Below are positions 1 to 64,000 of a stretch of 64,000 nt of DNA, piece by piece. The stretch covers positions 1-64,000 of the forward strand of contig JAGWZE010000001.1 in assembly GCA_018969015.1 (NCBI GenBank), given 5' to 3'. Origin of the DNA: Alphaproteobacteria bacterium (GTDB lineage Bacteria; Pseudomonadota; Alphaproteobacteria; Caulobacterales; Aquidulcibacteraceae). The notes beneath the pieces were generated by a model, which worked only from the letters and a program-made list of their open reading frames with translations, did no database searches and had not been told where the DNA came from. The position numbers were made by a program, and so were the translations under genes. Position 1 is the first letter of the stretch. Each line of letters starts with the position of its first letter.

Positions 1-1822
1 CCGCCTGGGCCGCCACGCCTGCCGGCGGCGCCGGCTGCGCGGCGACGGCCAGGGACGCGCCGCTTTCACCCGCCGCGGGACGCGCGGACGGGCGCCCGCC
101 CCCTTGCGCGCCAGCGGACGGGGCCGGACGCCGGCCCACCGGGCGCGACAGGCTGAAGCCCACGCGCACGCTGTCCACGTCACGCGCGGCAAGCGAGATC
201 GGGCGCGTGTCGACCGTCGTGAGCACGCCAGACAGGTCGCGCACGAAACGCGTGGGGAACGCCGTGTAGGTTTCCGGCAGCGCCGTCGGCAGGCTCGTCG
301 GCACGTCCGTCGAGTTGTTCCGCGCCCAGCTCGCCTGCAGCGTCAGGCCGTCGATCTTCGAGGGCGACCATGTGGCGTTGATCGTGAGGTCCTCGCGGGC
401 CTCGGCTGCGAGTGTGGGCGAGCCGCCGCTGATGCGGGTGACCCGCACGGATTCGCCGCGGACCGGATCGAAGAAAGCGACGTCCGGCGTCGTCAGCACC
501 GGGTTGCCGAGCTGTTGAAGCGTCGGCGCCGCGTCGCTGCGCTCCGCCTGCGCGGTGAAGCGGAGCGTGCGCGTCGGCGCCCAGGATCCGCCGAACCCGA
601 AGCTCGTGAGCGTCGTGAAGTCGCTCGGCTCGGTGACGGAGCCCGTGAGGTTCAGCGAAATGTCGCCGAACGCGGCGCCGAACTCGCGGCGGCGATTGGT
701 GACGGGAACGGAGAGCGTCGCGCGCGCCGAAGGCGTGGTGCGCTCGAGATTGGCCGTCGTGGTCGTCGCGCCGATGCGCGACGTGCTGTCGATCGTGCGT
801 TGCTCCACACCGACGCGCAGGTTCGCCCGCACGCGCCCCGCCGGCAGCTCCGCGAGCGAGCCGCCGAGCGTGCCGATGAGTTCGTAGAGCCCCTCGTCCG
901 ACTCGGTGCGCGACGGCGCGGTGGTTCCCGTGGTCGTGGTTTCGGTCTTGGTCTGGTCGCCCGTCAGCGTCGCCGTGTACTGCCAACCCGAGAAGGAGCC
1001 GTCGAGCGCGGCGGTCGCGCGCAGGGCGTCCGTCGTCGTGTCGCGCACGCGCAGCGCGCCGGCGCCGTCGAGCCCCAGAAGCGCGCGTTGCTCGCTGCGC
1101 TCGGCCCGGCCCGACGCCGAGCCCGTCACGAGTTCGTCGAGCGCGCGCGCGAAAATGAAGGAGGCGCGCGTGGCCTCCGTTTCGGGAGCGACCGTGCGCA
1201 GATCGCGCTGGTCCGCGCCCGATACCGGCGGGCGAATGCCGCGCTCGCGCTCGGTGATCTCCGAGGCGAACTCGTGCGCCGCATTGACCGCGATGCGATT
1301 GCCTTCGTTGATGTCGACGACGCCGCCGGACAGACGACCCTGGGTGCGATCGCCGCCCGCCGCGACACCGCCCTCCGCTTCGATCTGGCCCGAACTGTAT
1401 CGGCGCTCGAGCACGAGGTTCACGACACGCTGCTCGGCGCTGTAGCCGTATTGCAGCGCGACCTGCTCGTCGAACACGTCCACGCGCGAGATCACGTCCG
1501 GCGGGAGATCGCGAATCTCCTGCGGCCCGGTGATCCGGCGTCCATTGACCAGGATCACCGGAAAGCCGGAGCCGCGGATCGAGGCTGAACCGGTTTGCGG
1601 CGCGATGGTCGCGAGGATCTGGAAGATCGACGTGGCGCCGATCGAGCGCACGTCCGCAGCGCTGAGCGTCGATTCAGGAGGCGCATCGGCCTGGATTCCA
1701 CCGCGCGGACGCTCGGACGTGACGACGATCTCATCGTCGTCGGGGCGATTGACGGATTGGGCGAGGGCGTGCGGCGCGGCCGAGAGGGCGGCGACCACGG
1801 GGAGGATGTGTCGGATTCGCAT
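1..1822 (-). CDS. TonB-dependent receptor-like outer-membrane protein (3' truncated by window edge)
   Basis: Reading from an ATG at 1822, the protein begins with a Sec signal peptide (MRIRHILPVVAALSAAPHALAQ). It then shows a plug-like domain: an 'IVVTSERP' TonB-box-like stretch, then a segment around residues 75-115 with VNGRRI, DLPPDVISRVDV and an EQ..QYGYSAEQRVVN motif typical of plug domains. The frame stays open to base 1, about 607 codons, so the C-terminal barrel is incomplete. The last visible part is rich in Gly, Arg, Pro and Ala, a low-complexity insert of a kind I associate with some alphaproteobacterial receptors. The role would be energised uptake across the outer membrane; the substrate cannot be read. 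It is divergent from the LpxR-like gene, with about 140 bases between them. Confidence 0.8.
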   Translation of the reverse strand, partial: MRIRHILPVVAALSAAPHALAQSVNRPDDDEIVVTSERPRGGIQADAPPESTLSAADVRSIGATSIFQILATIAPQTGSASIRGSGFPVILVNGRRITGPQEIRDLPPDVISRVDVFDEQVALQYGYSAEQRVVNLVLERRYSSGQIEAEGGVAAGGDRTQGRLSGGVVDINEGNRIAVNAAHEFASEITERERGIRPPVSGADQRDLRTVAPETEATRASFIFARALDELVTGSASGRAERSEQRALLGLDGAGALRVRDTTTDALRATAALDGSFSGWQYTATLTGDQTKTETTTTGTTAPSRTESDEGLYELIGTLGGSLAELPAGRVRANLRVGVEQRTIDSTSRIGATTTTANLERTTPSARATLSVPVTNRRREFGAAFGDISLNLTGSVTEPSDFTTLTSFGFGGSWAPTRTLRFTAQAERSDAAPTLQQLGNPVLTTPDVAFFDPVRGESVRVTRISGGSPTLAAEAREDLTINATWSPSKIDGLTLQASWARNNSTDVPTSLPTALPETYTAFPTRFVRDLSGVLTTVDTRPISLAARDVDSVRVGFSLSRPVGRRPAPSAGAQGGGRPSARPAAGESGASLAVAAQPAPPAGVAAQA

Positions 1823-1962
1823 TGGCGCCGTGTAGCACGTCGAATGTTACAGCGGGACGACACTTTCTCGGGATGAGATCGACGGCGCCAACCTGTGGCG
1901 CCGCGGACGCGGCCGCGATACCACGGTGGCCTCTCGTCCACGCTTTCGATCCGGAGCGCTCG

Positions 1963-2976
1963 ATGCTGGCCTCGTTCGCCGCCGCTGCTCTCGCGCTTGC
2001 CCCGACGGCGCCTGCACCGCCGCCCGCGGAGGAGACGCCGCGGACGGCCCGCGAGGATCGCAAAGGCTCCCTCACCTTCGTTCTGGAGAACGATGCGTTC
2101 GGAACGAACGCGCCCGACAAGAACTACACGAATGGGGTCGGCGTCGCGTGGATGTCGCCGAAGGGCGTCGAGCCGGCGTGGATGCGCGCGTTGGCCGATC
2201 TCGTGCCGCCGCGGGGCACGCCGAAGGACGCCCGCATCGAAGTCGAACTCGGGCAGGTGATCTACACGCCAGAAGACCTCTCGCGCACGCATCCCGATCC
2301 CGTGGACCGGCCCTATGCCGGCATCCTCTATGCCGCGGCCGGCCTCGTCGCGCAGACCAACGAACGCACGCTCGATCAGACGCAGCTCGTGGTCGGCGTT
2401 GTCGGCCCGGCTTCGCAGGCGGGCGACGTGCAAAGTTACGTCCATCGTCAGCTCGGAGCGCCGACGCCCTATGGCTGGGATGCGCAGATTCCCAATCGCG
2501 TGGTCGCGGCCTGGCGCGCGCAGCGCACGGATATTCTCGCCATGTCGCGTTCACGCACGGCGCACCTCGAGATTCTGCCGACGGCCGGAGTGAGTCTCGG
2601 AAATCTTCAGACATCGGCGAACATCGGGCTCGGGTTCCGGCTGGGCGCCGGCATGCCGCTCGATTTCGGCCCGCCGCGTCTCGGCCCCGGGCTTCCGGGC
2701 GCCGGGTATTTCTCGCCGCGCGCGGGCGCGGGCTGGTACGCGTTCGGCGGCGTCGATGGACGGTACGTCGCCTACGACGTGTCCCTCGACGAACGCTCCG
2801 CGCTCGGCGCCAAAGTGTCGCGGCGGCCCTGGGTGGGCGACGTGCGCCTCGGCCTCGCCGGCTATGTGGGGGACGTGCGCATCGCGTACACGCAGGTGTG
2901 GCGCACGCGCGAGTTCCGCGAGCAGCGCGAGTCCGTGAGCGATTTCGGCGCCATTTCGGTGACCGTCCGCCGGTAG
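1963..2976 (+). CDS. LpxR-family (DUF2219) lipid A deacylase-like outer-membrane protein
   Basis: 337 residues. The ATG at 1963 is chosen over upstream in-frame starts because it gives a signal peptide (MLASFAAAALALAPTAPAP) and has a GGAG seven bases upstream. After cleavage the protein carries the family's N-terminal 'FVLENDAF' with the Asn-Asp pair, then 'NYTNG', 'DRPYAG' and a 'YVHRQLGAPTP' segment holding the conserved His. These match the active-site pattern of LpxR, which removes the 3'-acyloxyacyl group of lipid A from the outer leaflet. The remainder is glycine- and aromatic-rich beta-barrel sequence. Activity on this organism's own lipid A is not proven; many DUF2219 members are annotated only by fold. 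Confidence 0.82.
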   Translation: MLASFAAAALALAPTAPAPPPAEETPRTAREDRKGSLTFVLENDAFGTNAPDKNYTNGVGVAWMSPKGVEPAWMRALADLVPPRGTPKDARIEVELGQVIYTPEDLSRTHPDPVDRPYAGILYAAAGLVAQTNERTLDQTQLVVGVVGPASQAGDVQSYVHRQLGAPTPYGWDAQIPNRVVAAWRAQRTDILAMSRSRTAHLEILPTAGVSLGNLQTSANIGLGFRLGAGMPLDFGPPRLGPGLPGAGYFSPRAGAGWYAFGGVDGRYVAYDVSLDERSALGAKVSRRPWVGDVRLGLAGYVGDVRIAYTQVWRTREFREQRESVSDFGAISVTVRR

Positions 2977-3049
2977 AGCGCGACCCGGCTCGCGACGTTC
3001 AGGGCACGGACCAACGGCGCATTCCACGGCCCGGCGCCGCCGAAGCTGC

Positions 3050-3064
3050 TTAACCGACGGTTAA
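3050..3064 (+). promoter_or_regulatory. CtrA-type binding box TTAA-N7-TTAA
   Basis: TTAA-CCGACGG-TTAA lies inside a perfect 17-base palindrome (CTTAACCGACGGTTAAG, 3049-3065), 45 bases before the GTG of the hybrid kinase. It matches the full CtrA consensus. Two TTAA half-sites at exactly seven bases are rare in DNA this GC-rich. Confidence 0.65.
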
Positions 3065-3109
3065 GAGCAGACTGGGTAGCTGTTCGTCGCACCTGCTGCG
3101 GAGGCGTGC

Positions 3110-5140
3110 GTGACGGACCCCCACGAGGCGCGCGTGAGCGCAGGCCCGGACCTCCGCGGCGTGGCCAGCGCTTTCCGTCGCGCGATCGCCGATGGCCTGA
3201 TGTGCGCCGCGACGGACGATCTCGTTGCGGACGCGCCGCGCGTCATCGCCGAGGCGGTGAACGCCGATCTCGTGCTGATCACGCGCCTGCATCGCCACGC
3301 CGGCATTCTCGAAACCGTCAGCTGCTACGACGTGTACGGACGGGTCTCGTCATTCGCCTACGACATGCGCGGCACGCCCTGCGAGGTCGTCGTTTCGATG
3401 GGCGCGCCCGTCTCGTTCGCGAAGGCGCTCCAGAGAACGTTTCCCGACGACGCAGACCTGCGGACGCTCGACCTTCACGCCTATTCCGGCACGCCCCTGC
3501 TGGACGAGAACGGCGAGGTGCTCGGCGTCGTCTGCGTGCTGTGGAGCCTTGAACGGCCGGATGCGGCCGCCGTCGCGAGCGCGCTCGCCGACCTCGCGCC
3601 CCGCCTCGCCCGAGAAACCCAGCGCCGCCTCGATCGCGACGCCCACGCCGTGTGGGAGCGCGCGGCCGCGCACGGCCTGTGGCGGTTCGATCTGCGCTCC
3701 GCGACCATGACCTACACGCCGACCGCGCTGACGCTTCTGGGCAAGACCGGCGCATCATCGTTCGCGACCACGAACCCGGACGCCCCGTTCGAATGGCTGC
3801 CTTCCGACGATGACGCCATCGCCACCGCGCTGCGCGCCACCGTGCGCGACGGCGCGCCGCTCGATCTCGTGTGCCCCTCGCCGCCGGGCGCGCCGGCCAG
3901 ATGGCTGCGGCTCGTAGGCTGCGCGCAACGCGGACCGACCGGCGCCGTGGAGCTCGTCGCTGGCAGCATCTCGGACGTGACCGAGCTGGTGGATGCGCGT
4001 CGCGCCGCCGCCGCCGCGCGCGAGGCGCAAAGCGCTTTCCTCGCGAACATGAGCCACGAGATGCGCACGCCGCTGAACGGCGTCGTCGCCCTTGCCGATC
4101 TCCTCGCCGCCTCGCCGCTCGACGAGCGCCGGCGCGAAATGGTCGAGATGATCCGCGCCTCCGGCCAGATGCTCGAACGCCTCGTCAACGACGCGCTCGA
4201 CCTCGCCAAGATCGAAGCCGGGAAAGTCGAACTGGCGCTTGCCCCGTTCGACATCGCGGCCGCCGTCACCGCCGCGGCGCACCCCTCGCGCATCGTTGCG
4301 GAACGCAAGGGCCTCGAGTTCGTCGTGTCGCTGGGCGCGGGCGCAACGGGCGCGCTTCTCGGCGACGAACTGCGCTGGCGCCAGATCATCGCCAATCTCG
4401 TCTCCAATGCCGTCAAGTTCACGCCGGCCGGCCGCGTCGAGCTGGCCGTCGACATCGTCGGCGCCGGTGACGCCGCGGAGCTTCGCATCGACGTCGTCGA
4501 TACGGGCCCCGGCTTCGAGCGCGCCGACGCGGACCGTCTGTTCAAGCGCTTCGAGCAGGGCGGCGATCGCCAGGTCGGCGGCGCGGGCCTTGGGCTCACC
4601 ATCACGCGCGCGCTCGTCGAGCTGATGGGCGGCGTCATCTCGGCGGACGCCACGCCCGGCGCCGGCGCCCGGTTCTGCGTGCGCGCGCCGGCGGTCCGCG
4701 TGGAAGCGCCCCAGCTCGACGCGCCACCCGCGCAGCCCTACGCCGAATGGAGCCGGCCGCCCCGCATCCTTCTCGCCGAAGACAATCCCGCCACGCAGCG
4801 CGTGATGGAGCTGGTGCTCGAGGCGATCGGCGCCTCGGTGCACATCGTCTCGGACGGCGCGCAGGCGGTGCAGGCGTTCGGGGACGAATCCTTCGACCTC
4901 GTTCTCATGGACATGTCGATGCCGGTGCTCGACGGCCTCGCTGCGACGCGGGCCATCCGCGCCGCCGAGCATGCGCTGGGCCGGGCGCCGACGCCGATCC
5001 TGATGCTGACCGCGAACGCCCTGCCCGATCACGTGGAGAGCGCGCGCGCGGCCGGCTGCGACGCCCACATCGCCAAGCCCGTGTCGCCGGCGCGCGTGCT
5101 CGACGCCATCGCGCAACGCCTCGCGGTCCGCGCGGCCTGA
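3110..5140 (+). CDS. Hybrid sensor histidine kinase (GAF-PAS-HisKA-HATPase-REC)
   Basis: 676 residues, GTG start with GGAGG five bases upstream. Order: GAF-like domain (about 15-155), PAS-like domain (about 170-285), HisKA with 'FLANMSHEMRTPLNG' (phospho-acceptor His316), HATPase with N box 'NLVSNAVKFT', G1 'DTGPGFERAD' and G2 'GGAGLGLTI', then a receiver domain starting 'RILLAEDNPATQR' with phospho-acceptor Asp601 in 'LVLMDMSMPVLDG'. No membrane segment is seen, so it should be a cytoplasmic sensor. A hybrid kinase hands phosphate to an Hpt protein, and none is encoded nearby. A CtrA box just upstream suggests cell-cycle-linked expression. The GH3 gene follows after about 100 bases and a hairpin, so it is probably a separate unit. 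Confidence 0.92.
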   Translation: MTDPHEARVSAGPDLRGVASAFRRAIADGLMCAATDDLVADAPRVIAEAVNADLVLITRLHRHAGILETVSCYDVYGRVSSFAYDMRGTPCEVVVSMGAPVSFAKALQRTFPDDADLRTLDLHAYSGTPLLDENGEVLGVVCVLWSLERPDAAAVASALADLAPRLARETQRRLDRDAHAVWERAAAHGLWRFDLRSATMTYTPTALTLLGKTGASSFATTNPDAPFEWLPSDDDAIATALRATVRDGAPLDLVCPSPPGAPARWLRLVGCAQRGPTGAVELVAGSISDVTELVDARRAAAAAREAQSAFLANMSHEMRTPLNGVVALADLLAASPLDERRREMVEMIRASGQMLERLVNDALDLAKIEAGKVELALAPFDIAAAVTAAAHPSRIVAERKGLEFVVSLGAGATGALLGDELRWRQIIANLVSNAVKFTPAGRVELAVDIVGAGDAAELRIDVVDTGPGFERADADRLFKRFEQGGDRQVGGAGLGLTITRALVELMGGVISADATPGAGARFCVRAPAVRVEAPQLDAPPAQPYAEWSRPPRILLAEDNPATQRVMELVLEAIGASVHIVSDGAQAVQAFGDESFDLVLMDMSMPVLDGLAATRAIRAAEHALGRAPTPILMLTANALPDHVESARAAGCDAHIAKPVSPARVLDAIAQRLAVRAA

Positions 5141-5152
5141 GGCGCCCGCGGC

Positions 5153-5170
5153 GCCGGGCTTCCGCCCGGC
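5153..5170 (+). terminator. GC-rich hairpin after the hybrid kinase
   Basis: GCCGGGC-TTCC-GCCCGGC forms a perfect 7-bp stem with a 4-base loop, 12 bases past the kinase stop. It lacks a U tract, so intrinsic termination is only possible. Confidence 0.4.
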
Positions 5171-5238
5171 CCGGTCCCACGTCTAGACTTGTCGCCCGAT
5201 CCGCGGCCGGCGCACCGCCCCGCGCCTGGGAGACGCGC

Positions 5239-7686
5239 ATGACGACGACGGTCCCGCCCGTGAGCGCCCTTTCGCTCGAGGAAAAAGTCAGCCTTCTGGC
5301 GGGTCGCGACATGTGGTCCACCGCGGCGGTCCCGCGCCTCGGCGTTCCCGCGATCCGCGTCACCGACGGCCCGAACGGCGCGCGCGGCACCGGCTCCCTC
5401 ACCGGCAGCGTCCACTCGGCCTGTTTCCCCGCCGCGATCTCGCTCGCCTCCACCTGGGACACCGCGCTTCTCGGCGAGATCGGCGAAGCGCTGGCCGAGC
5501 AGGCGCGCAGCAAGGGCGCCTCGGTTCTCCTAGCGCCGACGATCAACCTCCACCGCACCGCCCTGAATGGCCGCAACTTCGAGTGCTACTCCGAAGACCC
5601 CTATCTCAGCGCGCGTCTCGCCGTGGCCTACGTGAAGGGCGTGCAGTCCCGCGGCATTGCGGCGACCGCGAAGCATTTCGTCGGCAACGAGCAGGAAATC
5701 CAGCGCATGACGATCAGCTCGGATGTCTCCGTCCGGGCGCTGCGCGAGTTGTATCTCGTGCCGTTCGAAGCCGTCGTCAAAGAGGCGAACGTGCGCGTGG
5801 TCATGACGGCCTACAACCGCGTCAATGGCGTGTACTGCAGCGACCACGTTCCGCTCGTGCGCGATCTGTTGAAGGGCGAGTGGGGCTTTGGCGGGCTCGT
5901 CGTCTCCGACTGGTTCGGCGCGCGCAGCACCGAGCAGGCGCTGGAAGCGGGCCTTGATCTGGAAATGCCCGGCCCGCCCATCGTGCGCGGCAAGGCGCTG
6001 CTCGAGGCGGTCCGCGCGCGCCAGGGCGCCGAAACGCTCGTCGACGAGAGCGTCACGCGGCTGTTCGACCTGATCTCCTGGACGGGCGCCGCGGGCGAAC
6101 CGCCGGAGGAAGTCTATCTCGATCGCCCCGAAGACCGGGCGCTGATCCGGCGCGCGGGCGCCGCGGGCACCGTGATGTTCAAGAACACCGGCGCGCTGCC
6201 GCTCGATCGCACCCGCGCCCAGACGATCGCCGTCATCGGCCCCAACGCAAAAGCCGCGCAGATCATGGGCGGCGGCAGCGCGCAGCTCAACGCGCTGCAT
6301 CGCGTGTCGCCGTGGGACGGCCTCGTCGCCGGCGCCGGCGACGCCGTCACGCTCGCCTACGCGCAGGGTTGCGACAATCTCCGCCTCACGCCCGCCCTCG
6401 CCGGCGCCGTGCGCCTGACCTTCTTCGACAACGAGGACCTTGCCGGGGAGCCCGCCGTACAGCGCGACTCCCGCGAGATCGACTATTTCTGGTTCTCGCG
6501 CCCTTTCCGGGGCCAGAGCCGCGGCTACTCCGCGCGCGCCGAGATCGCCTACACGCCGGACCGCGACGGCGTCTACGAGTTCGGGCTCGTCAGTGCGGGC
6601 CGCTCCCGCCTGTTCGTCGACGGCGTCGCGCTGATCGACGCCTGGACCGATTGGGAGGCGGGCGACAACTATTTCGGCGTCGCGTCTTCGGAGAAGCGCG
6701 CCGCGCGGGCGCTGGAAGCGGGCCGCGCCTACACGATCGTCGTCGAGTACACCACCGCGCCCGGGAACCGCATGGGATTGTCCGGTTTCCGCGCGGGCGT
6801 CGGCCTGCCTTCCGGTCCTGACGATCTGGCCGAGGCGGTCGCGGCGGCGCGCGACGCGGACGTGGCGCTCGTCTGCATCGGCGGTAGCGCCGAGTGGGAC
6901 ACCGAAGGGCGCGATCGCGCGGGGCTTGCCTTGCCCGGCGCGCAGGACGCGCTCGTCGCCGCCGTCGCGGCCGTCAATCCGAACACGGTCGTTCTTGTGC
7001 AGACGGGCGGCCCCGTCCTGATGCCGTGGTTCGACGACGTCGCCGCCGTGCTGCAGGCCTGGTATCCGGGCCAGGAGTGCGGCCACGCCGTGTGCGACGT
7101 GCTGTTCGGCGACGCCGAGCCCGGTGGTCGCCTCCCGCAGACCTTCCCCGCACGCCTCGAGGACAGCTCGGGCTTCGCCTCCTATCCCGGCGCGAACGGC
7201 GTCGTCGCCTACACGGAGGGCGTCTTCATCGGCTATCGCCACCACGAACGCCACGCGATCACGCCGCTGTTCCCGTTCGGCTTCGGCCTCGGCTACACGA
7301 CGTTCCGGATCGGCGAGATCGCGCTGCAGACGGAGCCGGCTTCACCCTTCCCGCGCGTGAGCGTCACCGTAGAAAACACCGGCGCGCGCCGCGGCGCGGA
7401 GGTCGTTCAGCTCTACGTGCGCGACGTCGACGCGCGCGTGGACCGCCCCGAAAAGGAGCTCAAGCGCTTCGCCAAGATCACCCTCGAGCCGGGCGAAAAG
7501 CGCACCGTATCGTTCGATCTCGACATGCGCTGCTTCGCCTTCTTCGACGAGACGCGATCGGCCTGGGTGGCCGAAGCCGGCGCGTTCGAGATCCTCGTCG
7601 GGCGCAACGCGGCGGAGATCTGCGATCGCGCCACGTTCACACTTAAGGCGGAGGCCATCGAACCCGTGCGGCCGATCGCGTTTTGA
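5239..7686 (+). CDS. Glycoside hydrolase family 3 beta-glucosidase with inserted PA14 domain
   Basis: 815 residues from the ATG at 5239 (GGGAGA five bases upstream; in-frame sequence before it is not protein-like). The N-terminal TIM barrel contains 'ATAKHFVGNEQE' and the nucleophile motif 'VVSDWFG' with Asp224. The second catalytic domain is interrupted at about residues 390-535 by a PA14 sandwich ('FFDNEDLAG' ... 'RSRLFVDGVALIDAW'), an arrangement known from yeast and bacterial GH3 enzymes where PA14 covers the active site and restricts substrate length. 'GGSAEWDTEGRDR' holds the likely acid/base Glu. A fibronectin-III-like C-terminus follows. No signal peptide is visible, so it is probably a cytoplasmic enzyme hydrolysing short beta-glucosides. 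Confidence 0.93.
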   Translation: MTTTVPPVSALSLEEKVSLLAGRDMWSTAAVPRLGVPAIRVTDGPNGARGTGSLTGSVHSACFPAAISLASTWDTALLGEIGEALAEQARSKGASVLLAPTINLHRTALNGRNFECYSEDPYLSARLAVAYVKGVQSRGIAATAKHFVGNEQEIQRMTISSDVSVRALRELYLVPFEAVVKEANVRVVMTAYNRVNGVYCSDHVPLVRDLLKGEWGFGGLVVSDWFGARSTEQALEAGLDLEMPGPPIVRGKALLEAVRARQGAETLVDESVTRLFDLISWTGAAGEPPEEVYLDRPEDRALIRRAGAAGTVMFKNTGALPLDRTRAQTIAVIGPNAKAAQIMGGGSAQLNALHRVSPWDGLVAGAGDAVTLAYAQGCDNLRLTPALAGAVRLTFFDNEDLAGEPAVQRDSREIDYFWFSRPFRGQSRGYSARAEIAYTPDRDGVYEFGLVSAGRSRLFVDGVALIDAWTDWEAGDNYFGVASSEKRAARALEAGRAYTIVVEYTTAPGNRMGLSGFRAGVGLPSGPDDLAEAVAAARDADVALVCIGGSAEWDTEGRDRAGLALPGAQDALVAAVAAVNPNTVVLVQTGGPVLMPWFDDVAAVLQAWYPGQECGHAVCDVLFGDAEPGGRLPQTFPARLEDSSGFASYPGANGVVAYTEGVFIGYRHHERHAITPLFPFGFGLGYTTFRIGEIALQTEPASPFPRVSVTVENTGARRGAEVVQLYVRDVDARVDRPEKELKRFAKITLEPGEKRTVSFDLDMRCFAFFDETRSAWVAEAGAFEILVGRNAAEICDRATFTLKAEAIEPVRPIAF

Positions 7687-7701
7687 CCCGGGCCCCGCGC
7701 G

Positions 7702-8499
7702 CTACGAGACGCCGAGCGACGCGCCCAGACGGGAGTCGCCGAGCTCGGAGCCGCCATCGACGGTCAGCACCGCGCCGGTGATGTAGCGGGCGGCGTCGCT
7801 GGACAGGAATACGGCGGCGTCGCCGATCTCCTCTTTCGTGCCGTAGCGGCGCAGCGGGATGCGCGTTTCGATCGCGACGCGCGCTTCCGGCGTCGGCGCG
7901 AGGCGGGCCATGCCTTCGGTGTCCTCGATCGGACCCGGCGAGATCGCGTTCACGCGCACGCCGGTCGGCCCCCACTCCATCGCGAGCACGCGGCAGAGAT
8001 GATTGATCCCGGCTTTCGCGGCGCAGACATGCGCCTGGAACATCGTCGCGTTCACGGCCTGCCCGGCCGAAATGGCGATCAGGGACGCGCCCGGCAGGTT
8101 GAGATGCGCATAGCAGGCGCGAAAGACGTTGAACGTGCCGTTGAGGTCGATGTCGACGACGGTGCGGAATCCGTTGGCGGACATCCCCAGCGCCGGCGCG
8201 ACGAAATTGCCGGCGGCGCCCGAGATCACGATGTCGAGCTTGCCGAAGGCGTCGACAGCGATCTGCAGCGCCTCTTCGACGGAGGCGTACACGCGCACGT
8301 CGCACGACAGGCCGATCGCCACGTCCGGCCCGCCGATCTCCGCTGCGGCCGCCGCCGCCTTTTCCGGATTGCGGCCCGCGACCGCGACCTTGGCGCCGAG
8401 GCCGGCCATGCGCTTGGCGATGCCGAGATTGATGCCGCTGGTGCCGCCGGCGATGAAGGCGGTCTTGCCGGCCAGAAGATTGGGAACGAAAGGATCCAT
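7702..8499 (-). CDS. SDR oxidoreductase, 2,4-dienoyl-CoA reductase type
   Basis: 265 residues, ATG at 8499 with an AGGGAGG Shine-Dalgarno. The Rossmann motif 'GGTSGINLG', 'SGAAGNF' and 'NAISPGPI', and the C-terminal 'ITGAVLTVDGGSEL' place it in the classical SDR superfamily. The 'AAGNF' segment and the active site are those of the peroxisomal-type 2,4-dienoyl-CoA reductase group. The usual YxxxK reads 'VCAAK', so the Tyr is missing while the Lys remains, as in that group. It would use NADPH to reduce 2,4-dienoyl-CoA during breakdown of unsaturated fatty acids. It lies 23 bases downstream of the Gfo/Idh/MocA gene on the same strand, so the two are probably co-transcribed. Confidence 0.8.
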   Translation of the reverse strand: MDPFVPNLLAGKTAFIAGGTSGINLGIAKRMAGLGAKVAVAGRNPEKAAAAAAEIGGPDVAIGLSCDVRVYASVEEALQIAVDAFGKLDIVISGAAGNFVAPALGMSANGFRTVVDIDLNGTFNVFRACYAHLNLPGASLIAISAGQAVNATMFQAHVCAAKAGINHLCRVLAMEWGPTGVRVNAISPGPIEDTEGMARLAPTPEARVAIETRIPLRRYGTKEEIGDAAVFLSSDAARYITGAVLTVDGGSELGDSRLGASLGVS

Positions 8500-8522
8500 G
8501 GTGCACCTCCCTGTGCGATCGC

Positions 8523-9515
8523 TCATCCGTGCTCTGTTTGGAACGTGCGGTCCATCCCCGCCGCGGCGTAAACCGCATCGATCGCCGCCATCTGCGCGAC
8601 GGCGTCCGCCCCGCCCGTGAGCGGAGGCGCGCCGCGCAACAGAACATCGCCCACGTGCCGCAGCTGCGCCGCATAGGTGCTTGGCCCGGCGGTGGGCTCG
8701 GCGCGGGCCCCCGCCGCCGTCGTGACGGTCATGCGCGAACCGAACTGCGGAGCGATGAAGTTCTCGATCTCGAGCCGCCCCGCCGCGCCCTGCAGGACGA
8801 GACGGGCAGCGAATTTGGGCGCGATCATCGAGCACGCGATCTTCGCCTGCGCCGCGCCGAAGGCGAGCTCCGCGCTCATGCGCGCATCCACGTCCTGGCG
8901 CACCTCGGCCTGCGCGCGCACCACGCGCGGCTCGGCGCCGATCAGCGTGCGCAGCGCATGCACGCAGTACGTGCCGAGATCCATCAGTGCGCCGCCGCCC
9001 AGCGCGCGCGACCAGCGCAGTTCGTCCGGAGTCATCGGGATCGGCGCATCGAACACCGCCTCGGCGGTCTCGATCGGTCCGATCTCGCCGGCGCGGACGA
9101 TCGCCTCGGCGCGCCGGATCACCGCGTGGAAGCGATAGTGGAACGCCTCGATCAGAACGCCGCCGGCCTGCGTCGCAGCCGCGACGAGCCGGTGCGCTTC
9201 GTCCGCATTGCGCGTGAACGGCTTTTCGCACAACACGGCCTTTCCGGCCTTGAGCGCCGCGATCGACCACGCCGCATGTGCGGCGGGCGGCAGCGCATTG
9301 TAGACAAGATCGACGTCATCGCGCCGCACCAGCGCGGCGTAGTCCGCCGCCACGTGCGGCACGCCCTGCGCCTGCGCGAAGGCCTGCGCCTTCGCGGGAT
9401 CACGCGCCGCCACCGCGACCACTTCGAACTCCGAGTCGTCGCGCGCCGGCGCGATCACCGCCGGCGGCGCGATCCGCGCCGCGCCGAGAATGCCGATCCG
9501 CACGGGCTTGCTCAT
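8523..9515 (-). CDS. Gfo/Idh/MocA-family NAD(P)-dependent oxidoreductase
   Basis: 330 residues. The ATG at 9515 has AAGGAG upstream and begins directly with the Rossmann segment 'VRIGILGAARIAP', so longer in-frame extensions are rejected. The family signature 'VLCEKPFTRN' contains the catalytic Lys of the EKP motif. The C-terminal half (about 125-330) has the open beta-sheet domain with 'GGGALMDLGTYCVHALRTL', where the Gly-rich and His residues line the substrate pocket. Members oxidise or reduce sugars, inositols and related polyols; the substrate cannot be told here. It is probably the first gene of a two-gene unit with the SDR, an unusual pairing for a fatty-acid enzyme. Confidence 0.87.
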   Translation of the reverse strand: MSKPVRIGILGAARIAPPAVIAPARDDSEFEVVAVAARDPAKAQAFAQAQGVPHVAADYAALVRRDDVDLVYNALPPAAHAAWSIAALKAGKAVLCEKPFTRNADEAHRLVAAATQAGGVLIEAFHYRFHAVIRRAEAIVRAGEIGPIETAEAVFDAPIPMTPDELRWSRALGGGALMDLGTYCVHALRTLIGAEPRVVRAQAEVRQDVDARMSAELAFGAAQAKIACSMIAPKFAARLVLQGAAGRLEIENFIAPQFGSRMTVTTAAGARAEPTAGPSTYAAQLRHVGDVLLRGAPPLTGGADAVAQMAAIDAVYAAAGMDRTFQTEHG

Positions 9516-9946
9516 GAGATGCTCCTTCTTGCAGCCGAGGGCCGCGAGACGCACAAGATGATGCTCGACCTCTACCAGCAGACCAAGAACATGCTCGTGA
9601 GCTACAGCCCAAAGAAGCTCGGCTTCTTCCGACGACGAGCATGGGCGGGCCCCGACGCGCCGCGCGCGTCGGGGCTGCGCCGCATGCGACGGGTCGCTTC
9701 CTCTCGGATTCCGGACCGCAGGAGCCGCGCCCCTGACCGATCTCCGAACGAAGACGACCACGAGGCCGGCACTTGATGAGACGAGTACTATTCAACAAAC
9801 AAGTGGCATGGCTGCCGTATCGAGCCAAGAAAAGCCAAGCTCGAACGCAGACGAGCGCCATTGCCGGCGGTCAAGTCGCAGTCGTTTCCACCCGCAATCG
9901 TTGAAATAAAGAGATCTCATTCTTCAGCGTCGTGCTACCGTTGGGT
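9516..9946 (+). other. Gap holding a coding-like fragment of unknown gene
   Basis: About 430 bases without an intact recognisable gene. From 9519 an open frame reads 'ETHKMMLDLYQQTKNML' and on to 'SPKKLGFF'. Its first roughly 38 codons have almost only G or C at third positions, the signature of real coding DNA here, but after about 9632 the signature is lost until a stop at 9774-9776. I do not recognise the protein. It may be the remnant of a decayed gene or a short real gene. The following 150 bases are comparatively A+T-rich and presumably hold the promoter of the kinase gene. Confidence 0.4.
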
Positions 9947-12900
9947 ATGACCATGAAGAAACCGAACCGTGCCGGCGTCGTCGACGCGGTCGACGTCGTC
10001 GGCATTGGCGCGTCCGCAGGCGGGCTTCAGGCCTTGAAGGCGTTGTTCGAGACGCTTCCCGTCGATACGGGCGCGGCGTTCGTGGTCATCGTCCATCTCG
10101 ACCCGACCCACCACAGTGACCTCGCCGCCATCATCGGCGACTGGACCCGTATGCCGGTAAAGTCGGTGCGGGATCAGACGGCGCTGACCGGCAATGTGGT
10201 GTACGTCATCGCGCCCGATCAGGCCCTGACGATCACTGGAACGAGCATTACCGCCGCGCCGTTCGTCACGCCGCGCGGGCAGCGGATGCCCATCGATACG
10301 TTGTTCCGTTCGATTGCCGAAACGCCCAGCTCAGGAATCGCCGTTGTCCTCAGCGGCTCCGGGTCTGACGGCGCGGTCGGCGTCGCGACGGTCTGCGAGC
10401 GCGGCGGGCTCGCGCTTGCGCAGGACCCGGACGACGCGGAGTTTCCGGCCATGCCGCGCGCGGCGATCGCCGTGGGCGTGGACGTGGTCCTGCCAGCACC
10501 GGAGTTGGGCCCGCGCATCGCCGAGCTTCTCTACGCCCGACGCGAGATGCAGGAGGACGGCGAAAAGCCGGCGACGGATCTCCCGCTCCAGCGAATCTTC
10601 GCTCTCGTCCGCGAAACGACCGGGCACGATTTTTCCCAGTACAAGCGGCCGACCGTGATGCGCCGCATCGCGCGCCGGATGCAGATCACGCATACCGTCG
10701 ATCTCGAGGCCTACGCCCTGCTCCTCAAGAAGGAGCCCGCCGAAAGCCAGCACCTGTTCCGGGATCTTCTGATCTCCGTGACGCGCTTCTTCCGCGACGC
10801 CAGCGCCTTCGAGACGCTGCGCCGCGAAGCCATCCTGCCGATCGTCAACGGCGACCGCGCGCAATCCGGCATACGCGTGTGGGTCGCGGCGTGCGCGACC
10901 GGCGAGGAAGCCTACTCCATCGCGATGCTGCTGATCGAAGAGGCGGATCGCGCGCCCGGCCCGCGCCCGCAGATCCAGATTTTCGCGACGGACCTCGACG
11001 AACAGGCGCTTGCCGTCGCCCGCATCGGCCGGTACTCGCCGGCCATCGAAGCCGATGTCTCGCGCCAGCGCCTGTCCCGGTTTTTCACGCAGGTCGAGGA
11101 CGGATATCAGGTCAATCGAGAGCTGCGCGATCTCGTCATCTTCACCACGCACGACGTCCTCACCGATCCGCCGTTTGCCCGGCTCGACCTGATCTCCTGT
11201 CGCAATCTGCTGATCTATCTCGGCCGCTCGCTTCAGACGCAGGTGTGCGAAACATTCAACTACGCCCTTCGCGCGGGCGGGTTTCTGTTCCTTGGCGCCT
11301 CCGAAACGGCCGAGCTCCAGGACGCGCTGTTCACGCCGATAGACAGGGAAGCGCGGTTGTATCGGGTCAACCGGCGATCCCGATTTTCCGTGCCGACGCT
11401 TCTGCGCAATCCGAGCGCGCAGAAGGACTCCGAGGCGCCACTGGCGCCGCGCCAGAGAACCCTCATTCAACCCGGCGAACTCCATCGCATCGCGCTCGAG
11501 GCGAATGCGCCGCCCAGCCTCCTGATCGACGACCGGCACAGGATCATCAACGTCTCGGATACCGCGGGGCGTTTTCTCCAGCATCCGGCGGGAGTCGTCA
11601 CGACCGACGTCGGCGCGCTGGTGCGTCCCGAGCTGGCGTTGGATCTGCGCGCCGCGCTGCATCGCGCGTTCGAGCACGAGGAGCGCACGGTGACGCTCCC
11701 GATCCCGGTCGCGCTCGACGGGGCGTGGGTCGCCGTCGTCCTGCACGTGCGACCGACATTGTCGGAAACCGGCGCGCCTTCGGCGCTCGTCCTGTTCCTC
11801 GAAGGCGGCCGCATCGAAGCCTCGCCAAGCGAGCCGCAACCCGGCGCGGGCGACCCGGGCGCGTTGGCCTCCAAGCTGCGCGAAGAGTTGGCGGCAACGC
11901 GCACGCTCCTGCGCGTCAGCCGCGAACAGTACGAGGAAGCCACCGACGAGCTGCGCGCATCCAACGAGGAGCTGCAATCCGTCAACGAGGAATACCGCGC
12001 GACCGCGGAGGAGCTCGAAACGAGCAAGGAGGAGCTTCAATCGATCAACGAGGAGCTCCAGACGGTCAATGGCGAGCTCACCATCCGGCTGACGATGGTG
12101 TCGCAGGCCAACAACGATCTCCTGAACCTCATGGCCGCGACCGACATCGCCACCGTGTTCCTCGATACGGACCTGCGCATCAAGCGCTTCACGCCGCGCG
12201 CCACGGGCCTCTTCAACGTGCACACGGGCGACGAAGGCCGGCCGATCTCCGATTTCAGCCACCGCCTCGATTATCCGACGCTGGTCTCCGACGCCCAGGC
12301 CGTGCTCGCTTCGCTCGTGCCTTTGGAGCGGCCCGTCACCTCGGATGACGGTCGCCATTTCACGACGCGGATGCGCCCCTACCGCACGGCCGACGACCGC
12401 ATCGAAGGGGTCGTCGTCACCTTTTTCGACGATACGGAAAAGTTCGCCGCCGAAACCGCGTTCGCCGAGCGCCAGAAACTGCTGCTCTCGGAAATGGCGC
12501 ATCGGGCGAAAAACACCCTCGCCGTGGTGCAAAGCCTCATCGCGCAGAGTCTCCGCGGCACGGCGACGCCGCCCACGATCGTCGATGAACTCCAAGGCCG
12601 CCTGCTCTCGCTCGCGCGGTCGCACGATCTGCTGCTGGAGACAGAGTGGAAAGGCGCAAGCCTGGCCGAACTCATCGCGGCGCAGGTTTTGCCGCACGTG
12701 GCGGGCGCGCGCGTCAAGGCGAGCGGGCCGCCGACCACCATCCCCGCCGAAGCCGCGACGCCCCTCGGCCTCGTGCTCAACGAACTCATCACGAACGCCG
12801 CCAAATACGGTGCGCTGAGCGCCCCTGACGGCGTCGTCGACATCGTTTGGCGCTACGAAGCCGGAGACGCGACACGCGCCGTCATTCTCGACTGGCGCGA

Positions 12901-13087
12901 ACGTGGCGGCCCGCCGGTGGCGACGCCGATGACGCGCGGGAAGGGCTTGCAGCTCATCGAAACCTGCCTTCCCGCGGCCGACGTCACCCTCACCTTCGAT
13001 CCCGCAGGGCTGCAGGCGCGCATCCGGCTTCCATTGGACGACGCCGCGCACGGCGATCCTGCTTTGGCGACCCACGCAGGCGCCTAG
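9947..13087 (+). CDS. CheB-CheR-PAS-HWE hybrid sensor histidine kinase (copy 1)
   Basis: About 1046 residues from the ATG at 9947 (9953 and a GTG at 9932 are alternatives; no strong ribosome site decides). Domains in order: CheB methylesterase (about 10-185) with Ser23, His50 and Asp141; CheR methyltransferase (about 205-475) with 'VTRFFRD', 'VWVAACATGEEAYS' and 'LISCRNLLIYL'; PAS-like (about 495-600); a long coiled coil (about 635-725) of 'EELQSxNEE'-type heptads; PAS (about 725-835); and an HWE/HisKA_2 kinase with 'EMAHRAKNTLA' (His852), 'NELITNAAKYG' and 'LDWRERGGPP'. No receptor or chemotaxis genes are nearby, so this is probably a stand-alone signalling protein. HWE kinases often feed the PhyR-EcfG stress pathway in alphaproteobacteria. 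A close paralogue lies at 14645. Confidence 0.92.
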   Translation: MTMKKPNRAGVVDAVDVVGIGASAGGLQALKALFETLPVDTGAAFVVIVHLDPTHHSDLAAIIGDWTRMPVKSVRDQTALTGNVVYVIAPDQALTITGTSITAAPFVTPRGQRMPIDTLFRSIAETPSSGIAVVLSGSGSDGAVGVATVCERGGLALAQDPDDAEFPAMPRAAIAVGVDVVLPAPELGPRIAELLYARREMQEDGEKPATDLPLQRIFALVRETTGHDFSQYKRPTVMRRIARRMQITHTVDLEAYALLLKKEPAESQHLFRDLLISVTRFFRDASAFETLRREAILPIVNGDRAQSGIRVWVAACATGEEAYSIAMLLIEEADRAPGPRPQIQIFATDLDEQALAVARIGRYSPAIEADVSRQRLSRFFTQVEDGYQVNRELRDLVIFTTHDVLTDPPFARLDLISCRNLLIYLGRSLQTQVCETFNYALRAGGFLFLGASETAELQDALFTPIDREARLYRVNRRSRFSVPTLLRNPSAQKDSEAPLAPRQRTLIQPGELHRIALEANAPPSLLIDDRHRIINVSDTAGRFLQHPAGVVTTDVGALVRPELALDLRAALHRAFEHEERTVTLPIPVALDGAWVAVVLHVRPTLSETGAPSALVLFLEGGRIEASPSEPQPGAGDPGALASKLREELAATRTLLRVSREQYEEATDELRASNEELQSVNEEYRATAEELETSKEELQSINEELQTVNGELTIRLTMVSQANNDLLNLMAATDIATVFLDTDLRIKRFTPRATGLFNVHTGDEGRPISDFSHRLDYPTLVSDAQAVLASLVPLERPVTSDDGRHFTTRMRPYRTADDRIEGVVVTFFDDTEKFAAETAFAERQKLLLSEMAHRAKNTLAVVQSLIAQSLRGTATPPTIVDELQGRLLSLARSHDLLLETEWKGASLAELIAAQVLPHVAGARVKASGPPTTIPAEAATPLGLVLNELITNAAKYGALSAPDGVVDIVWRYEAGDATRAVILDWRERGGPPVATPMTRGKGLQLIETCLPAADVTLTFDPAGLQARIRLPLDDAAHGDPALATHAGA

Positions 13088-13144
13088 CCGCGCGCACGTT
13101 TGCGCGATCGCCTCGAGATCGCGACCGTTCGCAGGCCCTGCCGG

Positions 13145-13984
13145 CTAGTGCGAAAGCAGGACCGGAAGGAGCGAGGTCTGGGTGAGCGTGCGCGTCACGC
13201 CGCCGAGAACGAACTCGCGGATGCGGCTTTTGCCATATCCGCCGATCACGAGCAGATCCCCGCCGATTGCGCACGCTTCACGCAGCAGAACCTCCCCCTC
13301 GTCACCCCCGCGCGCATGGACCGTCAGCACCGTGGCGCGGATGCCCTTCCGCGCCAGATGCGCGGCGGCGTCGGCGGCCGCATGCGGTCCCTCGTCCTCG
13401 TGTTCGCCCCGGCTCGTGACCGACAGGATCGTGATGCGCTCGGCGCGAACCAGGAACGGGAGGGCGTCGTGCAGCGCGCGCGCCGCCTCCCGCCTTGGCG
13501 CCCACCCGATGACGACGTGGTTGGCGAGCGCGCCCGTCTCCCAGTGCGGAGGAACGACAAGCACCGGCCGCCCAGAACCGAACAGCACAGCCTCGAAGAC
13601 ATTGGCGCGGTAGCTCTGCCAATGCGCAAAGTCCGGCCGCCGCATCACGACCAAGTCGGCGTATCGAGCCGCTTCGGATGCGGCCGCCGCGACGTCCTCC
13701 AGCGTCGCCTTGAGCGTGCGCACCTCGATGGGAGGCGCGCAGGCGGCGCACCGGTTTTCGAGCCGGAGACGTTCCGCGGCGAAGTCGCTCTGCAAGCGCG
13801 CGACGATTTCGGGCCAAATCTCCGGAACGACCAGACTCGATCCGACGTACACGGATCTCGGCAAGAGCTCGACCAGCAGCGCAGCCGCGTGATCATCGTG
13901 GCCGACGGCCGCTTCGAGCGCGGCGAGCACGACCTCGTCTTCCGTGGCGGAAAAGACGATCGCCAGGATGTCCAGGCCGATCAT
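13145..13984 (-). CDS. Tandem universal stress protein (UspA)
   Basis: 279 residues from the ATG at 13984. Two Usp domains lie in a row. The second ends with 'LLVIGGYGKSRIREFVLGG' and 'TRTLTQTSLLPVLLS', the G-x2-G-x9-G(S/T) ATP-binding loop; the first (about 1-140) has 'DLVVMRRP' and 'FGSGRPVLVVPP' but a poorer loop. Such proteins support survival in stress, stasis or low oxygen. The start codon overlaps by ATGA the stop of a 37-codon ORF, which is preceded by another small gene, so it looks like the last gene of a short translationally coupled unit. It lies between, and opposite to, the two large HWE kinases. Confidence 0.88.
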   Translation of the reverse strand: MIGLDILAIVFSATEDEVVLAALEAAVGHDDHAAALLVELLPRSVYVGSSLVVPEIWPEIVARLQSDFAAERLRLENRCAACAPPIEVRTLKATLEDVAAAASEAARYADLVVMRRPDFAHWQSYRANVFEAVLFGSGRPVLVVPPHWETGALANHVVIGWAPRREAARALHDALPFLVRAERITILSVTSRGEHEDEGPHAAADAAAHLARKGIRATVLTVHARGGDEGEVLLREACAIGGDLLVIGGYGKSRIREFVLGGVTRTLTQTSLLPVLLSH

Positions 13985-14094
13985 AGGCACACCAACCCTG
14001 CCGAACGAGGCTCGCCCCGGGTGCGCGGCGACACGCGCGACATCACCGCAAACACCGGATCGCCCATGTTCACGCCGCTCTCCACGTCTTGCAT
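13981..14094 (-). CDS. Possible 37-residue coupled small protein
   Basis: An ORF from the ATG at 14094 encodes MQDVESGVNMGDPVFAVMSR plus 17 more residues. A GGTGA ribosome site overlaps the stop of the preceding small gene, four bases separate that stop from this ATG, and its own TGA overlaps the ATG of the Usp gene. Third codon positions are mostly G or C. I recognise no family. It may be a real small protein or a leader that couples translation of usp. Confidence 0.45.
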   Translation of the reverse strand: MQDVESGVNMGDPVFAVMSRVSPRTRGEPRSAGLVCL

Positions 14095-14098
14095 GGAG

Positions 14099-14290
14099 TC
14101 ACCGCTGCTGCGCAGTGGTGGGCATCGCGCGCTCGACCTCGCCGCCGCTGCCGCGGCTCTCCCTCGAAATCGCGCGCAGCAGCACGCGATGCGCGAGCAG
14201 GCACGCCTCGTTTGTATCGTAGCCGAGACGGGCCATGGCGAAGCGCTGAACGCGCACCCCGATGTCGACGACGTTCGTTGCCGGGCGCAT
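14099..14290 (-). CDS. Small hypothetical protein upstream of usp
   Basis: 63 residues starting MRPATNVVDIGVRVQRFAMA, with an excellent AGGAGG five bases before the ATG at 14290, which is the main reason for calling it. The sequence looks helical and basic (continuing with 'ACLLAHRVLLRAISRE'), without signal peptide, membrane segment or cysteine motif. I do not recognise it. It heads a tight unit with the 37-codon ORF and the Usp gene, so a stress-linked role is plausible by context only. Longer in-frame extensions to 14578 are possible but have weaker start sites and less coding-like composition. Confidence 0.6.
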   Translation of the reverse strand: MRPATNVVDIGVRVQRFAMARLGYDTNEACLLAHRVLLRAISRESRGSGGEVERAMPTTAQQR

Positions 14291-14644
14291 TTCGACCTCC
14301 TCGCAAAGCATGAGCCGAGTGTCGCGATATGGAGCCCAACGCGCGAACTCGGCGCCGGGGCGCAGTGTGCGTCTGCGTGTTTTCGTCGCGCACCGTCCAC
14401 CAGTCAGATAGCGCGGGCCGCACGGCTGGCCGGATAGTGGCTGCGAGCCGGTGATCCATCGCGCCGACAACACGTGTCGATCGCGAAAATCCCAAGCAAT
14501 TATCGTTCGGAAACGCTGCGCTTCCGCCAAGGTAGCGCTTCGGCGCACGCTGATATTGACTTTGATTATCGAAAACAAAATCCCACACAGAGAATGTTGT
14601 CGTGACGCCGGACTTCGGAAGATAGTAAATCCATCGAAGTCGCG
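14291..14644 (+). other. Divergent intergenic region between the usp unit and kinase copy 2
   Basis: About 350 bases. It becomes A+T-rich from about 14490 onward, consistent with promoters firing both ways. I find no FNR, EcfG or CtrA consensus in it; TTGACTTTGATTAT at 14556-14569 only resembles an FNR half-site. Confidence 0.5.
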
Positions 14645-17600
14645 ATGTTGTGGTCAGACATGAGCATAGACAAAGTCTGCGCGGCGCCTGTTGTCGAAAC
14701 CATCGACGTGGTCGCGATCGGCGGCTCCGCTGGCTGTTTGCTGGCGCTCAAGGCCGTCTTCGAGGCGCTGCCCGCCGACACGGGCGCGGCGTTCGTCGTC
14801 ATCGTCCATCTCGACCCGACGCACCACAGCGACCTCGCGACGATCATCGCGGACTGGACGCCCATGCCCGTCCACTCTGTCAGCGACCGCACGAAGCTCG
14901 CCGCCAACGCCGTGTACGTCATTGCGCCGGACCAGGCGCTGACCATTGCCGGCGGCAACCTCATCGCCGCCCCGTTCACGACGCCGCGCGGCCACCGGGC
15001 GCCCATCGACACGTGCTTCCGTTCGCTTGCGGAAACCCCGAAGGCGGGGATCGCGGTCGTTCTGAGCGGCTCCGGATCCGACGGCGCCCTCGGCGTCGCG
15101 ACGATGTGCGAGCGCGGCGGGCTGGCGCTCGCGCAGGACCCCGACGACGCCGAGGTTCCCGCCATGCCGCTGGCGGCGATCAAGGTCGGCGTCGATGTCG
15201 TCCTGCCGGCGCCGCTGCTCGGCCCGCGCATCGCGGAGCTGCTGGCGGCGCGGCGCGCAATCGGCGACGACATCGCCAAGCCGAGCACGGAACCGACGCT
15301 GCAACGCGTCTTCGCGCTTGTCCGGGACGCGACGGGGCACGATTTTTCCCATTACAAGCGCGCCAAGATCCTGCGCCGGATCGCCCGCCGCATGCAGATC
15401 ACGCACACGACCGCCCTTGAAGGCTATGCGAACCTGCTCAAGAAGGAGCCAGCCGAAGGCCCGCTGCTGGTCCGCGATCTGCTCGTCTCCGTGACGCGAT
15501 TTTTTCGCGACGCGGCCGCGTTCGAAACGCTGCGCCGCGACGCCATCGCCCCCTTGCTCGCCCGGGACCGCGGCCAATCCGGCCTCCGCGTCTGGGTTCC
15601 GGCGTGCGCCACGGGCGAGGAGGCCTATTCCATCGCCATGCTGCTCGTCGAGGAGGCCGATCGCGCAGCCGCGCCAAGACCGCCAATTCAGATCTTCGCA
15701 ACGGATATCGACGAACAGGCCCTGGCTGTCGCGCGGATCGGGCGCTACGCGTCCTCCATCGACGCCGATGTCTCGCAGGCGCGTCTTGCGCGGTTTTTCA
15801 CGCGCGTGGACAACGGGTATCAGGTCAATCAGGAGCTGCGTGACCTCGTCATCTTCTCGACGCACGATGTGCTTAGCGATCCCGCTTTCGCCCAGCTCGA
15901 TCTGATCTCGTGCCGCAATCTCTTGCTCTATCTGGAGCGCGCGCTGCAAGCGCAGGCGCTCTCGACGTTCAGCTACGCCCTGCGGGCGGACGGCTTCCTG
16001 TTCCTGGGCGCCTCCGAGACCGTCGAGCTTCAAGATGCGCAGTTCACCACTGTCGACCGTGAGGCGCACCTTTACCGCCTGACGCGCCGCGCCCGGCTCG
16101 CGGGGCCGCCAATGCCGCCGCGCAGCGCCGTCGCGAAGGGCGCGGATGCTCCGGTCTCGTCGCGCCCGCGCAGCCTCATCCAGCCCGTCGAGCTGCACCG
16201 CATCGCGCTCGAAACGAACGCACCGCCGAGCATTCTCGTCGACAGCCGGCACCGGATCATCAACGTCTCGGATACCGCCGGGCGCTTCCTGCAGCATCCG
16301 GCTGGCGCGGTCACCGCAGACGCGACCGCGCTGGTGCGCCCGGAACTGGCCCTCGATCTGCGCGCGGCCCTGCACCGCGCGTTCGAGCACGACGAGCGCA
16401 CGGTGACGCTGCCCGTTCCCGTGGCGCTCGACGGCGCCGTCGTCTCGGTCGTTCTGCAGGTGCGCCCCACGGTGTCCGACGCGGGCGTCCCTTCGGCGCT
16501 CGTCCTCTTCGTCGAAGGCGGACGCGTCGATCCATCCACAACCAGCACGACGGTCGATGGCGATACCGGCACGGTGGCGTCGAAGCTGCGGGAAGAACTC
16601 GCCGCGACACGCACGCTGCTGCGCGTCAGCCGCGAGCAATACGAGCAGGCCACGGACGAACTGCGCGCGTCGAACGAGGAACTCCAGTCCATCAACGAGG
16701 AGTACCGCGCAACGGCCGAAGAGCTCGAGACCAGCAAGGAGGAGCTGCAGTCGATCAACGAGGAGCTGCAGACTCTCAACGGCGAGCTCACCATACGGCT
16801 CACGATGGTGTCGCAGGCGAGCAACGATCTCCTGAACCTGATGGCCGCCACGGAGATCGCGACCGTGTTTCTCGATACGGACCTTTGCATCAAGCGCTTC
16901 ACCCCGCCCATCACGAGCCTGTTCAACGTCCACGCCGGCGACGAAGGCCGGCCCATCGCGGACTTCAGCCATCGGCTCGACTATCCGACGCTGATCGAAG
17001 ACGCCCGCGCCGTGCTCGCCTCGCTCACCCCCGCCGAGCGGCTCATCACCTCGCAAGACGGGCGCCATTTCACCACGCGCCTGCGCCCCTATCGCACCGT
17101 CGACGACCGCATCGAAGGCGTCGTCGTCACCTTCTTCGACGACACCGAAAGGTTCGCGGCGGAAACGGCCTTCGCGGCGCGCCAGAAGCTGCTGCTTTCG
17201 GAAATGGCGCACCGTGTGAAAAACACGCTCGCCGTCGTGCAAAGCCTGATCGGGCAGAGCCTGCGCGGCTCCACGACGCCGCCCGCGGTCGTCGCCGAGC
17301 TCACGGGCCGCCTCGCGTCGCTCTCCCGGTCGCACGATCTTCTGCTGGATACGGAATGGAAAGGCGCGGCGCTGGCCGATCTCGTCGCGGCGCAGGTCAT
17401 GCCTCATGCGGCCGGCGCGCGCATCACCGCCAGCGGTCCGCCGGTGAAGATCCCCGCCGAAACCGCCACCCCGCTTGGCCTCGTCCTCAACGAACTCGTC
17501 ACCAATGCCGCGAAGTACGGCGCGCTGAGCACGCCCGAAGGCGGCGTCGACCTCGCCTGGCGCATCGACGCATCGCACAACCCGACGACCGTCATCCTGG

Positions 17601-17854
17601 ACTGGCGCGAACATGACGGCCCGCCCGTCACCGCGCCGGTCTCGCGCGGCAAGGGCCTGCGCCTGATCGAAGCGTGCCTTCCCGCCACCGACGTGACCCT
17701 TGCCTTCGACCGCGATGGCCTGCGCGCGCGGATCCGGCTCCCATGCGAAACGGAGGATGCCGCAGCGGCGGTCCCGGCGACTCGCACCAGGAGCCGCGCC
17801 CGCAAGGACACCGGCGCGGGGACGGAGAAGGTCATGTCCCCCAGCGGCGGATGA
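14645..17854 (+). CDS. CheB-CheR-PAS-HWE hybrid sensor histidine kinase (copy 2)
   Basis: 1069 residues from the ATG at 14645 (14660 possible). It is collinear with the protein at 9947 and very similar along its whole length, so the two arose by duplication. CheB catalytic residues Ser28, His55 and Asp146 are present (the Ser loop reads GGSAGC instead of GASAGG). CheR has 'VWVPACATGEEAYS' and 'LISCRNLLLYL'. The coiled coil, PAS and HWE kinase follow, with His856 in 'EMAHRVKNTLA' and 'NELVTNAAKYG'. A short basic tail unique to this copy follows the kinase domain and ends MSPSGG. The last 23 bases overlap the convergent ATPase gene. The CheB and CheR parts may act as sensing or output modules rather than in chemotaxis. 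Confidence 0.92.
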   Translation: MLWSDMSIDKVCAAPVVETIDVVAIGGSAGCLLALKAVFEALPADTGAAFVVIVHLDPTHHSDLATIIADWTPMPVHSVSDRTKLAANAVYVIAPDQALTIAGGNLIAAPFTTPRGHRAPIDTCFRSLAETPKAGIAVVLSGSGSDGALGVATMCERGGLALAQDPDDAEVPAMPLAAIKVGVDVVLPAPLLGPRIAELLAARRAIGDDIAKPSTEPTLQRVFALVRDATGHDFSHYKRAKILRRIARRMQITHTTALEGYANLLKKEPAEGPLLVRDLLVSVTRFFRDAAAFETLRRDAIAPLLARDRGQSGLRVWVPACATGEEAYSIAMLLVEEADRAAAPRPPIQIFATDIDEQALAVARIGRYASSIDADVSQARLARFFTRVDNGYQVNQELRDLVIFSTHDVLSDPAFAQLDLISCRNLLLYLERALQAQALSTFSYALRADGFLFLGASETVELQDAQFTTVDREAHLYRLTRRARLAGPPMPPRSAVAKGADAPVSSRPRSLIQPVELHRIALETNAPPSILVDSRHRIINVSDTAGRFLQHPAGAVTADATALVRPELALDLRAALHRAFEHDERTVTLPVPVALDGAVVSVVLQVRPTVSDAGVPSALVLFVEGGRVDPSTTSTTVDGDTGTVASKLREELAATRTLLRVSREQYEQATDELRASNEELQSINEEYRATAEELETSKEELQSINEELQTLNGELTIRLTMVSQASNDLLNLMAATEIATVFLDTDLCIKRFTPPITSLFNVHAGDEGRPIADFSHRLDYPTLIEDARAVLASLTPAERLITSQDGRHFTTRLRPYRTVDDRIEGVVVTFFDDTERFAAETAFAARQKLLLSEMAHRVKNTLAVVQSLIGQSLRGSTTPPAVVAELTGRLASLSRSHDLLLDTEWKGAALADLVAAQVMPHAAGARITASGPPVKIPAETATPLGLVLNELVTNAAKYGALSTPEGGVDLAWRIDASHNPTTVILDWREHDGPPVTAPVSRGKGLRLIEACLPATDVTLAFDRDGLRARIRLPCETEDAAAAVPATRTRSRARKDTGAGTEKVMSPSGG

Positions 17855-20471
17855 ACCACGTCTTCGCCAACGTCGCGAGCACCGTATATCCCGCCATGAA
17901 ACCCGCGATGATGGGCCAGTAGAGCGTCGGAAGCGGCAGAAATCCCAGCGCCGGGGCTGCCGGCGAGTACGGCAGCGCGATGGCAATCCCGCACGCCGCG
18001 AGGGACGAGAGGATCACCGGCCCACTCGCCCAGCTGTCCACGAACGGGCGTTTCGACGTGCGCAGCACGTGGATCACCAGCGTCTGTGTCAGAACCGACT
18101 CGACGAACCATCCCGTCTGGAACAGGGCCGGCGACGAGCCGGCGTCGAACACGACGAGCATGAGCACGAACGTCGCGACATCGAAAATCGAACTTATGGG
18201 CCCGACGCACAGCATGAATCGCATCGTCCGGGCGATGTCCCAGGTGTGCGGCTGCGCCAGGGCTTCGGCGTCGACACGATCCGTCGGGATCGTCGTTTGC
18301 GAAAGGTCGTAGAGCAGATTGTTGGTGATGACCTGCAGCGGCGCCATCGGAAGAAACGGCAGGAAGCAGGACGCGCCGACGACGCTGAGCATGTTTCCGA
18401 AGTTGGAGCTGGCGCTCATCTGCACGTACTTGATGATGTTCGCGAAGACCCGCCGCCCCTCGCTCACGCCCTCGATCAGGATCGAGAGGCTCTTCTCCAG
18501 CAGGATGATGTCGGCCGACTCCTTGGCGATCGCCACCGCATCGTCGACGGAAATGCCGACATCGGCCCGCTTGAGCGCGGGCGCATCGTTGATGCCATCG
18601 CCGAGAAAGCCGACGACGTGCGGATGGCTCTGGATGGCGGCGATGATCCGCGCCTTCTGCGATGGCGTGACCTTGACGAACACGTTGGCGCCTTCCGCCG
18701 CGATGGCGATGTCCTGATCGCTCATCGCGTCGAGCTCCCGGCCCGAGACCACGCCCTCGATCGCGAGGCCGACATCCTTGCATGTCTTTCGGGTGACGAT
18801 CTCGTTGTCGCCCGTGAGCACCTTCACGCGGACCCCCGCCGCGGCGAGCGCGGCGAGCGCCCCGGCCGCGGTCTCTTTCGGCGGATCGAGGAACGCAACG
18901 AAGCCCTGGAGCGTGAGGCCGACTTCGTCCGTGACGCCGATCTTCGCCGTTTGGGCGCCAAGGTCTTTGGTGGCCACCGCAACGACGCGAAATCCGTCAC
19001 CGTTGAGACGCGCCGTCAGCGCATTGATGGCCGCGATGCGCGCGGCGTCGAGCGGCGCGATCTCCTTGCCGGCTCTGCACGTCACGCAGATCGCCATCAC
19101 CTCCTCGACCGCGCCCTTGCAGATCAGCAGGTTGGCGCCGGCGGGTGTACGCAACGCGACGGACAGGCGACGTCGCGCAAAGTCGAACGGAATCTCGTCG
19201 ATCTTGGCGTAGCCGGCGTCGATCGAGAGGCGATCTTCGAGCTCGACATGCTCCTGGATCGCGAGGTCGAGAAGGTTCTTCAGGCCCGACTGACGCCGGC
19301 TGTTGAGGTAGGCATAGGTGAGGACCTCGTCATCCGCCGCTCCCGCGACGTCGAGATGCAGTTTCAGGACGACCTTGTCCTGCGTGAGCGTGCCGGTTTT
19401 GTCCGTACACAAGACGTCCATGGCGCCGAGGTTCTGGATCGCGTTCAGCCGCTTCACGATCGCGCGCTTGCGCGCCATGGCGACGGCGCCCTGGCTCAGG
19501 TTCATCGTCACGATCATCGGAAGCATTTCGGGCGCGAGCCCAACCGCGACCGCGACGGCAAAGAACAAAGCCTGCACCCAATCGTGCTTGGTCACGCCGT
19601 TGATGACGAACACGAGCGGCGCCATCACCGCGATGAAGCGGATCATCAAGCCGGCGAAGCGACGCAATCCGCGCTCGAAGCTCGTTACCACGCCGGCCGT
19701 TGCAATATCCGTGGCCAGTTGCCCGAAACGCGTCGCCTGCCCCGTGTTGACGACGAGACCCGTTGCATAGCCGCTGGCCACGCTCGAGCCCATGAAGCAG
19801 AGAACTTTGGAGTCGAGAAGGTCCTCGCCCGCGGTGTCCGCCGCATGCGCCGCCTTCTCCTGGGGCATGGATTCACCCGTCAACGCGGCCTGCGTGACGA
19901 AGAGATCGTTGGCCTCGAGCAGGCGAAGATCGGCAGGGATCATGTCGCCGGCCGACAGGCGCACGATGTCGCCGGGCAAGATCTCCTCGATCGGCGCGGC
20001 GATGAACCCATCGGCGTCGGCAGACGCCGAATCCCGCCGCTTCACGCTCGCCTGGATCCGGACCATCGCCGCAAGCTTCGCGGCGGCCGAGCTCGCTCGA
20101 TGCTCCTGCACGAAGCCGAGGCCGATGCTCAAGGCCACCATCGCGGCGATCACCGCCGCGGATCTGACGTCCGACAAGATCCAAGCCGCCGACGCCAACA
20201 CCAGCAGCAGCCCGTTCAAGGGATCGCGCGCCCGCGCCCACAGCTCCGCGCCGATTCCCGGGGGCCGGTTGCGCGCGACGACGTTTGGGCCGTAGGCGTC
20301 CAGGCGCGTCTTCGCCTGCGCCTGTGTCAGCCCATCTCGAGACGACTCCAGCGCTTCGCAGGCCCGATCCGGATCGAGGCGTGCGATCTCGCGCAATCGC
20401 GCGGACGCAGCTGCGAGGTCCGCAGGCCGCGCGGCGTGGGCGTTGATCGACGCGCGCTGAGATCGCTGCAT
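17832..20471 (-). CDS. mgtA: Magnesium-translocating P-type ATPase (MgtA/MgtB type)
   Basis: 879 residues from the ATG at 20471, close to the usual length of about 900. It shows the N-terminal cation-ATPase domain with 'LTQAQAKTRLDAYGPN', the actuator 'LTGES', the phosphorylation motif DKTGTLT with Asp357, the hinge 'GDGINDAPALK', and C-terminal membrane helices. 'AYLNSRRQSGLKNLLD' and 'SSNFGNMLSVVGASCFLPFLPM' are signatures of the P3B MgtA/MgtB branch, which imports Mg2+ at ATP expense. No MgtC or Mg2+-sensing leader is evident. A perfect EcfG-type promoter lies 83 bases upstream, so stress control is more likely than simple Mg2+ starvation control. Confidence 0.92.
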   Translation of the reverse strand: MQRSQRASINAHAARPADLAAASARLREIARLDPDRACEALESSRDGLTQAQAKTRLDAYGPNVVARNRPPGIGAELWARARDPLNGLLLVLASAAWILSDVRSAAVIAAMVALSIGLGFVQEHRASSAAAKLAAMVRIQASVKRRDSASADADGFIAAPIEEILPGDIVRLSAGDMIPADLRLLEANDLFVTQAALTGESMPQEKAAHAADTAGEDLLDSKVLCFMGSSVASGYATGLVVNTGQATRFGQLATDIATAGVVTSFERGLRRFAGLMIRFIAVMAPLVFVINGVTKHDWVQALFFAVAVAVGLAPEMLPMIVTMNLSQGAVAMARKRAIVKRLNAIQNLGAMDVLCTDKTGTLTQDKVVLKLHLDVAGAADDEVLTYAYLNSRRQSGLKNLLDLAIQEHVELEDRLSIDAGYAKIDEIPFDFARRRLSVALRTPAGANLLICKGAVEEVMAICVTCRAGKEIAPLDAARIAAINALTARLNGDGFRVVAVATKDLGAQTAKIGVTDEVGLTLQGFVAFLDPPKETAAGALAALAAAGVRVKVLTGDNEIVTRKTCKDVGLAIEGVVSGRELDAMSDQDIAIAAEGANVFVKVTPSQKARIIAAIQSHPHVVGFLGDGINDAPALKRADVGISVDDAVAIAKESADIILLEKSLSILIEGVSEGRRVFANIIKYVQMSASSNFGNMLSVVGASCFLPFLPMAPLQVITNNLLYDLSQTTIPTDRVDAEALAQPHTWDIARTMRFMLCVGPISSIFDVATFVLMLVVFDAGSSPALFQTGWFVESVLTQTLVIHVLRTSKRPFVDSWASGPVILSSLAACGIAIALPYSPAAPALGFLPLPTLYWPIIAGFMAGYTVLATLAKTWFIRRWGT

Positions 20472-20553
20472 GCCCCGCCCCCCGACGCAGCCATGCGCGG
20501 CGGCCTGACGACGAGACCGCCGTCCCGGCGTCGCTGAAACCTGCTTCGGCTTG

Positions 20554-20578
20554 AACGGCGCGCTTCGGGAGTGGTTCC
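20554..20578 (-). promoter_or_regulatory. EcfG-type (general stress sigma factor) promoter for mgtA
   Basis: On the minus strand the sequence reads GGAAC (20578-20574), a 16-base spacer, then CGTT (20557-20554). This is an exact match to the alphaproteobacterial EcfG/SigT consensus. Transcription would start about ten bases further on and read into mgtA, whose ATG is at 20471. Confidence 0.72.
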
Positions 20579-20652
20579 GCCGTCGCGGCAAACGGGTGCG
20601 CGAGCGTGCGACAATGAGGGACTGTCCAACCACGCCGGGAAGCCGCGGACTT

Positions 20653-20666
20653 TTGATTTTTGTCAA
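20653..20666 (+). promoter_or_regulatory. FNR/FixK-type box upstream of the pel locus
   Basis: TTGAT-TTTT-GTCAA fits TTGA-N6-TCAA and differs by one base from TTGAT-N4-ATCAA. Its centre is about 65 bases before the ATG of the first pel gene, in the divergent region shared with mgtA. A regulator with the cognate ETVSR recognition helix is encoded at 36931. Confidence 0.65.
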
Positions 20667-20724
20667 CGCGACGGGTCCGGATCGGGAGCGAGGTCTGCGG
20701 CACGCACGGTGACCGGGGACTTCA

Positions 20725-23700
20725 ATGGCAAGCCAATTCGGCGACATCACCCTCGACGGCTCTCTCCTCGACTGGTCGGCGGCCGATCTTTTGTGGAGCG
20801 CGGGAACGCAGCGCATCTACGGAAAGGTCGTCGGGAACGCGATGGTGTTCGCCGCGACGGGCGTCACGCCCGGCAGCACCTTCTGGCTGAACACGGACCT
20901 CAACGCGACGACGGGCTATCTGCTCGGCGGCCCGACGAATTCGGCCTTCGCCGCCGGCGCGGAGTTCAATGTGGACTTCACGACGGGCCAACCGTTGCTG
21001 TTCACGGGCGGCGCCGGACAAACGCTCGTCGGCCCCATCGACTTCGCACTCGGCGCCAATGGCGCCGTGGAGTTCGCCGTGCCGCTCACTGCGGTCGCTG
21101 CAAGCGCTGCGATGGTGCGTGTCGATCTCGGCAATACGCAGTTCCTTCCCAATACGTTCGCGATCGCCGCCGCCCCGGCGCAGCCCCCAACGTTTGGCGC
21201 AGTCACGCTTGATGGCGCGCTCTCGGACTGGTCTGCGGCGAATCGTCTGGATACGGGCGCATCCGGCGTCGCGGGGTACGAGCTGTATGGCCGCTTCGAG
21301 GGCGGCGCCTATGTGTTCGCGATCAAATCTGCGACGCCGATCGGCGAGAACACCACGCTCTGGCTCAATACTGATCAGAACCGCGCGACCGGGTATCAGA
21401 TTTTCGGGTTCGCGGGCGGCGCCGAATACAACGTCAATATCGGGGCGAATGGCCAGGCCGTACTCTTTACCGGCGCGGCCGGACAAAACCCGGTCTCGAT
21501 CGTTCCGATCAGCTACAGCGCCGATCGCACCGTCGCGGAGATCGCGGTCCCGGTCTCGCTCTTGGCCGGGGCGCCGAGCGTGGTCAACGTCTATGCCGAC
21601 GTGAACAACCAGACGTTCCTGCCCAACAGCTACACGACCTACACCTATACCGTTTCCAGCGTGGCGCCCCCGCCGACGCCCGGCGCGAGCTACGGCTCCA
21701 TCACCATCGACGGCGCATCGACGGATTGGACCGCGGCCGATCGGCTCGACGCGGTTGGCGGCGCGACGGGCTACGCTCTGTACGGAAAGGTCGTCGGCGG
21801 CGCGTTCGTGCTCGCGCTTGACGCCGGAACCGGAACGATCGGCCCCAACACCACCTTCTGGTTCAACACCGACCAGAACACCGCGACGGGATACAAAGTC
21901 TTCGGCTTCGCCGTCGGGGCCGAGTTCAACGTCAATTTCGACGCCAACGGCACGCCCGCCCTTTATGTCAACGGCGCGGGCGAAACGCTGCTTCCGGGCG
22001 CCGCGATCGACTGGCGCACGTCCGCATCCCACAGCTTCGTGGAATTCGCCATTCCCCTGGCGCAACTCCAGGCGCTTATCGGATCCACCCCGACGACCGC
22101 GAACGTCTATGTCGACGTCAACGACCAGACCTTCATTCCGGTCAGCTACACGAACTTCGCCTATACGCTCCACGCGAGCACGGCGCCGACGGCCGGGACC
22201 ACGATCCTGGACGGGTCGCTCAACGACTGGACGCAGCGCGATCGCCTCGACACCGCCTTCGGCGCCGTGGCGGGTCATGAGGTGTACGGACGCAGCGACG
22301 GGGATTACCTCGTCTTCGCGGTGAAAGCGCCGGGCCCCATCGGCGCGAACACGACCATCTGGCTGAACACGGATCTCAATGCCGCGACCGGCTTCCAGAT
22401 TTTCGGCGCCACCGGCGGCGCGGAGTTCAACATCAATTTCGACGCCGCCGGCGTGCCGCATCTCTACACGGGCGGCGCAGGCCAGACCCTCGTCGCGGGC
22501 GCGCAGGTGCTCTACGGGACGTCAGCGGATCACACGATCGTCGAAGTGGCCGTCGCCAAGGCCGCCCTGGGAGGCGCGACCTCGAGCAATGTCCTTCTCG
22601 ACGTGAACGACACGGTGTTCCTGCCGTCGAGCTATTTTGGTCCGCAGTTTCTCGTCGCGCCGCCGCCACCGCCGGTCGGCTCCGTGACGCTCGACGGCGC
22701 GCTCGGCGATTGGACGGCGGCGAACCGCATCGATCTGCCGGGAACGGGTGTTGCGGGATACGAAGTCTATGGCCGCGCCAGCGGCGACTCTTTCGTCCTG
22801 GCGCTCAAGAGCCCCGTCGCGATCGGCCCCGGCACCACCTTCTGGCTCAACGCCGACCAGAATCCCGCGACCGGCTATCAGGTGTTCGGCAATGCCGGGG
22901 GCGTGGAGTTCGCGGTCGAGTTCGGCGCGAACGGCGCGCCCGCGCTCTACGCCGTCAACGCGACGACCGGCGCGCTGACGCTCGTGAATGGCGCGCTTCT
23001 GAACGGCTTCTCCGCCGATCGAACGATCGTGGAGTTCGCGATCCCGAAGGCGCAAGTCAGCGCGCCGATCGAGCTGAACGTCCTCATCGACGTCAACAAC
23101 ACGACGTTCCTGCCCACGTCCTATACGGGCATGGCCTCTTACGAGATCGTCGATACGCTCTCTCTGCCGCCGCGGACGGACTTCACCCGCAAGGTCGCCA
23201 TCGTCTATTCGGACACGACCGCCGCCAAGTATTTCGGCCTCGCGGATGTCGACGCCAACAAGACGGGCTATTCCCAGCTCTTCATGACGGCGCAAAGCCA
23301 AGCGGCGGCCGCCGGCGTCCCCTACGACGTCATCAGCGAAAGCGATCTGACGAACCTCACCAAGCTCGCGCAGTACGACGCCATCGTGTTTCCGTCGTTC
23401 CGCTATGCGCCCTCCGCGCTCCAGAACCAGATCGCGAACACGCTCGAACTTGCCGCCGAGCAGTATCACGTCAGCCTGATCGCCGCCGGCGACTTCATGA
23501 CGAACGACGAGACCGGCGCGCTGATCGCCGGCGATCCCTACGCCCGCATGAAAGCGCTGTTCGATCTCACCCGCGTCGATGGCGGGACCGGGATCGTCGA
23601 CGTCAACGCCAGCGCGACGACCAATCCCGTGATGGAGGGGTATCAAGCCGGCGAATTGATCCGGCGCTACGCGGGCGCGCTCGGCACGGGCGTCGGGTGG

Positions 23701-26607
23701 TCAGCCTACGCCGACGCGACCCCCAGCGCCGGCCCCGCGCAAACGACCCTGGCGACGCAGACGATCAACGGCCGGTCCTTCAGCGCGGTCGTCGCCTCCG
23801 AGCCCGGCGGACGCAACGTGCATTTCGCAACCGAAGCGCTGCTCGGCGACAACAACCAGCTCCAGCACGCCATCGATTGGGCGGTGAATGGCGCGGGCGT
23901 CACGGCCGGCGTGCAGCTCAGTCGCGACAAGAGCATCCTCGCGTCGCGCACCGACATGGACCAGGCCATGGAGCTGGCCGATGTCTCGCCCCCCGGCGGC
24001 GGCCCTGGAATCTATGATCGCCTGTTGCCGATCCTCCAGGCGTGGAAGGACCAGTACAATTTCGTTGGATCGTACTTCGTCGACATCGGCGCCAACCCCG
24101 CGAACGATCAGGCGACGAACTGGGCTGTATCCGGGCCGATCTATCAAAAGATCATGGCGATGGGGAACGAGATCGGCACGCACACCTTCACGCACCCGGA
24201 CGATACGAACCTTCTCTCCCCCGCCGACATCGAATTCCAGTTCAACCAGAGCCAACTCCTTCTGGAGCAACAGCTGGGCGTACCGATCAACGGCGCCGCC
24301 GTGCCGGGCGCGCCGGAACGCCTGCCCACCTCCCTGCGCGAGATCCAGTACTTCGACTATCTGACCGGCGGCGGCTCGCTCGTCGGCGCGGGATATCCCG
24401 GCGCGTTCGGCTATCTCACGCCCGGCGTCCAGGACAAGGTCTATCTCGCGCCGAACATGAGCTTCGATTTCACGCTCGTCGGCTTCCAGGGAAAAACCGC
24501 CGATCAGGCCTATGCGGCGTGGCTCTCCGAGTTCAACGCGCTGACGGCGCACGCTGATACGCCCGTCGTGATCTGGCCGTGGCATGATTATGGCCCGACG
24601 ACGTGGAGTGTCGATCAGGGCGTCCCCTCGCCCTATACGCTGGCGATGTACACGAACTTCATCGCCGCCGCGGCGGCCTCCGGCGCCGAGTTCGTCACCA
24701 TGACGGATCTCGCGAAGCGGATCGAATCCATGGAAAAGGTCGGTCTGACGCTGTCCGTTTCCGGCAACATCGTCACGGCCAAGGTCGTGTCCGCGGATGC
24801 GGGCAAGTTCGCGCTTGATCTCGATCACCTTGGAACATCCGTCATCAAGAGCGTCCTGAACTGGTACGCCTATGACGGCGACAGCGTGTTTCTCCCGAAG
24901 AACGGCGGTGATTTCACGATCACGCTCGGCGCCGCGGCCGACGACGTGACCCACATCACCGCATTGCCGGCGCGCGCCGAGCTGATCTCATTGTCCGGGG
25001 ACGGCGCCAATCTCGCCTTCAGCGTCGTGGGCGAAGGCAAGGTCATCATCGACCTCAAGGGCGCGACGCCCGCAAGCGTCACCGGGGCCTCCATCGTGAG
25101 CCAGGTCGGCGATATCCTCACGATCGACCTCGGCGCGAATGGCGCCCACAGCGTTTCGATCGGCGTTCCGACCACGCCCGTCATCACGTCGAACGGCGGG
25201 GGCGCCACGGCGCAAGTCTCGATCGCGGAGAACACGACGAGCGTCACGACGATCACCGCGCTTTCGCCCACGGGTCTGCCGCTCACCTATTCGATCAGCG
25301 GCGGCGCCGACGCGGCGGCGTTCGTCATCAACAGCGCCACCGGGCAGCTTTCGATGGCGGTCGCGCCAGACTACGAGGCGCCAACCGACACCGGCGCCAA
25401 CAATGTCTATGACCTGATCGTCCGCGCAACCGACCAGGCCGGCGCCTTCGTAGCCCAGGCGATCGCCGTCGCCATCACCAACGTGCCGGGCCTCACGCTC
25501 ACGGGCAACGCATCCGCCAATGTCCTCACCGGCAGCGGTGAGGAAGACATCATCAGCGGCGGCGCCGGCAACGACACGCTCGACGGCCTCGGCGGCCCGG
25601 ATCGTCTGACCGGCGGAACCGGCGCCGATCGCGTCCTCGGCGGGGATGGCGCGGACACGTTCATCTACGCGATCGGCGACGGCGCCGACACCATGGACGG
25701 CGGCGCCGGCATCGATACGCTGATCGTCTCCGGCACGGCGGCCAGCGACACGCTCAACGTGATCTATGCGGGCGGCGTCCTCACGACGCTGGAGGGCGGT
25801 ACGCTGACGGGAATCGAGATCGTCACGGCCGATCTCGGCGCCGGCGCCAACACGATCACCTACGCCGGCACGCTCGTCGGCGTCAGCGTCAATCTCGCCA
25901 CCGGGGCGGCCTCGGGGTTTCAGTCGATCGCCAACATCTCGAACGCCACGGGCGGCAGCGGCGATGATCAGCTCACGGGGACGACGGCGGCCAATACGTT
26001 GACGGGCGGCGCGGGAAACGACGTGCTCGACGGCGGTGGCGGCGTCGATACGCTGATCGGCGGCGCAGGTGACGACACCTACATCACGGATGGCGGCGAC
26101 ACGCTCACCGAAGGCACGGGCGCCGGAACCGACACCGTGCGCAGCTCCGTGAGCTGGACGCTCGGCGCGAACTTCGAGAACCTTGTGCTGACGGGCGCGG
26201 CCAACATCAACGGCACGGGCAACGGCCTCAACAACGTCCTGACCGGAAACGCCGGCGCCAACGTCCTGACCGGCGGCGGCGGCAATGACCGGATCGACGG
26301 CGGCGCCGGCAACGACACGCTCAATGGCGGCACGGGCAGCGACACGTTCGTTCTCCAGGCCGGATTCGGCGCCGATACGATCACCGGCGGCTTCGACGCC
26401 AACCCAACCGGCGGCCAGGATCTGATCGACATCTCCGCCTACCATCTGACGCCCGCCGACATCGGCACGACGAGCGCCTTCGCGGTGTGGATCGAAGTCG
26501 TCGCCAACAACACGCTCGTCCATATCGGCGCGGACGTCCTCACCATCCTCGGCGTGAACGGGGTCGGGACGAATGCGATCACGTCGAGCGATTTCATTCT
26601 CGCCTGA
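20725..26607 (+). CDS. pelA: PelA-like polysaccharide deacetylase fused to carbohydrate-binding-like repeats and RTX repeats
   Basis: 1960 residues, ATG at 20725, no signal peptide. Residues 5-805 hold five repeats of about 150-165 residues, each with 'DGxLxDWxxAxR', 'TTFWLNTDQNxATGYQ' and 'VDVNNxTFLPxSY', resembling CBM9/DOMON-type sandwiches. About 820-1060 is a flavodoxin-like fold as in the PelA 'reductase-like' domain. About 1065-1340 is a NodB-type deacetylase with DxD (Asp1077, Asp1079), HTFTH (His1153, His1157) and 'PVVIWPWHDYGP'. A beta region, a cadherin-like repeat (about 1485-1590) and RTX blocks of GGxGxDxL type (about 1591-1880) follow. The RTX end without a Sec signal implies type I secretion; no exporter genes are in the window. 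The PelA hydrolase domain is absent and is encoded separately at 33793. Confidence 0.85.
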   Translation: MASQFGDITLDGSLLDWSAADLLWSAGTQRIYGKVVGNAMVFAATGVTPGSTFWLNTDLNATTGYLLGGPTNSAFAAGAEFNVDFTTGQPLLFTGGAGQTLVGPIDFALGANGAVEFAVPLTAVAASAAMVRVDLGNTQFLPNTFAIAAAPAQPPTFGAVTLDGALSDWSAANRLDTGASGVAGYELYGRFEGGAYVFAIKSATPIGENTTLWLNTDQNRATGYQIFGFAGGAEYNVNIGANGQAVLFTGAAGQNPVSIVPISYSADRTVAEIAVPVSLLAGAPSVVNVYADVNNQTFLPNSYTTYTYTVSSVAPPPTPGASYGSITIDGASTDWTAADRLDAVGGATGYALYGKVVGGAFVLALDAGTGTIGPNTTFWFNTDQNTATGYKVFGFAVGAEFNVNFDANGTPALYVNGAGETLLPGAAIDWRTSASHSFVEFAIPLAQLQALIGSTPTTANVYVDVNDQTFIPVSYTNFAYTLHASTAPTAGTTILDGSLNDWTQRDRLDTAFGAVAGHEVYGRSDGDYLVFAVKAPGPIGANTTIWLNTDLNAATGFQIFGATGGAEFNINFDAAGVPHLYTGGAGQTLVAGAQVLYGTSADHTIVEVAVAKAALGGATSSNVLLDVNDTVFLPSSYFGPQFLVAPPPPPVGSVTLDGALGDWTAANRIDLPGTGVAGYEVYGRASGDSFVLALKSPVAIGPGTTFWLNADQNPATGYQVFGNAGGVEFAVEFGANGAPALYAVNATTGALTLVNGALLNGFSADRTIVEFAIPKAQVSAPIELNVLIDVNNTTFLPTSYTGMASYEIVDTLSLPPRTDFTRKVAIVYSDTTAAKYFGLADVDANKTGYSQLFMTAQSQAAAAGVPYDVISESDLTNLTKLAQYDAIVFPSFRYAPSALQNQIANTLELAAEQYHVSLIAAGDFMTNDETGALIAGDPYARMKALFDLTRVDGGTGIVDVNASATTNPVMEGYQAGELIRRYAGALGTGVGWSAYADATPSAGPAQTTLATQTINGRSFSAVVASEPGGRNVHFATEALLGDNNQLQHAIDWAVNGAGVTAGVQLSRDKSILASRTDMDQAMELADVSPPGGGPGIYDRLLPILQAWKDQYNFVGSYFVDIGANPANDQATNWAVSGPIYQKIMAMGNEIGTHTFTHPDDTNLLSPADIEFQFNQSQLLLEQQLGVPINGAAVPGAPERLPTSLREIQYFDYLTGGGSLVGAGYPGAFGYLTPGVQDKVYLAPNMSFDFTLVGFQGKTADQAYAAWLSEFNALTAHADTPVVIWPWHDYGPTTWSVDQGVPSPYTLAMYTNFIAAAAASGAEFVTMTDLAKRIESMEKVGLTLSVSGNIVTAKVVSADAGKFALDLDHLGTSVIKSVLNWYAYDGDSVFLPKNGGDFTITLGAAADDVTHITALPARAELISLSGDGANLAFSVVGEGKVIIDLKGATPASVTGASIVSQVGDILTIDLGANGAHSVSIGVPTTPVITSNGGGATAQVSIAENTTSVTTITALSPTGLPLTYSISGGADAAAFVINSATGQLSMAVAPDYEAPTDTGANNVYDLIVRATDQAGAFVAQAIAVAITNVPGLTLTGNASANVLTGSGEEDIISGGAGNDTLDGLGGPDRLTGGTGADRVLGGDGADTFIYAIGDGADTMDGGAGIDTLIVSGTAASDTLNVIYAGGVLTTLEGGTLTGIEIVTADLGAGANTITYAGTLVGVSVNLATGAASGFQSIANISNATGGSGDDQLTGTTAANTLTGGAGNDVLDGGGGVDTLIGGAGDDTYITDGGDTLTEGTGAGTDTVRSSVSWTLGANFENLVLTGAANINGTGNGLNNVLTGNAGANVLTGGGGNDRIDGGAGNDTLNGGTGSDTFVLQAGFGADTITGGFDANPTGGQDLIDISAYHLTPADIGTTSAFAVWIEVVANNTLVHIGADVLTILGVNGVGTNAITSSDFILA

Positions 26608-26650
26608 TGCGCGCGCCCGCGCCGGTGCGCGGCCAAGAGGACGTCTCCGC

Positions 26651-27964
26651 ATGCTGCGTTTCGTCGTGTCCCCGCTCGTCGCCTTGCTCGCCGCCACGCT
26701 TTTGGCGACGCCAGCGCGGGCGCAATCGCAACACCTGGATGCGCCGCCGCCGATCACCGCAACGAACTCCGCGCAAGCGCCACAGACGAGCGACGCCGAT
26801 CCCCAGGCGCGCCTCGACATTCGCCAGGGCGTCGTCCGTGCACGCGCGTTCCTCGGCCTGCACGACTACCGCAACGCGCGGGCCGAGGTGGCGATCATTC
26901 TGGCCTCCCATCCCGACGAGGTCGGCGCGCTGCGCACGCGCGCCAGCATCGAGGAGGCGACGGGGCGCTGGCGGCAAGCCGCCGTCGATTGGGCGCGCGT
27001 CGCGACTCTCACGGCGGATCCGGCGGCTGCCGCGCGCCGCGACGCGCTCGTGCGCGCCCATCCCTCGTACGCCGGCCTCACCGGCTTCTTCGAGGGCTCC
27101 TCGGGCGCCGACGAAATGAGCGGCGTTCGCTTGACTTTCGCGCGCCGTCCTCTCGACGCGCCGGAATGGACCGCCGCGCTCGAGCACCGATCCGCCCACG
27201 CCGATCAGGCCACGCGCCTCGATGGATCCATCGGCCCCATCGAAACGAGTAGGCGCAAGCTCGACGTCGAGGTCGCTGACACGCTCGTAGCCGGGCGCGT
27301 TGGCCTCCGCCTCGTCGCCACCGACGACACACTCGGCGCGGGCGCGAGCTTCCGCCGCCTCCGCCCCTGGGGATTCGTCGAGGCGAGCGCCATGTACCAC
27401 GACCCCTACTGGCCCTACGCCGCCGCGCTCGCGAGCGACGCGACGTCGGATCATGTCGACTTTGGCGCCGACGTGACCCGTGGGCGTTGGTCCGTGCGCG
27501 GTCGTATCGGCGTCGCGACCTACGCTGTCGACGGCGAAGACGACGTTGCGCGATCCACGAGGGGCGCGCTGGCCATGGAGTACGCGTTCGGGGACCGCAC
27601 CGCGCCTGCGCCGTGGCGGCTTACGCTTGCCTTGGATCGGGAGGCGTTCTTCGCCGTCAAGCGCCGGCCGGGACCGGGCGGCGCGCCCTTCGCCCCGATC
27701 GACGTGGCCGACCGCTTCATTCTCTCCGCGGGGACGGCGAAAACCTTCGGCGATCCGGACCGACGACATTCCACGATCGCCTTCGGCTATCGCCGTGACA
27801 CCGAGAACGACACCCAGGGCCCGTATGGCTTCATCCTCACGGAAACGCCGATCGGCTCCAACGTCCGCCTTGGGTTGCGCGCCGAGTACAGCGACGTCGC
27901 GACGCGCGGCGTCTCCACCCAGCCCTATGGGTTCGCCGAAATCTACCTTCGAAGGACATTTTGA
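26651..27964 (+). CDS. pelB: PelB-type outer-membrane beta-barrel with short TPR-like start (stand-alone)
   Basis: 437 residues. The ATG at 26651 gives a clear signal peptide (MLRFVVSPLVALLAATLLAT, cut after PARAQ) with an AAGAGGA ribosome site. Residues about 45-135 are a short helical TPR-like stretch ('ARAFLGLHDYRNARAEVAII'). The rest alternates as an outer-membrane barrel and ends in 'EIYLRRTF', with the terminal Phe of a BAM signal. 'RDTENDTQGPYG' and repeated Arg/Glu/Asp strands suit a charged export pore. In Pseudomonas, PelB is one protein of about 1200 residues: a long periplasmic TPR followed by a barrel. Here the barrel is separate, and a TPR protein is encoded at 34709. Its place directly after pelA and before pelD supports the assignment, although family similarity is remote. 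Confidence 0.72.
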   Translation: MLRFVVSPLVALLAATLLATPARAQSQHLDAPPPITATNSAQAPQTSDADPQARLDIRQGVVRARAFLGLHDYRNARAEVAIILASHPDEVGALRTRASIEEATGRWRQAAVDWARVATLTADPAAAARRDALVRAHPSYAGLTGFFEGSSGADEMSGVRLTFARRPLDAPEWTAALEHRSAHADQATRLDGSIGPIETSRRKLDVEVADTLVAGRVGLRLVATDDTLGAGASFRRLRPWGFVEASAMYHDPYWPYAAALASDATSDHVDFGADVTRGRWSVRGRIGVATYAVDGEDDVARSTRGALAMEYAFGDRTAPAPWRLTLALDREAFFAVKRRPGPGGAPFAPIDVADRFILSAGTAKTFGDPDRRHSTIAFGYRRDTENDTQGPYGFILTETPIGSNVRLGLRAEYSDVATRGVSTQPYGFAEIYLRRTF

Positions 27965-27970
27965 CGCCGC

Positions 27971-27984
27971 TTGATCTTGATCAA
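27971..27984 (+). promoter_or_regulatory. Perfect FNR/FixK-type box in the pelB-pelD gap
   Basis: TTGAT-CTTG-ATCAA is an exact match to the FNR/FixK consensus, sitting in the 28-base gap between the barrel gene and pelD. It could place pelDEFG under a second, internal low-oxygen-type promoter, in which case the translation start of pelD may be the ATG at 28020 or 28086. Confidence 0.65.
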
Positions 27985-27992
27985 GCCCGGCG

Positions 27993-28970
27993 ATGCCCCC
28001 GACGTTCAGTGAATTCTCCATGGAATCCTCGAACGCTCCGTTTTCGGACTTTTCCTCACCTTCCAGCTCGCTTCGGCGCTGCGCCATGGAGATCGGCGTT
28101 TCGCTCGCCGTCCTCGTCGCTCTCGACCGGCTCGTGTTCCACGGCGCGCTTGCGACGCTCGCCCCGCATCCGTTCTGGATCATCGTCCTGTTCGCCGCGG
28201 TCCAGTATGGCGCCTGGGGCGGGGCGATCGGCGCGGCGGCGGCCTCCCTCGCGCTGTACGCCCGCGGCGTCCCTCACCGCGGCGCCGAGGACTTTTTCGA
28301 GTACACCTCAACGATCCTGGCGCTTCCCGCGATGTGGCTGCTCGCCGCCGTTGCGTTCGGCGGCCTGAGATCGCTTCACATCCGCAAGTTGCGCGCGCTC
28401 GAAGCCCGGCTGGACGAAACTCTGAGTCACGCCAACACCATCGCAACGGGGTTCACCCGCGCGTGCGGGGAAATCAAGCGCCTGGAGGCGCGGATCGCCA
28501 GCGACACCGCAACCGTCAACACGATCATTCGCGACATCGCGGCGATCGGCGCCGGAGGCCGCGACACCGTGCGCCAGAGTCTCTCGGCCTTCGCACAACA
28601 CTGCCTCGGCACACCCAACATCACGATTTGGATCTTCTCGTCTGATCCCGCCGCCGCCGATGGCACGCTCGACGGGCTGGAGCTTTCGCAGGATGTGACG
28701 ACGACGCTGTTCGAGCAGAGGCGGGCGGCCGTGATCGCGGGCCTGCCGGACGATATCGCCGTCGCGGCGCCGATCGTCGCTGCCGACGACATAAGCGGAC
28801 TCCTGATCGTCTGGCGGATCGACGATCTCAGCCCGACCGATGCGGCGCATCTGGGCCGGCGCGCGGAGCTGCTCGGGCTTGCGCTCGGCGTTCTGCTGGA
28901 GCCGCAATTGTCTCCTTCTCCGGTCGTCGCTTTCCACCCCGCCTTCAAGAGGGTTTCGCGTGAGTCCTGA
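27993..28970 (+). CDS. pelD: PelD-like inner-membrane GAF protein without GGDEF domain
   Basis: 325 residues from the ATG at 27993; ATGs at 28020 and 28086 are alternatives, the latter directly before the first membrane segment. Hydrophobic segments at about 32-50, 57-88 and 105-125 are followed by a coiled coil (about 128-170) and a GAF fold (about 178-300). Gene order before pelE and pelF, and this architecture, match PelD, the synthase's regulatory subunit. Pseudomonas PelD is longer and ends in a degenerate GGDEF domain that binds c-di-GMP through RxxD. That domain is missing here. An RIDD tetrad (275-278) sits inside the GAF and is probably fortuitous. If it is PelD, activation must differ from the Pseudomonas scheme. 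Confidence 0.72.
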   Translation: MPPTFSEFSMESSNAPFSDFSSPSSSLRRCAMEIGVSLAVLVALDRLVFHGALATLAPHPFWIIVLFAAVQYGAWGGAIGAAAASLALYARGVPHRGAEDFFEYTSTILALPAMWLLAAVAFGGLRSLHIRKLRALEARLDETLSHANTIATGFTRACGEIKRLEARIASDTATVNTIIRDIAAIGAGGRDTVRQSLSAFAQHCLGTPNITIWIFSSDPAAADGTLDGLELSQDVTTTLFEQRRAAVIAGLPDDIAVAAPIVAADDISGLLIVWRIDDLSPTDAAHLGRRAELLGLALGVLLEPQLSPSPVVAFHPAFKRVSRES

Positions 28971-29859
28971 GCGTTTTCCCTGGGGCGACGTCGCGGCGCT
29001 GGGGGCGCTCGCGGCCGGCCTGAGCCTGATCGACGGTCTCGCCGGGACGATGAGCGCCCGGGGCGCGGCGCCGGAATGGCTTCCTCTCGTGGTGCGCCTC
29101 TCCGCCGCGGCGCTGGCGGCCTGCGCGATCGCCGGCTTCCGGGACGAAAGAACACGCGGACTCGCGTCTCAACTCGCGATTTGGATGGCGATCGCCGGCG
29201 CACTGGGCGCCGCCATCTGGGTCGCCGTCGTCGCCGCGGAGGCCGTCCGCGGCGAACCACGACCGCTCTTCTCAGCGGCGATCGACGCCGAAATCGACGA
29301 CGATCCCGTCGAGGCCCTCGCGGCGATCGCCGGATCGATCCAGGACGGCCGGGTTCGCCTTGACGGCGCGAGCACGGTGCAGCCCCTGTGCGACGTCCTC
29401 GCGGACGCGTCGACCGCATCTCAACTTCGCGCCCTTGCCGCGCTCGCACAGAACTACCACGCCGGCATGGCGCATGCGCTTTCGCTGGCGCTGAGCCGCG
29501 GCCAATCCTCCGTACGCGTTCTTGCAGCCACGGCGCTCGCTAAGCTCAGCCAGAGCTATGGCGCTCGCGTCGACGCACGCGCCGCGCACCCGCCCGCGAC
29601 AACGGCACAATGGGTCGCGCTCGGACAGTCACGGCTTGATTTTGCCCTGTCCGGGCTCTTGAACGACGATCGCCGGTCGACGGTCCTCGAACAGGCCGAA
29701 GTGGCGTTCGCCGCCGCGCTCGCGCTCGATGCAAGCGTCACGTCGGCTCAGGTCGGCGCCGCCGCCAGCCGCCGCGCTCGGCGCACACGCCCTCTCGTCG
29801 CAATTGCCCCACAGCCGAAGCCGGTGTCCACGTTTGGTCAAATGAGGCCCGTGCAATGA
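28960..29859 (+). CDS. pelE: PelE-like membrane protein with helical repeats
   Basis: 299 residues from a GTG at 28960 that overlaps the end of pelD by 11 bases. Three hydrophobic segments lie in the first 105 residues ('AALGALAAGLSLIDGLAG', 'LVVRLSAAALAACAIAG', 'LAIWMAIAGALGAAIWVAVV'), followed by a cytoplasmic helical region with TPR-like alpha-alpha units up to about 280. Pseudomonas PelE has a similar size and plan (membrane helices then TPR) and helps bind PelD, PelF and PelG into the synthase complex. Sequence similarity is weak, so the call rests on order, size and topology. Its TGA overlaps the ATG of pelF (ATGA), indicating coupled translation. Confidence 0.72.
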   Translation: MSPERFPWGDVAALGALAAGLSLIDGLAGTMSARGAAPEWLPLVVRLSAAALAACAIAGFRDERTRGLASQLAIWMAIAGALGAAIWVAVVAAEAVRGEPRPLFSAAIDAEIDDDPVEALAAIAGSIQDGRVRLDGASTVQPLCDVLADASTASQLRALAALAQNYHAGMAHALSLALSRGQSSVRVLAATALAKLSQSYGARVDARAAHPPATTAQWVALGQSRLDFALSGLLNDDRRSTVLEQAEVAFAAALALDASVTSAQVGAAASRRARRTRPLVAIAPQPKPVSTFGQMRPVQ

Positions 29860-31340
29860 CCAGGGCCGACGTCTGCCTGATCCTTGAAGGCGCCTATCCG
29901 TTCGTGGCGGGCGGCGTTTCGGGATGGACGCAAGCGCTGATCGAAGCGGCGCCGCACTTGAGCTTCCACCTCGTTTCGATCATGCCGGATCAGACACCGC
30001 GTGAAGCGAAGTACACCGTCCCGCCCAATGTCGTGGCCTGGACCACGCTCGCCCTCGACAGCGGCGCTCCGGGCCGGCGCGCGACAAGCGCCGATCATCG
30101 CCTCGTCGCCGAGGTCGGCGCGCAGGTGGAATCCCTGATCCTGCGGCCAACGACCAGCGACCTGAACCGGCTCGTGCAAACCCTCGCCGCGAGCAACATC
30201 GGCCAGTCCGCCCTTCTGGACAGTCGCGCCGGATGGCGCGCGATGGAGGCGGCGGCCACGCGGTTTCTTCCGGATGCGCCGCTTCTGGACTTCTTCTGGA
30301 CATGGCGTGTCATGCTGCGCAGCCTGATCGCGATCCTCGGCGCGCCGCTGCCAGATGCCTCCGTCTATCATGCGATCTCGACCGGCTATGCCGGCCTCCT
30401 CGGCGCGCGCGCGGCGCTGACGACCGGACGGCCTTTGGTCCTGACGGAGCATGGAATATACACCAACGAACGACGCATCGAGCTGTGCCTCGCCGACTGG
30501 CTCTACGACACCGGCGCCCAGGGATATTCCATCACCGAGCGCCTGTGCGCCCTGCGCGACTTCTGGACCGCGCTCTTCGCTTCGTTGTCGCGCCTCACCT
30601 ACGATGCGGCCAGCGAGATCGTGACGTTGTATCGTGGCAATCAGGTGCTTCAGCTCGCGGACGGCGCCGCGCCGGACAAGCTGCGCGTGATCCCGAACGG
30701 CGTCGACGTCGCGCGCTGGTCGGCGGTTCGCCGCATCCCGAGCCCCCTTCGCCGCCCCACCATCGCTCTGATCGGCCGGGTGGTGCCGATCAAGGATGTC
30801 CGCACCTTCATCCTTGCCTGCGCCGCGCTCCGCCGGCAGGCGCCGAACCTCGAGGCCTTGATCATCGGCCCCGACGATGAAGATCCCACCTACGCCGCCG
30901 ATTGCCGCAAGCTCGCGCGCGCCGAGGGCTTGGACTCCTGCCTGCGCTTCACCGGTCGCGCCGACGTGGCGTCCTTCCTCCCGCGCATCGACGTCTGTGT
31001 GCTGACGAGCATCTCCGAAGCGCAACCGCTCGTGGTCCTTGAGGCGGGCGCCGCCGGCATCCCGAGCGTGACGACCGATGTGGGATGCTGCCGCGACCTG
31101 ATCGAAGGATCGCCCGGCGACGACGTTACGGGCCACGGCGGGATCGTCACGCCCATCGGCGATTCCGCGATGATCGCGCGGGCTGTGGGGCGCCTGCTGG
31201 CCGACGATGCGTTGCGCCTGCAGATGGGCGAGGTGATGCGCCGTCGCGTCCATCGCTCGTATGACAAGACGCGGATCGACCGGATCTACAATGATCTCTA
31301 CGCCGCCTATCTGTCCGGCGGCGCGGCGAAGGTTGCTTGA
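29856..31340 (+). CDS. pelF: PelF glycosyltransferase (GT4, UDP-GalNAc-type polymerase)
   Basis: 494 residues, very close to PelF of other bacteria. It opens with 'DVCLILEGAYPFVAGGVSGW', the PelF hallmark, and carries 'LTEHGIYTNERRIEL', 'VIPNGVDVARW', 'ALIGRVVPIKDVRTF' and the GT4 EX7E motif 'SEAQPLVVLE' (Glu388, Glu396). It has a GT-B fold without membrane segments or signal peptide and is expected to be cytoplasmic. It should polymerise the Pel chain from UDP-GalNAc/UDP-GlcNAc and pass it to PelG. ATGA overlap with pelE and a single base before the pelG GTG show a tight operon. This is the surest marker that the locus is Pel. Confidence 0.95.
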   Translation: MTRADVCLILEGAYPFVAGGVSGWTQALIEAAPHLSFHLVSIMPDQTPREAKYTVPPNVVAWTTLALDSGAPGRRATSADHRLVAEVGAQVESLILRPTTSDLNRLVQTLAASNIGQSALLDSRAGWRAMEAAATRFLPDAPLLDFFWTWRVMLRSLIAILGAPLPDASVYHAISTGYAGLLGARAALTTGRPLVLTEHGIYTNERRIELCLADWLYDTGAQGYSITERLCALRDFWTALFASLSRLTYDAASEIVTLYRGNQVLQLADGAAPDKLRVIPNGVDVARWSAVRRIPSPLRRPTIALIGRVVPIKDVRTFILACAALRRQAPNLEALIIGPDDEDPTYAADCRKLARAEGLDSCLRFTGRADVASFLPRIDVCVLTSISEAQPLVVLEAGAAGIPSVTTDVGCCRDLIEGSPGDDVTGHGGIVTPIGDSAMIARAVGRLLADDALRLQMGEVMRRRVHRSYDKTRIDRIYNDLYAAYLSGGAAKVA

Positions 31341-31341
31341 G

Positions 31342-32760
31342 GTGGCGGGCATTGGCTTCTCCCTCGAGCGTATGGCGGCGTCCGACGACCTGACGAACGT
31401 GTCGGGGGCCTATGTCGCGGGGATGCTGGTGGTCTCGGGGCCCTGGATCTTCACGGCGCTGGCAATTGCGGGTGTGTCGACGATCGCGGACGCATCGCAG
31501 GCGATGATCCAGGACTTCCGGACCATCCTGATCTACGATTTCCTCCTTTCCAGCATGATCTCGGCGCCGCTCGCCCTTTCGGTCACGCGCTTCCTGGCGG
31601 ATGAACTTTACGCGAAACGGCGCGGCGCGCTGCAGAGCGCCTGGGTCGTCGCAGTGGGACTGTTCGCGCTGATCGGCTCGATCGTCGTGGCTCCCGTTTT
31701 CGGCGTTCTGCTCAAGGGGCCGCTCGCCACGGCGGCCACGACGACGTTCTTCCTCCTCGGCGCCCTGTGGCTGACGATCCCCTTCGCCGGTGTGCTGCGG
31801 CGCCACGTCTCGATCACTGTGGCGTTCCTGGCGGGGATGTCGGTCACGATCGCGCTCGCACACGCTCCGCGCACGCACGATGTCGCCACGCTCCTCAACG
31901 CCTTCAGCGTCGGCCTTGCGGTCGCCGTTGGCGTCCTCGTCATGCGCACCACGGCGGAGTTTGGCGCGTCGGTCAGGTTCGAACCGCGCTTGCTGCGCGC
32001 CTACGCCCGCTACTGGGAGCTGCCGGTCATCGGTCTGTGCACCACGCTTGGCGGCTGGGTCGACAAGATCATCATGTGGGCCAGCGGCGGGAACGGCGTG
32101 GTCACGCTGAGCGCGGGCGGCTTCCCCACGATGCCGGATTATGACTCCGCCCTGTTCTGGGCCCAGCTTACGGCCATCCCGGTCATGGCGGTCTTCTTCG
32201 TCAACGTCGAACCGAGTTTCTACCGGCTCTACCGACGCTTCTACGGATCATTCGGCCGCAAGGCCTCGCAGCGCGAAGTGCGGCTTCGCCAGAAGGCGCT
32301 GGATGACTTTGCAACGAGAAGCGCGCTGGCGCTCCTTGGCGCCGGAATCCTGATCACCGCCACCGCGGTGATCTTCAGCTACGAAGCCGTTGCGCATTTT
32401 GATCTCCAGCCGGGCCTCGCGGGAACGCTGCGCGCAGCGCTGTTCGGCGTCGCGTTCCAGACAGCCGCCCTGGTCTGCCTGTGCTTTCTCCTCTATTTCG
32501 ATCTGCGGCGGCACGCGCTCGCCATCGCTCTCGTCGGCGTCGTGACCAACGCCGGATTCACGCTCGTTCTCCTGCCCTTTGGGCCTGCGCTTCACGGATA
32601 CGGGTACCTGGCTTCGGCGGTGACGACGTTCCTCTTTGCGTTTGCAACGCTCACGCGGGAGACGGCATGGCTCACCTACCACGCCTTCGTCACGACGAAC
32701 GAGTCTGCACGCCCCTCAACGCACGGTGCGCGGAGCGCCGTGCGACCCGATCCGATTTGA
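31342..32760 (+). CDS. pelG: PelG inner-membrane exopolysaccharide transporter
   Basis: 472 residues from a GTG at 31342, one base after the pelF stop. The start is fixed by the family N-terminus, here 'MAGIGFSLERM', followed by 'VSGPWIFTALAIAG'. About twelve hydrophobic segments cover the length, as expected for the MOP/Wzx-like PelG family. 'PDYDSALFWAQLTAIPVMAVFFV' and 'LYRRFYGSF' are typical family stretches. It should form the membrane channel that moves the PelF product to the periplasm. The epimerase gene follows after about 100 bases, so the operon may continue. Confidence 0.94.
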   Translation: MAGIGFSLERMAASDDLTNVSGAYVAGMLVVSGPWIFTALAIAGVSTIADASQAMIQDFRTILIYDFLLSSMISAPLALSVTRFLADELYAKRRGALQSAWVVAVGLFALIGSIVVAPVFGVLLKGPLATAATTTFFLLGALWLTIPFAGVLRRHVSITVAFLAGMSVTIALAHAPRTHDVATLLNAFSVGLAVAVGVLVMRTTAEFGASVRFEPRLLRAYARYWELPVIGLCTTLGGWVDKIIMWASGGNGVVTLSAGGFPTMPDYDSALFWAQLTAIPVMAVFFVNVEPSFYRLYRRFYGSFGRKASQREVRLRQKALDDFATRSALALLGAGILITATAVIFSYEAVAHFDLQPGLAGTLRAALFGVAFQTAALVCLCFLLYFDLRRHALAIALVGVVTNAGFTLVLLPFGPALHGYGYLASAVTTFLFAFATLTRETAWLTYHAFVTTNESARPSTHGARSAVRPDPI

Positions 32761-32861
32761 CATAGCGCAATCTCGCACCGTTCGCGTCCCCTATCGTCGC
32801 GCGGCTGGCGACCTTCCCGTCCGGGGCCGGTCGTTCGATCAGCAAAGCGGATTTCCCGGTC

Positions 32862-33848
32862 ATGGCGCGATTTCTTGTTACGGGCGGGGCAGGCTTCATC
32901 GGGTCTCATCTGGTCGATGACCTTCTGCGGAACGGGCACGACGTGCGGGTTCTGGACAATCTGTCCACGGGCTCTCGCCAGAATGTTTCTCCGGATGCGG
33001 AGTTTCTCTTTGCGGACGTTCGTGACGCCGAGGCGGTCCGCGCCGCCATGGCAGGCGTCGACGGCTGCTTCCATCTCGCGGCGATCGCTTCGGTCCAGGC
33101 CGCCAACACCGATTGGTTCGGCACACACCAGACCAACCTCAGCGGCGCCGTCGCCGTCTTCGAGGGCGCCCTGCGCGCCCGTCAAGGCCCTCTCCCCGTC
33201 GTCTACGCTTCGTCCGCGGCGGTCTACGGCGAGGCTCGGCGCCATCCGCTGACGGAGCGTGCGCCGACGCGTCCGATCACCGCCTATGGCGCGGACAAGC
33301 TGGGATGCGAGCTCCACGCCGCCGCCGCCGCGAGGACGCATGGCGTGAGCACCGTCGGGCTGCGCTTCTTCAACGTGTACGGGCCGCGCCAGGACCCGCG
33401 ATCGCCCTATTCCGGCGTCATCTCGATCTTCGCCGAGCGTCTCCTGCGCGGCCTGGGCGTCACGATCTTCGGCGATGGCGCGCAGACGCGCGACTTCGTA
33501 TTCGTGGGCGACGTCTGCAAGGCGCTCCAGGCGGCGATGCACGGCGCTTCATGTGGCCGTTCGCTCGTGTTCAATGTCTGCACGGGGCGAGAGACGGCCG
33601 TTCGTGATCTCGCCGACACGATCGCCCGGCTCACGGGCGCGCGCAGCGCGCTCGCGTTCGCGCCGCCGCGCGCAGGGGACATCCACCGATCCGTCGGCGA
33701 TCCGTCCTATCTGGCGCGTGTCCTCGGCGTGTCGCCTTCAACACCGATCGAGACGGGCCTTGTCGAAACCCTGAGCTGGATGGCGAACACGCATGCCTCC
33801 TCTGCCGAACCCCTCCCCGTCGCCGCGCGCAATCCTGTCGCGGCGTAG
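32862..33848 (+). CDS. NAD-dependent UDP-hexose(amine) 4-epimerase, PelX-like
   Basis: 328 residues. Extended SDR with 'TGGAGFIGSHLV', 'DNLSTGSR', 'YASSAAVYGE' and the catalytic pair in 'AYGADKLGCE' (YxxxK), and 'RFFNVYGPRQDP', all typical of GalE/Gne/WbpP epimerases. Within a Pel locus the fitting role is interconversion of UDP-GlcNAc and UDP-GalNAc to supply PelF, as PelX does in Pseudomonas protegens. Substrate choice between Glc/Gal and GlcNAc/GalNAc forms cannot be settled by eye. The 3' end overlaps the next gene by 56 bases, supporting co-transcription. Confidence 0.85.
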   Translation: MARFLVTGGAGFIGSHLVDDLLRNGHDVRVLDNLSTGSRQNVSPDAEFLFADVRDAEAVRAAMAGVDGCFHLAAIASVQAANTDWFGTHQTNLSGAVAVFEGALRARQGPLPVVYASSAAVYGEARRHPLTERAPTRPITAYGADKLGCELHAAAAARTHGVSTVGLRFFNVYGPRQDPRSPYSGVISIFAERLLRGLGVTIFGDGAQTRDFVFVGDVCKALQAAMHGASCGRSLVFNVCTGRETAVRDLADTIARLTGARSALAFAPPRAGDIHRSVGDPSYLARVLGVSPSTPIETGLVETLSWMANTHASSAEPLPVAARNPVAA

Positions 33849-34719
33849 CCTGATGGGCCTTGCCGGTCTGTTGGGGCTGGGCCTTCGTGCAGCGCCGGCC
33901 GCGGCGCGCCAAACGCCGGGCGCGCGGCGACGCATTCCAAGCGATATCGCGTGGGCCGCATACTACGGATCGATGGCGCCGCCGGACGCCTTCGGCGCCT
34001 ACGCGCTCGTCGTTCTCGATCCCAATTACCCCTTTCCCATAACCGACGTGACCGCATGCGGCGCGATGGCGCTCGGGTATGTCTCGGTCGGCGAGTTCAG
34101 CACGACGGGCCGCTTCGCGCCGCAGCTTGCAGACACGAGCCCCCTCGTGAAGGAGAACCCGAATTGGCCCGGCAGCTTCGTCGTCGACGTGCGGTCGCCG
34201 TCCTGGCGACGATTCATTGTCGAGACGGTCACGCCGCAGGTGCTTGCGCAGGGCTTCACCGGGATCTTTCTCGACACGCTGGATTCGGCGTTGCACCTGG
34301 AGGAACTGGAGCCTGACCGCTACCGTGGCATGCGGACAGCCGCCGTTTCGCTCCTCGCCGCGATCCGAGCGCGGTATGGCGACATCCCGATCATGATGAA
34401 CCGCGGCTATCCGCTCCTGCGCGACGTCGATACGATCATCGATGCGGTGCTCGCCGAAAGTCTCGTGACGACCTACGACTTCGCGACACGGCGTTACGGC
34501 CTCGCGACAGACGACGCCGTCGCCAGCCACGCCGCGCTTCTCGATCCGGCACGCACGGCTAGTCCGCCTTTGCCCGTCTTCAGCCTCGACTACTGGGATC
34601 CCGAAGACATCGACGGTGTCCGCGCAATCTACGCCCGCGAACGCGCGATGAACCATACGCCTTATGTCGGCACGATCCTGCTGGATCGTGTCCTTCCGGA
34701 GCCCCCTCGTGGCGCGTGA
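33793..34719 (+). CDS. Stand-alone PelA-type glycoside hydrolase (GH114/GH166-like) with Tat signal
   Basis: 308 residues. The ATG at 33793 gives a twin-arginine signal ('LSRRSLMGLAGLLGLGL' then APAAARQ); a start at 33853 would remove the arginines. The mature part is a TIM barrel with 'GYVSVGEFS', 'GFTGIFLDTLDSA', 'MMNRGYPLLRDV' and 'AVLAESLVTTYDF', which closely parallel the hydrolase domain of PelA. Glu222 in 'AESL' corresponds to the residue I recall as catalytic in PelA. Related domains cut alpha-1,4-galactosaminidic bonds. In Pseudomonas this domain is fused to the deacetylase; here it is separate and should be exported folded to the periplasm. Its end overlaps the next GTG. Confidence 0.85.
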   Translation: MPPLPNPSPSPRAILSRRSLMGLAGLLGLGLRAAPAAARQTPGARRRIPSDIAWAAYYGSMAPPDAFGAYALVVLDPNYPFPITDVTACGAMALGYVSVGEFSTTGRFAPQLADTSPLVKENPNWPGSFVVDVRSPSWRRFIVETVTPQVLAQGFTGIFLDTLDSALHLEELEPDRYRGMRTAAVSLLAAIRARYGDIPIMMNRGYPLLRDVDTIIDAVLAESLVTTYDFATRRYGLATDDAVASHAALLDPARTASPPLPVFSLDYWDPEDIDGVRAIYARERAMNHTPYVGTILLDRVLPEPPRGA

Positions 34720-36667
34720 ATCCACTCTCCCTACAGCTTGGCCCCTGCACACCTTGGCGTTGGCGGTGGCGACTGCAGCGCTGGCCGGAATCCTGACGGT
34801 CTCGCTCGTTCCCTCCCGCATGGAGCAGCGCGCCGTCGCCATGCGCGAAGCGACGATGCGGGCGGACACGGCCTATGCGAACAACCGCCCGCGCGAAGCG
34901 ATGGAGATCCTTCGCGCCTCGCCGGAGTCACGGCGGCCCGGAGCGGACTATATGCGGGCGATGCTGCGCTACCTGGGCGCCGCGGGCGACGTCGATGCAC
35001 ACTTCGCGCTGCTTCACGGATCGTTCGGCCGGTACGCCTCGCCGCGCGACCTCCGCTCCGCCATCGATCTCTACACGCGACGCAACCGGCCGGCCCTCGT
35101 CGTCGAGACGCTGCGCGATCTCGTCGCGCTCGACGCCGCCGCGCCGGACGAAATGCTCCGGCTGGCGCGGGCCCTCGCCGATCGCGGCGACACGATCGGC
35201 GCCGCCACGCTGGCCCGCCGGCTGGCGCCGGGCCTCCGCCCGGGCGACACCCCGGCCGATGGCGTTTTTCTCATCAAAGCTCTGGCGGCGGCGGGTGACG
35301 TCGACGCCGCGCGGCGGTTCGCGCAGCGCTGGCTTGGACCAAGCGTCGCTACATCCGTTGTGCTCGCCGTCGCACCGGCGATCGTGGAAGCCGGACATGC
35401 CGATATCGCGGTCGAGGTGCTGCGGCCGCGCGCGCAGGACTCACCGAAAGCCCAGGCCGCGCTGGACTACGCGCTGCGTGTGGCGGCATCGACAAACCCA
35501 GAGATCCGCGGGGAGCTCACACGCGGCCTCCTTGCGGCACGCGCGCACGCCACGGGAGCGTCGCGCACGGTCATCGCGCACGACCTCTTCGCCTATGGCG
35601 ATTTCGATCTCGTGCGCGCCACGATGACCCGTGACGGGTCCTGGCGTGAGCCGCCCGAGCGCGACGCCTTCATCGCAGCCATGCGCGCGCATGGCCAGGC
35701 TCCAGCGCTCCGCGATCTCCTGATCGCCGAAGCACGAGCGGGGAGCGTCGAGAAGCAACGCCGCACCGCGCGCGACCTCGCCGCGATCGGGTTCCCTGCG
35801 GCGGCATGCGCCGTTCTCGCCCAGGCCGCCGCCCGCACCGGGCCGGACAGCCCCGCGACGCAGGACCTGCTGTACCTCTGGCGCGCGCACGGCATCGCCC
35901 CCGATACGGAATGGCTCAAGGCGCAAATCGAAGGCGGCGACGACGGCGAGGCCGCGCGCTGGGTGCAACGCTTCGCCGAAGCCACCTCCACGGACGCCGC
36001 GCTTGCGCTTCTCGCGCGCCTCGACACCGCGAGGTCGCGCCCGTCTCTGGCCGTGCTCCGTACACGGTTCCTGGGCTGGCGCGGTCCGTCCCCGGAACTC
36101 CGCGCCGTTCTAGACGCCGCCGTCAGACTGCCGTTGACGCCCGGTGAGGCCGGAGAGCTGCTTTCTATCGCGTGCGCCGTCGGAGACGACGACGCCGTGC
36201 GCGCGCTTGCAGTGACCGTTGGACCGCCGCGCACGTCGGCCGCCCGCTCGTGCCGTGCGCGCGTCGCGCTCGAAGCCGCGCACGCGGCCCAGCGTCGCGG
36301 CGCCCTTGACGCAGCCGTTGCGGGCTACCGCGAGGCCGCCAGCTTCGCGCCGCTCGGAAGCCGCGACCTGTTCGACTTTGCCTCCGCACTCGAACCGTCG
36401 AGCGCGCTGGCGGCGCAGGACATGTACCGATTGGCGCTTGCCCGCCTTCCGCGCCCGGAGCAGCCGCCCAAACCGCACACGGAAGTTCTGCGGGCGGCGC
36501 TCCTCGTCCGGCTTGGCCATCCGCGCGAGGCGCAGGCCGCTCTCGAACAGCTCGTCGCCAGCAACGCGGACAATGCCGAACTCCGCACGGTCCTGGCCGA
36601 GATTTACGTCGATTCCGGAGCTTACCGATCGGCGCTCGCGCTGACGCGCCCGCAAGCGCCACACTGA
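34709..36667 (+). CDS. Membrane-anchored TPR protein, stand-alone PelB TPR region
   Basis: 652 residues from a GTG at 34709 that overlaps the hydrolase stop, with GGAG eight bases upstream. One uncleaved hydrophobic helix (about 13-33, 'ALAVATAALAGILTVSLV') should anchor it in the inner membrane with the remainder in the periplasm. The rest is a long alpha-solenoid of TPR-type units, for example 'TAYANNRPREAMEILRASPE', 'LARALADRGDTIGAATLARR' and, near the end, 'LLVRLGHPREAQAALEQLVA'. Pseudomonas PelB starts with just such an anchored TPR, which binds PelA and leads polymer to the barrel. Here no barrel follows. With the barrel gene at 26651 it appears to form a split PelB. Confidence 0.75.
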   Translation: MARESTLPTAWPLHTLALAVATAALAGILTVSLVPSRMEQRAVAMREATMRADTAYANNRPREAMEILRASPESRRPGADYMRAMLRYLGAAGDVDAHFALLHGSFGRYASPRDLRSAIDLYTRRNRPALVVETLRDLVALDAAAPDEMLRLARALADRGDTIGAATLARRLAPGLRPGDTPADGVFLIKALAAAGDVDAARRFAQRWLGPSVATSVVLAVAPAIVEAGHADIAVEVLRPRAQDSPKAQAALDYALRVAASTNPEIRGELTRGLLAARAHATGASRTVIAHDLFAYGDFDLVRATMTRDGSWREPPERDAFIAAMRAHGQAPALRDLLIAEARAGSVEKQRRTARDLAAIGFPAAACAVLAQAAARTGPDSPATQDLLYLWRAHGIAPDTEWLKAQIEGGDDGEAARWVQRFAEATSTDAALALLARLDTARSRPSLAVLRTRFLGWRGPSPELRAVLDAAVRLPLTPGEAGELLSIACAVGDDDAVRALAVTVGPPRTSAARSCRARVALEAAHAAQRRGALDAAVAGYREAASFAPLGSRDLFDFASALEPSSALAAQDMYRLALARLPRPEQPPKPHTEVLRAALLVRLGHPREAQAALEQLVASNADNAELRTVLAEIYVDSGAYRSALALTRPQAPH

Positions 36668-36671
36668 CGAT

Positions 36672-36688
36672 CGACCGACTGTCGGTCG
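36672..36688 (+). other. Perfect 17-base palindrome after the pel locus
   Basis: CGACCGAC-T-GTCGGTCG begins four bases after the last pel stop. It can fold as a 6-bp stem with a 5-base loop but has no U tract, so it is either a weak terminator or a dimeric-repressor operator. Confidence 0.4.
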
Positions 36689-36800
36689 CATGCGCGCCCT
36701 TGCGCGCGCGGCGTGATCGCGCACCCACACCCGCGACCGACGCCGCCGCGCAAACGATCCGCATACGCCTCGCTGGAGCAGAAAAAGTACCGGTCTGAAC

Positions 36801-36825
36801 GGAACACAACCGGCTTGGAATCGTA
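36801..36825 (+). promoter_or_regulatory. EcfG-like promoter candidate for the Crp/Fnr gene
   Basis: GGAAC (36801-36805), a 16-base spacer and CGTA (36822-36825) match the EcfG consensus except for the last base. It lies 106 bases before the regulator's ATG, on the same strand. Confidence 0.4.
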
Positions 36826-36930
36826 ACCTCAGACGCGCGAAGTGGGCGAGTATTCTGCCTCGTCTTTGAGAAGCATGAGCATCAAAAACTTCGCGCCCGA
36901 TGCTTCAGTCTGCACGATGGGGGCTTCAAG

Positions 36931-37686
36931 ATGATCGAGGGCGTCGACCTGGGTTTTTCGGTCATTCGTCTTTCCGGAAAAACGGCCGCCGGGCATGCAG
37001 GCGGTGACGACGCCGGCGGATCGGCAGACGCTTCCGCCTCTCCCCTGCAGGTCCTTCAGACGCATGCGCCGCATGTCGTGCGCGTGGCGCCGGCCGGGCG
37101 TCATCTGTCGATGGAAGGGGTCCCCATGGGGCACATTCTCGGCGTCCTTTCCGGCACGCTACGGTGCTTCCGCATGACCGCGGACGGCCGCCGTCACATC
37201 TCGCGGTTTTCTGTCGCAGGGGACATCATCGGGCTTTGCCCGCTTGGTGTGCCGCGGCACTCCACGGAAGCGATCAATGACGCGCGGATCGCGTTCTTCC
37301 GGGTCGACACGATCGAGGCCGCGCTTCGTACGAACGATCTCGTGCGCGACGCGATCATGAATGCGCTCGCCCTCGAGCTGAACGACGGCGCGCGTTCCCA
37401 GACGCGCTTGGGCTGCTTCAGCGCCGAACAGCGCGTCGCAGACTTTCTGCTCGGCATTCCAAACGCAGCAACCTCGTCCTGCACCATCGAGATGCCGCGC
37501 GCCGACATCGCCGATCATCTCGGGATCACGATCGAAACCGTGAGCCGCGCCCTCAACCGCTTCGCGAAGATGGGCCTCATCGAGCTCACGAATCCTCACC
37601 AGTTCCGGATCCCGAGCGCGTCGCGCCTGCGCCGCCTCATCCAGGGAGATTCGTTCGAGGCGGGCGGCCTTCGCGGGGCGGGATAA
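36931..37686 (+). CDS. Crp/Fnr-family (FixK-like) transcription regulator
   Basis: 251 residues. An unusual Gly/Ala/Asp-rich N-terminus of about 45 residues precedes the cyclic-nucleotide-binding-like barrel ('PAGRHLSMEGVPMGHILGVL', 'FSVAGDIIGLCPLG'). The dimer helix is followed by a winged HTH with 'PRADIADHLGITIETVSRAL'. The ETVSR recognition helix is the FNR/FixK form that reads TTGA...TCAA. The N-terminal cysteine cluster that holds the oxygen-sensing Fe-S centre in FNR is absent, so it is FixK-like and would need another input, such as a two-component system. It lies directly downstream of the pel locus, which holds two such boxes; control of pel is inferred. Confidence 0.88.
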   Translation: MIEGVDLGFSVIRLSGKTAAGHAGGDDAGGSADASASPLQVLQTHAPHVVRVAPAGRHLSMEGVPMGHILGVLSGTLRCFRMTADGRRHISRFSVAGDIIGLCPLGVPRHSTEAINDARIAFFRVDTIEAALRTNDLVRDAIMNALALELNDGARSQTRLGCFSAEQRVADFLLGIPNAATSSCTIEMPRADIADHLGITIETVSRALNRFAKMGLIELTNPHQFRIPSASRLRRLIQGDSFEAGGLRGAG

Positions 37687-37816
37687 GCGCGCCAGCCGCG
37701 GCGATCGCAAAGTTTTCGAGGCGCCCAGAGCGAACCTGGCGCGCCGAAGCTTAGGCCCAGCGCCAACTCAAGGGCTGCGTCCGAACGATCCAACCGGCCG
37801 CGGCGGTCATGCCCTC

Positions 37817-37857
37817 TTGGCGCGGAGCCGCGGCGCCACGCCCCGGCTCCGCGCCAA
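37817..37857. terminator. Strong 14-bp hairpin between convergent genes
   Basis: TTGGCGCGGAGCCG (37817-37830) pairs perfectly with CGGCTCCGCGCCAA (37844-37857) around a 13-base loop. It sits between the convergent Crp/Fnr and DUF883 genes, so it may stop transcription from both sides, although neither flank has a U tract. Confidence 0.5.
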
Positions 37858-37910
37858 TTGGTATTCTCTGTGGGCATCCATCGCGAATGCGATGGCCATC
37901 ATCGCAGGGG

Positions 37911-38192
37911 TCAGCTTGCGCGATGGCGCTGCGTAAAGAGCATTGCGATCAGCACGCCCACGCCGGCCGCCGCCGAGAGCCAGGCGATCGGGTTCTCGCG
38001 GATGCTCTTCCTCAAGGAGTGGCTCGCATCCTGCGCCCCTTCCGCCGTCGCCCGGCCAATCGCAGTCGCAATATCCTGTGCGGCTTCTTGCGCATCGCGC
38101 GCCGTGCGGGAGAAATCACGGCCTAACTCCGCCGACGCATGCCGCAACGTCTTTTTCACTTCGTCGTCATTGCTCGAATGTGCGCTCGCCAT
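37911..38192 (-). CDS. DUF883/ElaB-YqjD-like membrane-anchored protein
   Basis: 93 residues, ATG at 38192 preceded by an AGAGGAGA ribosome site. A long charged, Ala-rich amphipathic helix ('DFSRTARDAQEAAQDIATAI') is followed by 'IRENPIAWLSAAAGVGVLIAML', the C-terminal membrane anchor typical of the ElaB/YqjD/DUF883 family, then a short basic tail. E. coli members sit in the inner membrane, bind ribosomes and accumulate in stationary phase or stress. The call of family is firm, the ribosome role only by homology. Confidence 0.85.
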   Translation of the reverse strand: MASAHSSNDDEVKKTLRHASAELGRDFSRTARDAQEAAQDIATAIGRATAEGAQDASHSLRKSIRENPIAWLSAAAGVGVLIAMLFTQRHRAS

Positions 38193-38572
38193 TTTCGTCT
38201 CCTCTTTTCGAATGGCTGAACGTCACCATCGATTGCAGGGAAGCGGATTGCGAAATCTCAAGTTCAGGGCGCCGATGGGCCGCCGTTCGCCGAACTCACC
38301 CGACGAGACCAAACGTGCGAATCCCTTGCGTCAAACGGTGACCAGCGCAGCCGCGTGACCGATCGGCGCGGGTCGCACGGATTCGAATTGATCGCTGCGC
38401 GTTGCCTACGCGATCGCAGCCGAAGCGGAACGCGCGCCGCGCGGCTCGCGACATGACCTATTGGGCGATCGCCGGGACACCGCGAGCTTGGCGCGCCTGT
38501 TTCCGCTTAGGAACAGCGGCGAAGCTCTGACTGTGAGCCCCGCGCCGAGTTGTCTTTGCCTGACGCGCGCGC
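38193..38572. other. 380-base intergenic stretch without a recognisable gene
   Basis: I see no gene with a credible start and no convincing promoter consensus. It presumably carries the promoter of the DUF883 gene at its left end. Confidence 0.5.
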
Positions 38573-38827
38573 TCAAGGCAGCGGATCAAGCACGCTGCAG
38601 TCCCAACGGGGCGCAGGCCGCAGGGGCGTATCGCGCTGAACGCTGCACGCGCGCAAGCTTCCATCCGATCGCTGCAGGAGCACGTAATGGGAATGCGCGT
38701 ACACGGAGTATCCCACAATCCGCTCATCGGGCCGAGATTGCGCGTTGGCGCTCAACACGACGGCGAGCACCATTGCGCCCAGTCCGCAGACGATCGCTGC
38801 AATCGAAGTCTTCGTAGAAACGGCCAT
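38573..38827 (-). CDS. Small exported hypothetical protein
   Basis: 84 residues from the ATG at 38827 with a strong GAGGAGGAAT ribosome site. A hydrophobic N-terminus ('IAAIVCGLGAMVLAVVLSAN', then AQ) is a signal peptide or single anchor. The mature part of about 54 residues holds 'YSVYAHSHYVLLQRSDGSLR' and two cysteines (in 'ACSVQ' and 'DCSVL') that could form a disulphide in the periplasm. I do not recognise a family. It was considered as PelC because that gene is missing, but it lacks a lipobox and is on the other strand. Confidence 0.7.
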   Translation of the reverse strand: MAVSTKTSIAAIVCGLGAMVLAVVLSANAQSRPDERIVGYSVYAHSHYVLLQRSDGSLRACSVQRDTPLRPAPRWDCSVLDPLP

Positions 38828-39084
38828 GTCGATTCCTCCTCGGGATCACAAGCGCCGATGCGCCTTTCGGCAACCGCGGCGTTCCATCGCGCACCTCTCC
38901 GCGCAACGGCGGAGGAAGGACGACCAATCCCAAAGTCACCCTGGGCCGAGCTTGCGTCAACGCTCCAATCAGGGAGCTTCGGGCGGTGGTGGCGCCGCGC
39001 GCGGCCTGCGCGTCGTCGGCGGAGCGCCGTCCTGCCCGGAGACGCGACAGCCTGATTGATGACGGATGCGTCTAAGGGGGAGGT

Positions 39085-39160
39085 TGGTGGAGCCGAGCGG
39101 GATCGAACCGCTGACCTCGTGAATGCCATTCACGCGCTCTCCCAACTGAGCTACGGCCCC
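39085..39160 (-). tRNA. tRNA-Ala(GGC)
   Basis: The minus strand reads GGGGCCG TA GCTC...GAGC, an anticodon stem CGTGA/TCACG around loop ATGGCAT (anticodon GGC), a T arm with GGTTCGATCCC, and acceptor CGGCTCC followed by an encoded A-CCA. The G3-U70 pair, the identity signal for alanyl-tRNA synthetase, is present. Total 76 bases including CCA. Confidence 0.97.
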
Positions 39161-39170
39161 GACCATGTGA

Positions 39171-39192
39171 GCCCGCTTTTGGGGAAGCGGGC
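39171..39192 (-). terminator. Hairpin between the TIGR02300 gene and tRNA-Ala
   Basis: GCCCGCTT (39171-39178) and AAGCGGGC (39185-39192) form a perfect 8-bp stem with a 6-base loop, downstream of the TIGR02300 gene and just upstream of the tRNA on the minus strand. There is no U tract; termination or processing is a guess. Confidence 0.35.
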
Positions 39193-39305
39193 GTCGGTGT
39201 TCGCGCGAACGCGAGGGCGCGGACCATAGTGGCTCGCTCGCGGCGGATCAAGCGGAGATCGCGCTCCCTTTTCCGCCGCCGCCCCGCGCCCTGTGGGCGC
39301 TGTCG

Positions 39306-39785
39306 TCAGCGCTCCTCGTCGTCGCCCTCGGCCACGTCGCCGAGGTCGTCGTCCGCGAATTCTTCGTCGTCCTCGAGCAGCGGCACGCCGTCGTCCTCGT
39401 CATCGGCGACGACTTCGGAGTCCTCGTCCGTCTCGGAGAAGCCGGCCGGCAGCGCATCCGGCGAGGGCGCTTCCTCTTCGTCCTCATCGCCCGTGAGGAC
39501 CGGCTCGTCCGCGGCTTCCGGATCGAGCTCCGGCGCGTCGTCCGCTTCCTCTTCGAAGCCGTCCTCGCCTTCGACGGGGCGGCGCTTCGGGGCCTCCTCG
39601 TCGTCCTCGTAGTCCGCTTCATAAGCCGGCGTGCGCGTCTTCACGCGCTTCAGCTTCACCGTTTCGTCGCTCGGATCGAACGCCGTCTGGCATTTCGGGC
39701 AGACGGCCGGACGCTTGCCCAGATCGTAGAACTTCGAGGCGCAGCTCGGGCACAGCTGCTTCTCGCCCAAGTCCGGTTTGGCCAT
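39306..39785 (-). CDS. TIGR02300 (FYDLN acid domain) protein
   Basis: 159 residues. The N-terminus 'AKPDLGEKQLCPSCASKFYD' with a second CPKC forms a small zinc-ribbon-like module with the FYDLN signature. The remaining two thirds are an intrinsically disordered, extremely acidic tail of Asp/Glu runs. The family is conserved in alphaproteobacteria, and its function is unknown to me. The usual position beside aroA is kept: aroA is immediately upstream on the same strand, 92 bases away. Confidence 0.9.
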   Translation of the reverse strand: MAKPDLGEKQLCPSCASKFYDLGKRPAVCPKCQTAFDPSDETVKLKRVKTRTPAYEADYEDDEEAPKRRPVEGEDGFEEEADDAPELDPEAADEPVLTGDEDEEEAPSPDALPAGFSETDEDSEVVADDEDDGVPLLEDDEEFADDDLGDVAEGDDEER

Positions 39786-39877
39786 GGGGGTCCCCCCTGA
39801 AAACGAGGGCGCTCCCCTGCCATGATGCTGGAGTCTTGTCAAAAGCCTGTTTTGAACGGGGCCGGAACGCCCCCGCT

Positions 39878-41197
39878 TCAGCGCCCGTGCGCCGCCGCGG
39901 CGTCCGACTGGCGGCGCAGATCCGCCAGCACCTCGAAGAAGGTCGGGAAGGTCTTGGACACGCAGCCTGGATCCTCGATGTCGACGCCCGGCCCCGCAAG
40001 GCCGGTGACGGCGAGCGCCATCGCCATGCGGTGGTCGTCATAGGTCGCGACCTGGGCGCGACGCACCGTGGACGGACGAATCAGAAGGCCGTCGCGCCGC
40101 TCCTCGACGTCGGCGCCCATGCGCGCGAGTTCGCGCGCCATCGCCGCCACGCGATCGGTCTCTTTCCAGCGCATGTGCTCGACGCCGGTGATCAGCACCG
40201 GGCCGCTGGCGTAGGGCGCGATCGCGGCAAGCGTCGGGGCGGTGTCGGAAATGGCGTTCATGTCGATCTCGACGCCCGCGAGCCGCGCCGGGCCCGCCAC
40301 CGTCAGGCCTGCGGGCCCGTCCTCGACGGCGCACCCCATCCGCGCCAGCGCATCGACGAACAGGGCGTCGCCCTGCAGGGCCTGCCGGGAAAGACCGCGC
40401 ACGGTCACGCGCCCGCCGGTGACGGCCGCGGCCGCGAAGAAATACGACGCGCTCGAAGCGTCAGGCTCGATCTCGTAGGCCGGCTTGGCTGCATAGCGCT
40501 GGCCCGCGCGCACGCGCAGCGCGCCATCGGGGTCCCGCGTGGCCGTGGCGCCCCAGGCGGCCATCATGTCGATCGTCATGGCGATGTAGGGCTCGGAGAC
40601 GACCGTCCCCTCCAGCGCGAGCGTCGCGTCGCTGCGGGCGAACGGCGCGACCATGAGAAGCGCGCTCACCTGCTGGCTCGACCGGCTGGGGTCCAGCGCG
40701 ATCCGCCCCCCCGCAAGCCCCGCGCCGGTGATCGTCAGGGGCAGGCGATCTGGCTCGCCCCCCCACGCGACCGTCGCGCCCTGCGCCGCCAGCGCGGCGA
40801 GGAGATCCCCCATCGGCCGCTTGCGCATGGCCGCCACGCCGTCGAAACGCACCTTCGCCGTGCCGAGCGCGGCAAGCGCCAGCAGGAAGCGCGCCGCGGT
40901 GCCGGCGTTGCCCACGAAAATCTCCGCCACGCCGCCGGGCGGGGCCGGCAGGCGCCCGCCGCAGCCGTCGACCGTGAAGGTCGAGCCGGCGCGGTCATGA
41001 CTGACGGAAAAGCCGAGCGCGGCCAGACCGGCCGCGAAAATCCGCGTGTCGTCGCTGTCGAGCGCGCCGGTCAGCGTCGAGCGGCCATCCGCCAGCGCCG
41101 CCAGAAGCAAGGCGCGGTTGTTGATGCTTTTGGACCCCGGCACGGAGACGGTCCCCCGCGCCGGCGCAGCGAAGGGCGAAAGCGCGAGCACATCCAT
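39878..41197 (-). CDS. aroA: 3-phosphoshikimate 1-carboxyvinyltransferase (EPSP synthase)
   Basis: 439 residues, ATG at 41197. It joins shikimate-3-phosphate and PEP in the sixth step of chorismate synthesis. Visible family segments are 'PGSKSINNRALLLAAL', 'GNAGTAARFLLAL', 'RKRPMGDLL', 'SRSSQQVSALLMVAP' and 'RWKETDRVAAMARELARMG', with 'YDDHRMAMALAV' near the C-terminus. Length is normal. The longer open frame to 41716 overlaps the curlin-like gene and is rejected. In many relatives aroA, cmk and rpsA run in one direction; here aroA is divergent from cmk. Confidence 0.97.
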   Translation of the reverse strand: MDVLALSPFAAPARGTVSVPGSKSINNRALLLAALADGRSTLTGALDSDDTRIFAAGLAALGFSVSHDRAGSTFTVDGCGGRLPAPPGGVAEIFVGNAGTAARFLLALAALGTAKVRFDGVAAMRKRPMGDLLAALAAQGATVAWGGEPDRLPLTITGAGLAGGRIALDPSRSSQQVSALLMVAPFARSDATLALEGTVVSEPYIAMTIDMMAAWGATATRDPDGALRVRAGQRYAAKPAYEIEPDASSASYFFAAAAVTGGRVTVRGLSRQALQGDALFVDALARMGCAVEDGPAGLTVAGPARLAGVEIDMNAISDTAPTLAAIAPYASGPVLITGVEHMRWKETDRVAAMARELARMGADVEERRDGLLIRPSTVRRAQVATYDDHRMAMALAVTGLAGPGVDIEDPGCVSKTFPTFFEVLADLRRQSDAAAAHGR

Positions 41198-41353
41198 GGC
41201 GCCCGGCTTACGCGCCCGCTGGGCGGCTTGGCTAGCCCCCCGCCGCCCGGCCGCGCGCGGTCCGCGCCGGCATGAACGGGGGTTGAACGCCGCGCTCAGG
41301 CGGCGCTCAGGCGCGGCGCCCGATAACCGCCGCCACATTCGATGGAGACCGAC

Positions 41354-41746
41354 ATGCGTTCGCCCCTCACTGCCGCCGCCCTCGCCCTCGCGCTCGCCCT
41401 CGGCGCCGCCGGCCCCGCCGCGGCCAGGGGCAACCAGGCGATCGTGGACCAGCAAGGCCGCGGGCTCTCCGGCGCCATCACGCAATCCGGCCGCGACAAC
41501 CTCGCCGCCCTGCACCAGCGCGGCGTCGACAACAGCGCCACGATCCGCCAGCAGGGCGACGGCAACACCGGCTGCCTCATGCAGGCCGGCCGCAACCTCG
41601 ACGCCGAGATGACGCAGTCCGGCGGCGCGACGGGCGCGTTCCTGCAGACCCGCGGCGGCGTCATGGCCGTCCCGACCGCCGTGTGCGCCAACGGCCGCTG
41701 GGGGCGCGTCCAACAACCGACCCGGCAGATCTACGGGCGGCAGTGA
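41354..41746 (+). CDS. Curlin-repeat (CsgA/B-like) exported protein
   Basis: 130 residues from the ATG at 41354, chosen over 41342 because GGAG lies six bases upstream. A signal peptide ('SPLTAAALALALALGAAG', then PAAARG) is followed by about six 11-residue units fitting xxAxIxQxGxxN, for example 'LSGAITQSGRDN', 'LAALHQRGVDN' and 'SATIRQQGDGN'. This is the curlin repeat of amyloid fibre subunits. A C-terminal part with two cysteines ('GCLMQAG', 'AVCANG') is unlike standard CsgA. No csgE/F/G secretion genes are in view, so it may be secreted by a remote system or have another role. Confidence 0.75.
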   Translation: MRSPLTAAALALALALGAAGPAAARGNQAIVDQQGRGLSGAITQSGRDNLAALHQRGVDNSATIRQQGDGNTGCLMQAGRNLDAEMTQSGGATGAFLQTRGGVMAVPTAVCANGRWGRVQQPTRQIYGRQ

Positions 41747-41760
41747 CGGCGCGCAGAGCC

Positions 41761-41916
41761 GTCATTCCGGGGCGGCCGCAGGCCGAACCCGGAACCCAGG
41801 AGACGGGGAAGGCGACCTCTCAGCGGGCTATGCGCCTTTCCCCAGTGTTCGGCATTCGGCGGCGCGGCCGGTCCCCTGGGTTCCGGGTTCGCGCGTGCCG
41901 CGCGCCCCGGAATGAC
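41761..41916. repeat. Extragenic palindromic repeat (imperfect, about 155 bases)
   Basis: The left end GTCATTCCGGGGCG and right end CGCCCCGGAATGAC are inverted copies. Inner arms CGAACCCGGAACCCAGG and CCTGGGTTCCGGGTTCG, and GGGGAAGGCG and CGCCTTTCCCC, also pair. The element would fold into one long imperfect hairpin. Ends of this type recur as dispersed intergenic repeats in alphaproteobacteria; only one copy is in this window. Confidence 0.75.
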
Positions 41917-41984
41917 TGATGGACGCGTGCGTGCTTGACGCGCACAGGATGACGTCCGCCCCGCCGCCCCGTAAAAGCCCGCGC

Positions 41985-42614
41985 ATGATCATCGCCGTCG
42001 ACGGACCGACCGCCTCGGGCAAGGGCACGCTTTCGCGCCGCATCGGCGCTCGCTACGGCCTCGCCGTGCTCGACACGGGCGCGATCTACCGCGCCGTGGG
42101 CCTTGCCGTGCTCGACGCCGGCGCCGACCCGTCCGACGACGCGGCCGCCGCGGCCGCCGCCGCCGCACTCGACCTCGCCGCCATCGACGACGTCCGCATC
42201 CGGGCCGACCGCGTGGGCCAAGCGGCCTCGATCGTCGCCGCCAAGCCCGCCGTGCGCGCCCGCCTGTTGGAGGCCCAGCGCGCGTTCGCCCGGCGGCCGG
42301 GCGGCGCCGTCCTGGATGGGCGGGACATCGCCACGGTCGTCTGCCCCGACGCCGACGTGAAGCTCTTCGTGACGGCCGCGCTGGCCGAGCGGGCGGCGCG
42401 CCGGCACGCCGAATTGGCGGGCCGCGGCGAATCGGTGACGCTGGCCGACGTCGCCGCCCAGATCGAAGCCCGCGACGCCCGTGACGCCAACCGCCCTGTC
42501 GCGCCGCTGCGGCAGGCGCCGGATGCGCACTTGCTCGACACCACCGGCCTCCCTATAGAGGAGGCGGCAGCGCGCGCATTCGCCATCATCGATGCCGTGC
42601 TCGGTCGGCCCTGA
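41985..42614 (+). CDS. cmk: Cytidylate kinase
   Basis: 209 residues from the ATG at 41985, which starts directly with '[20 protein letters not shown]' (P-loop). An in-frame ATG at 41949 would add 12 Pro-rich residues. '[11 protein letters not shown]', '[20 protein letters not shown]' and '[19 protein letters not shown]' are the CMP-binding and LID signatures. It phosphorylates CMP and dCMP to the diphosphates. It precedes rpsA as in most proteobacteria. Confidence 0.96.
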
Positions 42615-42820
42615 TCGCTGACGCCCTCCGGCAAAACGCCGGTGGGCGAAACGTGTTTTCGGCCATGCGCCTTCACCTCGAGCGCCCCTTGGCGGGCCCC
42701 CCGGTGTGAATGCTCCCGAGCGGCGCGGGCAGCCAAGACGTCAATCCGGGGCGGCAGTGGGCCGCCTAGACCGCCGGAGCCAACCGGTCGGCCTGAATCG
42801 TTCAAATTGGAGCTGAGAGT

Positions 42821-44518
42821 TTGGCCAACGATACGATGACCCCCTCGCGGGATGATTTTGCCGCGCTGCTCGAGGAAAGCCTCACCGGGCGCGGTATGGT
42901 GGAAGGGCGCGTGGTTCCCGCCACCGTCGTCGGCGTCGAACATGACTTCGTCATCGTCGATGTCGGCCTGAAGACCGAGGGGCGCATCCCGTTGCGCGAA
43001 TTCCTCGTCGACACGGAAGGCCGGGGCCCGGCCGTCGGCGAGATCGTCGAAGTCTATCTCGACCGGATCGAGAACGCGCTGGGTGACGCCGTTCTCTCCC
43101 GCGAGAAAGCGCGCCGCGAAGAAGCCTGGACGCGCCTCGAAAAGAGCTTCGCCAAGGGCGAGAGCGTCAACGGCGCGATCGTCGGCCGCGTGAAGGGCGG
43201 CTTCACCGTCGATCTCGGCGGCGCGAACGCCTTCCTCCCCGGCAGCCAGGTCGACATCCGCCCGGTGCGCGACGTCGGCCCGCTCATGAACATCGTGCAG
43301 CCGTTCGCGATCCTGAAAATGGACCGCGCGCGCGGCAACATCGTCGTCTCGCGCCGTGCGGTGCTCGAGGAAACGCGCGCCGCCGAGCGCAGCGAGATCG
43401 TCGGTCAGCTGCAGGAAGGCGAGATCCGCGACGGCGTGGTCAAGAACATCACCGACTACGGCGCGTTCGTGGACCTCGGCGGCATCGACGGCCTGCTGCA
43501 CGTCACCGACATGAGCTGGAAGCGCGTCAACCACCCGAGCCAGGTGCTCAACGTGGGCGACACGGTCCGTGTGCAGATCGTCAAGATCAACCCGGAGACG
43601 CAGCGCATCAGCCTCGGCATGAAGCAGCTGCAGTCGGATCCGTGGGACGGCGTCGACAAGAAGTACCCGATCAACGGCAAATTCCGCGGCCGCGTGACGA
43701 ATCTGACGGATTACGGCGCGTTCGTTGAGCTCGAGCCGGGCGTCGAAGGCCTCGTCCACGTCTCCGAAATGAGCTGGACGAAGAAGAACGTCCACCCGGG
43801 CAAGCTGATCAGCCAGAGCCAGGAAGTCGAGGTCATGGTCCTCGACGTCGACGCCGAAAAGCGTCGCATCTCGCTCGGCCTGAAGCAGGTCATGGAAAAT
43901 CCGTGGGACCAGTTCGTCCGCGACCATCCGATCGGTTCGGTGATCGAAGGCGAAGTGCGCAACATCACCGAGTTCGGCCTGTTCGTCGGCCTGACGCCGG
44001 AGCTGGACGGCATGGTCCACCTCTCCGACATCTCCTGGGAAGCGCAGGGCGAGGAAGCCCTCCAGCGCTACAACAAGGGCGACGTCGTGCAGGCGAAGGT
44101 TCTGGACGTCGACGTCGAGAAGGAGCGCATCTCGCTCGGCATCAAGCAGGTGAAGAGCGATCCGCTGTCCACGTCGGAATATCGCCGTGGCCAGGTCCTC
44201 ACCGTCGAGGTGGTGGAAGTCACGTCGGGCGGCATCGAAGTGGCGTTCGGCGACGACAACGCGCTGCGCAGCTTCATCCGCAAGTCCGATCTGTCGCGGG
44301 ACCGTTCGGAACAGCGCCCCGAGCGCTTCGAGGTTGGTCAGCGCATGGATGCGATGGTCACCAACTTCGACCGCACCGTCCGTCGCGTGTCGCTCTCGGT
44401 GAAGGCCATGGAAATGGCCGAAGAGAAGGAAGCGATCGCGCAGTTCGGCTCGTCCGACTCGGGCGCGTCGCTGGGCGACATCCTCGGCGCGGCGCTCCGC
44501 GGCGACAAGAAGAGCTGA
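42821..44518 (+). CDS. rpsA: 30S ribosomal protein S1
   Basis: 565 residues. The start is taken as TTG at 42821 because GGAG lies eight bases upstream; an ATG at 42836 has no ribosome site. Six S1 (OB-fold) repeats are visible. The first two ('[20 protein letters not shown]', '[20 protein letters not shown]') bind the ribosome, and the next four ('[20 protein letters not shown]', '[20 protein letters not shown]', '[20 protein letters not shown]', '[20 protein letters not shown]') bind mRNA. The 206-base leader before it has GC-rich inverted repeats but no motif I recognise; S1 often represses its own translation. A strong terminator follows. Confidence 0.97.
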
Positions 44519-44543
44519 TCGCTCTGAAATCGCAGAAGAACGA

Positions 44544-44573
44544 GGCCGGGGCGCGCTGCGCTCCGGCCTTTTT
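44544..44573 (+). terminator. Rho-independent terminator of rpsA
   Basis: GGCCGGGGCGC (44544-44554) pairs with GCGCTCCGGCC (44558-44568), with one G-U pair, followed by TTTTTCTTT. It begins 25 bases past the rpsA stop. Confidence 0.88.
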
Positions 44574-44741
44574 CTTTGCGCACGCTGGCGACAAGCCGCG
44601 CCGACCAGCCAAGATCGGCCACCGCGCGGACGCTCGAAGTCGATCATTGTTCAATGAAGACGGATTTGGCTTTCGTTTAGCTTGACTGGCGGGGGAAGTG
44701 CCTGTTTCCATTCGCTTAGAGCGCGAACTTGGGTGATCAGA

Positions 44742-45047
44742 ATGCTGCGGTCCGAACTGGTGCGGGCGTTGCGCGCCTCTAGCCCCGACGACGTGAAGCC
44801 AGCCCAGGTCGAGGCCATGGTCGACATCGTGTTCGAGTCGATCTGCGCCGCGCTCGAGCGCGGGGACCGCGTCGAACTGCGCGGCTTCGGCGCCTTCTCG
44901 GTGCGCGAGCGGGACGCCCGCCAGGGCCGCAATCCCCGCACGGGCGTGTCGGTCGATGTCGGCGCCAAGCGCGTCCCGTTCTTCAAGGCGGGCAAGGAAT
45001 TGCGCCACAAAGTGAATCTGGGCGCAGGCGCAGCGCGCGGCGATTGA
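44742..45047 (+). CDS. ihfB: Integration host factor beta subunit
   Basis: 101 residues from the ATG at 44742. The HU/IHF fold is complete: the N-terminal helices 'MLRSELVRALRASS', then 'IVFESICAALERGDRVELRG' and 'FGAFSVRERDARQGRNPRTG' with the DNA-bending arm and its proline, and 'KRVPFFKAGKELR'. The order rpsA-ihfB is standard for IHF-beta and supports this choice over HU. It bends DNA in promoters, recombination and replication together with IHF-alpha, which is not in the window. Confidence 0.94.
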   Translation: MLRSELVRALRASSPDDVKPAQVEAMVDIVFESICAALERGDRVELRGFGAFSVRERDARQGRNPRTGVSVDVGAKRVPFFKAGKELRHKVNLGAGAARGD

Positions 45048-45107
45048 CGCCGGCCGCGAACGGCCGCTCAATCCGGGCAGCGGACAGCTGAACGTCGGGG
45101 AGCGGCC

Positions 45108-45515
45108 ATGCTCAAGGAATTCCGTGACTTCGCCATGCGCGGCAACGTCGTGGATCTCGCCGTAGGCGTGATCATCGGCGCCGCGTTCGGGTCGATCGTC
45201 ACGTCGCTGGTGAATGATGTGATCATGCCCCCGATCGGCTACCTGATCGGCGGGATCGATTTCTCCAAAATCGTCATCCCGATCGCCCCCGAGCGCACCC
45301 TGGCGGACGGCACGGTGAAGCCCGCCGTGGCGATCGCCATCGGCAAATTCCTCAATGCCCTCGTGAGCTTCGTCATCGTGGCGTGGGTCGTCTTCCTGCT
45401 CGTGAAGGCGATGAACAGCCTCAAGGCCAAGGAGGAAGCGGCCCCCGCCGCGCCGGCCCCGACGCCGGAGGACATCGTGCTGCTGCGCGAGATCCGCGAC
45501 GCCCTGAAGAAGTGA
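45108..45515 (+). CDS. mscL: Large-conductance mechanosensitive channel
   Basis: 135 residues with a GGGGAG ribosome site. '[20 protein letters not shown]' followed by '[20 protein letters not shown]' is the amphipathic N-terminal helix and pore helix TM1. A periplasmic loop leads to TM2 ('[20 protein letters not shown]') and a cytoplasmic bundle with '[18 protein letters not shown]'. It forms a homopentamer that opens in hypo-osmotic shock. It stands alone between ihfB and trpF. Confidence 0.97.
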
Positions 45516-45568
45516 GCTCCCCAAACGACTCAGTTGCGGGCGCCCCTGTCGCGCCCTAGGTCTGCGTC

Positions 45569-46200
45569 ATGGCGCTCGTGAAAATCTGCGGTTTGCGCAC
45601 GGCCGAGACCGTGGACGCCGCGCTGCGCGGCGAGGCCCGCTATCTCGGCTTCAACTTCTTTCCCAAGAGCCCGCGCTTCGTGACGCCGGACGCCGCGGCG
45701 GCCCTCGCCGCCCCGGCACGCGGTCGCGCCGACACCGTGGCCGTCGTCGTCGACGCCGACGACGCCCTGCTTGCCCAGATCGCGGCGCGCCTCGCGCCGG
45801 ACTGGATCCAGCTGCACGGCAAGGAGCGTCCCGATCGCGCCGCCGAGGTCCGCCGGTTCGCCCGCAAGGGCGTCATCAAGGCCCTGGCGATCGCGCGGCC
45901 GGAGGATTTCGAGGCCGTCGCCCCCGCCGCCGCGGCCGCCGACATGCTCCTGTTCGACGCCAAGGCCCCGGCCGGCGCGGTTCTGCCGGGCGGCAACGGC
46001 GCCGCGTTCGACTGGACCCTGCTCACAGGGCGGACGTTCCCGAAGCCCTGGCTCCTGTCCGGCGGCCTGACCCCCGAGAACGTCGGCGAAGCCGTGCGGG
46101 CCTCAGGCGCATCCCAGGTGGATGTGGCCTCTGGCGTCGAGCGCGCGCCCGGCGTAAAGGACCCGGATCGAATTATGGCTTTTTTGGCCGCCGCGGCCGC

Positions 46201-46204
<4 letters not shown>
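45569..46204 (+). CDS. trpF: Phosphoribosylanthranilate isomerase
   Basis: 211 residues. A TIM barrel with '[17 protein letters not shown]' (catalytic Cys), '[16 protein letters not shown]', '[15 protein letters not shown]', '[19 protein letters not shown]', '[15 protein letters not shown]' and '[19 protein letters not shown]'. It catalyses the Amadori rearrangement in tryptophan synthesis. Its TGA overlaps the GTG of trpB, starting a five-gene overlapping unit. A typical arrangement for alphaproteobacteria, where trpC, D and E lie elsewhere. Confidence 0.97.
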
Positions 46205-47477
<1,273 letters not shown>

Positions 47478-47481
<4 letters not shown>

Positions 47482-48311
47482 CCGGCTCCCCGCGTCTCGC
47501 TGCGCGCTTCGCCGCGCTCAAGGCGGAAGGTCGCTCCGGCCTGATCGCCTATGTCATGGCCGGCGACCCCGACCTTGCCGCCACCCTGCCGATCCTCCGC
47601 GCTGCCGCGTCTGCAGGCGCCGACGTGATCGAACTTGGCTTTCCCTTCACCGATCCGATGGCCGACGGCCCCACCATCCAGCGTGCGGCCTTGCGTTCCC
47701 TGAAAGCCGGGACCACGCTGACGGCCGTGCTCGATATCGCCGCCCAATTCCGCGCCGAAGATCCGGACACGCCCCTCATCCTGATGGGCTACGCCAACCC
47801 GATCGAGCAGATGGGCCAGGACGCGTTCGCCGCGCGCGCGGGCAAGGCCGGCGTCGACGGCGCGATCGTCGTCGACCTGCCGCCGGAAGAGGATTTCGAG
47901 CTGCGGGCCGCGTTCGCCGCGCACCAACTGTCTTTGATCCGTTTGGCGACGCCGACGACGGATGAAAATCGCCTCCGGACCGTTCTCGATGGCGTGTCCG
48001 GCTTCCTCTACTACGTCTCCCTGACCGGCGTGACCGGCGTCCAGGCCGTCGGGCCCGAGGCGGCGCGCGCCGCCGCCCAGCGCCTCAAGGCCGCAACCGA
48101 TCTCCCTGTCGCCGTCGGCTTCGGCGTGCGCGATCCCGAGTCTGCCGCCGCCATCGCCCGCACGGCCGATGCGGTCGTGGTGGGATCCGCGATCGTCGAC
48201 GTCATCGCCGAAGGCCCGGCCGCGGAGGCGCCTCAGCGCGTCGCCGCCAAGGTCGGCGCCCTCGCCGCCGCCATACGCCAGGCCCGACTTCCCTCCGGAG
48301 CGCTCCGATGA
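47478..48311 (+). CDS. trpA: Tryptophan synthase alpha subunit
   Basis: 277 residues from the ATG at 47478. TIM barrel with '[20 protein letters not shown]', '[20 protein letters not shown]' (catalytic Glu and Asp), '[15 protein letters not shown]', '[11 protein letters not shown]', '[12 protein letters not shown]' and '[14 protein letters not shown]'. It releases indole from indole-3-glycerol phosphate and passes it to TrpB. Its stop overlaps the accD ATG. Confidence 0.97.
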
Positions 48312-49300
48312 GCAATTGGTGGACCAACCTCACCCGCCCTGGCCTCAAGAAGAAGGCCGAAGAGAAGAAGCCCGATCCGAAGCGCGAGACGCCGGACGGC
48401 CTCTGGATCAAGTGCCCGACGACCGGCGAACTGATCTACCAGCAGGACCTCGAAGCCTCGAACTGGGTCACGCCCGCCGGCTTCCACATGCGCATCGGTC
48501 CCGCGCAGCGCTTCAAGCAGGTGTTCGATGACGGCGCGGGAACGCCGATCGCCCTGCCCGACGTCCCCCGCGACCCGCTCCGTTTCAAGGACGACAAGCG
48601 CTACGTCGATCGCCTCAAGGCCGCGCGCGCCAAGGTCGAGCGCGACGACTGCATGGCTGCGAGCGAGGGCCGCATCGGCGGCGCGCGCGCCGTCGTGCTC
48701 GTGCAGGATTTCGAGTTCATGGGCGGCTCGCTCGGCATGGCCGCGGGCGAAGCCTTCATCACCGCCGCGCAGCACGCCGTGAAGGCGAAGTGCGCGCTGA
48801 TCTGCGTCGCCGCCGCCGGCGGCGCGCGCATGCAGGAAGGCATCCTGTCGCTGATGCAGATGCCGCGCACCACGCTCGCCATCCAGGAGCTGAAGCGCGC
48901 TGGCCTGCCCTACATCGTCGTCCTCACCGATCCGACGACGGGCGGCGTCACCGCGAGCTACGCGATGCTGGGCGACATCCACATCGCCGAGCCGGGCGCG
49001 CTGATCGGCTTTGCCGGCCCGCGCGTCATCGAGCAGACGATCCGCCAGAAACTGCCCGACGGCTTCCAGCGCGCCGAATACCTGCTCGAGAAAGGCATGG
49101 TCGACATGGTCGTCGATCGTCGCCAGCTGAAGCAGACGCTCGCGGCTCTCCTCTCGATCCTGCTCGCCAACCGCGAAGATTCCGCGCGCGACGGCGACGG
49201 CGCAACCGATGCGAAACCCGCAGCGACGGTGCAGCCGCTCGTCCGCCCGGCGCGCACCGCCGCGCCCGCGCGTCCTCCCCGCGCCAAGGCGGCTGAGTGA
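48308..49300 (+). CDS. accD: Acetyl-CoA carboxylase carboxyltransferase beta subunit
   Basis: 330 residues. The carboxyltransferase core is intact: '[20 protein letters not shown]', '[18 protein letters not shown]', '[20 protein letters not shown]' and '[20 protein letters not shown]'. In E. coli the N-terminus has a four-Cys zinc finger. Here the matching segment reads '[18 protein letters not shown]' then '[11 protein letters not shown]', keeping only the first Cys, so no zinc can be held in the usual way. I recall the same loss in Caulobacter-type AccD. A Pro/Ala/Arg-rich tail ends the protein. The TGA overlaps the GTG of folC. Confidence 0.95.
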
Positions 49301-50619
49301 TCGTCGGCACGCCCGGCACTGCTGGCCCGGTCGCAGCCCGTCTCGCGGAGATCGGCGTCGAGTTCGATCACGGCCACGCGCTCGATCTGTCCCGCATCGA
49401 AGCGGCGCTGGCGGCGCTCGGCCATCCTGAACGGCGCCTGCCGCCGGTGCTGCATGTCGCCGGCACCAACGGCAAGGGCTCGACATGCGCCTTCGCGCGC
49501 GCCATCGCCGAAGCCGCGGGCCTGCGCGCCCATGTTTTCACCTCGCCGCACCTCGTGCGTCCGAACGAACGCGTGCGCCTCGCCGGAACCCTGGCGAGCG
49601 ACGCCGCCCTCATCGACGCGCTCGACCGCATCGCCGCGACCGGGCGAGCCGTCACCTATTTCGAAGCCATCACCGCCGCCGCGTTCCTCCTGTTCGCCGA
49701 AACGCCCGCCGACGTGACGATCCTCGAAGTCGGTCTCGGCGGCCGCCTCGACGCGACGAACGTCGCGACGCCCGCGGCGTGCGTCATCACGCCGGTCGAC
49801 TACGACCACATGGCCATCCTCGGCGACACGATCGGCAAGATCGCCGGCGAGAAGGCCGGCATCCTGAAGCCGGGCGTTCCCGCGGTGATCGCACGCCAGC
49901 ATGCCGATGCGGCCGCGGTGATCGAGGCGCGCGCCGAAGCCGTCGGGGCGCCGCTGCTGCGCGCCGGCGTCGACTGGGACGCATGGTCCGAACACAGACG
50001 TCTCGCGGTGCAGACCTTGGATCGCCTGCTGGATCTTCCGCCGCCGTCGCTGCCCGGCCCCCACCAGATCGAGAACGCTGCCGTTGCGGTGGTGGCGATG
50101 CAGACGCTGGACGCGCGCCTCGGCGGCGCGCTCGGCCTCGACGACGACGCCTGTGCGCGCGGCGTCGCCTCAGCGGTGTGGCCGGCGCGGATGCAACGCC
50201 TGCAGCGCGGCCCGCTCGCCGCGCAGGCCCGCGCACGCGGCATCGAGCTTTGGCTGGATGGCGGTCACAATCCCCACGGCGCGCGGGCGATCGCACAGGC
50301 GCTCGCGCGCTTTCAGGCGCAGGCGCCGCGCCCAACCTGGATCATTCTCGGCGTGCTCGATCGCAAGGATCTCGAGGGCGTCGTCGCGCCGCTCGCACAG
50401 GCGGCGGCCGGAATCGTCGCCATCCCCGTGCCGCAGTCCGCCGCGAGCCGCGACCCGCGGGAAACCGCCGCCGCCGCCGCGCGCTTCGGCGTCACCGCGA
50501 CAACGGCCGAGGACGTCACGGCCGCGCTGGCGCAGACGCCCGACGGCGCGCGCGTCCTGATCTGCGGCTCGCTCTATCTTGCGGGCGCGGTTCTGGCGGA
50601 CAACGATCCCCCGACCTGA
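49297..50619 (+). CDS. folC: Bifunctional folylpolyglutamate synthase/dihydrofolate synthase
   Basis: 440 residues from a GTG at 49297 overlapping the accD stop. Mur-ligase-like fold with P-loop '[20 protein letters not shown]', '[17 protein letters not shown]', '[17 protein letters not shown]', '[20 protein letters not shown]' and '[15 protein letters not shown]', and the C-terminal domain with '[15 protein letters not shown]'. It adds glutamate to dihydropteroate and to folates. It is the last gene of the trp-accD-folC unit and converges with trxA after 13 bases. Confidence 0.95.
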
Positions 50620-50632
50620 ACCAAAGCCGTGA

Positions 50633-50959
50633 TCAGACCGACGTGATGTCGCTGATCCACTCGGCCATCTTGCTCTTCGGCATCGCGCCGACGCGCGTAT
50701 CGGCGACTTTGCCGCCGCGGAAGACCATCAGCGTCGGGATGCCGCGCACGCCATAGCGGCTCGGCGTCTGCGGGTTGTCGTCGATGTTGATCTTGGCGAT
50801 CGTGACCTTGCCGTCATATTCCTTGGCGAGCTCTTCGAGGGCGGGACCGATCTGCTTGCAGGGGCCGCACCACTCCGCCCAGAAATCGACGAGCACCGGC
50901 GTATCCGACTTCAGCACGTCGTTTTCGAAGCTGTCGTCCGTCACCTTCACCGTCGCCAT
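50633..50959 (-). CDS. trxA: Thioredoxin
   Basis: 108 residues from the ATG at 50959, with GGAGGA upstream. '[20 protein letters not shown]' carries the redox-active WCGPC, and '[18 protein letters not shown]' holds the cis-proline. A standard cytoplasmic disulphide reductant. It lies 81 bases downstream of addA on the same strand, so it may be the last gene of that operon or have its own promoter. Confidence 0.97.
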
Positions 50960-51040
50960 GGGATCCCATCCTCCAACCCGCGCCCGGACCGCCCGACGCG
51001 GGGCCGCAGACACCCGATGTATGGCGCGAGTCGCGCCGGT

Positions 51041-54000
51041 TCAACTCATCGGCGGCGCTTGGCCCAGCCGCGCGAGCGCCAGGTCGAGCAGATCCGCGGG
51101 AACGGGCATCAGCTTCGGCGTCTCCGTCCAGATCAGCGCGCACCGCACGGTTCGCCCTGGAAACGCCTGCGCCAGCACCGCGCGGTAGGCCGCGAGCTGC
51201 ATGATGTAGCCGAACGGCGCCTTGCCGGGATCGTCGGGCGCGGGCCTGTCCGTCTTGAAGTCGACGATCAACACCTTGTCCGGCGTCACCAACAGGCGGT
51301 CCACCGAGCCGCGCACCCCGCCGGGCGGCAGCCCGGGCGCGACGCCCGCGATCGGCGCCTCGGCGCGGCTGCCGGGCCCGAACGCCGCCGCGAAATCGGG
51401 ATGCTCGAGCACCGCCATCGCCTCGTCGATCAAGGCTTCGGCATCAGCGCCCGTCGCGCCCTGAGGCCCGAGCCAGATACGGGCGAGCGCACGCCGCTTC
51501 AGCGCCGGGGCGTCCGGCAACCGCTCGAGCAGACCATGGATCAGGCGTCCGCGCTGGAAGCGGCGCTCGGCGTCCAGCCGCACGAGGCGCACGGCCGAAT
51601 GCCCGAGCTGCGACGGCGCCGCCGATCGGGCCTTCACGCCTTCGTCCGGCGCCGGACGATCCATCCACGCGGGCCGCGGTGTCTCGACGGCGGGCTCGAC
51701 ATCCCGCGCCTCCGCGATCAGCGGCGCGCCAAACCGCAGCCCCTCGCCGAACGGCGTCTCGGCCGCGACGGCCCCGGCCTCGCGCATGCCCGCTTCGACG
51801 AGCGTGTGCCAGCTTTCGGCGTGCGCATCGCCCGTGCCGCGCTTGCTGCGATGCCCGCACACGATCATGCGGTCGCGCGCCCGCGTCAGCGCCACGTAGA
51901 GCAGCCGGCGGTGCTCGGCCGAGGCGCGCCTCGCCGCCTCCTGGCGCGCGGCCGTCGCAACCGCATCGTCGCCAGACCGCGACGTCGAGACGATCGGGCC
52001 ATGATCGTCGAGGAACAGAATGTCCTTCCCGCCCGAATCCGGCCCGCCCGTTGTGTCCGGCAACAGCACGACGGGCGCTTCGAGGCCCTTTGCGCCGTGC
52101 ACGGTCATGATCCGCACCGATCCGCCGCCATGCTCCATTTCGCGCTTGATCGGCGTCTCGTCAGCCTCGATCGCCGCGGTGAGATGCAGCACCGTCGCGG
52201 GGCCGTTGCGGGCGCATTCGAGCGCGCGCGACAAAAGCTCCTCGAGCGGATCGCGCGCCTCGGGCCCCAGCCGCTCCATCATCCGCCGCCATCCGGAGCG
52301 CCCCTGCGGATCGACGCCCTCGAGCGCAGCCGCCAGCGTCTCGTAGGGCGGATCGGCGGCGCGCCCGATCATGTCGGCGACGAACGCGCGCGCGTAGGCG
52401 TATTTCGGATCTTCCGCCGCGCAGAGCCGCGCCCACACGCTGTCGCCCTTCGCCCGCCCATAGGCGAGCGGGTAGATGTCGGCGTCGTCGTCCGTCAGGC
52501 CGATGAGCGGGCTCTTCAGCAGCACGCACAAGGCGAGGTCGTCCGTCGGATCGAGGATCACGCGCAGCAGCGCGAGCATGTCCTCCACGGCGGGCTCTTC
52601 GCGCAGCACCATGCGATCCGCGCCGGCGACAGGCAGACCCGCCTGCTTGAACGCCTTGATGATCGCGCGAAACACGGTCCCGCGGGACCGAACGAGGATC
52701 AGCACGTCGCCCGCGCGCATCGGGCGGGGCGCCTTGTCGTCCTCGTCATAGACCGCTTCCCCCGCGGCGATCATCGCCTTCACGCGCGCGGCGAGCGCCA
52801 TGCCGAGCGCGGCGGTCGAGCTTTGCGCCGTCTCCAGATCGCGCGGCGCATCCCAGGGGATCGGCGTCGTATCGTCCGGAACCGGCGCGAGCGGCCACCA
52901 CTCGACACACCCGGTGTCTTTCTCGCGCCACGCGGTGTGGACGATCTCGTCCGAAGCCGCCGGCTGCGCGCCGCCGATCGGCGACACCTTGAATACTGCG
53001 TCGACGACGTTCAGCACCTGCAGCGTCGAGCGGAACGACATCAGGAGGTCCGGCGCGGTGAACGGCTTGCCCGCCGCGTGCGCGCGCGCCGACAAGCGCC
53101 GCGACTCCGCATCGAACCGCTCCGGATCGGCGCCCTGGAACGAATAGATCGATTGCTTGGCGTCGCCCACGGCGAACACCGTGCGCGGTGCATCCCGGCG
53201 CGTCTCGCCGGAGAAGAACTCGTCCTGCAGCGGTGCGATCAGCGCCCATTGGCCGGGGCTGGTGTCCTGCCCTTCATCGACCAGGATATGATCGACGCCG
53301 CCGTCCAGCTTGTAGAGCACCCAGGCCGAGGCGCCGCTTTCGTTCAGAAGCCGCCGCGAGGCCGAGATCAGATCGTCGAAATCGAGCACGCCGGCGTGCG
53401 ATTTCGCGGTCTCGTACGCGCCCGCCAGAGCGTGGGCGAGCGCGGCCGCCGCGATCGCATCCTCCGCCCTGTCGATCGCGCGCAGCGTCTCGAACGCCGC
53501 CGTCGCCCGATCGCATTCGTCCAGCAGCACCGGCTCGATCCAGGGATGGTCCTTGGCGTGCTTCTTCGTGAAGAGCTGCTTGCGCGGCGTGCGCTCGTCG
53601 GTGAGGAACGCATGAAGCCAGGCCTCGAGCTTCTTGGCTTCGTCGTCCGCATGGATGGCCGCGCGAAGCCTCTGCGCGGTCTTGTGGTCGTCGAGCGCGT
53701 CCGCGACGTCCTTCAGCGCGCTCCACCGCGTGCTCGCCAGCGTTTCCGAGATAAAAGCCGCGCGGTCCGCGGGCGCGGCGTGCCGACGCCGCAGACTTTC
53801 CGCATCGATCGGCCCCGTCCCGCCCAGCGCGGCGATGTCCTCGCGCCGCCGCACCAGCGCGGCCCGGAACTTGTCCAGGCGCTCGGAATCGAGCCGCGTC
53901 GCGAAATGCACCGCGGCGTCCATCGCCTGCGCCGCCGCCGCGCTCCAGGCCTGCGCCAACAGCGCGCTCTGCTTCGTCTCGTCGGCGATCTCGAAGCCGG

Positions 54001-54427
54001 GCGCGATCCCGGCCTCGATCGGGAACCGGCCGAGAAGCCGTTCGCAGAAGGCGTGGATCGTCTGGATGCGCAATCCGCCAGGCGTTTCCAGCGCACGCGC
54101 AAACAACGTTCGCGCCCGCGCCAGTTCGCCGTCGCGCGGCGCGTGCCCGCGCAGATCCGTGAGGCTTTTGGTCAGCGCGGCGTCGTCGGCGACGCACCAT
54201 TGCCCGAGCCGTTCGAACAGCCGGCGCTGCATCTCCGCCGCCGCCGCCTTGGTGTAGGTGATGCACAAGAAGGCCGACGGCTCGAACCCGTCGAGCAGAA
54301 GGCGCGCGATGCGGTCGACGAGGACCTTCGTCTTTCCCGATCCCGCATTGGCCCGGACGAACACGGACGATTGCGGATCAGCCGCGGCGCGCTGGCTCGC
54401 GATGGCGAGATCGTAGGGCGTCGTCAT
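51041..54427 (-). CDS. addA: Double-strand break repair helicase AddA
   Basis: 1128 residues from the ATG at 54427, which overlaps the addB stop (ATGA). UvrD-like helicase with Walker A 'VRANAGSGKTKVLVDRIARL', 'CITYTKAAAAEMQRRLFERL', 'DHILVDEGQDTSPGQW', 'VFAVGDAKQSIYSFQGADP' and 'RIMTVHGAKGLEAPVVLLPD'. The C-terminal PD-(D/E)xK nuclease shows 'GSVDRLLV', 'VLIVDFKTDRP' and 'QLAAYRAVL'. With AddB it resects broken ends for RecA loading, as RecBCD does in E. coli. Length and order are typical for alphaproteobacteria. Confidence 0.97.
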   Translation of the reverse strand: MTTPYDLAIASQRAAADPQSSVFVRANAGSGKTKVLVDRIARLLLDGFEPSAFLCITYTKAAAAEMQRRLFERLGQWCVADDAALTKSLTDLRGHAPRDGELARARTLFARALETPGGLRIQTIHAFCERLLGRFPIEAGIAPGFEIADETKQSALLAQAWSAAAAQAMDAAVHFATRLDSERLDKFRAALVRRREDIAALGGTGPIDAESLRRRHAAPADRAAFISETLASTRWSALKDVADALDDHKTAQRLRAAIHADDEAKKLEAWLHAFLTDERTPRKQLFTKKHAKDHPWIEPVLLDECDRATAAFETLRAIDRAEDAIAAAALAHALAGAYETAKSHAGVLDFDDLISASRRLLNESGASAWVLYKLDGGVDHILVDEGQDTSPGQWALIAPLQDEFFSGETRRDAPRTVFAVGDAKQSIYSFQGADPERFDAESRRLSARAHAAGKPFTAPDLLMSFRSTLQVLNVVDAVFKVSPIGGAQPAASDEIVHTAWREKDTGCVEWWPLAPVPDDTTPIPWDAPRDLETAQSSTAALGMALAARVKAMIAAGEAVYDEDDKAPRPMRAGDVLILVRSRGTVFRAIIKAFKQAGLPVAGADRMVLREEPAVEDMLALLRVILDPTDDLALCVLLKSPLIGLTDDDADIYPLAYGRAKGDSVWARLCAAEDPKYAYARAFVADMIGRAADPPYETLAAALEGVDPQGRSGWRRMMERLGPEARDPLEELLSRALECARNGPATVLHLTAAIEADETPIKREMEHGGGSVRIMTVHGAKGLEAPVVLLPDTTGGPDSGGKDILFLDDHGPIVSTSRSGDDAVATAARQEAARRASAEHRRLLYVALTRARDRMIVCGHRSKRGTGDAHAESWHTLVEAGMREAGAVAAETPFGEGLRFGAPLIAEARDVEPAVETPRPAWMDRPAPDEGVKARSAAPSQLGHSAVRLVRLDAERRFQRGRLIHGLLERLPDAPALKRRALARIWLGPQGATGADAEALIDEAMAVLEHPDFAAAFGPGSRAEAPIAGVAPGLPPGGVRGSVDRLLVTPDKVLIVDFKTDRPAPDDPGKAPFGYIMQLAAYRAVLAQAFPGRTVRCALIWTETPKLMPVPADLLDLALARLGQAPPMS

Positions 54428-57399
54428 TCGCCGCTCCCCGCGTCCATCCACTCCTTGCGTCGCGCCAGCGCGTCATAGTCGCTGTAGGTGTTCGCGAACT
54501 TCACCCGCGGCTTCGACAGGAACGGCTGCTCCGGATCGAGATACTTCACCAGAAGATCGCGCACGCTTTTCTTGGTCAGCGCGGCCAACCCCTCGGGGTC
54601 GCCGCCGCCGACGTGCGACGGCCCCGGCTCCGCGCCGCCGAACCGCCAATAGACGAGCGCATCGACGCGCCGCGCCTTGGCCTTTTCGAAGCCGCCATCC
54701 AGCAGAATCGCGGCCTCCAGCGGCAGCTGCGGCTCGAAGCCGACATCGACCTCGGTGGGCGTTGGCGGCTGTCCCGTCTTGGTGTCGACGATCACCGCGC
54801 GCCCATGGGGATCGATGTCGATCCGATCCGCGCGGCACCGCAGCTGCAGCCCGTCGCCGAGATCGAGCACGCCCTTGTCCTCGATGATCGCCACGCCGCC
54901 GTCCTGCGCGCGCGCCGCCGCCCAGGCCGCGTAGACCCGCGCCGAGGCGGCGAGCCGCGCCCTGTCCGTCATGCGTTGGTCGGCCGGAAACCCCGCCGCC
55001 GCGAGCTCTTGATCGACGAGCGCCGCGAGACGCTCGGCCGCGTCCGGCGCGGTGACGTCACCCAAGGAGAACAGCTCGATGGCGCGGTGGATCGCCGTGC
55101 CGCGTTCGGCCGCCTCGGGCTCCTTGCCGATCGCGTCCTTCTGCTCGAGTCCGAGCACGATGCGCGCGTAGATCGCGTAGGGATCGCGGATCAGCGTGCG
55201 CACCTGTGTCACGCGCAGAGATCGCGGTCGCGCTTCCGCCGGCGGGCACGGACGCGGCGCGGCTGCAGGCGCCCGCACCCGCGGCGTATCGAGCATCCGC
55301 GCCAGCGCGCGCCAATCCGTATCCGGATCGAGCGCCGCCACGGCCGCCTTCCCGGCCCCGGCGACGAGCGTCTCCAGCCGCCAGATCCAGCGCGACGCCA
55401 CCGTCGGCGAACCGCCGGCCCGCAAGGCGCGCGTCAACAGGACTTCCGGCGCGCACGCGAGCTGCGCGAAATCGTGCGCCGCAAGCCCGATCCGCGCGTC
55501 GGGCGAGACCATGCCGAGCGCGGCGCGCATCGACCGCGACAGGAACGGATCATCCGGCGGCGGCGCCGGCCACACGCCCTCGTTCAACCCGCCGAGCACC
55601 ACGAGATCGCGCCGCTGCAGACGCGCCTCCAGAGGCCCCCAGATGGCGAGCCGTGGATGATCGGGCGCATCGGGGCGCACCGGCGAACCGCCGATCAGCG
55701 CATTGACGACACGCGGCGCCGCGGACGGCGAGATCGCGTCGAGCGCGTCGCCCTCCGAGGCCAGCGTGCGCAGCGCGCGCACGGCCGCGGCGCCCTCCGC
55801 ACCCGCCCAGACCCGGCCCGCGCCGTCATCCTCCGGCGTACGCGCGAGCCGTTCCGCCGCCGCCGCCAGCGCCATGGCGATCATCGGCAGGCGGACGGTG
55901 TCTTCGGCCATCGCCGCGCGGACCGGCGCAAGCGCCTCCGCGATCACGGTCAGCGCCGCATGAGCAGGCCCCGTGCACGTCGCCAGCATCGCCTGGAACC
56001 CGCCAGGCCGGCGTGGCCCGCGCAGCGCGTCGAGCACGGCGGCCTGCGCGATCGCGCGCTGCGCCGGATCAAGATCGAGGCCCACGCGGTCGTTGCGCAC
56101 GAGCGCGGCGAGCGCGCGCGGATCGTCCGGATCGGCGCCGAGATCGGCGATGAGGGACAGGAGTACGCCGACGGACGTCTCCCGCAGCGGCGCGCCGGAC
56201 GACACCGGCACGGTCACGCCCCACCGCGCGAGTTTCGCCGCCGCGCGCCGCGCAAGGCCACGGTCCGGCGTGACGAGCGCAGCCGTCTTTCCCGGAACCT
56301 CCAGCGCCGCGCGCAAGGCCAGCGCCGCGACCGTCGCCTCGTCCTCTTCGGTGTCGGCCGCCACGCGCGACAGCCCCGCCAAGGCGCGCATCGCCAGATC
56401 GTCGCCGCCGGCGCGAGTCAATCGCGCGAGCCAGTCCGCCGTCGCGTCGGCCGGCACGAGCGCCTCGCGCACCAGCACGCGGCGCGCGGCCGCGGCGTCG
56501 TCCTCGTCCGCCCCGGCGAGCGTGGCGACATCGCGCCGCGACACGCCGAGCGCTTCGAGCGTGACGCGCAAACCGTGCTGCGGGTGCTGCGGGCCGATCG
56601 TGCTCCAGGCCGCGTCGTCCATGTCGGCGTCGAGGCCCGGCAAGACCACCGCGCCGAACGGCGCATGCGCCACCACCGCCATCAGCCGCCGCACCGCCGG
56701 CAACGAGCCCGTCGATCCCGCGATCACCACCGGGCCGCTCGGCGGCGTGCGCGTCCATTCCTCCGCGAGCGCATCGATCAGCGTATTGCGCCGCGCGCCG
56801 GGATCGGCGAGCCCCTCATCCGCGAGATGTTGCGGCCAGTACGTCGCGACGATCTGCAGGAAGTCCACCGACCGCCGCCAGTGGGCGGCGAGGTCCGCTT
56901 CGGCGACGAGCGTATCCAGCTTGGACCAGTCGATTCCATCCGAAGCGGCGGCCGCGTCGAGCAGCTTGGCGAGTTCGTCGGCGGCGGCGATGGCGCGTGC
57001 GGGATCGGCGGCGCCTCCTTCTGCGGCGTCACGGCCGCGCAGCAGCGCCGCCAGATGCAGCCGGCGCCGCACGGGATCGATCGCCGGCGGGATCGCGAGA
57101 TCGAGCGCGGCCGGGCCCCAGATGTCGGGGTCGTCGTCGAGATCGCCGAGCGGCTTGATCGAAGGCAGCAGCGTTACGGCGGGCGCGCGCGCGGCGAAGG
57201 CGTCGATCAGGCCGCGCACCGCGCGCCGGTTCGGCAGCAGCACGACGGCGTCGGCCAGCGCGAACGGATCATCCTTGTTCGGAACGTCCTCGACGAGCCG
57301 CTGCGCGAGCAGATCGAGGAATGCCGCGGACGGCGGCGCCGCGAGCACCCTTGGCCCCTGGCCTTCGAAGAGTTTCCGCCCCACCCCGGCGCCTCTCAT
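54424..57399 (-). CDS. addB: Double-strand break repair protein AddB
   Basis: 991 residues from the ATG at 57399, overlapping the preceding gene's stop. An inactivated helicase-like N-terminus without a good Walker A is followed by 'DLVVLGGLNEGVWPAPPPDD' and 'FLSRSMRAALGM'. A C-terminal nuclease domain has 'RTLIRDPYAIYARIVLGLEQ', 'ERGTAIHRAIELFSLG', 'RADRIDIDPHGRAVIVDTKT' and 'PQLPLEAAILLDGG'. The four-cysteine Fe-S cluster known in Bacillus AddB is not evident, as is common in alphaproteobacteria. It partners with AddA. Confidence 0.95.
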   Translation of the reverse strand: MRGAGVGRKLFEGQGPRVLAAPPSAAFLDLLAQRLVEDVPNKDDPFALADAVVLLPNRRAVRGLIDAFAARAPAVTLLPSIKPLGDLDDDPDIWGPAALDLAIPPAIDPVRRRLHLAALLRGRDAAEGGAADPARAIAAADELAKLLDAAAASDGIDWSKLDTLVAEADLAAHWRRSVDFLQIVATYWPQHLADEGLADPGARRNTLIDALAEEWTRTPPSGPVVIAGSTGSLPAVRRLMAVVAHAPFGAVVLPGLDADMDDAAWSTIGPQHPQHGLRVTLEALGVSRRDVATLAGADEDDAAAARRVLVREALVPADATADWLARLTRAGGDDLAMRALAGLSRVAADTEEDEATVAALALRAALEVPGKTAALVTPDRGLARRAAAKLARWGVTVPVSSGAPLRETSVGVLLSLIADLGADPDDPRALAALVRNDRVGLDLDPAQRAIAQAAVLDALRGPRRPGGFQAMLATCTGPAHAALTVIAEALAPVRAAMAEDTVRLPMIAMALAAAAERLARTPEDDGAGRVWAGAEGAAAVRALRTLASEGDALDAISPSAAPRVVNALIGGSPVRPDAPDHPRLAIWGPLEARLQRRDLVVLGGLNEGVWPAPPPDDPFLSRSMRAALGMVSPDARIGLAAHDFAQLACAPEVLLTRALRAGGSPTVASRWIWRLETLVAGAGKAAVAALDPDTDWRALARMLDTPRVRAPAAAPRPCPPAEARPRSLRVTQVRTLIRDPYAIYARIVLGLEQKDAIGKEPEAAERGTAIHRAIELFSLGDVTAPDAAERLAALVDQELAAAGFPADQRMTDRARLAASARVYAAWAAARAQDGGVAIIEDKGVLDLGDGLQLRCRADRIDIDPHGRAVIVDTKTGQPPTPTEVDVGFEPQLPLEAAILLDGGFEKAKARRVDALVYWRFGGAEPGPSHVGGGDPEGLAALTKKSVRDLLVKYLDPEQPFLSKPRVKFANTYSDYDALARRKEWMDAGSGE

Positions 57400-58100
57400 G
57401 CCAGTCGCGCCTCCGCGGCTTTCAGTCCGTTCGGGTCACCCACGTGCATCCAATCCCCCTCGAGCGGAACGGCGAACACCCGGGCGCGCTCCAGCGCGAG
57501 ATCCCAGATGCGGTTGGTCGAGAACGGCTCGAGCGGCCATCCCTCCAGAAGGCGCGGATGCAGGATCTGCACGCCCGCATAGACGAACGGCGCTTCCGCC
57601 GCCGCCCCGCGCCGGCCGACGCGCCCATCCGCGGCGAGGAAGAAGTCGCCGGCGCCATCGAAGCCCGTGGTGCGCGCCTTGCGCGCGAGCAGCAGCAGCA
57701 CGTCCATCCGCAGCCCGTCCCACGCGGCCAGCATGTCCGCCAGCGGATCGGCGCCGTCCGTGCGCCAGACCTGATCCGTGTTCGTCACGAAGATCGGGCG
57801 ATCGCCGAGCAGCGGCGCGGCCTGCACGAGGCCGCCGCCGGTCTCCATCAGGCGCGGGCGTTCGTCGGAGATTGCGATGCGCGGCGTCGTGCGCGGGCCA
57901 AGATGCGCAAGCATCATGGGCGCGAGATAATGCACGTTCACGACCGCCTTCTCGACGCCCACGGCCGCGAGCGCGTCGAGCATGTGATCGATCAGCGCGC
58001 GCCCTGCGACCGGGATGAGCGGCTTCGGACGCGTCTCGGTGAGCGGCCGCATGCGCGTGCCGAGCCCGGCGGCCATCACCATCGCGGTGTCGATCTTCAT
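57396..58100 (-). CDS. murU: Nucleotidyltransferase, MurNAc-1-P uridylyltransferase type
   Basis: 234 residues. Sugar-nucleotidyl transferase with 'AMVMAAGLGTRMRPLTETRP', 'KPLIPVAGRALIDHML' and 'IFVTNTDQVWR'. It is short, without the C-terminal beta-helix of GlmU, as in MurU. The kinase gene amgK is directly upstream, so the pair fits the peptidoglycan-recycling bypass known from Pseudomonas and Caulobacter. There MurNAc-1-phosphate becomes UDP-MurNAc without the MurA/MurB steps, which lowers fosfomycin sensitivity. Its stop overlaps addB. Confidence 0.85.
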   Translation of the reverse strand: MKIDTAMVMAAGLGTRMRPLTETRPKPLIPVAGRALIDHMLDALAAVGVEKAVVNVHYLAPMMLAHLGPRTTPRIAISDERPRLMETGGGLVQAAPLLGDRPIFVTNTDQVWRTDGADPLADMLAAWDGLRMDVLLLLARKARTTGFDGAGDFFLAADGRVGRRGAAAEAPFVYAGVQILHPRLLEGWPLEPFSTNRIWDLALERARVFAVPLEGDWMHVGDPNGLKAAEARLA

Positions 58101-58133
58101 GCCTCGTCCCCCAACGCGCCGCTTGCGAACGCT

Positions 58134-59228
58134 CTAGCCCGAGGCCCAATCCGCCAGCGGCGCATGGCGCGCGAACCACGCCGCCACGGGCGCGAGCGCG
58201 GGCGCCTCGAGATTGCGCCGGAAATAGCGGATCACGCGCGGCTGGTGATCGCGGATGTAATGCGGCTTGCCGTCACGATACTTGAGGCGCGCGAACACAC
58301 CGATGATCTTGGCGTTGCGCTGGGCCGCGAGGATCGCATACGCCGCGCGGAACGCCGCCGCATCGACGCCCGAACGCGCGATGTAGCGCGCGAGGTAGAT
58401 CTCCGCGAACTCCGGCGGCACGTCGCGGCGCGCGTCCTCCAGGAGCGAGGCGACGTCATAGGCCGGATGTCCCGCCAGCGCGTCCTGGAAATCGAGCACG
58501 CCGGCGCGCGCCTGGCCCGAACGCTGCGGCAGCCACATCAGGTTCGGCGAGTGGTAGTCCCGCAGCACGAGCCGCGGCGCCTCGTCATCGAGCCCGGCGA
58601 GACAGGTCTCCCACGCCGCGGTCCATTCCGCACGCGCCTCGTCCGAAACCGGACGATTGAGCTGGTGCGGCAGGAACCAGTCGGGCAGCAGCGCGGCTTC
58701 GGCCTGCATCGCGGTGTGGTCATACTCCAGCACGCGCCACACGCCGCCCGCGCACGTCAGCCGGCCCGGCGCAGGAAACGATGCGGCCTGCACGAGCGCA
58801 TCCGTTGCGGCCTCGTAGAGCGGCGCGGGATCGGCGCCCTCGCCCAACATCGACCAGTAGAGACCCGCGCCCATGTCCTCGAGCACGCAATAGCCGGCCT
58901 CGACGTCGACGCCGTAGATCTCCGGCGCCGAAAGCCCGAGCGCGCGCAGATGCGCCGCGAGCGCCGCGAACGCCTCGACGCGCGAAGCCGCGAGCCGGGC
59001 GACCGCGTTGTAGCCCAGCGCCGCCCGCTCCGCCGGCGACGCGCCGGGCGGGCACGGCGCGCTTTCCGCACGCGGCGGCGCGTTCATCAGGATCGCGCTG
59101 CGGCCGCCAAGCTCCAGGCGCTCGTAGCTGCGCGTGGAGGCGTCGCCGGAGACCGGCGTGCGCGCCGCGCCTGCAAATACCGTTTCGGCCAGCAGCGCCT
59201 CGAGCCGCGCCGCGCGTTCATCCGACAT
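58134..59228 (-). CDS. amgK: Anomeric MurNAc/GlcNAc kinase (aminoglycoside phosphotransferase fold)
   Basis: 364 residues from the ATG at 59228, 11 bases inside the tsaE gene. 'VSGDASTRSYERLELGGRSA' is the nucleotide loop, 'ILMNAP' the ATP-binding strand, 'LVLRDYHSPNLMWLP' the catalytic loop with its Asp, and 'VLDFQDALAGHPAYDVASLL' the metal-binding DFQ. This form of the APH fold is typical of AmgK, which phosphorylates MurNAc at C1. It lies before the murU-like gene. Conserved linkage after tsaE is common in alphaproteobacteria. Confidence 0.86.
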   Translation of the reverse strand: MSDERAARLEALLAETVFAGAARTPVSGDASTRSYERLELGGRSAILMNAPPRAESAPCPPGASPAERAALGYNAVARLAASRVEAFAALAAHLRALGLSAPEIYGVDVEAGYCVLEDMGAGLYWSMLGEGADPAPLYEAATDALVQAASFPAPGRLTCAGGVWRVLEYDHTAMQAEAALLPDWFLPHQLNRPVSDEARAEWTAAWETCLAGLDDEAPRLVLRDYHSPNLMWLPQRSGQARAGVLDFQDALAGHPAYDVASLLEDARRDVPPEFAEIYLARYIARSGVDAAAFRAAYAILAAQRNAKIIGVFARLKYRDGKPHYIRDHQPRVIRYFRRNLEAPALAPVAAWFARHAPLADWASG

Positions 59229-59694
59229 GCGCGGCTCCCGCAAGACGACCGAACCCGCGCACGATCGCGCGCCGCCCCGCGCCCTGCGCGGCGAGATCGA
59301 TTTCGAGCCGGTGTGGCGGCGCGAAGGCGCCGAGGCGCTCTGGCCATTCGATGACGGTGACGGCTTCGATCAAGGCGTCCTCCAGGCCGAGCTCGAGGGC
59401 CTCTTCGGGGTCCTGCAGCCGGTACAGATCCATGTGCCACAGCGGGCCGCGCGCCGATTCGTAGACCTGCACGAGCGTGTAGGTCGGGCTCGGCGCATCC
59501 TCGTCGACGCCCGTCCAGGCGGCGACGAGCCCGCGTGCGAGCGTCGTCTTGCCCGCGCCGAGATCGCCGCGCAACAGCACGACGTCGCCGGCCTGCAGCG
59601 GCGCGGCGAGCCGTGCGCCAAGCGCCATCGTGGCTTCGGCGTCGGGCAGCTCGAACGCCGCTTCGGGCGAATCGGGGGCGGCGGGGCGGGTCAC
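59218..59694 (-). CDS. tsaE: tRNA threonylcarbamoyladenosine biosynthesis ATPase TsaE
   Basis: 158 residues from a GTG at 59694. P-loop 'VVLLRGDLGAGKTTLARGL', then 'DAPSPTYTLVQVYESARGPL' and 'HMDLYRLQDPEEALELGLED', and 'VTVIEWPERLG', a complete TsaE pattern. With TsaB and TsaD it makes the t6A37 modification of ANN-decoding tRNAs. It heads the minus-strand unit tsaE-amgK-murU-addB-addA-trxA and is divergent from the ferredoxin reductase gene. Confidence 0.95.
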   Translation of the reverse strand: MTRPAAPDSPEAAFELPDAEATMALGARLAAPLQAGDVVLLRGDLGAGKTTLARGLVAAWTGVDEDAPSPTYTLVQVYESARGPLWHMDLYRLQDPEEALELGLEDALIEAVTVIEWPERLGAFAPPHRLEIDLAAQGAGRRAIVRGFGRLAGAAHVG

Positions 59695-59840
59695 GGGCGC
59701 GGATGCTCGCCCATGGCGCTCGGGGCCGCAACGGTCGGACGGTGCGCCCGCATGCCGGACGGTGTGCCCGCTTGCGCCGGGCCTCAGACCACTTAAGAAA
59801 CCACACGGGGCGCACGGCGCAGGCCCGCTGGAGAACGACT

Positions 59841-61073
59841 GTGAGCGGCGCGATCGGACGGGTGTTGATCATCGGGGCGGGCCAGGCCGGGGGCGAGGTG
59901 GCCCAACGCCTGCGCGCCAACGGGTTCGAGGGCGACATCACCCTCTGCGGCGACGAGCCGATCCCGCCCTATCAGCGGCCCCCATTGTCCAAGAAATACC
60001 TCTCCGGCGAACTGCCGCTCGATCGCCTGTTCCTGCGCCCGGCCGAGACCTACGAGGCCGAACACATCCGGACGTTCTTCGGCCGCCGCGCCGTGTGGAT
60101 CGACCGCACCGCCAAGCGCGTGCGCTTCGAAGGCGCGCACGAACTTCCCTACGACGCGCTGGTGATCGCGACGGGCACGCGCCCCCGCCCCCTGCCGGCC
60201 CCCGGCGCCGATCTGCCCGGCGTGCACGTGCTGCGCACCGCCGCGGACGTCGACGCGATCCGCCCGCGCTTCGTGCCCGGCGCCAAAATGGTCGTCATCG
60301 GAGCCGGCTATATCGGCCTCGAGGCCGCCGCCGTCGCGCGCCAGACCGGCCTCGACGTCACCGTGCTCGAGGCGGCGCCGCGGCCGCTCGCCCGCGTGAC
60401 CTCCCCCGAGGTCGCCGGCTTCTTCCTCGACGCGCACACGGCTGCCGGCGTGCGCTTCATGCTTTCCGCCCAGGCCGCGGTGATCAAGGGCGAGACGGGC
60501 GTGCGCGCCGTCGGCCTCGCGGACGGCTCCGAGATCGAGGCCGATCTGGTCATCGTCGGGATCGGCGTCATTCCGGAGACGGGTCTCGCCGAGAAGGCCG
60601 GGCTCACCGTTCAGAACGGCATCGTCGTCGACGGCCAGGGCCGAACGGACGACCCGTCGATTTTCGCGATCGGCGATTGCGCCAGCCGGCCCCTCGCGGC
60701 CGTGGGCGGGCGCATGGCGCGGCTGGAAAGCGTCCACAATGCGATCGAAGGCGCGAAGATCGTCGCCGCCGCGATCACGGGCAAGCCGGCGCCGACCGAG
60801 GAGGTGCCCTGGTTCTGGTCCGACCAGTACGATCTGAAGCTGCAGATCGCCGGGCTTTTCCAAGGCTATGACCGCGTGATCCTGCGCGGAGACCCCAAGG
60901 ACCGGGCCTTCGCCGCCTTCTACATGCAAGGCGATCGGCTGATCGCCGTCGACGCGGTCAACCGCCCCGCCGAGTATCTCGGCGGCAAAGCCTTGATCCA
61001 AAAGGGGGCCTCGCCCGACCCGGCGAAGCTCGCCGACCCTACGGTTCCGATGAAGGCCCTGTTGACCGCCTGA
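59841..61073 (+). CDS. FAD-dependent ferredoxin reductase (putidaredoxin/rhodocoxin reductase type)
   Basis: 410 residues from a GTG at 59841 with GGAGA upstream. Two Rossmann dinucleotide motifs are seen: FAD 'VLIIGAGQAGGEVAQRLRAN' and NAD 'MVVIGAGYIGLEAAAVARQT'. Also present are 'PYQRPPLSKKYLSGEL', 'ALVIATGTRPRPLP', 'IFAIGDCASRP' and the family end 'WFWSDQYDLKLQIAGL'. It passes electrons from NADH to a [2Fe-2S] ferredoxin; the partner gene is 50 bases downstream. In relatives such pairs serve P450s or other oxygenases, none of which is in this window. Confidence 0.94.
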   Translation: MSGAIGRVLIIGAGQAGGEVAQRLRANGFEGDITLCGDEPIPPYQRPPLSKKYLSGELPLDRLFLRPAETYEAEHIRTFFGRRAVWIDRTAKRVRFEGAHELPYDALVIATGTRPRPLPAPGADLPGVHVLRTAADVDAIRPRFVPGAKMVVIGAGYIGLEAAAVARQTGLDVTVLEAAPRPLARVTSPEVAGFFLDAHTAAGVRFMLSAQAAVIKGETGVRAVGLADGSEIEADLVIVGIGVIPETGLAEKAGLTVQNGIVVDGQGRTDDPSIFAIGDCASRPLAAVGGRMARLESVHNAIEGAKIVAAAITGKPAPTEEVPWFWSDQYDLKLQIAGLFQGYDRVILRGDPKDRAFAAFYMQGDRLIAVDAVNRPAEYLGGKALIQKGASPDPAKLADPTVPMKALLTA

Positions 61074-61123
61074 CCGTTTCCCGCCATTGCAACGTCCGTC
61101 TTTCTTGAGGATGCGAAGCCGGC

Positions 61124-61444
61124 ATGCCGAAGATCACTTACATCGAGCACTCGGGGAAAGAGCACGTCATCGACGTCCCGGCGGGCATGTCGGTCATGGA
61201 AGGCGCGGTGAAGAACGCCATTCCGGGCATCGACGCCGATTGCGGCGGGGCCTGCGCCTGCGCCACCTGCCACGTCTATGTGGATGAAGCCTGGGCCGGA
61301 AAAACGGGCACGCCGAGCGGCATGGAGCAGTCGATGCTCGATTTCGCCTCCGAAGTGGAGCCCTCGTCCCGGCTGTCGTGCCAGATCAAGGTGACGGTCG
61401 AACTCGACGGCCTCGTCGTCCGGATGCCGAAAAGCCAGCACTGA
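61124..61444 (+). CDS. [2Fe-2S] ferredoxin (adrenodoxin/putidaredoxin type)
   Basis: 106 residues. '[17 protein letters not shown]' with Cys40, Cys46 and Cys49 (C-x5-C-x2-C) and Cys86 in 'RLSCQIKV' coordinate the cluster. '[20 protein letters not shown]' is the usual N-terminus. It is almost certainly the electron acceptor of the reductase encoded just upstream and may serve P450 enzymes or Fe-S assembly. Confidence 0.95.
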
Positions 61445-61473
61445 GGCCGCGGGCGCGGTGCGCCGCGCGCGGA

Positions 61474-62208
61474 TCAGCAGGTCTGGCCGTGGGTCTCCCA
61501 CCCCAGCAGAACACCGTCTTTGCCTTTGATCTCAACGGCTTCGCACGCGCGGGGCGGCGTGTCCGTGGGCGCGCGCGTGAACGTCGGATCACGCTCGCCG
61601 GGGGCGATCGGCGCCTCCGACTGCAGGATGCTCGCAAGGCCGGAGGGATCGACGACGCAGTCGTACCGCTCGCCGTCCTCCACCCCGCGCAGCCGCACCA
61701 GCGTGCCCGACGCCAGCGGCGCCGCGAAGATCACGGGTGACGGCTCGGTCGTGGCGCCCAGGCAGGCGTCGATGGCGGGGATGAGCGCTTCCAGGCCGTT
61801 GTCCCAGCGCGCATAGGCGCAGCCGTCGAACGTCCCCACGCCCTGCACGTCCACGCGGGCGCGCATCGGCGCGGTCGCGCCGGAGGCCTCGTCACACGGC
61901 TGCACGAGGAGCCGCGCCTTGATCTTTCCGCTGGAAAGCATCGCGCCCGCCTCGTCCATCTGCGGCGCGCTGTAGGCGGCTTTCACGACGCCGCCGGGAT
62001 GGCTGAACACCAGTCCTTCGGGGGCCACGTCCAGGCGCCAGCCGGGCTCGGCGCCGGTCGCGGTGATGCGGCCCTCGAGCGACAGCCCGGTCGAGGCCGG
62101 CAGGGCGATCGGCCCAGGCGTCGCCGCCGGGGCCTCCTCGCGCTTTTGAGGCCCGCAGGACGCGACGAGCACGGCGGCGGCCAACCCTGCACTCACGATG
62201 ATGCGCAT
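61474..62208 (-). CDS. Hypothetical lipoprotein
   Basis: 244 residues from the ATG at 62208 with a GGGAGG ribosome site. 'MRIIVSAGLAAAVLVASCGP' is a lipoprotein signal with lipobox VASC. The mature part has a Pro/Ala linker, then two similar-sized beta-rich parts. The first ('EGRITATGAEPGWRLDVAPE', followed by 'GLVFSHPGG') resembles the secreted COG3650-type domains; the second has paired cysteines ('DGCAYARW', 'IDACLG', 'YDCVVD', 'RACEAVE', 'GQTC') that may form disulphides. Function unknown. It converges with the ferredoxin gene. Confidence 0.8.
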   Translation of the reverse strand: MRIIVSAGLAAAVLVASCGPQKREEAPAATPGPIALPASTGLSLEGRITATGAEPGWRLDVAPEGLVFSHPGGVVKAAYSAPQMDEAGAMLSSGKIKARLLVQPCDEASGATAPMRARVDVQGVGTFDGCAYARWDNGLEALIPAIDACLGATTEPSPVIFAAPLASGTLVRLRGVEDGERYDCVVDPSGLASILQSEAPIAPGERDPTFTRAPTDTPPRACEAVEIKGKDGVLLGWETHGQTC

Positions 62209-62397
62209 GCACGCCTCCCGCCCGCTCGGGGCCGGCCCAGCCAAACCGCAAGCCGTCGCGCGCTGCAAGAGGGCGTACGCCGCATTGACCCGCGCCGCGG
62301 ACAGTTCGAGGATCATCCGGGCGACGGGGGATCCGGTTCGCCCGCGCTTCCGCCCGCCTTGCTTCCCGGGACTTCGCCCGCTGCCGGACCATTCCAC

Positions 62398-63297
62398 GTG
62401 ACTGTTTCCCGTCTTTCTCCCAACGCCCGCGGCGCGTTGTGGATGCTCGGCTCCGCGGCCTCCTTCACCGTCATGGCGGCGTGCCTGAAGATCCTGGCGT
62501 TGAAGCACTATCCCGAGAGCCAGATGGTGTTCGCGCGGTGCGCGGCCGGGCTCATCGCGATCGCGCCCTTTCTTCTAACGGCGAGCCGCGGGACGATGCG
62601 GATCGTGCGGCCGTGGCCAGTGCTGATCCGCTGCTCGTTCTCGACGATCGGCTTCTTCGCGGGCTTCTACGCCTTCGCCCATCTGCCGCTCGCCCAGGCG
62701 CAGGCAATTTCGTTCTCGCGCGTGCTGTTCATCGTCATCCTCGCCGCCTGGATGCTGAAAGAGCGCGTCGCGTGGCGGCGCTGGACCGCCGTGGGCATCG
62801 GCTTCGTCGGCGTGCTCGTGATGGTGCGGCCGACGACGGCGACGTTCGATCTCGCCGCGCTGCTTGGCGTCGCCTCCGCGTTCTTCTTCGCCGTCGCGAT
62901 CGTGACCGTGAAGGACCTCACGCGCGACCACTCCACACTTGCGCTCGTGGTCTACACCAACGCCTTTACGACCATCGCCGGCCTGCCCTTCGCCTTCATG
63001 GCCTGGACGACGCCGACCTGGGGCGACGGGCTCGTGTTCCTGCTGCTCGGATTTTCGGGCGTCGCGGCGCAGAGCTGCTACGTGCGCGCGTTGGGCCACG
63101 GCGAAGCGTCCGTGGTCGGATTGGTGGACTATGTGCGCCTGCCGCTTGCGGCGATCATGGGCCTCATCCTGTTTTCGGAAGCGCCGGACATCGCCACGAT
63201 GGCGGGCGCGGCCGTGATCATCGGCGCGACCGGCTACATCACCTGGCGCGAAAGCCGCATGGGCGCACAGAAAAACGACGAGCCCGCGCCGGCCTGA
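62398..63297 (+). CDS. DMT-superfamily (EamA) transporter
   Basis: 299 residues from a GTG at 62398. Ten hydrophobic segments are arranged as two EamA halves, for example 'ALWMLGSAASFTVMAACLKI', 'FSTIGFFAGFYAFAHLPLAQ', 'AWMLKERVAWRRWTAVGIGF' and 'LVDYVRLPLAAIMGLILFSE'. Likely an inner-membrane exporter or exchanger of a small metabolite; the substrate cannot be read. Longer in-frame sequence upstream overlaps the lipoprotein gene and is not protein-like. Confidence 0.9.
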   Translation: MTVSRLSPNARGALWMLGSAASFTVMAACLKILALKHYPESQMVFARCAAGLIAIAPFLLTASRGTMRIVRPWPVLIRCSFSTIGFFAGFYAFAHLPLAQAQAISFSRVLFIVILAAWMLKERVAWRRWTAVGIGFVGVLVMVRPTTATFDLAALLGVASAFFFAVAIVTVKDLTRDHSTLALVVYTNAFTTIAGLPFAFMAWTTPTWGDGLVFLLLGFSGVAAQSCYVRALGHGEASVVGLVDYVRLPLAAIMGLILFSEAPDIATMAGAAVIIGATGYITWRESRMGAQKNDEPAPA

Positions 63298-63327
63298 GTT
63301 ACGTCGACATGAGTCAGGCCGGCATGG

Positions 63328-63978
63328 TCATGTCGGCCGATCGAGGAAGGCGAGCGTGATCAAGAGCTGGGCCGCATAGTAAAGGCCCCACACGGCGCGA
63401 TCGGACCAGCGGCGCTGCGGCGCGTCCTTCGGCCATGCGAACAGCTCGAACGACAGAATCGCATCCGACGCGAGAAAACAGATCGCGCCGAGCGCGGCGA
63501 TCCACAGCACCGGCGGCAGTCCGATGGCGAGCAGCGTCATCACGACGATCACGCCGATATAGACGAGCACCGGCAGGCGCATCGCGCCGAGCGAGGGATA
63601 AAGCCGGCGTGTCAGCACGACCGCCGCGCCGACGACCGCAAGTTGCGCCACGATCGCGAGCCAGTTCAGGCCGAGCCCGCCGCCCGCGAACAGGAACAGC
63701 ACGATGTAGACGAGGTGCCCGATCAGGAAGGCGCCGATGCCCCGCTGCAGATCGGCCTCCGTGCCGCGCGCCAGCAGCGCATCGCCGACCGCGCAGAACG
63801 CGAGCGCCGCCGCAAGCAGCCAGGGGCCGTCTTCGACCAGCACCACAACCGCCAGGAACGCGACCGAAAGCGCCTTCACGGCGGTGCGCGTCGTCGAAGG
63901 CGCGCGGCGCAGGAAGGCGAAGGCGTAAGCCGCCGAGAACGCCAGCGACACCGCGCCGTAGAACAACCCGAACTGCAT
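63328..63978 (-). CDS. YhhN/TMEM86-family (lysoplasmalogenase-like) membrane protein
   Basis: 216 residues with about eight membrane segments. 'AFCAVGDALLARGTEADLQR', 'FLIGHLVYIVLFLF' and 'FLASDAILSFELFAW', then 'VWGLYYAAQLLITLAFL' match the YhhN family with its conserved membrane Asp residues. Animal TMEM86 proteins cleave lysoplasmalogen; bacterial activity is less settled. It converges with the transporter gene, 30 bases apart. Confidence 0.9.
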   Translation of the reverse strand: MQFGLFYGAVSLAFSAAYAFAFLRRAPSTTRTAVKALSVAFLAVVVLVEDGPWLLAAALAFCAVGDALLARGTEADLQRGIGAFLIGHLVYIVLFLFAGGGLGLNWLAIVAQLAVVGAAVVLTRRLYPSLGAMRLPVLVYIGVIVVMTLLAIGLPPVLWIAALGAICFLASDAILSFELFAWPKDAPQRRWSDRAVWGLYYAAQLLITLAFLDRPT

Positions 63979-64000
63979 GCCTGCCCGCTGACCTCCGGCG

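Follow-up and report, generated by a model that had tools for sequence, protein, structure and literature searches.

Two candidate operators of the FNR/FixK class stand ahead of the two transcription units of a pel locus in the window analysed here, a stretch of 64,000 nucleotides, and a regulator gene of the matching type is found at the end of the same locus. We consider it probable that this regulator (36931-37686) would bind both box 1 (20653) and box 2 (27971) and most likely activate both units, so that it would serve as an orphan and largely locus-specific switch for Pel. Box 1 would drive unit 1, which holds the deacetylase/RTX gene and the TPR-barrel gene, and box 2 would drive unit 2, with pelD, pelE, pelF, pelG, the epimerase gene, the GH114 gene and the TPR gene; activation of both units would take place most likely from class II-like positions. 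Here we infer binding, activation (as opposed to repression) and a transcription start near 28019. Regulators of the FNR/FixK class are controllers of respiration and microaerobic metabolism. The regulator in the window would have lost or left such a respiratory or stress regulon to become a switch of Pel production, and probably a normally respiratory regulator has been re-used for switching on a biofilm polymer. The leading candidates for the signal, taken from the neighbourhoods of its orthologs, would be NO, redox state and low oxygen.

Box 2 (TTGATCTTGATCAA, 27971-27984, no strand assigned) was located by motif search in the gap separating the TPR/barrel gene from pelD. The preliminary description of this DNA had reported a perfect FNR/FixK box in a 28-base intergenic gap, and both statements held. 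The exact 14-mer is present, and 28 bp separate the upstream stop codon (27962-27964) from the first in-frame ATG of pelD (27993), with the box lying 6 bp past the stop codon and 8 bp ahead of the ATG. The box is contained in a longer palindrome of 18 bp with 8-bp arms, GCTTGATC-TT-GATCAAGC (27970-27987), whose core it forms. Motif search also gave a second candidate operator, box 1 (TTGATTTTTGTCAA, 20653-20666, likewise without assigned strand), which conforms to TTGAYN4RTCAA and was absent from the preliminary description. It lies in a divergent gap, where 59 bp separate it from the start codon of the first pel gene (ATG 20725) and 182 bp from that of a divergent P-type cation ATPase gene (17835-20471, minus strand). 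The gap is upstream of both genes, and box 1 could also serve the ATPase gene. Both boxes are exact TTGAY-N4-RTCAA inverted repeats, and both are intergenic and situated ahead of a transcription unit. The target of FnrL ahead of coxI in Rhodobacter sphaeroides, TTGATctggATCAA, was mapped experimentally (PMC2908626), and FnrL/FNR sites have the same operator as that described here, including the extended C...G symmetry. Judged on its sequence, box 2 is very probably a real operator of the FNR/FixK class, and likely one that stands at a second pel promoter.

The locus consists of two units, each with a consensus box ahead of it (unit 1, 20725-27964; unit 2, 27993-36667), and all of its genes are on the plus strand. 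The first gene of unit 1 (20725-26607) was assigned as the deacetylase part of PelA from a polysaccharide deacetylase domain and RTX repeats. Its product is a secreted-type RTX/cadherin-type protein of 1960 aa with homologs in Methylobacterium pel loci, and the start at 20725 is consistent with the N-termini of the homologs in two of them (L057 and L058). The second gene (26573-27964) encodes TPR repeats and a presumed outer-membrane barrel, resembles the C-terminal part of PelB and has a homolog in L053; its reading frame overlaps the previous gene, and its likely start is 26651. Unit 2 begins with pelD (27993-28970, alternative starts 28020 and 28086), whose product has a transmembrane and a GAF-like region only, followed by a pelE-like gene (28960-29859) whose GTG start overlaps the pelD stop, by pelF for a GT4 glycosyltransferase (29856-31340; 437 bits with the NCBIfam PelF model, cut-off 100) and by the gene of the exporter PelG (31261-32760; 297 bits with Pfam PelG), the true start of which is probably near 31340. 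Domain matches identified the remaining genes as those of a sugar-nucleotide epimerase/dehydratase (32862-33848), a GH114/TM1410-type glycoside hydrolase corresponding to the hydrolase part of PelA as a separate gene (33793-34719) and a TPR protein similar to the TPR part of PelB (34664-36667). PelF and PelG, the pair expected of a Pel locus, are thus both present. Since the genes of unit 2 mostly overlap or nearly touch, with the exception of a 101-bp gap before 32862, the gap ahead of pelD is a natural place for a second promoter. The internal promoter proposed earlier for pelDEFG therefore stands as the boundary of a second unit, running from pelD-pelE-pelF-pelG onward, and has to be amended in one respect: with box 1 at 20653 the control is not solely internal. 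As a box precedes unit 1 as well, it is probably the entire locus that is controlled.

Like the Pel systems of Pseudomonas aeruginosa and Bacillus cereus, the locus has clear PelF and PelG, PelD- and PelE-like proteins, and deacetylase and glycoside-hydrolase functions. It differs from them in a PelA split into an RTX deacetylase and a separate GH114 protein, in a PelD without GGDEF domain, and in the FixK-type boxes and regulator. The division of PelA functions between the deacetylase/RTX protein (20725-26607) and the GH114 protein (33793-34719) recurs in the Methylobacterium loci L057 and L058. Two other genes of the surroundings were recorded: a CheB-CheR-PAS-HWE histidine kinase fusion closely upstream of the locus (14645-17854), and, about 4 kb past it, a small secreted protein with curlin repeats (41342-41746, PF07012), a possible second matrix component.

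The gene at 36931-37686 (plus strand) encodes a FixK-type regulator of the Crp/Fnr superfamily with Pfam HTH_Crp_2 and cNMP_binding domains, the presumed ligand of both boxes. Its recognition helix, ITIETVSR (E..SR), is near identical to the LTLETVSR of Bradyrhizobium FixK2 (PDB 4i2o), which is also its best solved relative (E 5.5e-20). FNR is defined by four cysteines that coordinate a [4Fe-4S] cluster, three of them near the N-terminus, and regulators in which these four residues are missing count as FixK; the alphaproteobacterial FNR, FixK and DNR groups recognise virtually identical sites (PMC2908626). The 36931 protein is free of cysteine over its first ~75 residues, so that the N-terminal cluster of FNR proteins is absent, and by the published definition this FNR/FixK-type helix-turn-helix protein would belong to the FixK group and not to FNR. 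NCBIfam FixK (NF050806) was its best model, with 87 bits under a cut-off of 300, and the protein is therefore not called FixK. It shares with the FixK group (Bradyrhizobium FixK2, Caulobacter FixK) the E..SR helix, the TTGAT-N4-ATCAA operator and the lack of Fe-S cysteines, and differs in its score, in its place at a pel locus with no adjoining FixLJ, and in sites that lie at biofilm genes and not at the cbb3 operon. A protein search of the genome, at the sensitivity used, detected no other FNR/FixK-type protein, and the helix of the sole other HTH_Crp_2 protein above the cut-off, GASREKVNR, is of the CRP type. The choice of the 36931 protein as the matching regulator was thus borne out, and it is the sole candidate found for the two boxes, as predicted from its helix.

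The nearest homologs of the 36931 protein, at 40-46% identity, were found in the related genomes G036, G152 and G252. Its grouping with them was well supported in a six-row tree and only moderately at the key fork of a 33-row tree, some rows of which were fragments. These orthologs adjoin a DUF488 gene and variously genes for RIC/YtfE iron-sulfur repair, a truncated globin, an Rrf2-family regulator, a peroxiredoxin and a superoxide dismutase, several of these names having been assigned by reading the translated sequence. In G036, two boxes were observed close to the ortholog, one exact (TTGATACACATCAA) and one near-consensus, between divergent ribonucleotide-reductase-related genes (L186, 15129-15254); the exact one is ahead of a class II ribonucleotide reductase gene. 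In addition to the ortholog, these genomes encode a FixL-FixJ-FixK set of the canonical kind. In G036 and G152 it lies near ccoNOQPGHIS; the contig of G252 ends before such an adjacency would show. The genome of the window, G000, carries a ccoNOQPGHIS operon as well (C23:65001-84000, locus L197), and a loss of the cbb3 oxidase was ruled out by the presence of ccoN. Unlike in the relatives, no FixLJK adjoins this operon, and no FixLJ was seen among the genes beside the 36931 regulator. The control of the cbb3 oxidase operon that is expected of FixK was not found, there being no box with up to one mismatch upstream of ccoN in this genome. Taken from sequence comparison, the family background points to NO, redox or low-oxygen stress, and in its own genome the regulator looks like an orphan with its clearest sites at pel. 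The existence of orphan regulators with changed sets of targets has been proposed (PMC2908626).

These observations bear on whether the locus is under strict oxygen control, that is, whether an internal promoter of pelDEFG is activated at low oxygen in the manner of FNR or of FixLJ-FixK. The class of the box, the FixK-like regulator and the cbb3 oxidase encoded in the genome speak for such control. Against it, the regulator lacks Fe-S cysteines, FixLJ adjoins neither its gene nor cco, no near-consensus box is present at cco (classically the target of low-oxygen control), and the orthologs occupy stress clusters in genomes that encode a canonical FixK as well. We regard strict oxygen control as possible, if rather doubtful, and the term 'oxygen-responsive' used in the preliminary description does not follow, given the missing N-terminal cysteine cluster, the lack of a visible FixL/FixJ gene next to the regulator or the cbb3 operon and the nitrosative- and oxidative-stress genes around the orthologs.

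The geometry of the boxes was considered with the class II spacing taken as -41.5. Box 1 would then give a start at about 20701 and a 24-nt leader. From box 2 the start would fall at about 28019, beyond the ATG at 27993 and directly ahead of the in-frame ATG at 28020; since it would be downstream of 27993, this suggests that the start codon of pelD is more likely the one at 28020, with a leaderless transcript, than the one at 27993, or that a different geometry applies. A sigma-70 scan detected no convincing -10 hexamer at class I or class II distance from either box, and only weak 3-of-6 hexamers could be picked out by eye. The same facts would suit a box 2 that acts as a repressor site or roadblock, blocking read-through from unit 1, covering the ribosome-binding region of pelD, or both: the box is placed tightly between the stop codon and the ATG at 27993, and the -10 hexamer was not found. 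However, box 1 is placed upstream in the ordinary way, and activation is the usual effect of FNR/FixK sites of such quality. We therefore consider repression or a roadblock unlikely.

Could the boxes be random palindrome matches, that of pelD lying in an unremarkable intergenic gap? We searched the genome of the window (3.40 Mb, 69 contigs) for the motif and calculated expected counts from Markov models of order 1-3 trained on ~190 kb of it, with selected sites outside the window masked; the statistics thus rest on genome-wide pattern searches and ~190 kb of sampled sequence, and coding or intergenic status was assigned with a non-standard, custom-made gene finder based on codon usage. Exact TTGATN4ATCAA palindromes occurred twice, compared with 0.6-1.3 expected. 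The other copy (C8:18054) is inside a 170-aa reading frame, and it was rejected as a member of the regulon because it is coding. For intergenic DNA the expectation was 0.10-0.17 for the exact motif and 0.014-0.029 for the extended form TTGATCNNGATCAA, with one observed in each case. The claim that such a site seldom arises by chance consequently failed for the bare motif, whose genome-wide frequency is about as expected and which we rejected as proof, and stood for the intergenic context. The looser form TTGAYN4RTCAA has five sites in the genome. Two are coding, on C8 and C23, and the latter (C23:51119), within an AsmA-like gene, was also rejected as a regulon member; the three others are intergenic and include the two boxes of the pel locus (20653 and 27971). 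The remaining one, on C29, is ahead of an M16 peptidase gene and shows that some consensus sites arise without obvious sense. With one mismatch or none from TTGATN4ATCAA there were 39 palindromes, 34 of which were judged to be coding or at a gene junction (33 flagged by the script and one that spans the junction of two genes and had been called intergenic by it). The five intergenic ones comprised the two of the pel locus, the one before the M16 peptidase gene and two others. The gaps of the pel locus amount to ~670 bp compared with ~410 kb of total intergenic DNA, and by our own arithmetic the probability that either of the other two intergenic consensus sites also lands in these gaps is ~0.3%. 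This clustering of sites in the pel locus is stronger evidence than the rarity of the motif.

Relatives offered few loci for comparison. PelF was detected above the cut-off in two of 398 genomes of the order, and PelD, among 61 relatives, only in the genome of the window and as one weak match. We compared 80 pel loci across GTDB genomes, 39 of them with a recognisable PelD. A box at the corresponding position was found in none of the 39, all of them distant and non-congeneric loci with a PelF identity of no more than about 52%; conservation in relatives, the test that the preliminary description had itself set, thus went against the box in the distant loci available. No FixK-type gene was found beside pel in any of the 80 loci. 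A different Crp-family gene occurs within 10 kb of pel in 4/80, and those at the pel loci of Methylobacterium, Sulfitobacter and Blastochloris were rejected as equivalents, since their helices are of other types and an exact consensus box is absent. In the closest locus, L053, whose contig is also that of G381:C270, no gap separates the pelD frame from the one upstream of it: the two directly adjoin or overlap. Two Methylobacterium loci have a response-regulator-like gene with receiver-like first residues directly before pelD (L055, 6940-7716; L057, 7013-7789), which suggests that pelD starts a separately controlled unit there. A chance origin of the box would agree with its absence from distant relatives and with the genome-wide count of the exact motif. 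It is decidedly improbable in view of the low intergenic expectations and of a single locus that holds two of the three intergenic consensus sites together with the sole FNR-type gene. Given two boxes and a regulator gene in one locus, the data favour an arrangement that is lineage-specific rather than fortuitous.

The Pel polymer is controlled via binding of c-di-GMP to PelD. The PelD of the window (325 aa) ends after the GAF-like region, and the degenerate GGDEF domain with RxxD I-site expected of PelD was not found; full-length PelD proteins in our alignment retain a further domain with the RxxD motif. A PelD without the C-terminal GGDEF and RxxD was also observed in other alphaproteobacterial loci (L053, L055, L057, L058, L059 and L086, Methylobacterium and Blastochloris included). 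Such a PelD has been described in streptococci (PMC7112168), and, as far as we found, it has been published for streptococci only. The 36931 protein might likewise respond to c-di-GMP, in which case the boxes would couple pel to this messenger and not to gas or redox. There is precedent in Bcam1349 of Burkholderia cenocepacia, which is reported to be a c-di-GMP effector and a Crp/Fnr regulator of exopolysaccharide (PMC3584217), and transcriptional input could substitute for the missing GGDEF domain. Bcam1349 and Clp of Xanthomonas, a further c-di-GMP-responsive protein, agree with our case in being Crp/Fnr-superfamily proteins over exopolysaccharide genes and differ in responding to c-di-GMP and in belonging to other sub-families. 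The 36931 protein is closest to FixK2/FNR and not to Clp-type proteins, and its orthologs sit beside NO and oxidative-stress genes; a c-di-GMP-responsive regulator is accordingly very improbable here. We suggest only tentatively that pel might have exchanged its post-translational control by c-di-GMP for a captured orphan FixK-type regulator, one that would report NO, redox or oxygen and no longer run respiration, with the matrix polymer as its main output. Other loci with a GGDEF-less PelD are without FixK boxes, and thus a transcriptional replacement of c-di-GMP control would be conjectural.

Least probable of all is that the 18-bp palindrome acts as an RNA hairpin near the pelD start on translation or mRNA processing: GCUUGAU-CUUG-AUCAAGC would be able to pair, but the region folds no better than shuffled sequences (z -0.77), the terminator scan gave no intrinsic terminator there, and box 1 and the matching regulator would be left unexplained.

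In the open-licence literature, a search for pel together with Fnr, Anr or FixK yielded no description of a pel locus under a regulator of FixK type. In the organism studied here, pel includes the gene of the sole FNR/FixK-type regulator that the genome search detected, the best sites of this regulator are at pel, and the PelD of the locus is without the c-di-GMP receptor domain. If confirmed, control of both pel units by the 36931 regulator would be a compact example of a rewired regulator, in line with the 'orphan regulators' predicted earlier (PMC2908626), and would directly link gas or redox sensing to matrix production.

Follow-up and report, generated by a model that had tools for sequence, protein, structure and literature searches.

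The window (the whole 64,000 nt stretch of DNA analyzed) carries a pel cluster in which the PelD-like protein lacks the GGDEF domain, and the final gene of this cluster encodes a FixK-like regulator of the CRP/FNR family. Exact TTGAN6TCAA boxes are found upstream of two of the pel cluster genes. The preferred reading, with a probability of about one half, is that a dedicated FixK-like activator was gained when a pel cluster of the GGDEF-less type was acquired horizontally, and that it sets pel transcription. Pel serves as a model for polymer synthesis under c-di-GMP gating. With a widespread natural class that has no receptor domain, here in a host still encoding GGDEF proteins, the role of PelD in the absence of its ligand and the other means of switching synthesis can be studied directly, and the FixK-like factor with its boxes at two pel promoters forms one concrete predicted circuit that can be tested. 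In the open-licence literature no report was found of a FixK/FNR-type pel regulator or of a GGDEF-less alphaproteobacterial PelD.

The cluster is assigned to pel by the presence of both PelF and PelG (Pfam, NCBIfam). Its genes are as follows.

20725–26607, + strand: 1960 aa RTX-deacetylase protein; it combines a polysaccharide-deacetylase segment with RTX repeats and a match to cadherin
26651–27964, + strand: TPR protein; both its position and its weak matches in GGDEF-type loci make it PelB-like
27993–28970, + strand: PelD-like protein with transmembrane, coil and GAF parts, without GGDEF; the true start is perhaps 28020 or 28086
28960–29859, + strand: PelE-like protein; the longest open reading frame starts at 28840
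29856–31340, + strand: PelF glycosyltransferase (NCBIfam PelF, 437 bits, cut-off 100)
31342–32760, + strand: PelG exporter (Pfam PelG, 297 bits)
32862–33848, + strand: GalE-like sugar epimerase
33793–34719, + strand: GH114-family hydrolase, a putative counterpart of the PelA hydrolase; the start is perhaps 33973
34766–36667, + strand: TPR protein
36931–37686, + strand: CRP/FNR-family FixK-like regulator, 251 aa, the last gene of the cluster

The RTX-deacetylase protein also carries repeated N-terminal modules. It may be a secreted substitute for the PelA deacetylase.

The regulator displays a cNMP-type sensor domain followed by a Crp helix-turn-helix domain with the E-x-x-S-R helix of the FixK/CRP-FNR group (Pfam: HTH_Crp_2, 2.1e-16; Crp, 4.4e-9; cNMP_binding, 7.7e-8). 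The recognition helix is ITIETVSRAL. The best PDB match is FixK2 (4i2o, E = 5.5e-20), and the best NCBIfam model is FixK at 87.4 bits; this is below the equivalog cut-off of 300, thus the protein is termed FixK-like and is not filed as FixK. The initial annotation had described the regulator as FixK-like, with an ETVSR helix, and as lacking N-terminal Fe-S cysteines. The Pfam, NCBIfam and PDB matches agree with the first statement, and the cysteine positions with the second: the only cysteines are at residues 79, 103, 162 and 184, so that the FNR-type N-terminal cluster is absent.

FixK2 of Bradyrhizobium diazoefficiens shares the CRP/FNR fold and the ETVSR helix with the regulator. PMC9104804 gives the FixK2 box as TTGA/C-N6-T/GCAA and describes a role of C183. 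The window protein differs in several respects. In an alignment with 4i2o it has a proline in the column of the redox-active Cys183. In a tree of 37 CRP-type rows it belongs to a separate subfamily, grouping with L019–L021 of its own taxonomic family (SH-aLRT 94) and apart from both FixK2 and the L148 FixK-like protein that adjoins FixJ-like genes. A full-length FixJ ortholog was not found in the genome, where the best match is 39% and covers the receiver part only (the FixJ proteins of two relatives are 65% alike). Lastly, the regulator gene is located with pel.

Another FNR-type protein, SinR of Agrobacterium tumefaciens, drives biofilm maturation, and in that organism FnrN alone is predicted to carry an Fe-S cluster, according to the portion of PMC4018554 cited here. 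It differs from the window regulator in that the same portion reports its biofilm targets as unsettled and gives no location in a pel cluster.

The genome encodes two strong Crp-type HTH proteins. The second one (in L003) has the helix SREKVNRKL, and three weaker matches were judged by eye to be AsnC-, ArsR- and other HTH proteins. Thus the pel-linked regulator is the sole FNR/FixK-type reader found in the genome. Its gene lies 4.2 kb past pelG, after a 263 bp gap, and it could act on genes other than pel.

Five GGDEF proteins are encoded in the genome, thus c-di-GMP is probably made by the host. This would fit a relocation of c-di-GMP sensing to the CRP-type regulator or to another Pel subunit. 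Precedents are Bcam1349, reportedly a CRP/FNR-family c-di-GMP effector for biofilm, and Clp, said to be a CRP-type c-di-GMP effector. Such a relocation is nevertheless quite improbable here, as the closest solved relative of the regulator is FixK2, which is not known as a c-di-GMP binder, and no entry named Clp is present among the 20 PDB matches at E 0.001.

The predicted binding boxes, none of which is assigned a strand, are located at three gene starts.

20653–20666: exact TTGAN6TCAA box TTGATTTTTGTCAA, 58 bp upstream of the RTX-deacetylase ATG
27971–27984: perfect extended box TTGATCTTGATCAA, in the gap between the TPR gene and pelD
32757–32770: degenerate box of the FixK2 type, TTGACATAGCGCAA, which overlaps with the end of pelG and lies 91 bp upstream of the epimerase gene

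The third was scored on the FixK2 consensus TTGM-N6-KCAA, taken from PMC9104804. In the window the exact pattern is present twice where 0.18 is expected, and two copies were reached in three of 100 shuffles. The sequence TTGATNNNNATCAA is found once in the window, at position 27971, and in none of 100 shuffles. The pelD box is also the only match in the genome to the 12-base palindrome TTGATCNNGATCAA (0.015 expected by base composition). At the outset, the only two strong boxes found had been placed in the pel locus. The window does contain exactly two exact boxes, both at pel, but the FixK2-type box upstream of the epimerase gene had been missed, and uniqueness does not extend to the genome, where 11 exact sites occur and only the match to TTGATCNNGATCAA is confined to the pelD box.

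The 20653 box lies in a gap shared with a divergent gene for a cation P-type ATPase (17832–20153, − strand), at 499 bp from the called ATPase start. No box was found upstream of the regulator gene itself, and inspection of the box flanks by eye showed no clear −10 element.

The 11 exact sites in 3.40 Mb compare with 7 for a reversed control pattern, and the looser FixK2-type box gives 77 sites versus 141 for its control. Thus the motif is not clearly enriched across the genome; what is enriched is the clustering at pel, with P = 0.0014 for two of the 11 exact boxes and P = 0.008 for three of the 77 FixK2-type boxes within 17.5 kb, both for a stretch that was picked post hoc. Nine of the 11 exact genomic boxes are outside of called genes. 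Conservation of the boxes across pel loci was considered as support and was rejected: in the 79 other loci with PelD, the 390 bp upstream of the PelD open reading frame never contain an exact box, and the box closest to a pelD start, in L112, is 395 bp upstream of it. The 79 loci contain 28 exact boxes in 22 loci, about 9 being expected from base composition alone. The lack of near-pelD boxes elsewhere means that conservation provides no footprint.

The small genomic excess (11 versus 7) and the lack of conservation of the pelD boxes in other loci would both suit a regulator that is a chance neighbor, serving other genes while the pel boxes are coincidental and pel is constitutive. This is rather unlikely, since two exact boxes and one FixK2-type box stand at gene starts of a single cluster and the corresponding site in relatives does not have the regulator. 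Relatives conserve the flank made up of rpsA, cmk, aroA and the FYDLN gene (the last is in five of six fetched stretches). Beyond this flank neither the regulator nor pel was found in the six stretches, two of which end within 3 kb.

In the preferred reading, the FixK-like factor would have arrived with the GGDEF-less pel cluster or have been captured by it. A dimer of the regulator would bind TTGAN6TCAA upstream of the RTX-deacetylase gene and pelD, perhaps also upstream of the epimerase gene, and once bound would most likely activate both transcription units; it is proposed that Pel output is thereby set by transcription. The membrane and GAF parts of PelD would serve as a scaffold for PelEFG, with synthesis presumably no longer gated by c-di-GMP binding.

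The absence of GGDEF from the PelD-like protein, already noticed in the initial annotation, is confirmed by three approaches. A GGDEF domain with RXXD was not found in the window PelD with an HMM of the long-PelD C-terminal domain, with Pfam or in an AlphaFold2 model. In a 45-row PelD alignment Pfam detects GAF_3 in 25 rows and PelD_GGDEF in two, and no domain in the window PelD. The model, from a 32-row alignment, has a mean pLDDT of 82.5 and a pTM of 0.54; it displays N-terminal helices and a long coil (helices at residues 23–47, 61–72, 74–90 and 101–187), followed by a mixed fold up to residue 306. Comparison of the model with the PDB gives weak matches, mostly to GAF domains (best E = 9.8e-4), while a PDB sequence search with the window PelD gave no match. 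The canonical layout of transmembrane helices, coiled coil and GAF is therefore retained, the transmembrane part by homology and the coil and GAF parts by the model. Pseudomonas aeruginosa PelD has the same three elements; unlike the window protein, it also has a degenerate GGDEF domain, which binds c-di-GMP at an RXXD site (PMC8461298).

A PelD without GGDEF is also found in streptococci (class IV). For this protein no c-di-GMP binding is expected, and its control is reported as still to be determined (PMC7112168, PMC12345266). The streptococcal PelD differs in the addition of a degenerate SDR domain and in its Gram-positive hosts, which have no known cyclases, whereas the host of the window cluster has GGDEF proteins.

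The domain loss was followed in 86 pel loci, of which six yielded no PelD. The C-terminal-domain HMM matches 45 of the 80 PelD proteins and misses 35; L110, L113 and L127, which are doubtful or partial, were dropped, and L052, one of those without an HMM match, was classed as GGDEF on the basis of its RefSeq name. This results in 45 GGDEF and 32 GGDEF-less (short) loci out of 77, a proportion which is not a census because the 80 genome loci are those closest to the window PelF. On the 86-row PelF tree the GGDEF/short label needs at least six changes, five of them forced by starred branches; label shuffling requires a mean of 24.8, and none of 500 shuffles is as low as the observed number. The window PelF is in a clade of nine rows, all short (support 100), with Methylobacterium, Bradyrhizobium, Roseiarcus and others. 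This clade is nested in a PelF clade of 25 rows, of which 24 are short and one is unlabelled (SH-aLRT 86, from a quick search).

The domain loss is thus more widespread than the window regulator, given that 24 of the 32 GGDEF-less loci are in this one clade. A phmmer search of the 80 genome loci with the window regulator finds a homolog within about 10 kb in only four (L055, L063, L115 and L123). These are far less similar (30–44 bits) and are on other branches of the CRP tree; a wider HMM adds L061. Relatives in the clade are GGDEF-less without the window regulator, which was thus not required for the domain to be lost. The loss looks older than the regulator, or at least independent of it, and the PelF tree does not support the regulator as the cause of lost c-di-GMP control.

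At the family level pel is detected in one of 60 searched genomes; at the order level one genome in 299 scores over the cut-off, and at the class level 21 genomes out of 385 have pel. Because of this scarcity the cluster is likely to have been horizontally acquired.

The signal to which the regulator responds can be approached through its three nearest orthologs, which are 39%–46% alike (L145, L146 and L147). The L145 ortholog adjoins genes for USP, carbonic anhydrase, SOD, ribonucleotide reductase and hemerythrin, the L146 ortholog a RIC-like gene (by eye), and the L147 ortholog Rrf2 and phosphoketolase genes. By analogy with these neighborhoods, the leading guess for the signal is low oxygen or a redox cue. 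The L145 locus, which has the closest ortholog (46%), contains six exact boxes in 19 kb where 0.15 is expected, a number reached in none of 200 shuffles; the span of these boxes, positions 6583–16065, is a ready-made candidate regulon. L147 has one exact box, a number reached in 20 of 200 shuffles, and L146 has no exact box.

It was initially suggested that transcription by an oxygen-linked factor may have replaced post-translational c-di-GMP control of Pel. A factor that ties pel specifically to low oxygen, and thereby takes over from c-di-GMP, is doubtful. Its membership in the FixK-like family, the stress, hemerythrin, Rrf2 and phosphoketolase genes next to the L145 and L147 orthologs, and the presence of the cbb3 oxidase gene ccoN in the genome are in its favor. 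Against it, the regulator has neither Fe-S cysteines nor Cys183, a full-length FixJ ortholog was not found in the genome, and the genome-wide list of exact TTGAN6TCAA boxes has none near ccoN. The oxygen link as first proposed is therefore a possibility only. Of the proposed replacement, the FixK-like regulator, the boxes at pel promoters and the GGDEF-less PelD stand; the replacement itself is weakened by the spread of GGDEF loss over a broad alphaproteobacterial clade whose other members lack the window regulator.

Other regulatory genes are also found near GGDEF-less pel loci. Of 30 GGDEF-less loci, 10 have a LuxR- or CRP-type gene at most 4.2 kb from pel, compared with none of 42 GGDEF loci (Fisher 0.0001), in counts that omit five loci without a PelG match and with regulator HMMs derived mainly from GGDEF-less loci. 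The figures for alphaproteobacteria only are 10 of 29 and 0 of 21. All positive loci are in the main clade and none of the seven other GGDEF-less loci is positive, so that the contrast is confounded with clade, and a comparison by independent pairs has no power to decide. Within the GGDEF-less loci, regulator density does not differ between near and far regions (10 in 227 kb versus 5 in 196 kb, p = 0.44). An initial count with single-sequence seeds gave 9/32 versus 5/45 within 2.5 kb (p = 0.07) and 12/32 GGDEF-less versus 6/45 GGDEF loci within 5 kb (p = 0.03); this weaker contrast is due to the counting of receiver-domain and LysR genes as well. An unbiased Pfam scan points in the same direction, with GerE in 8 of 61 neighbors of GGDEF-less loci and outside of the 25 most frequent families (i.e. 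at most two of 150) among 150 of the 151 neighbors of GGDEF loci. The enrichment of regulators near GGDEF-less pel is suggestive only.

Two other genes show a similar distribution. Homologs of the L050 export protein (polysaccharide biosynthesis/export family in RefSeq) are present in 12 of 32 GGDEF-less loci and in one of the 45 others, and homologs of the deacetylase part of the RTX deacetylase are near 9 of 32 (the window counted) versus one of 45. From this excess, the GGDEF-less loci may represent a distinct pel type. Tentatively, and at well below even odds, a large alphaproteobacterial pel class may have dropped post-translational c-di-GMP gating, often swapped in a different export protein and a secreted RTX deacetylase, and repeatedly recruited regulators of its own (LuxR-type, CRP/FNR-type of several kinds and, in the window, FixK-like), such that Pel would answer transcriptional signals in place of c-di-GMP.

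A homolog search of the window shows no L050-type export protein; the TPR protein occupies the place of PelB. The export-protein homologs are at L049–L051, L053, L055, L056, L061, L063, L114, L118, L122 and L130. Elsewhere in the window, two long CheB-CheR-PAS-HWE kinase proteins of shared architecture are encoded nearly in tandem, at positions 9947–13087 and 14660–17854.
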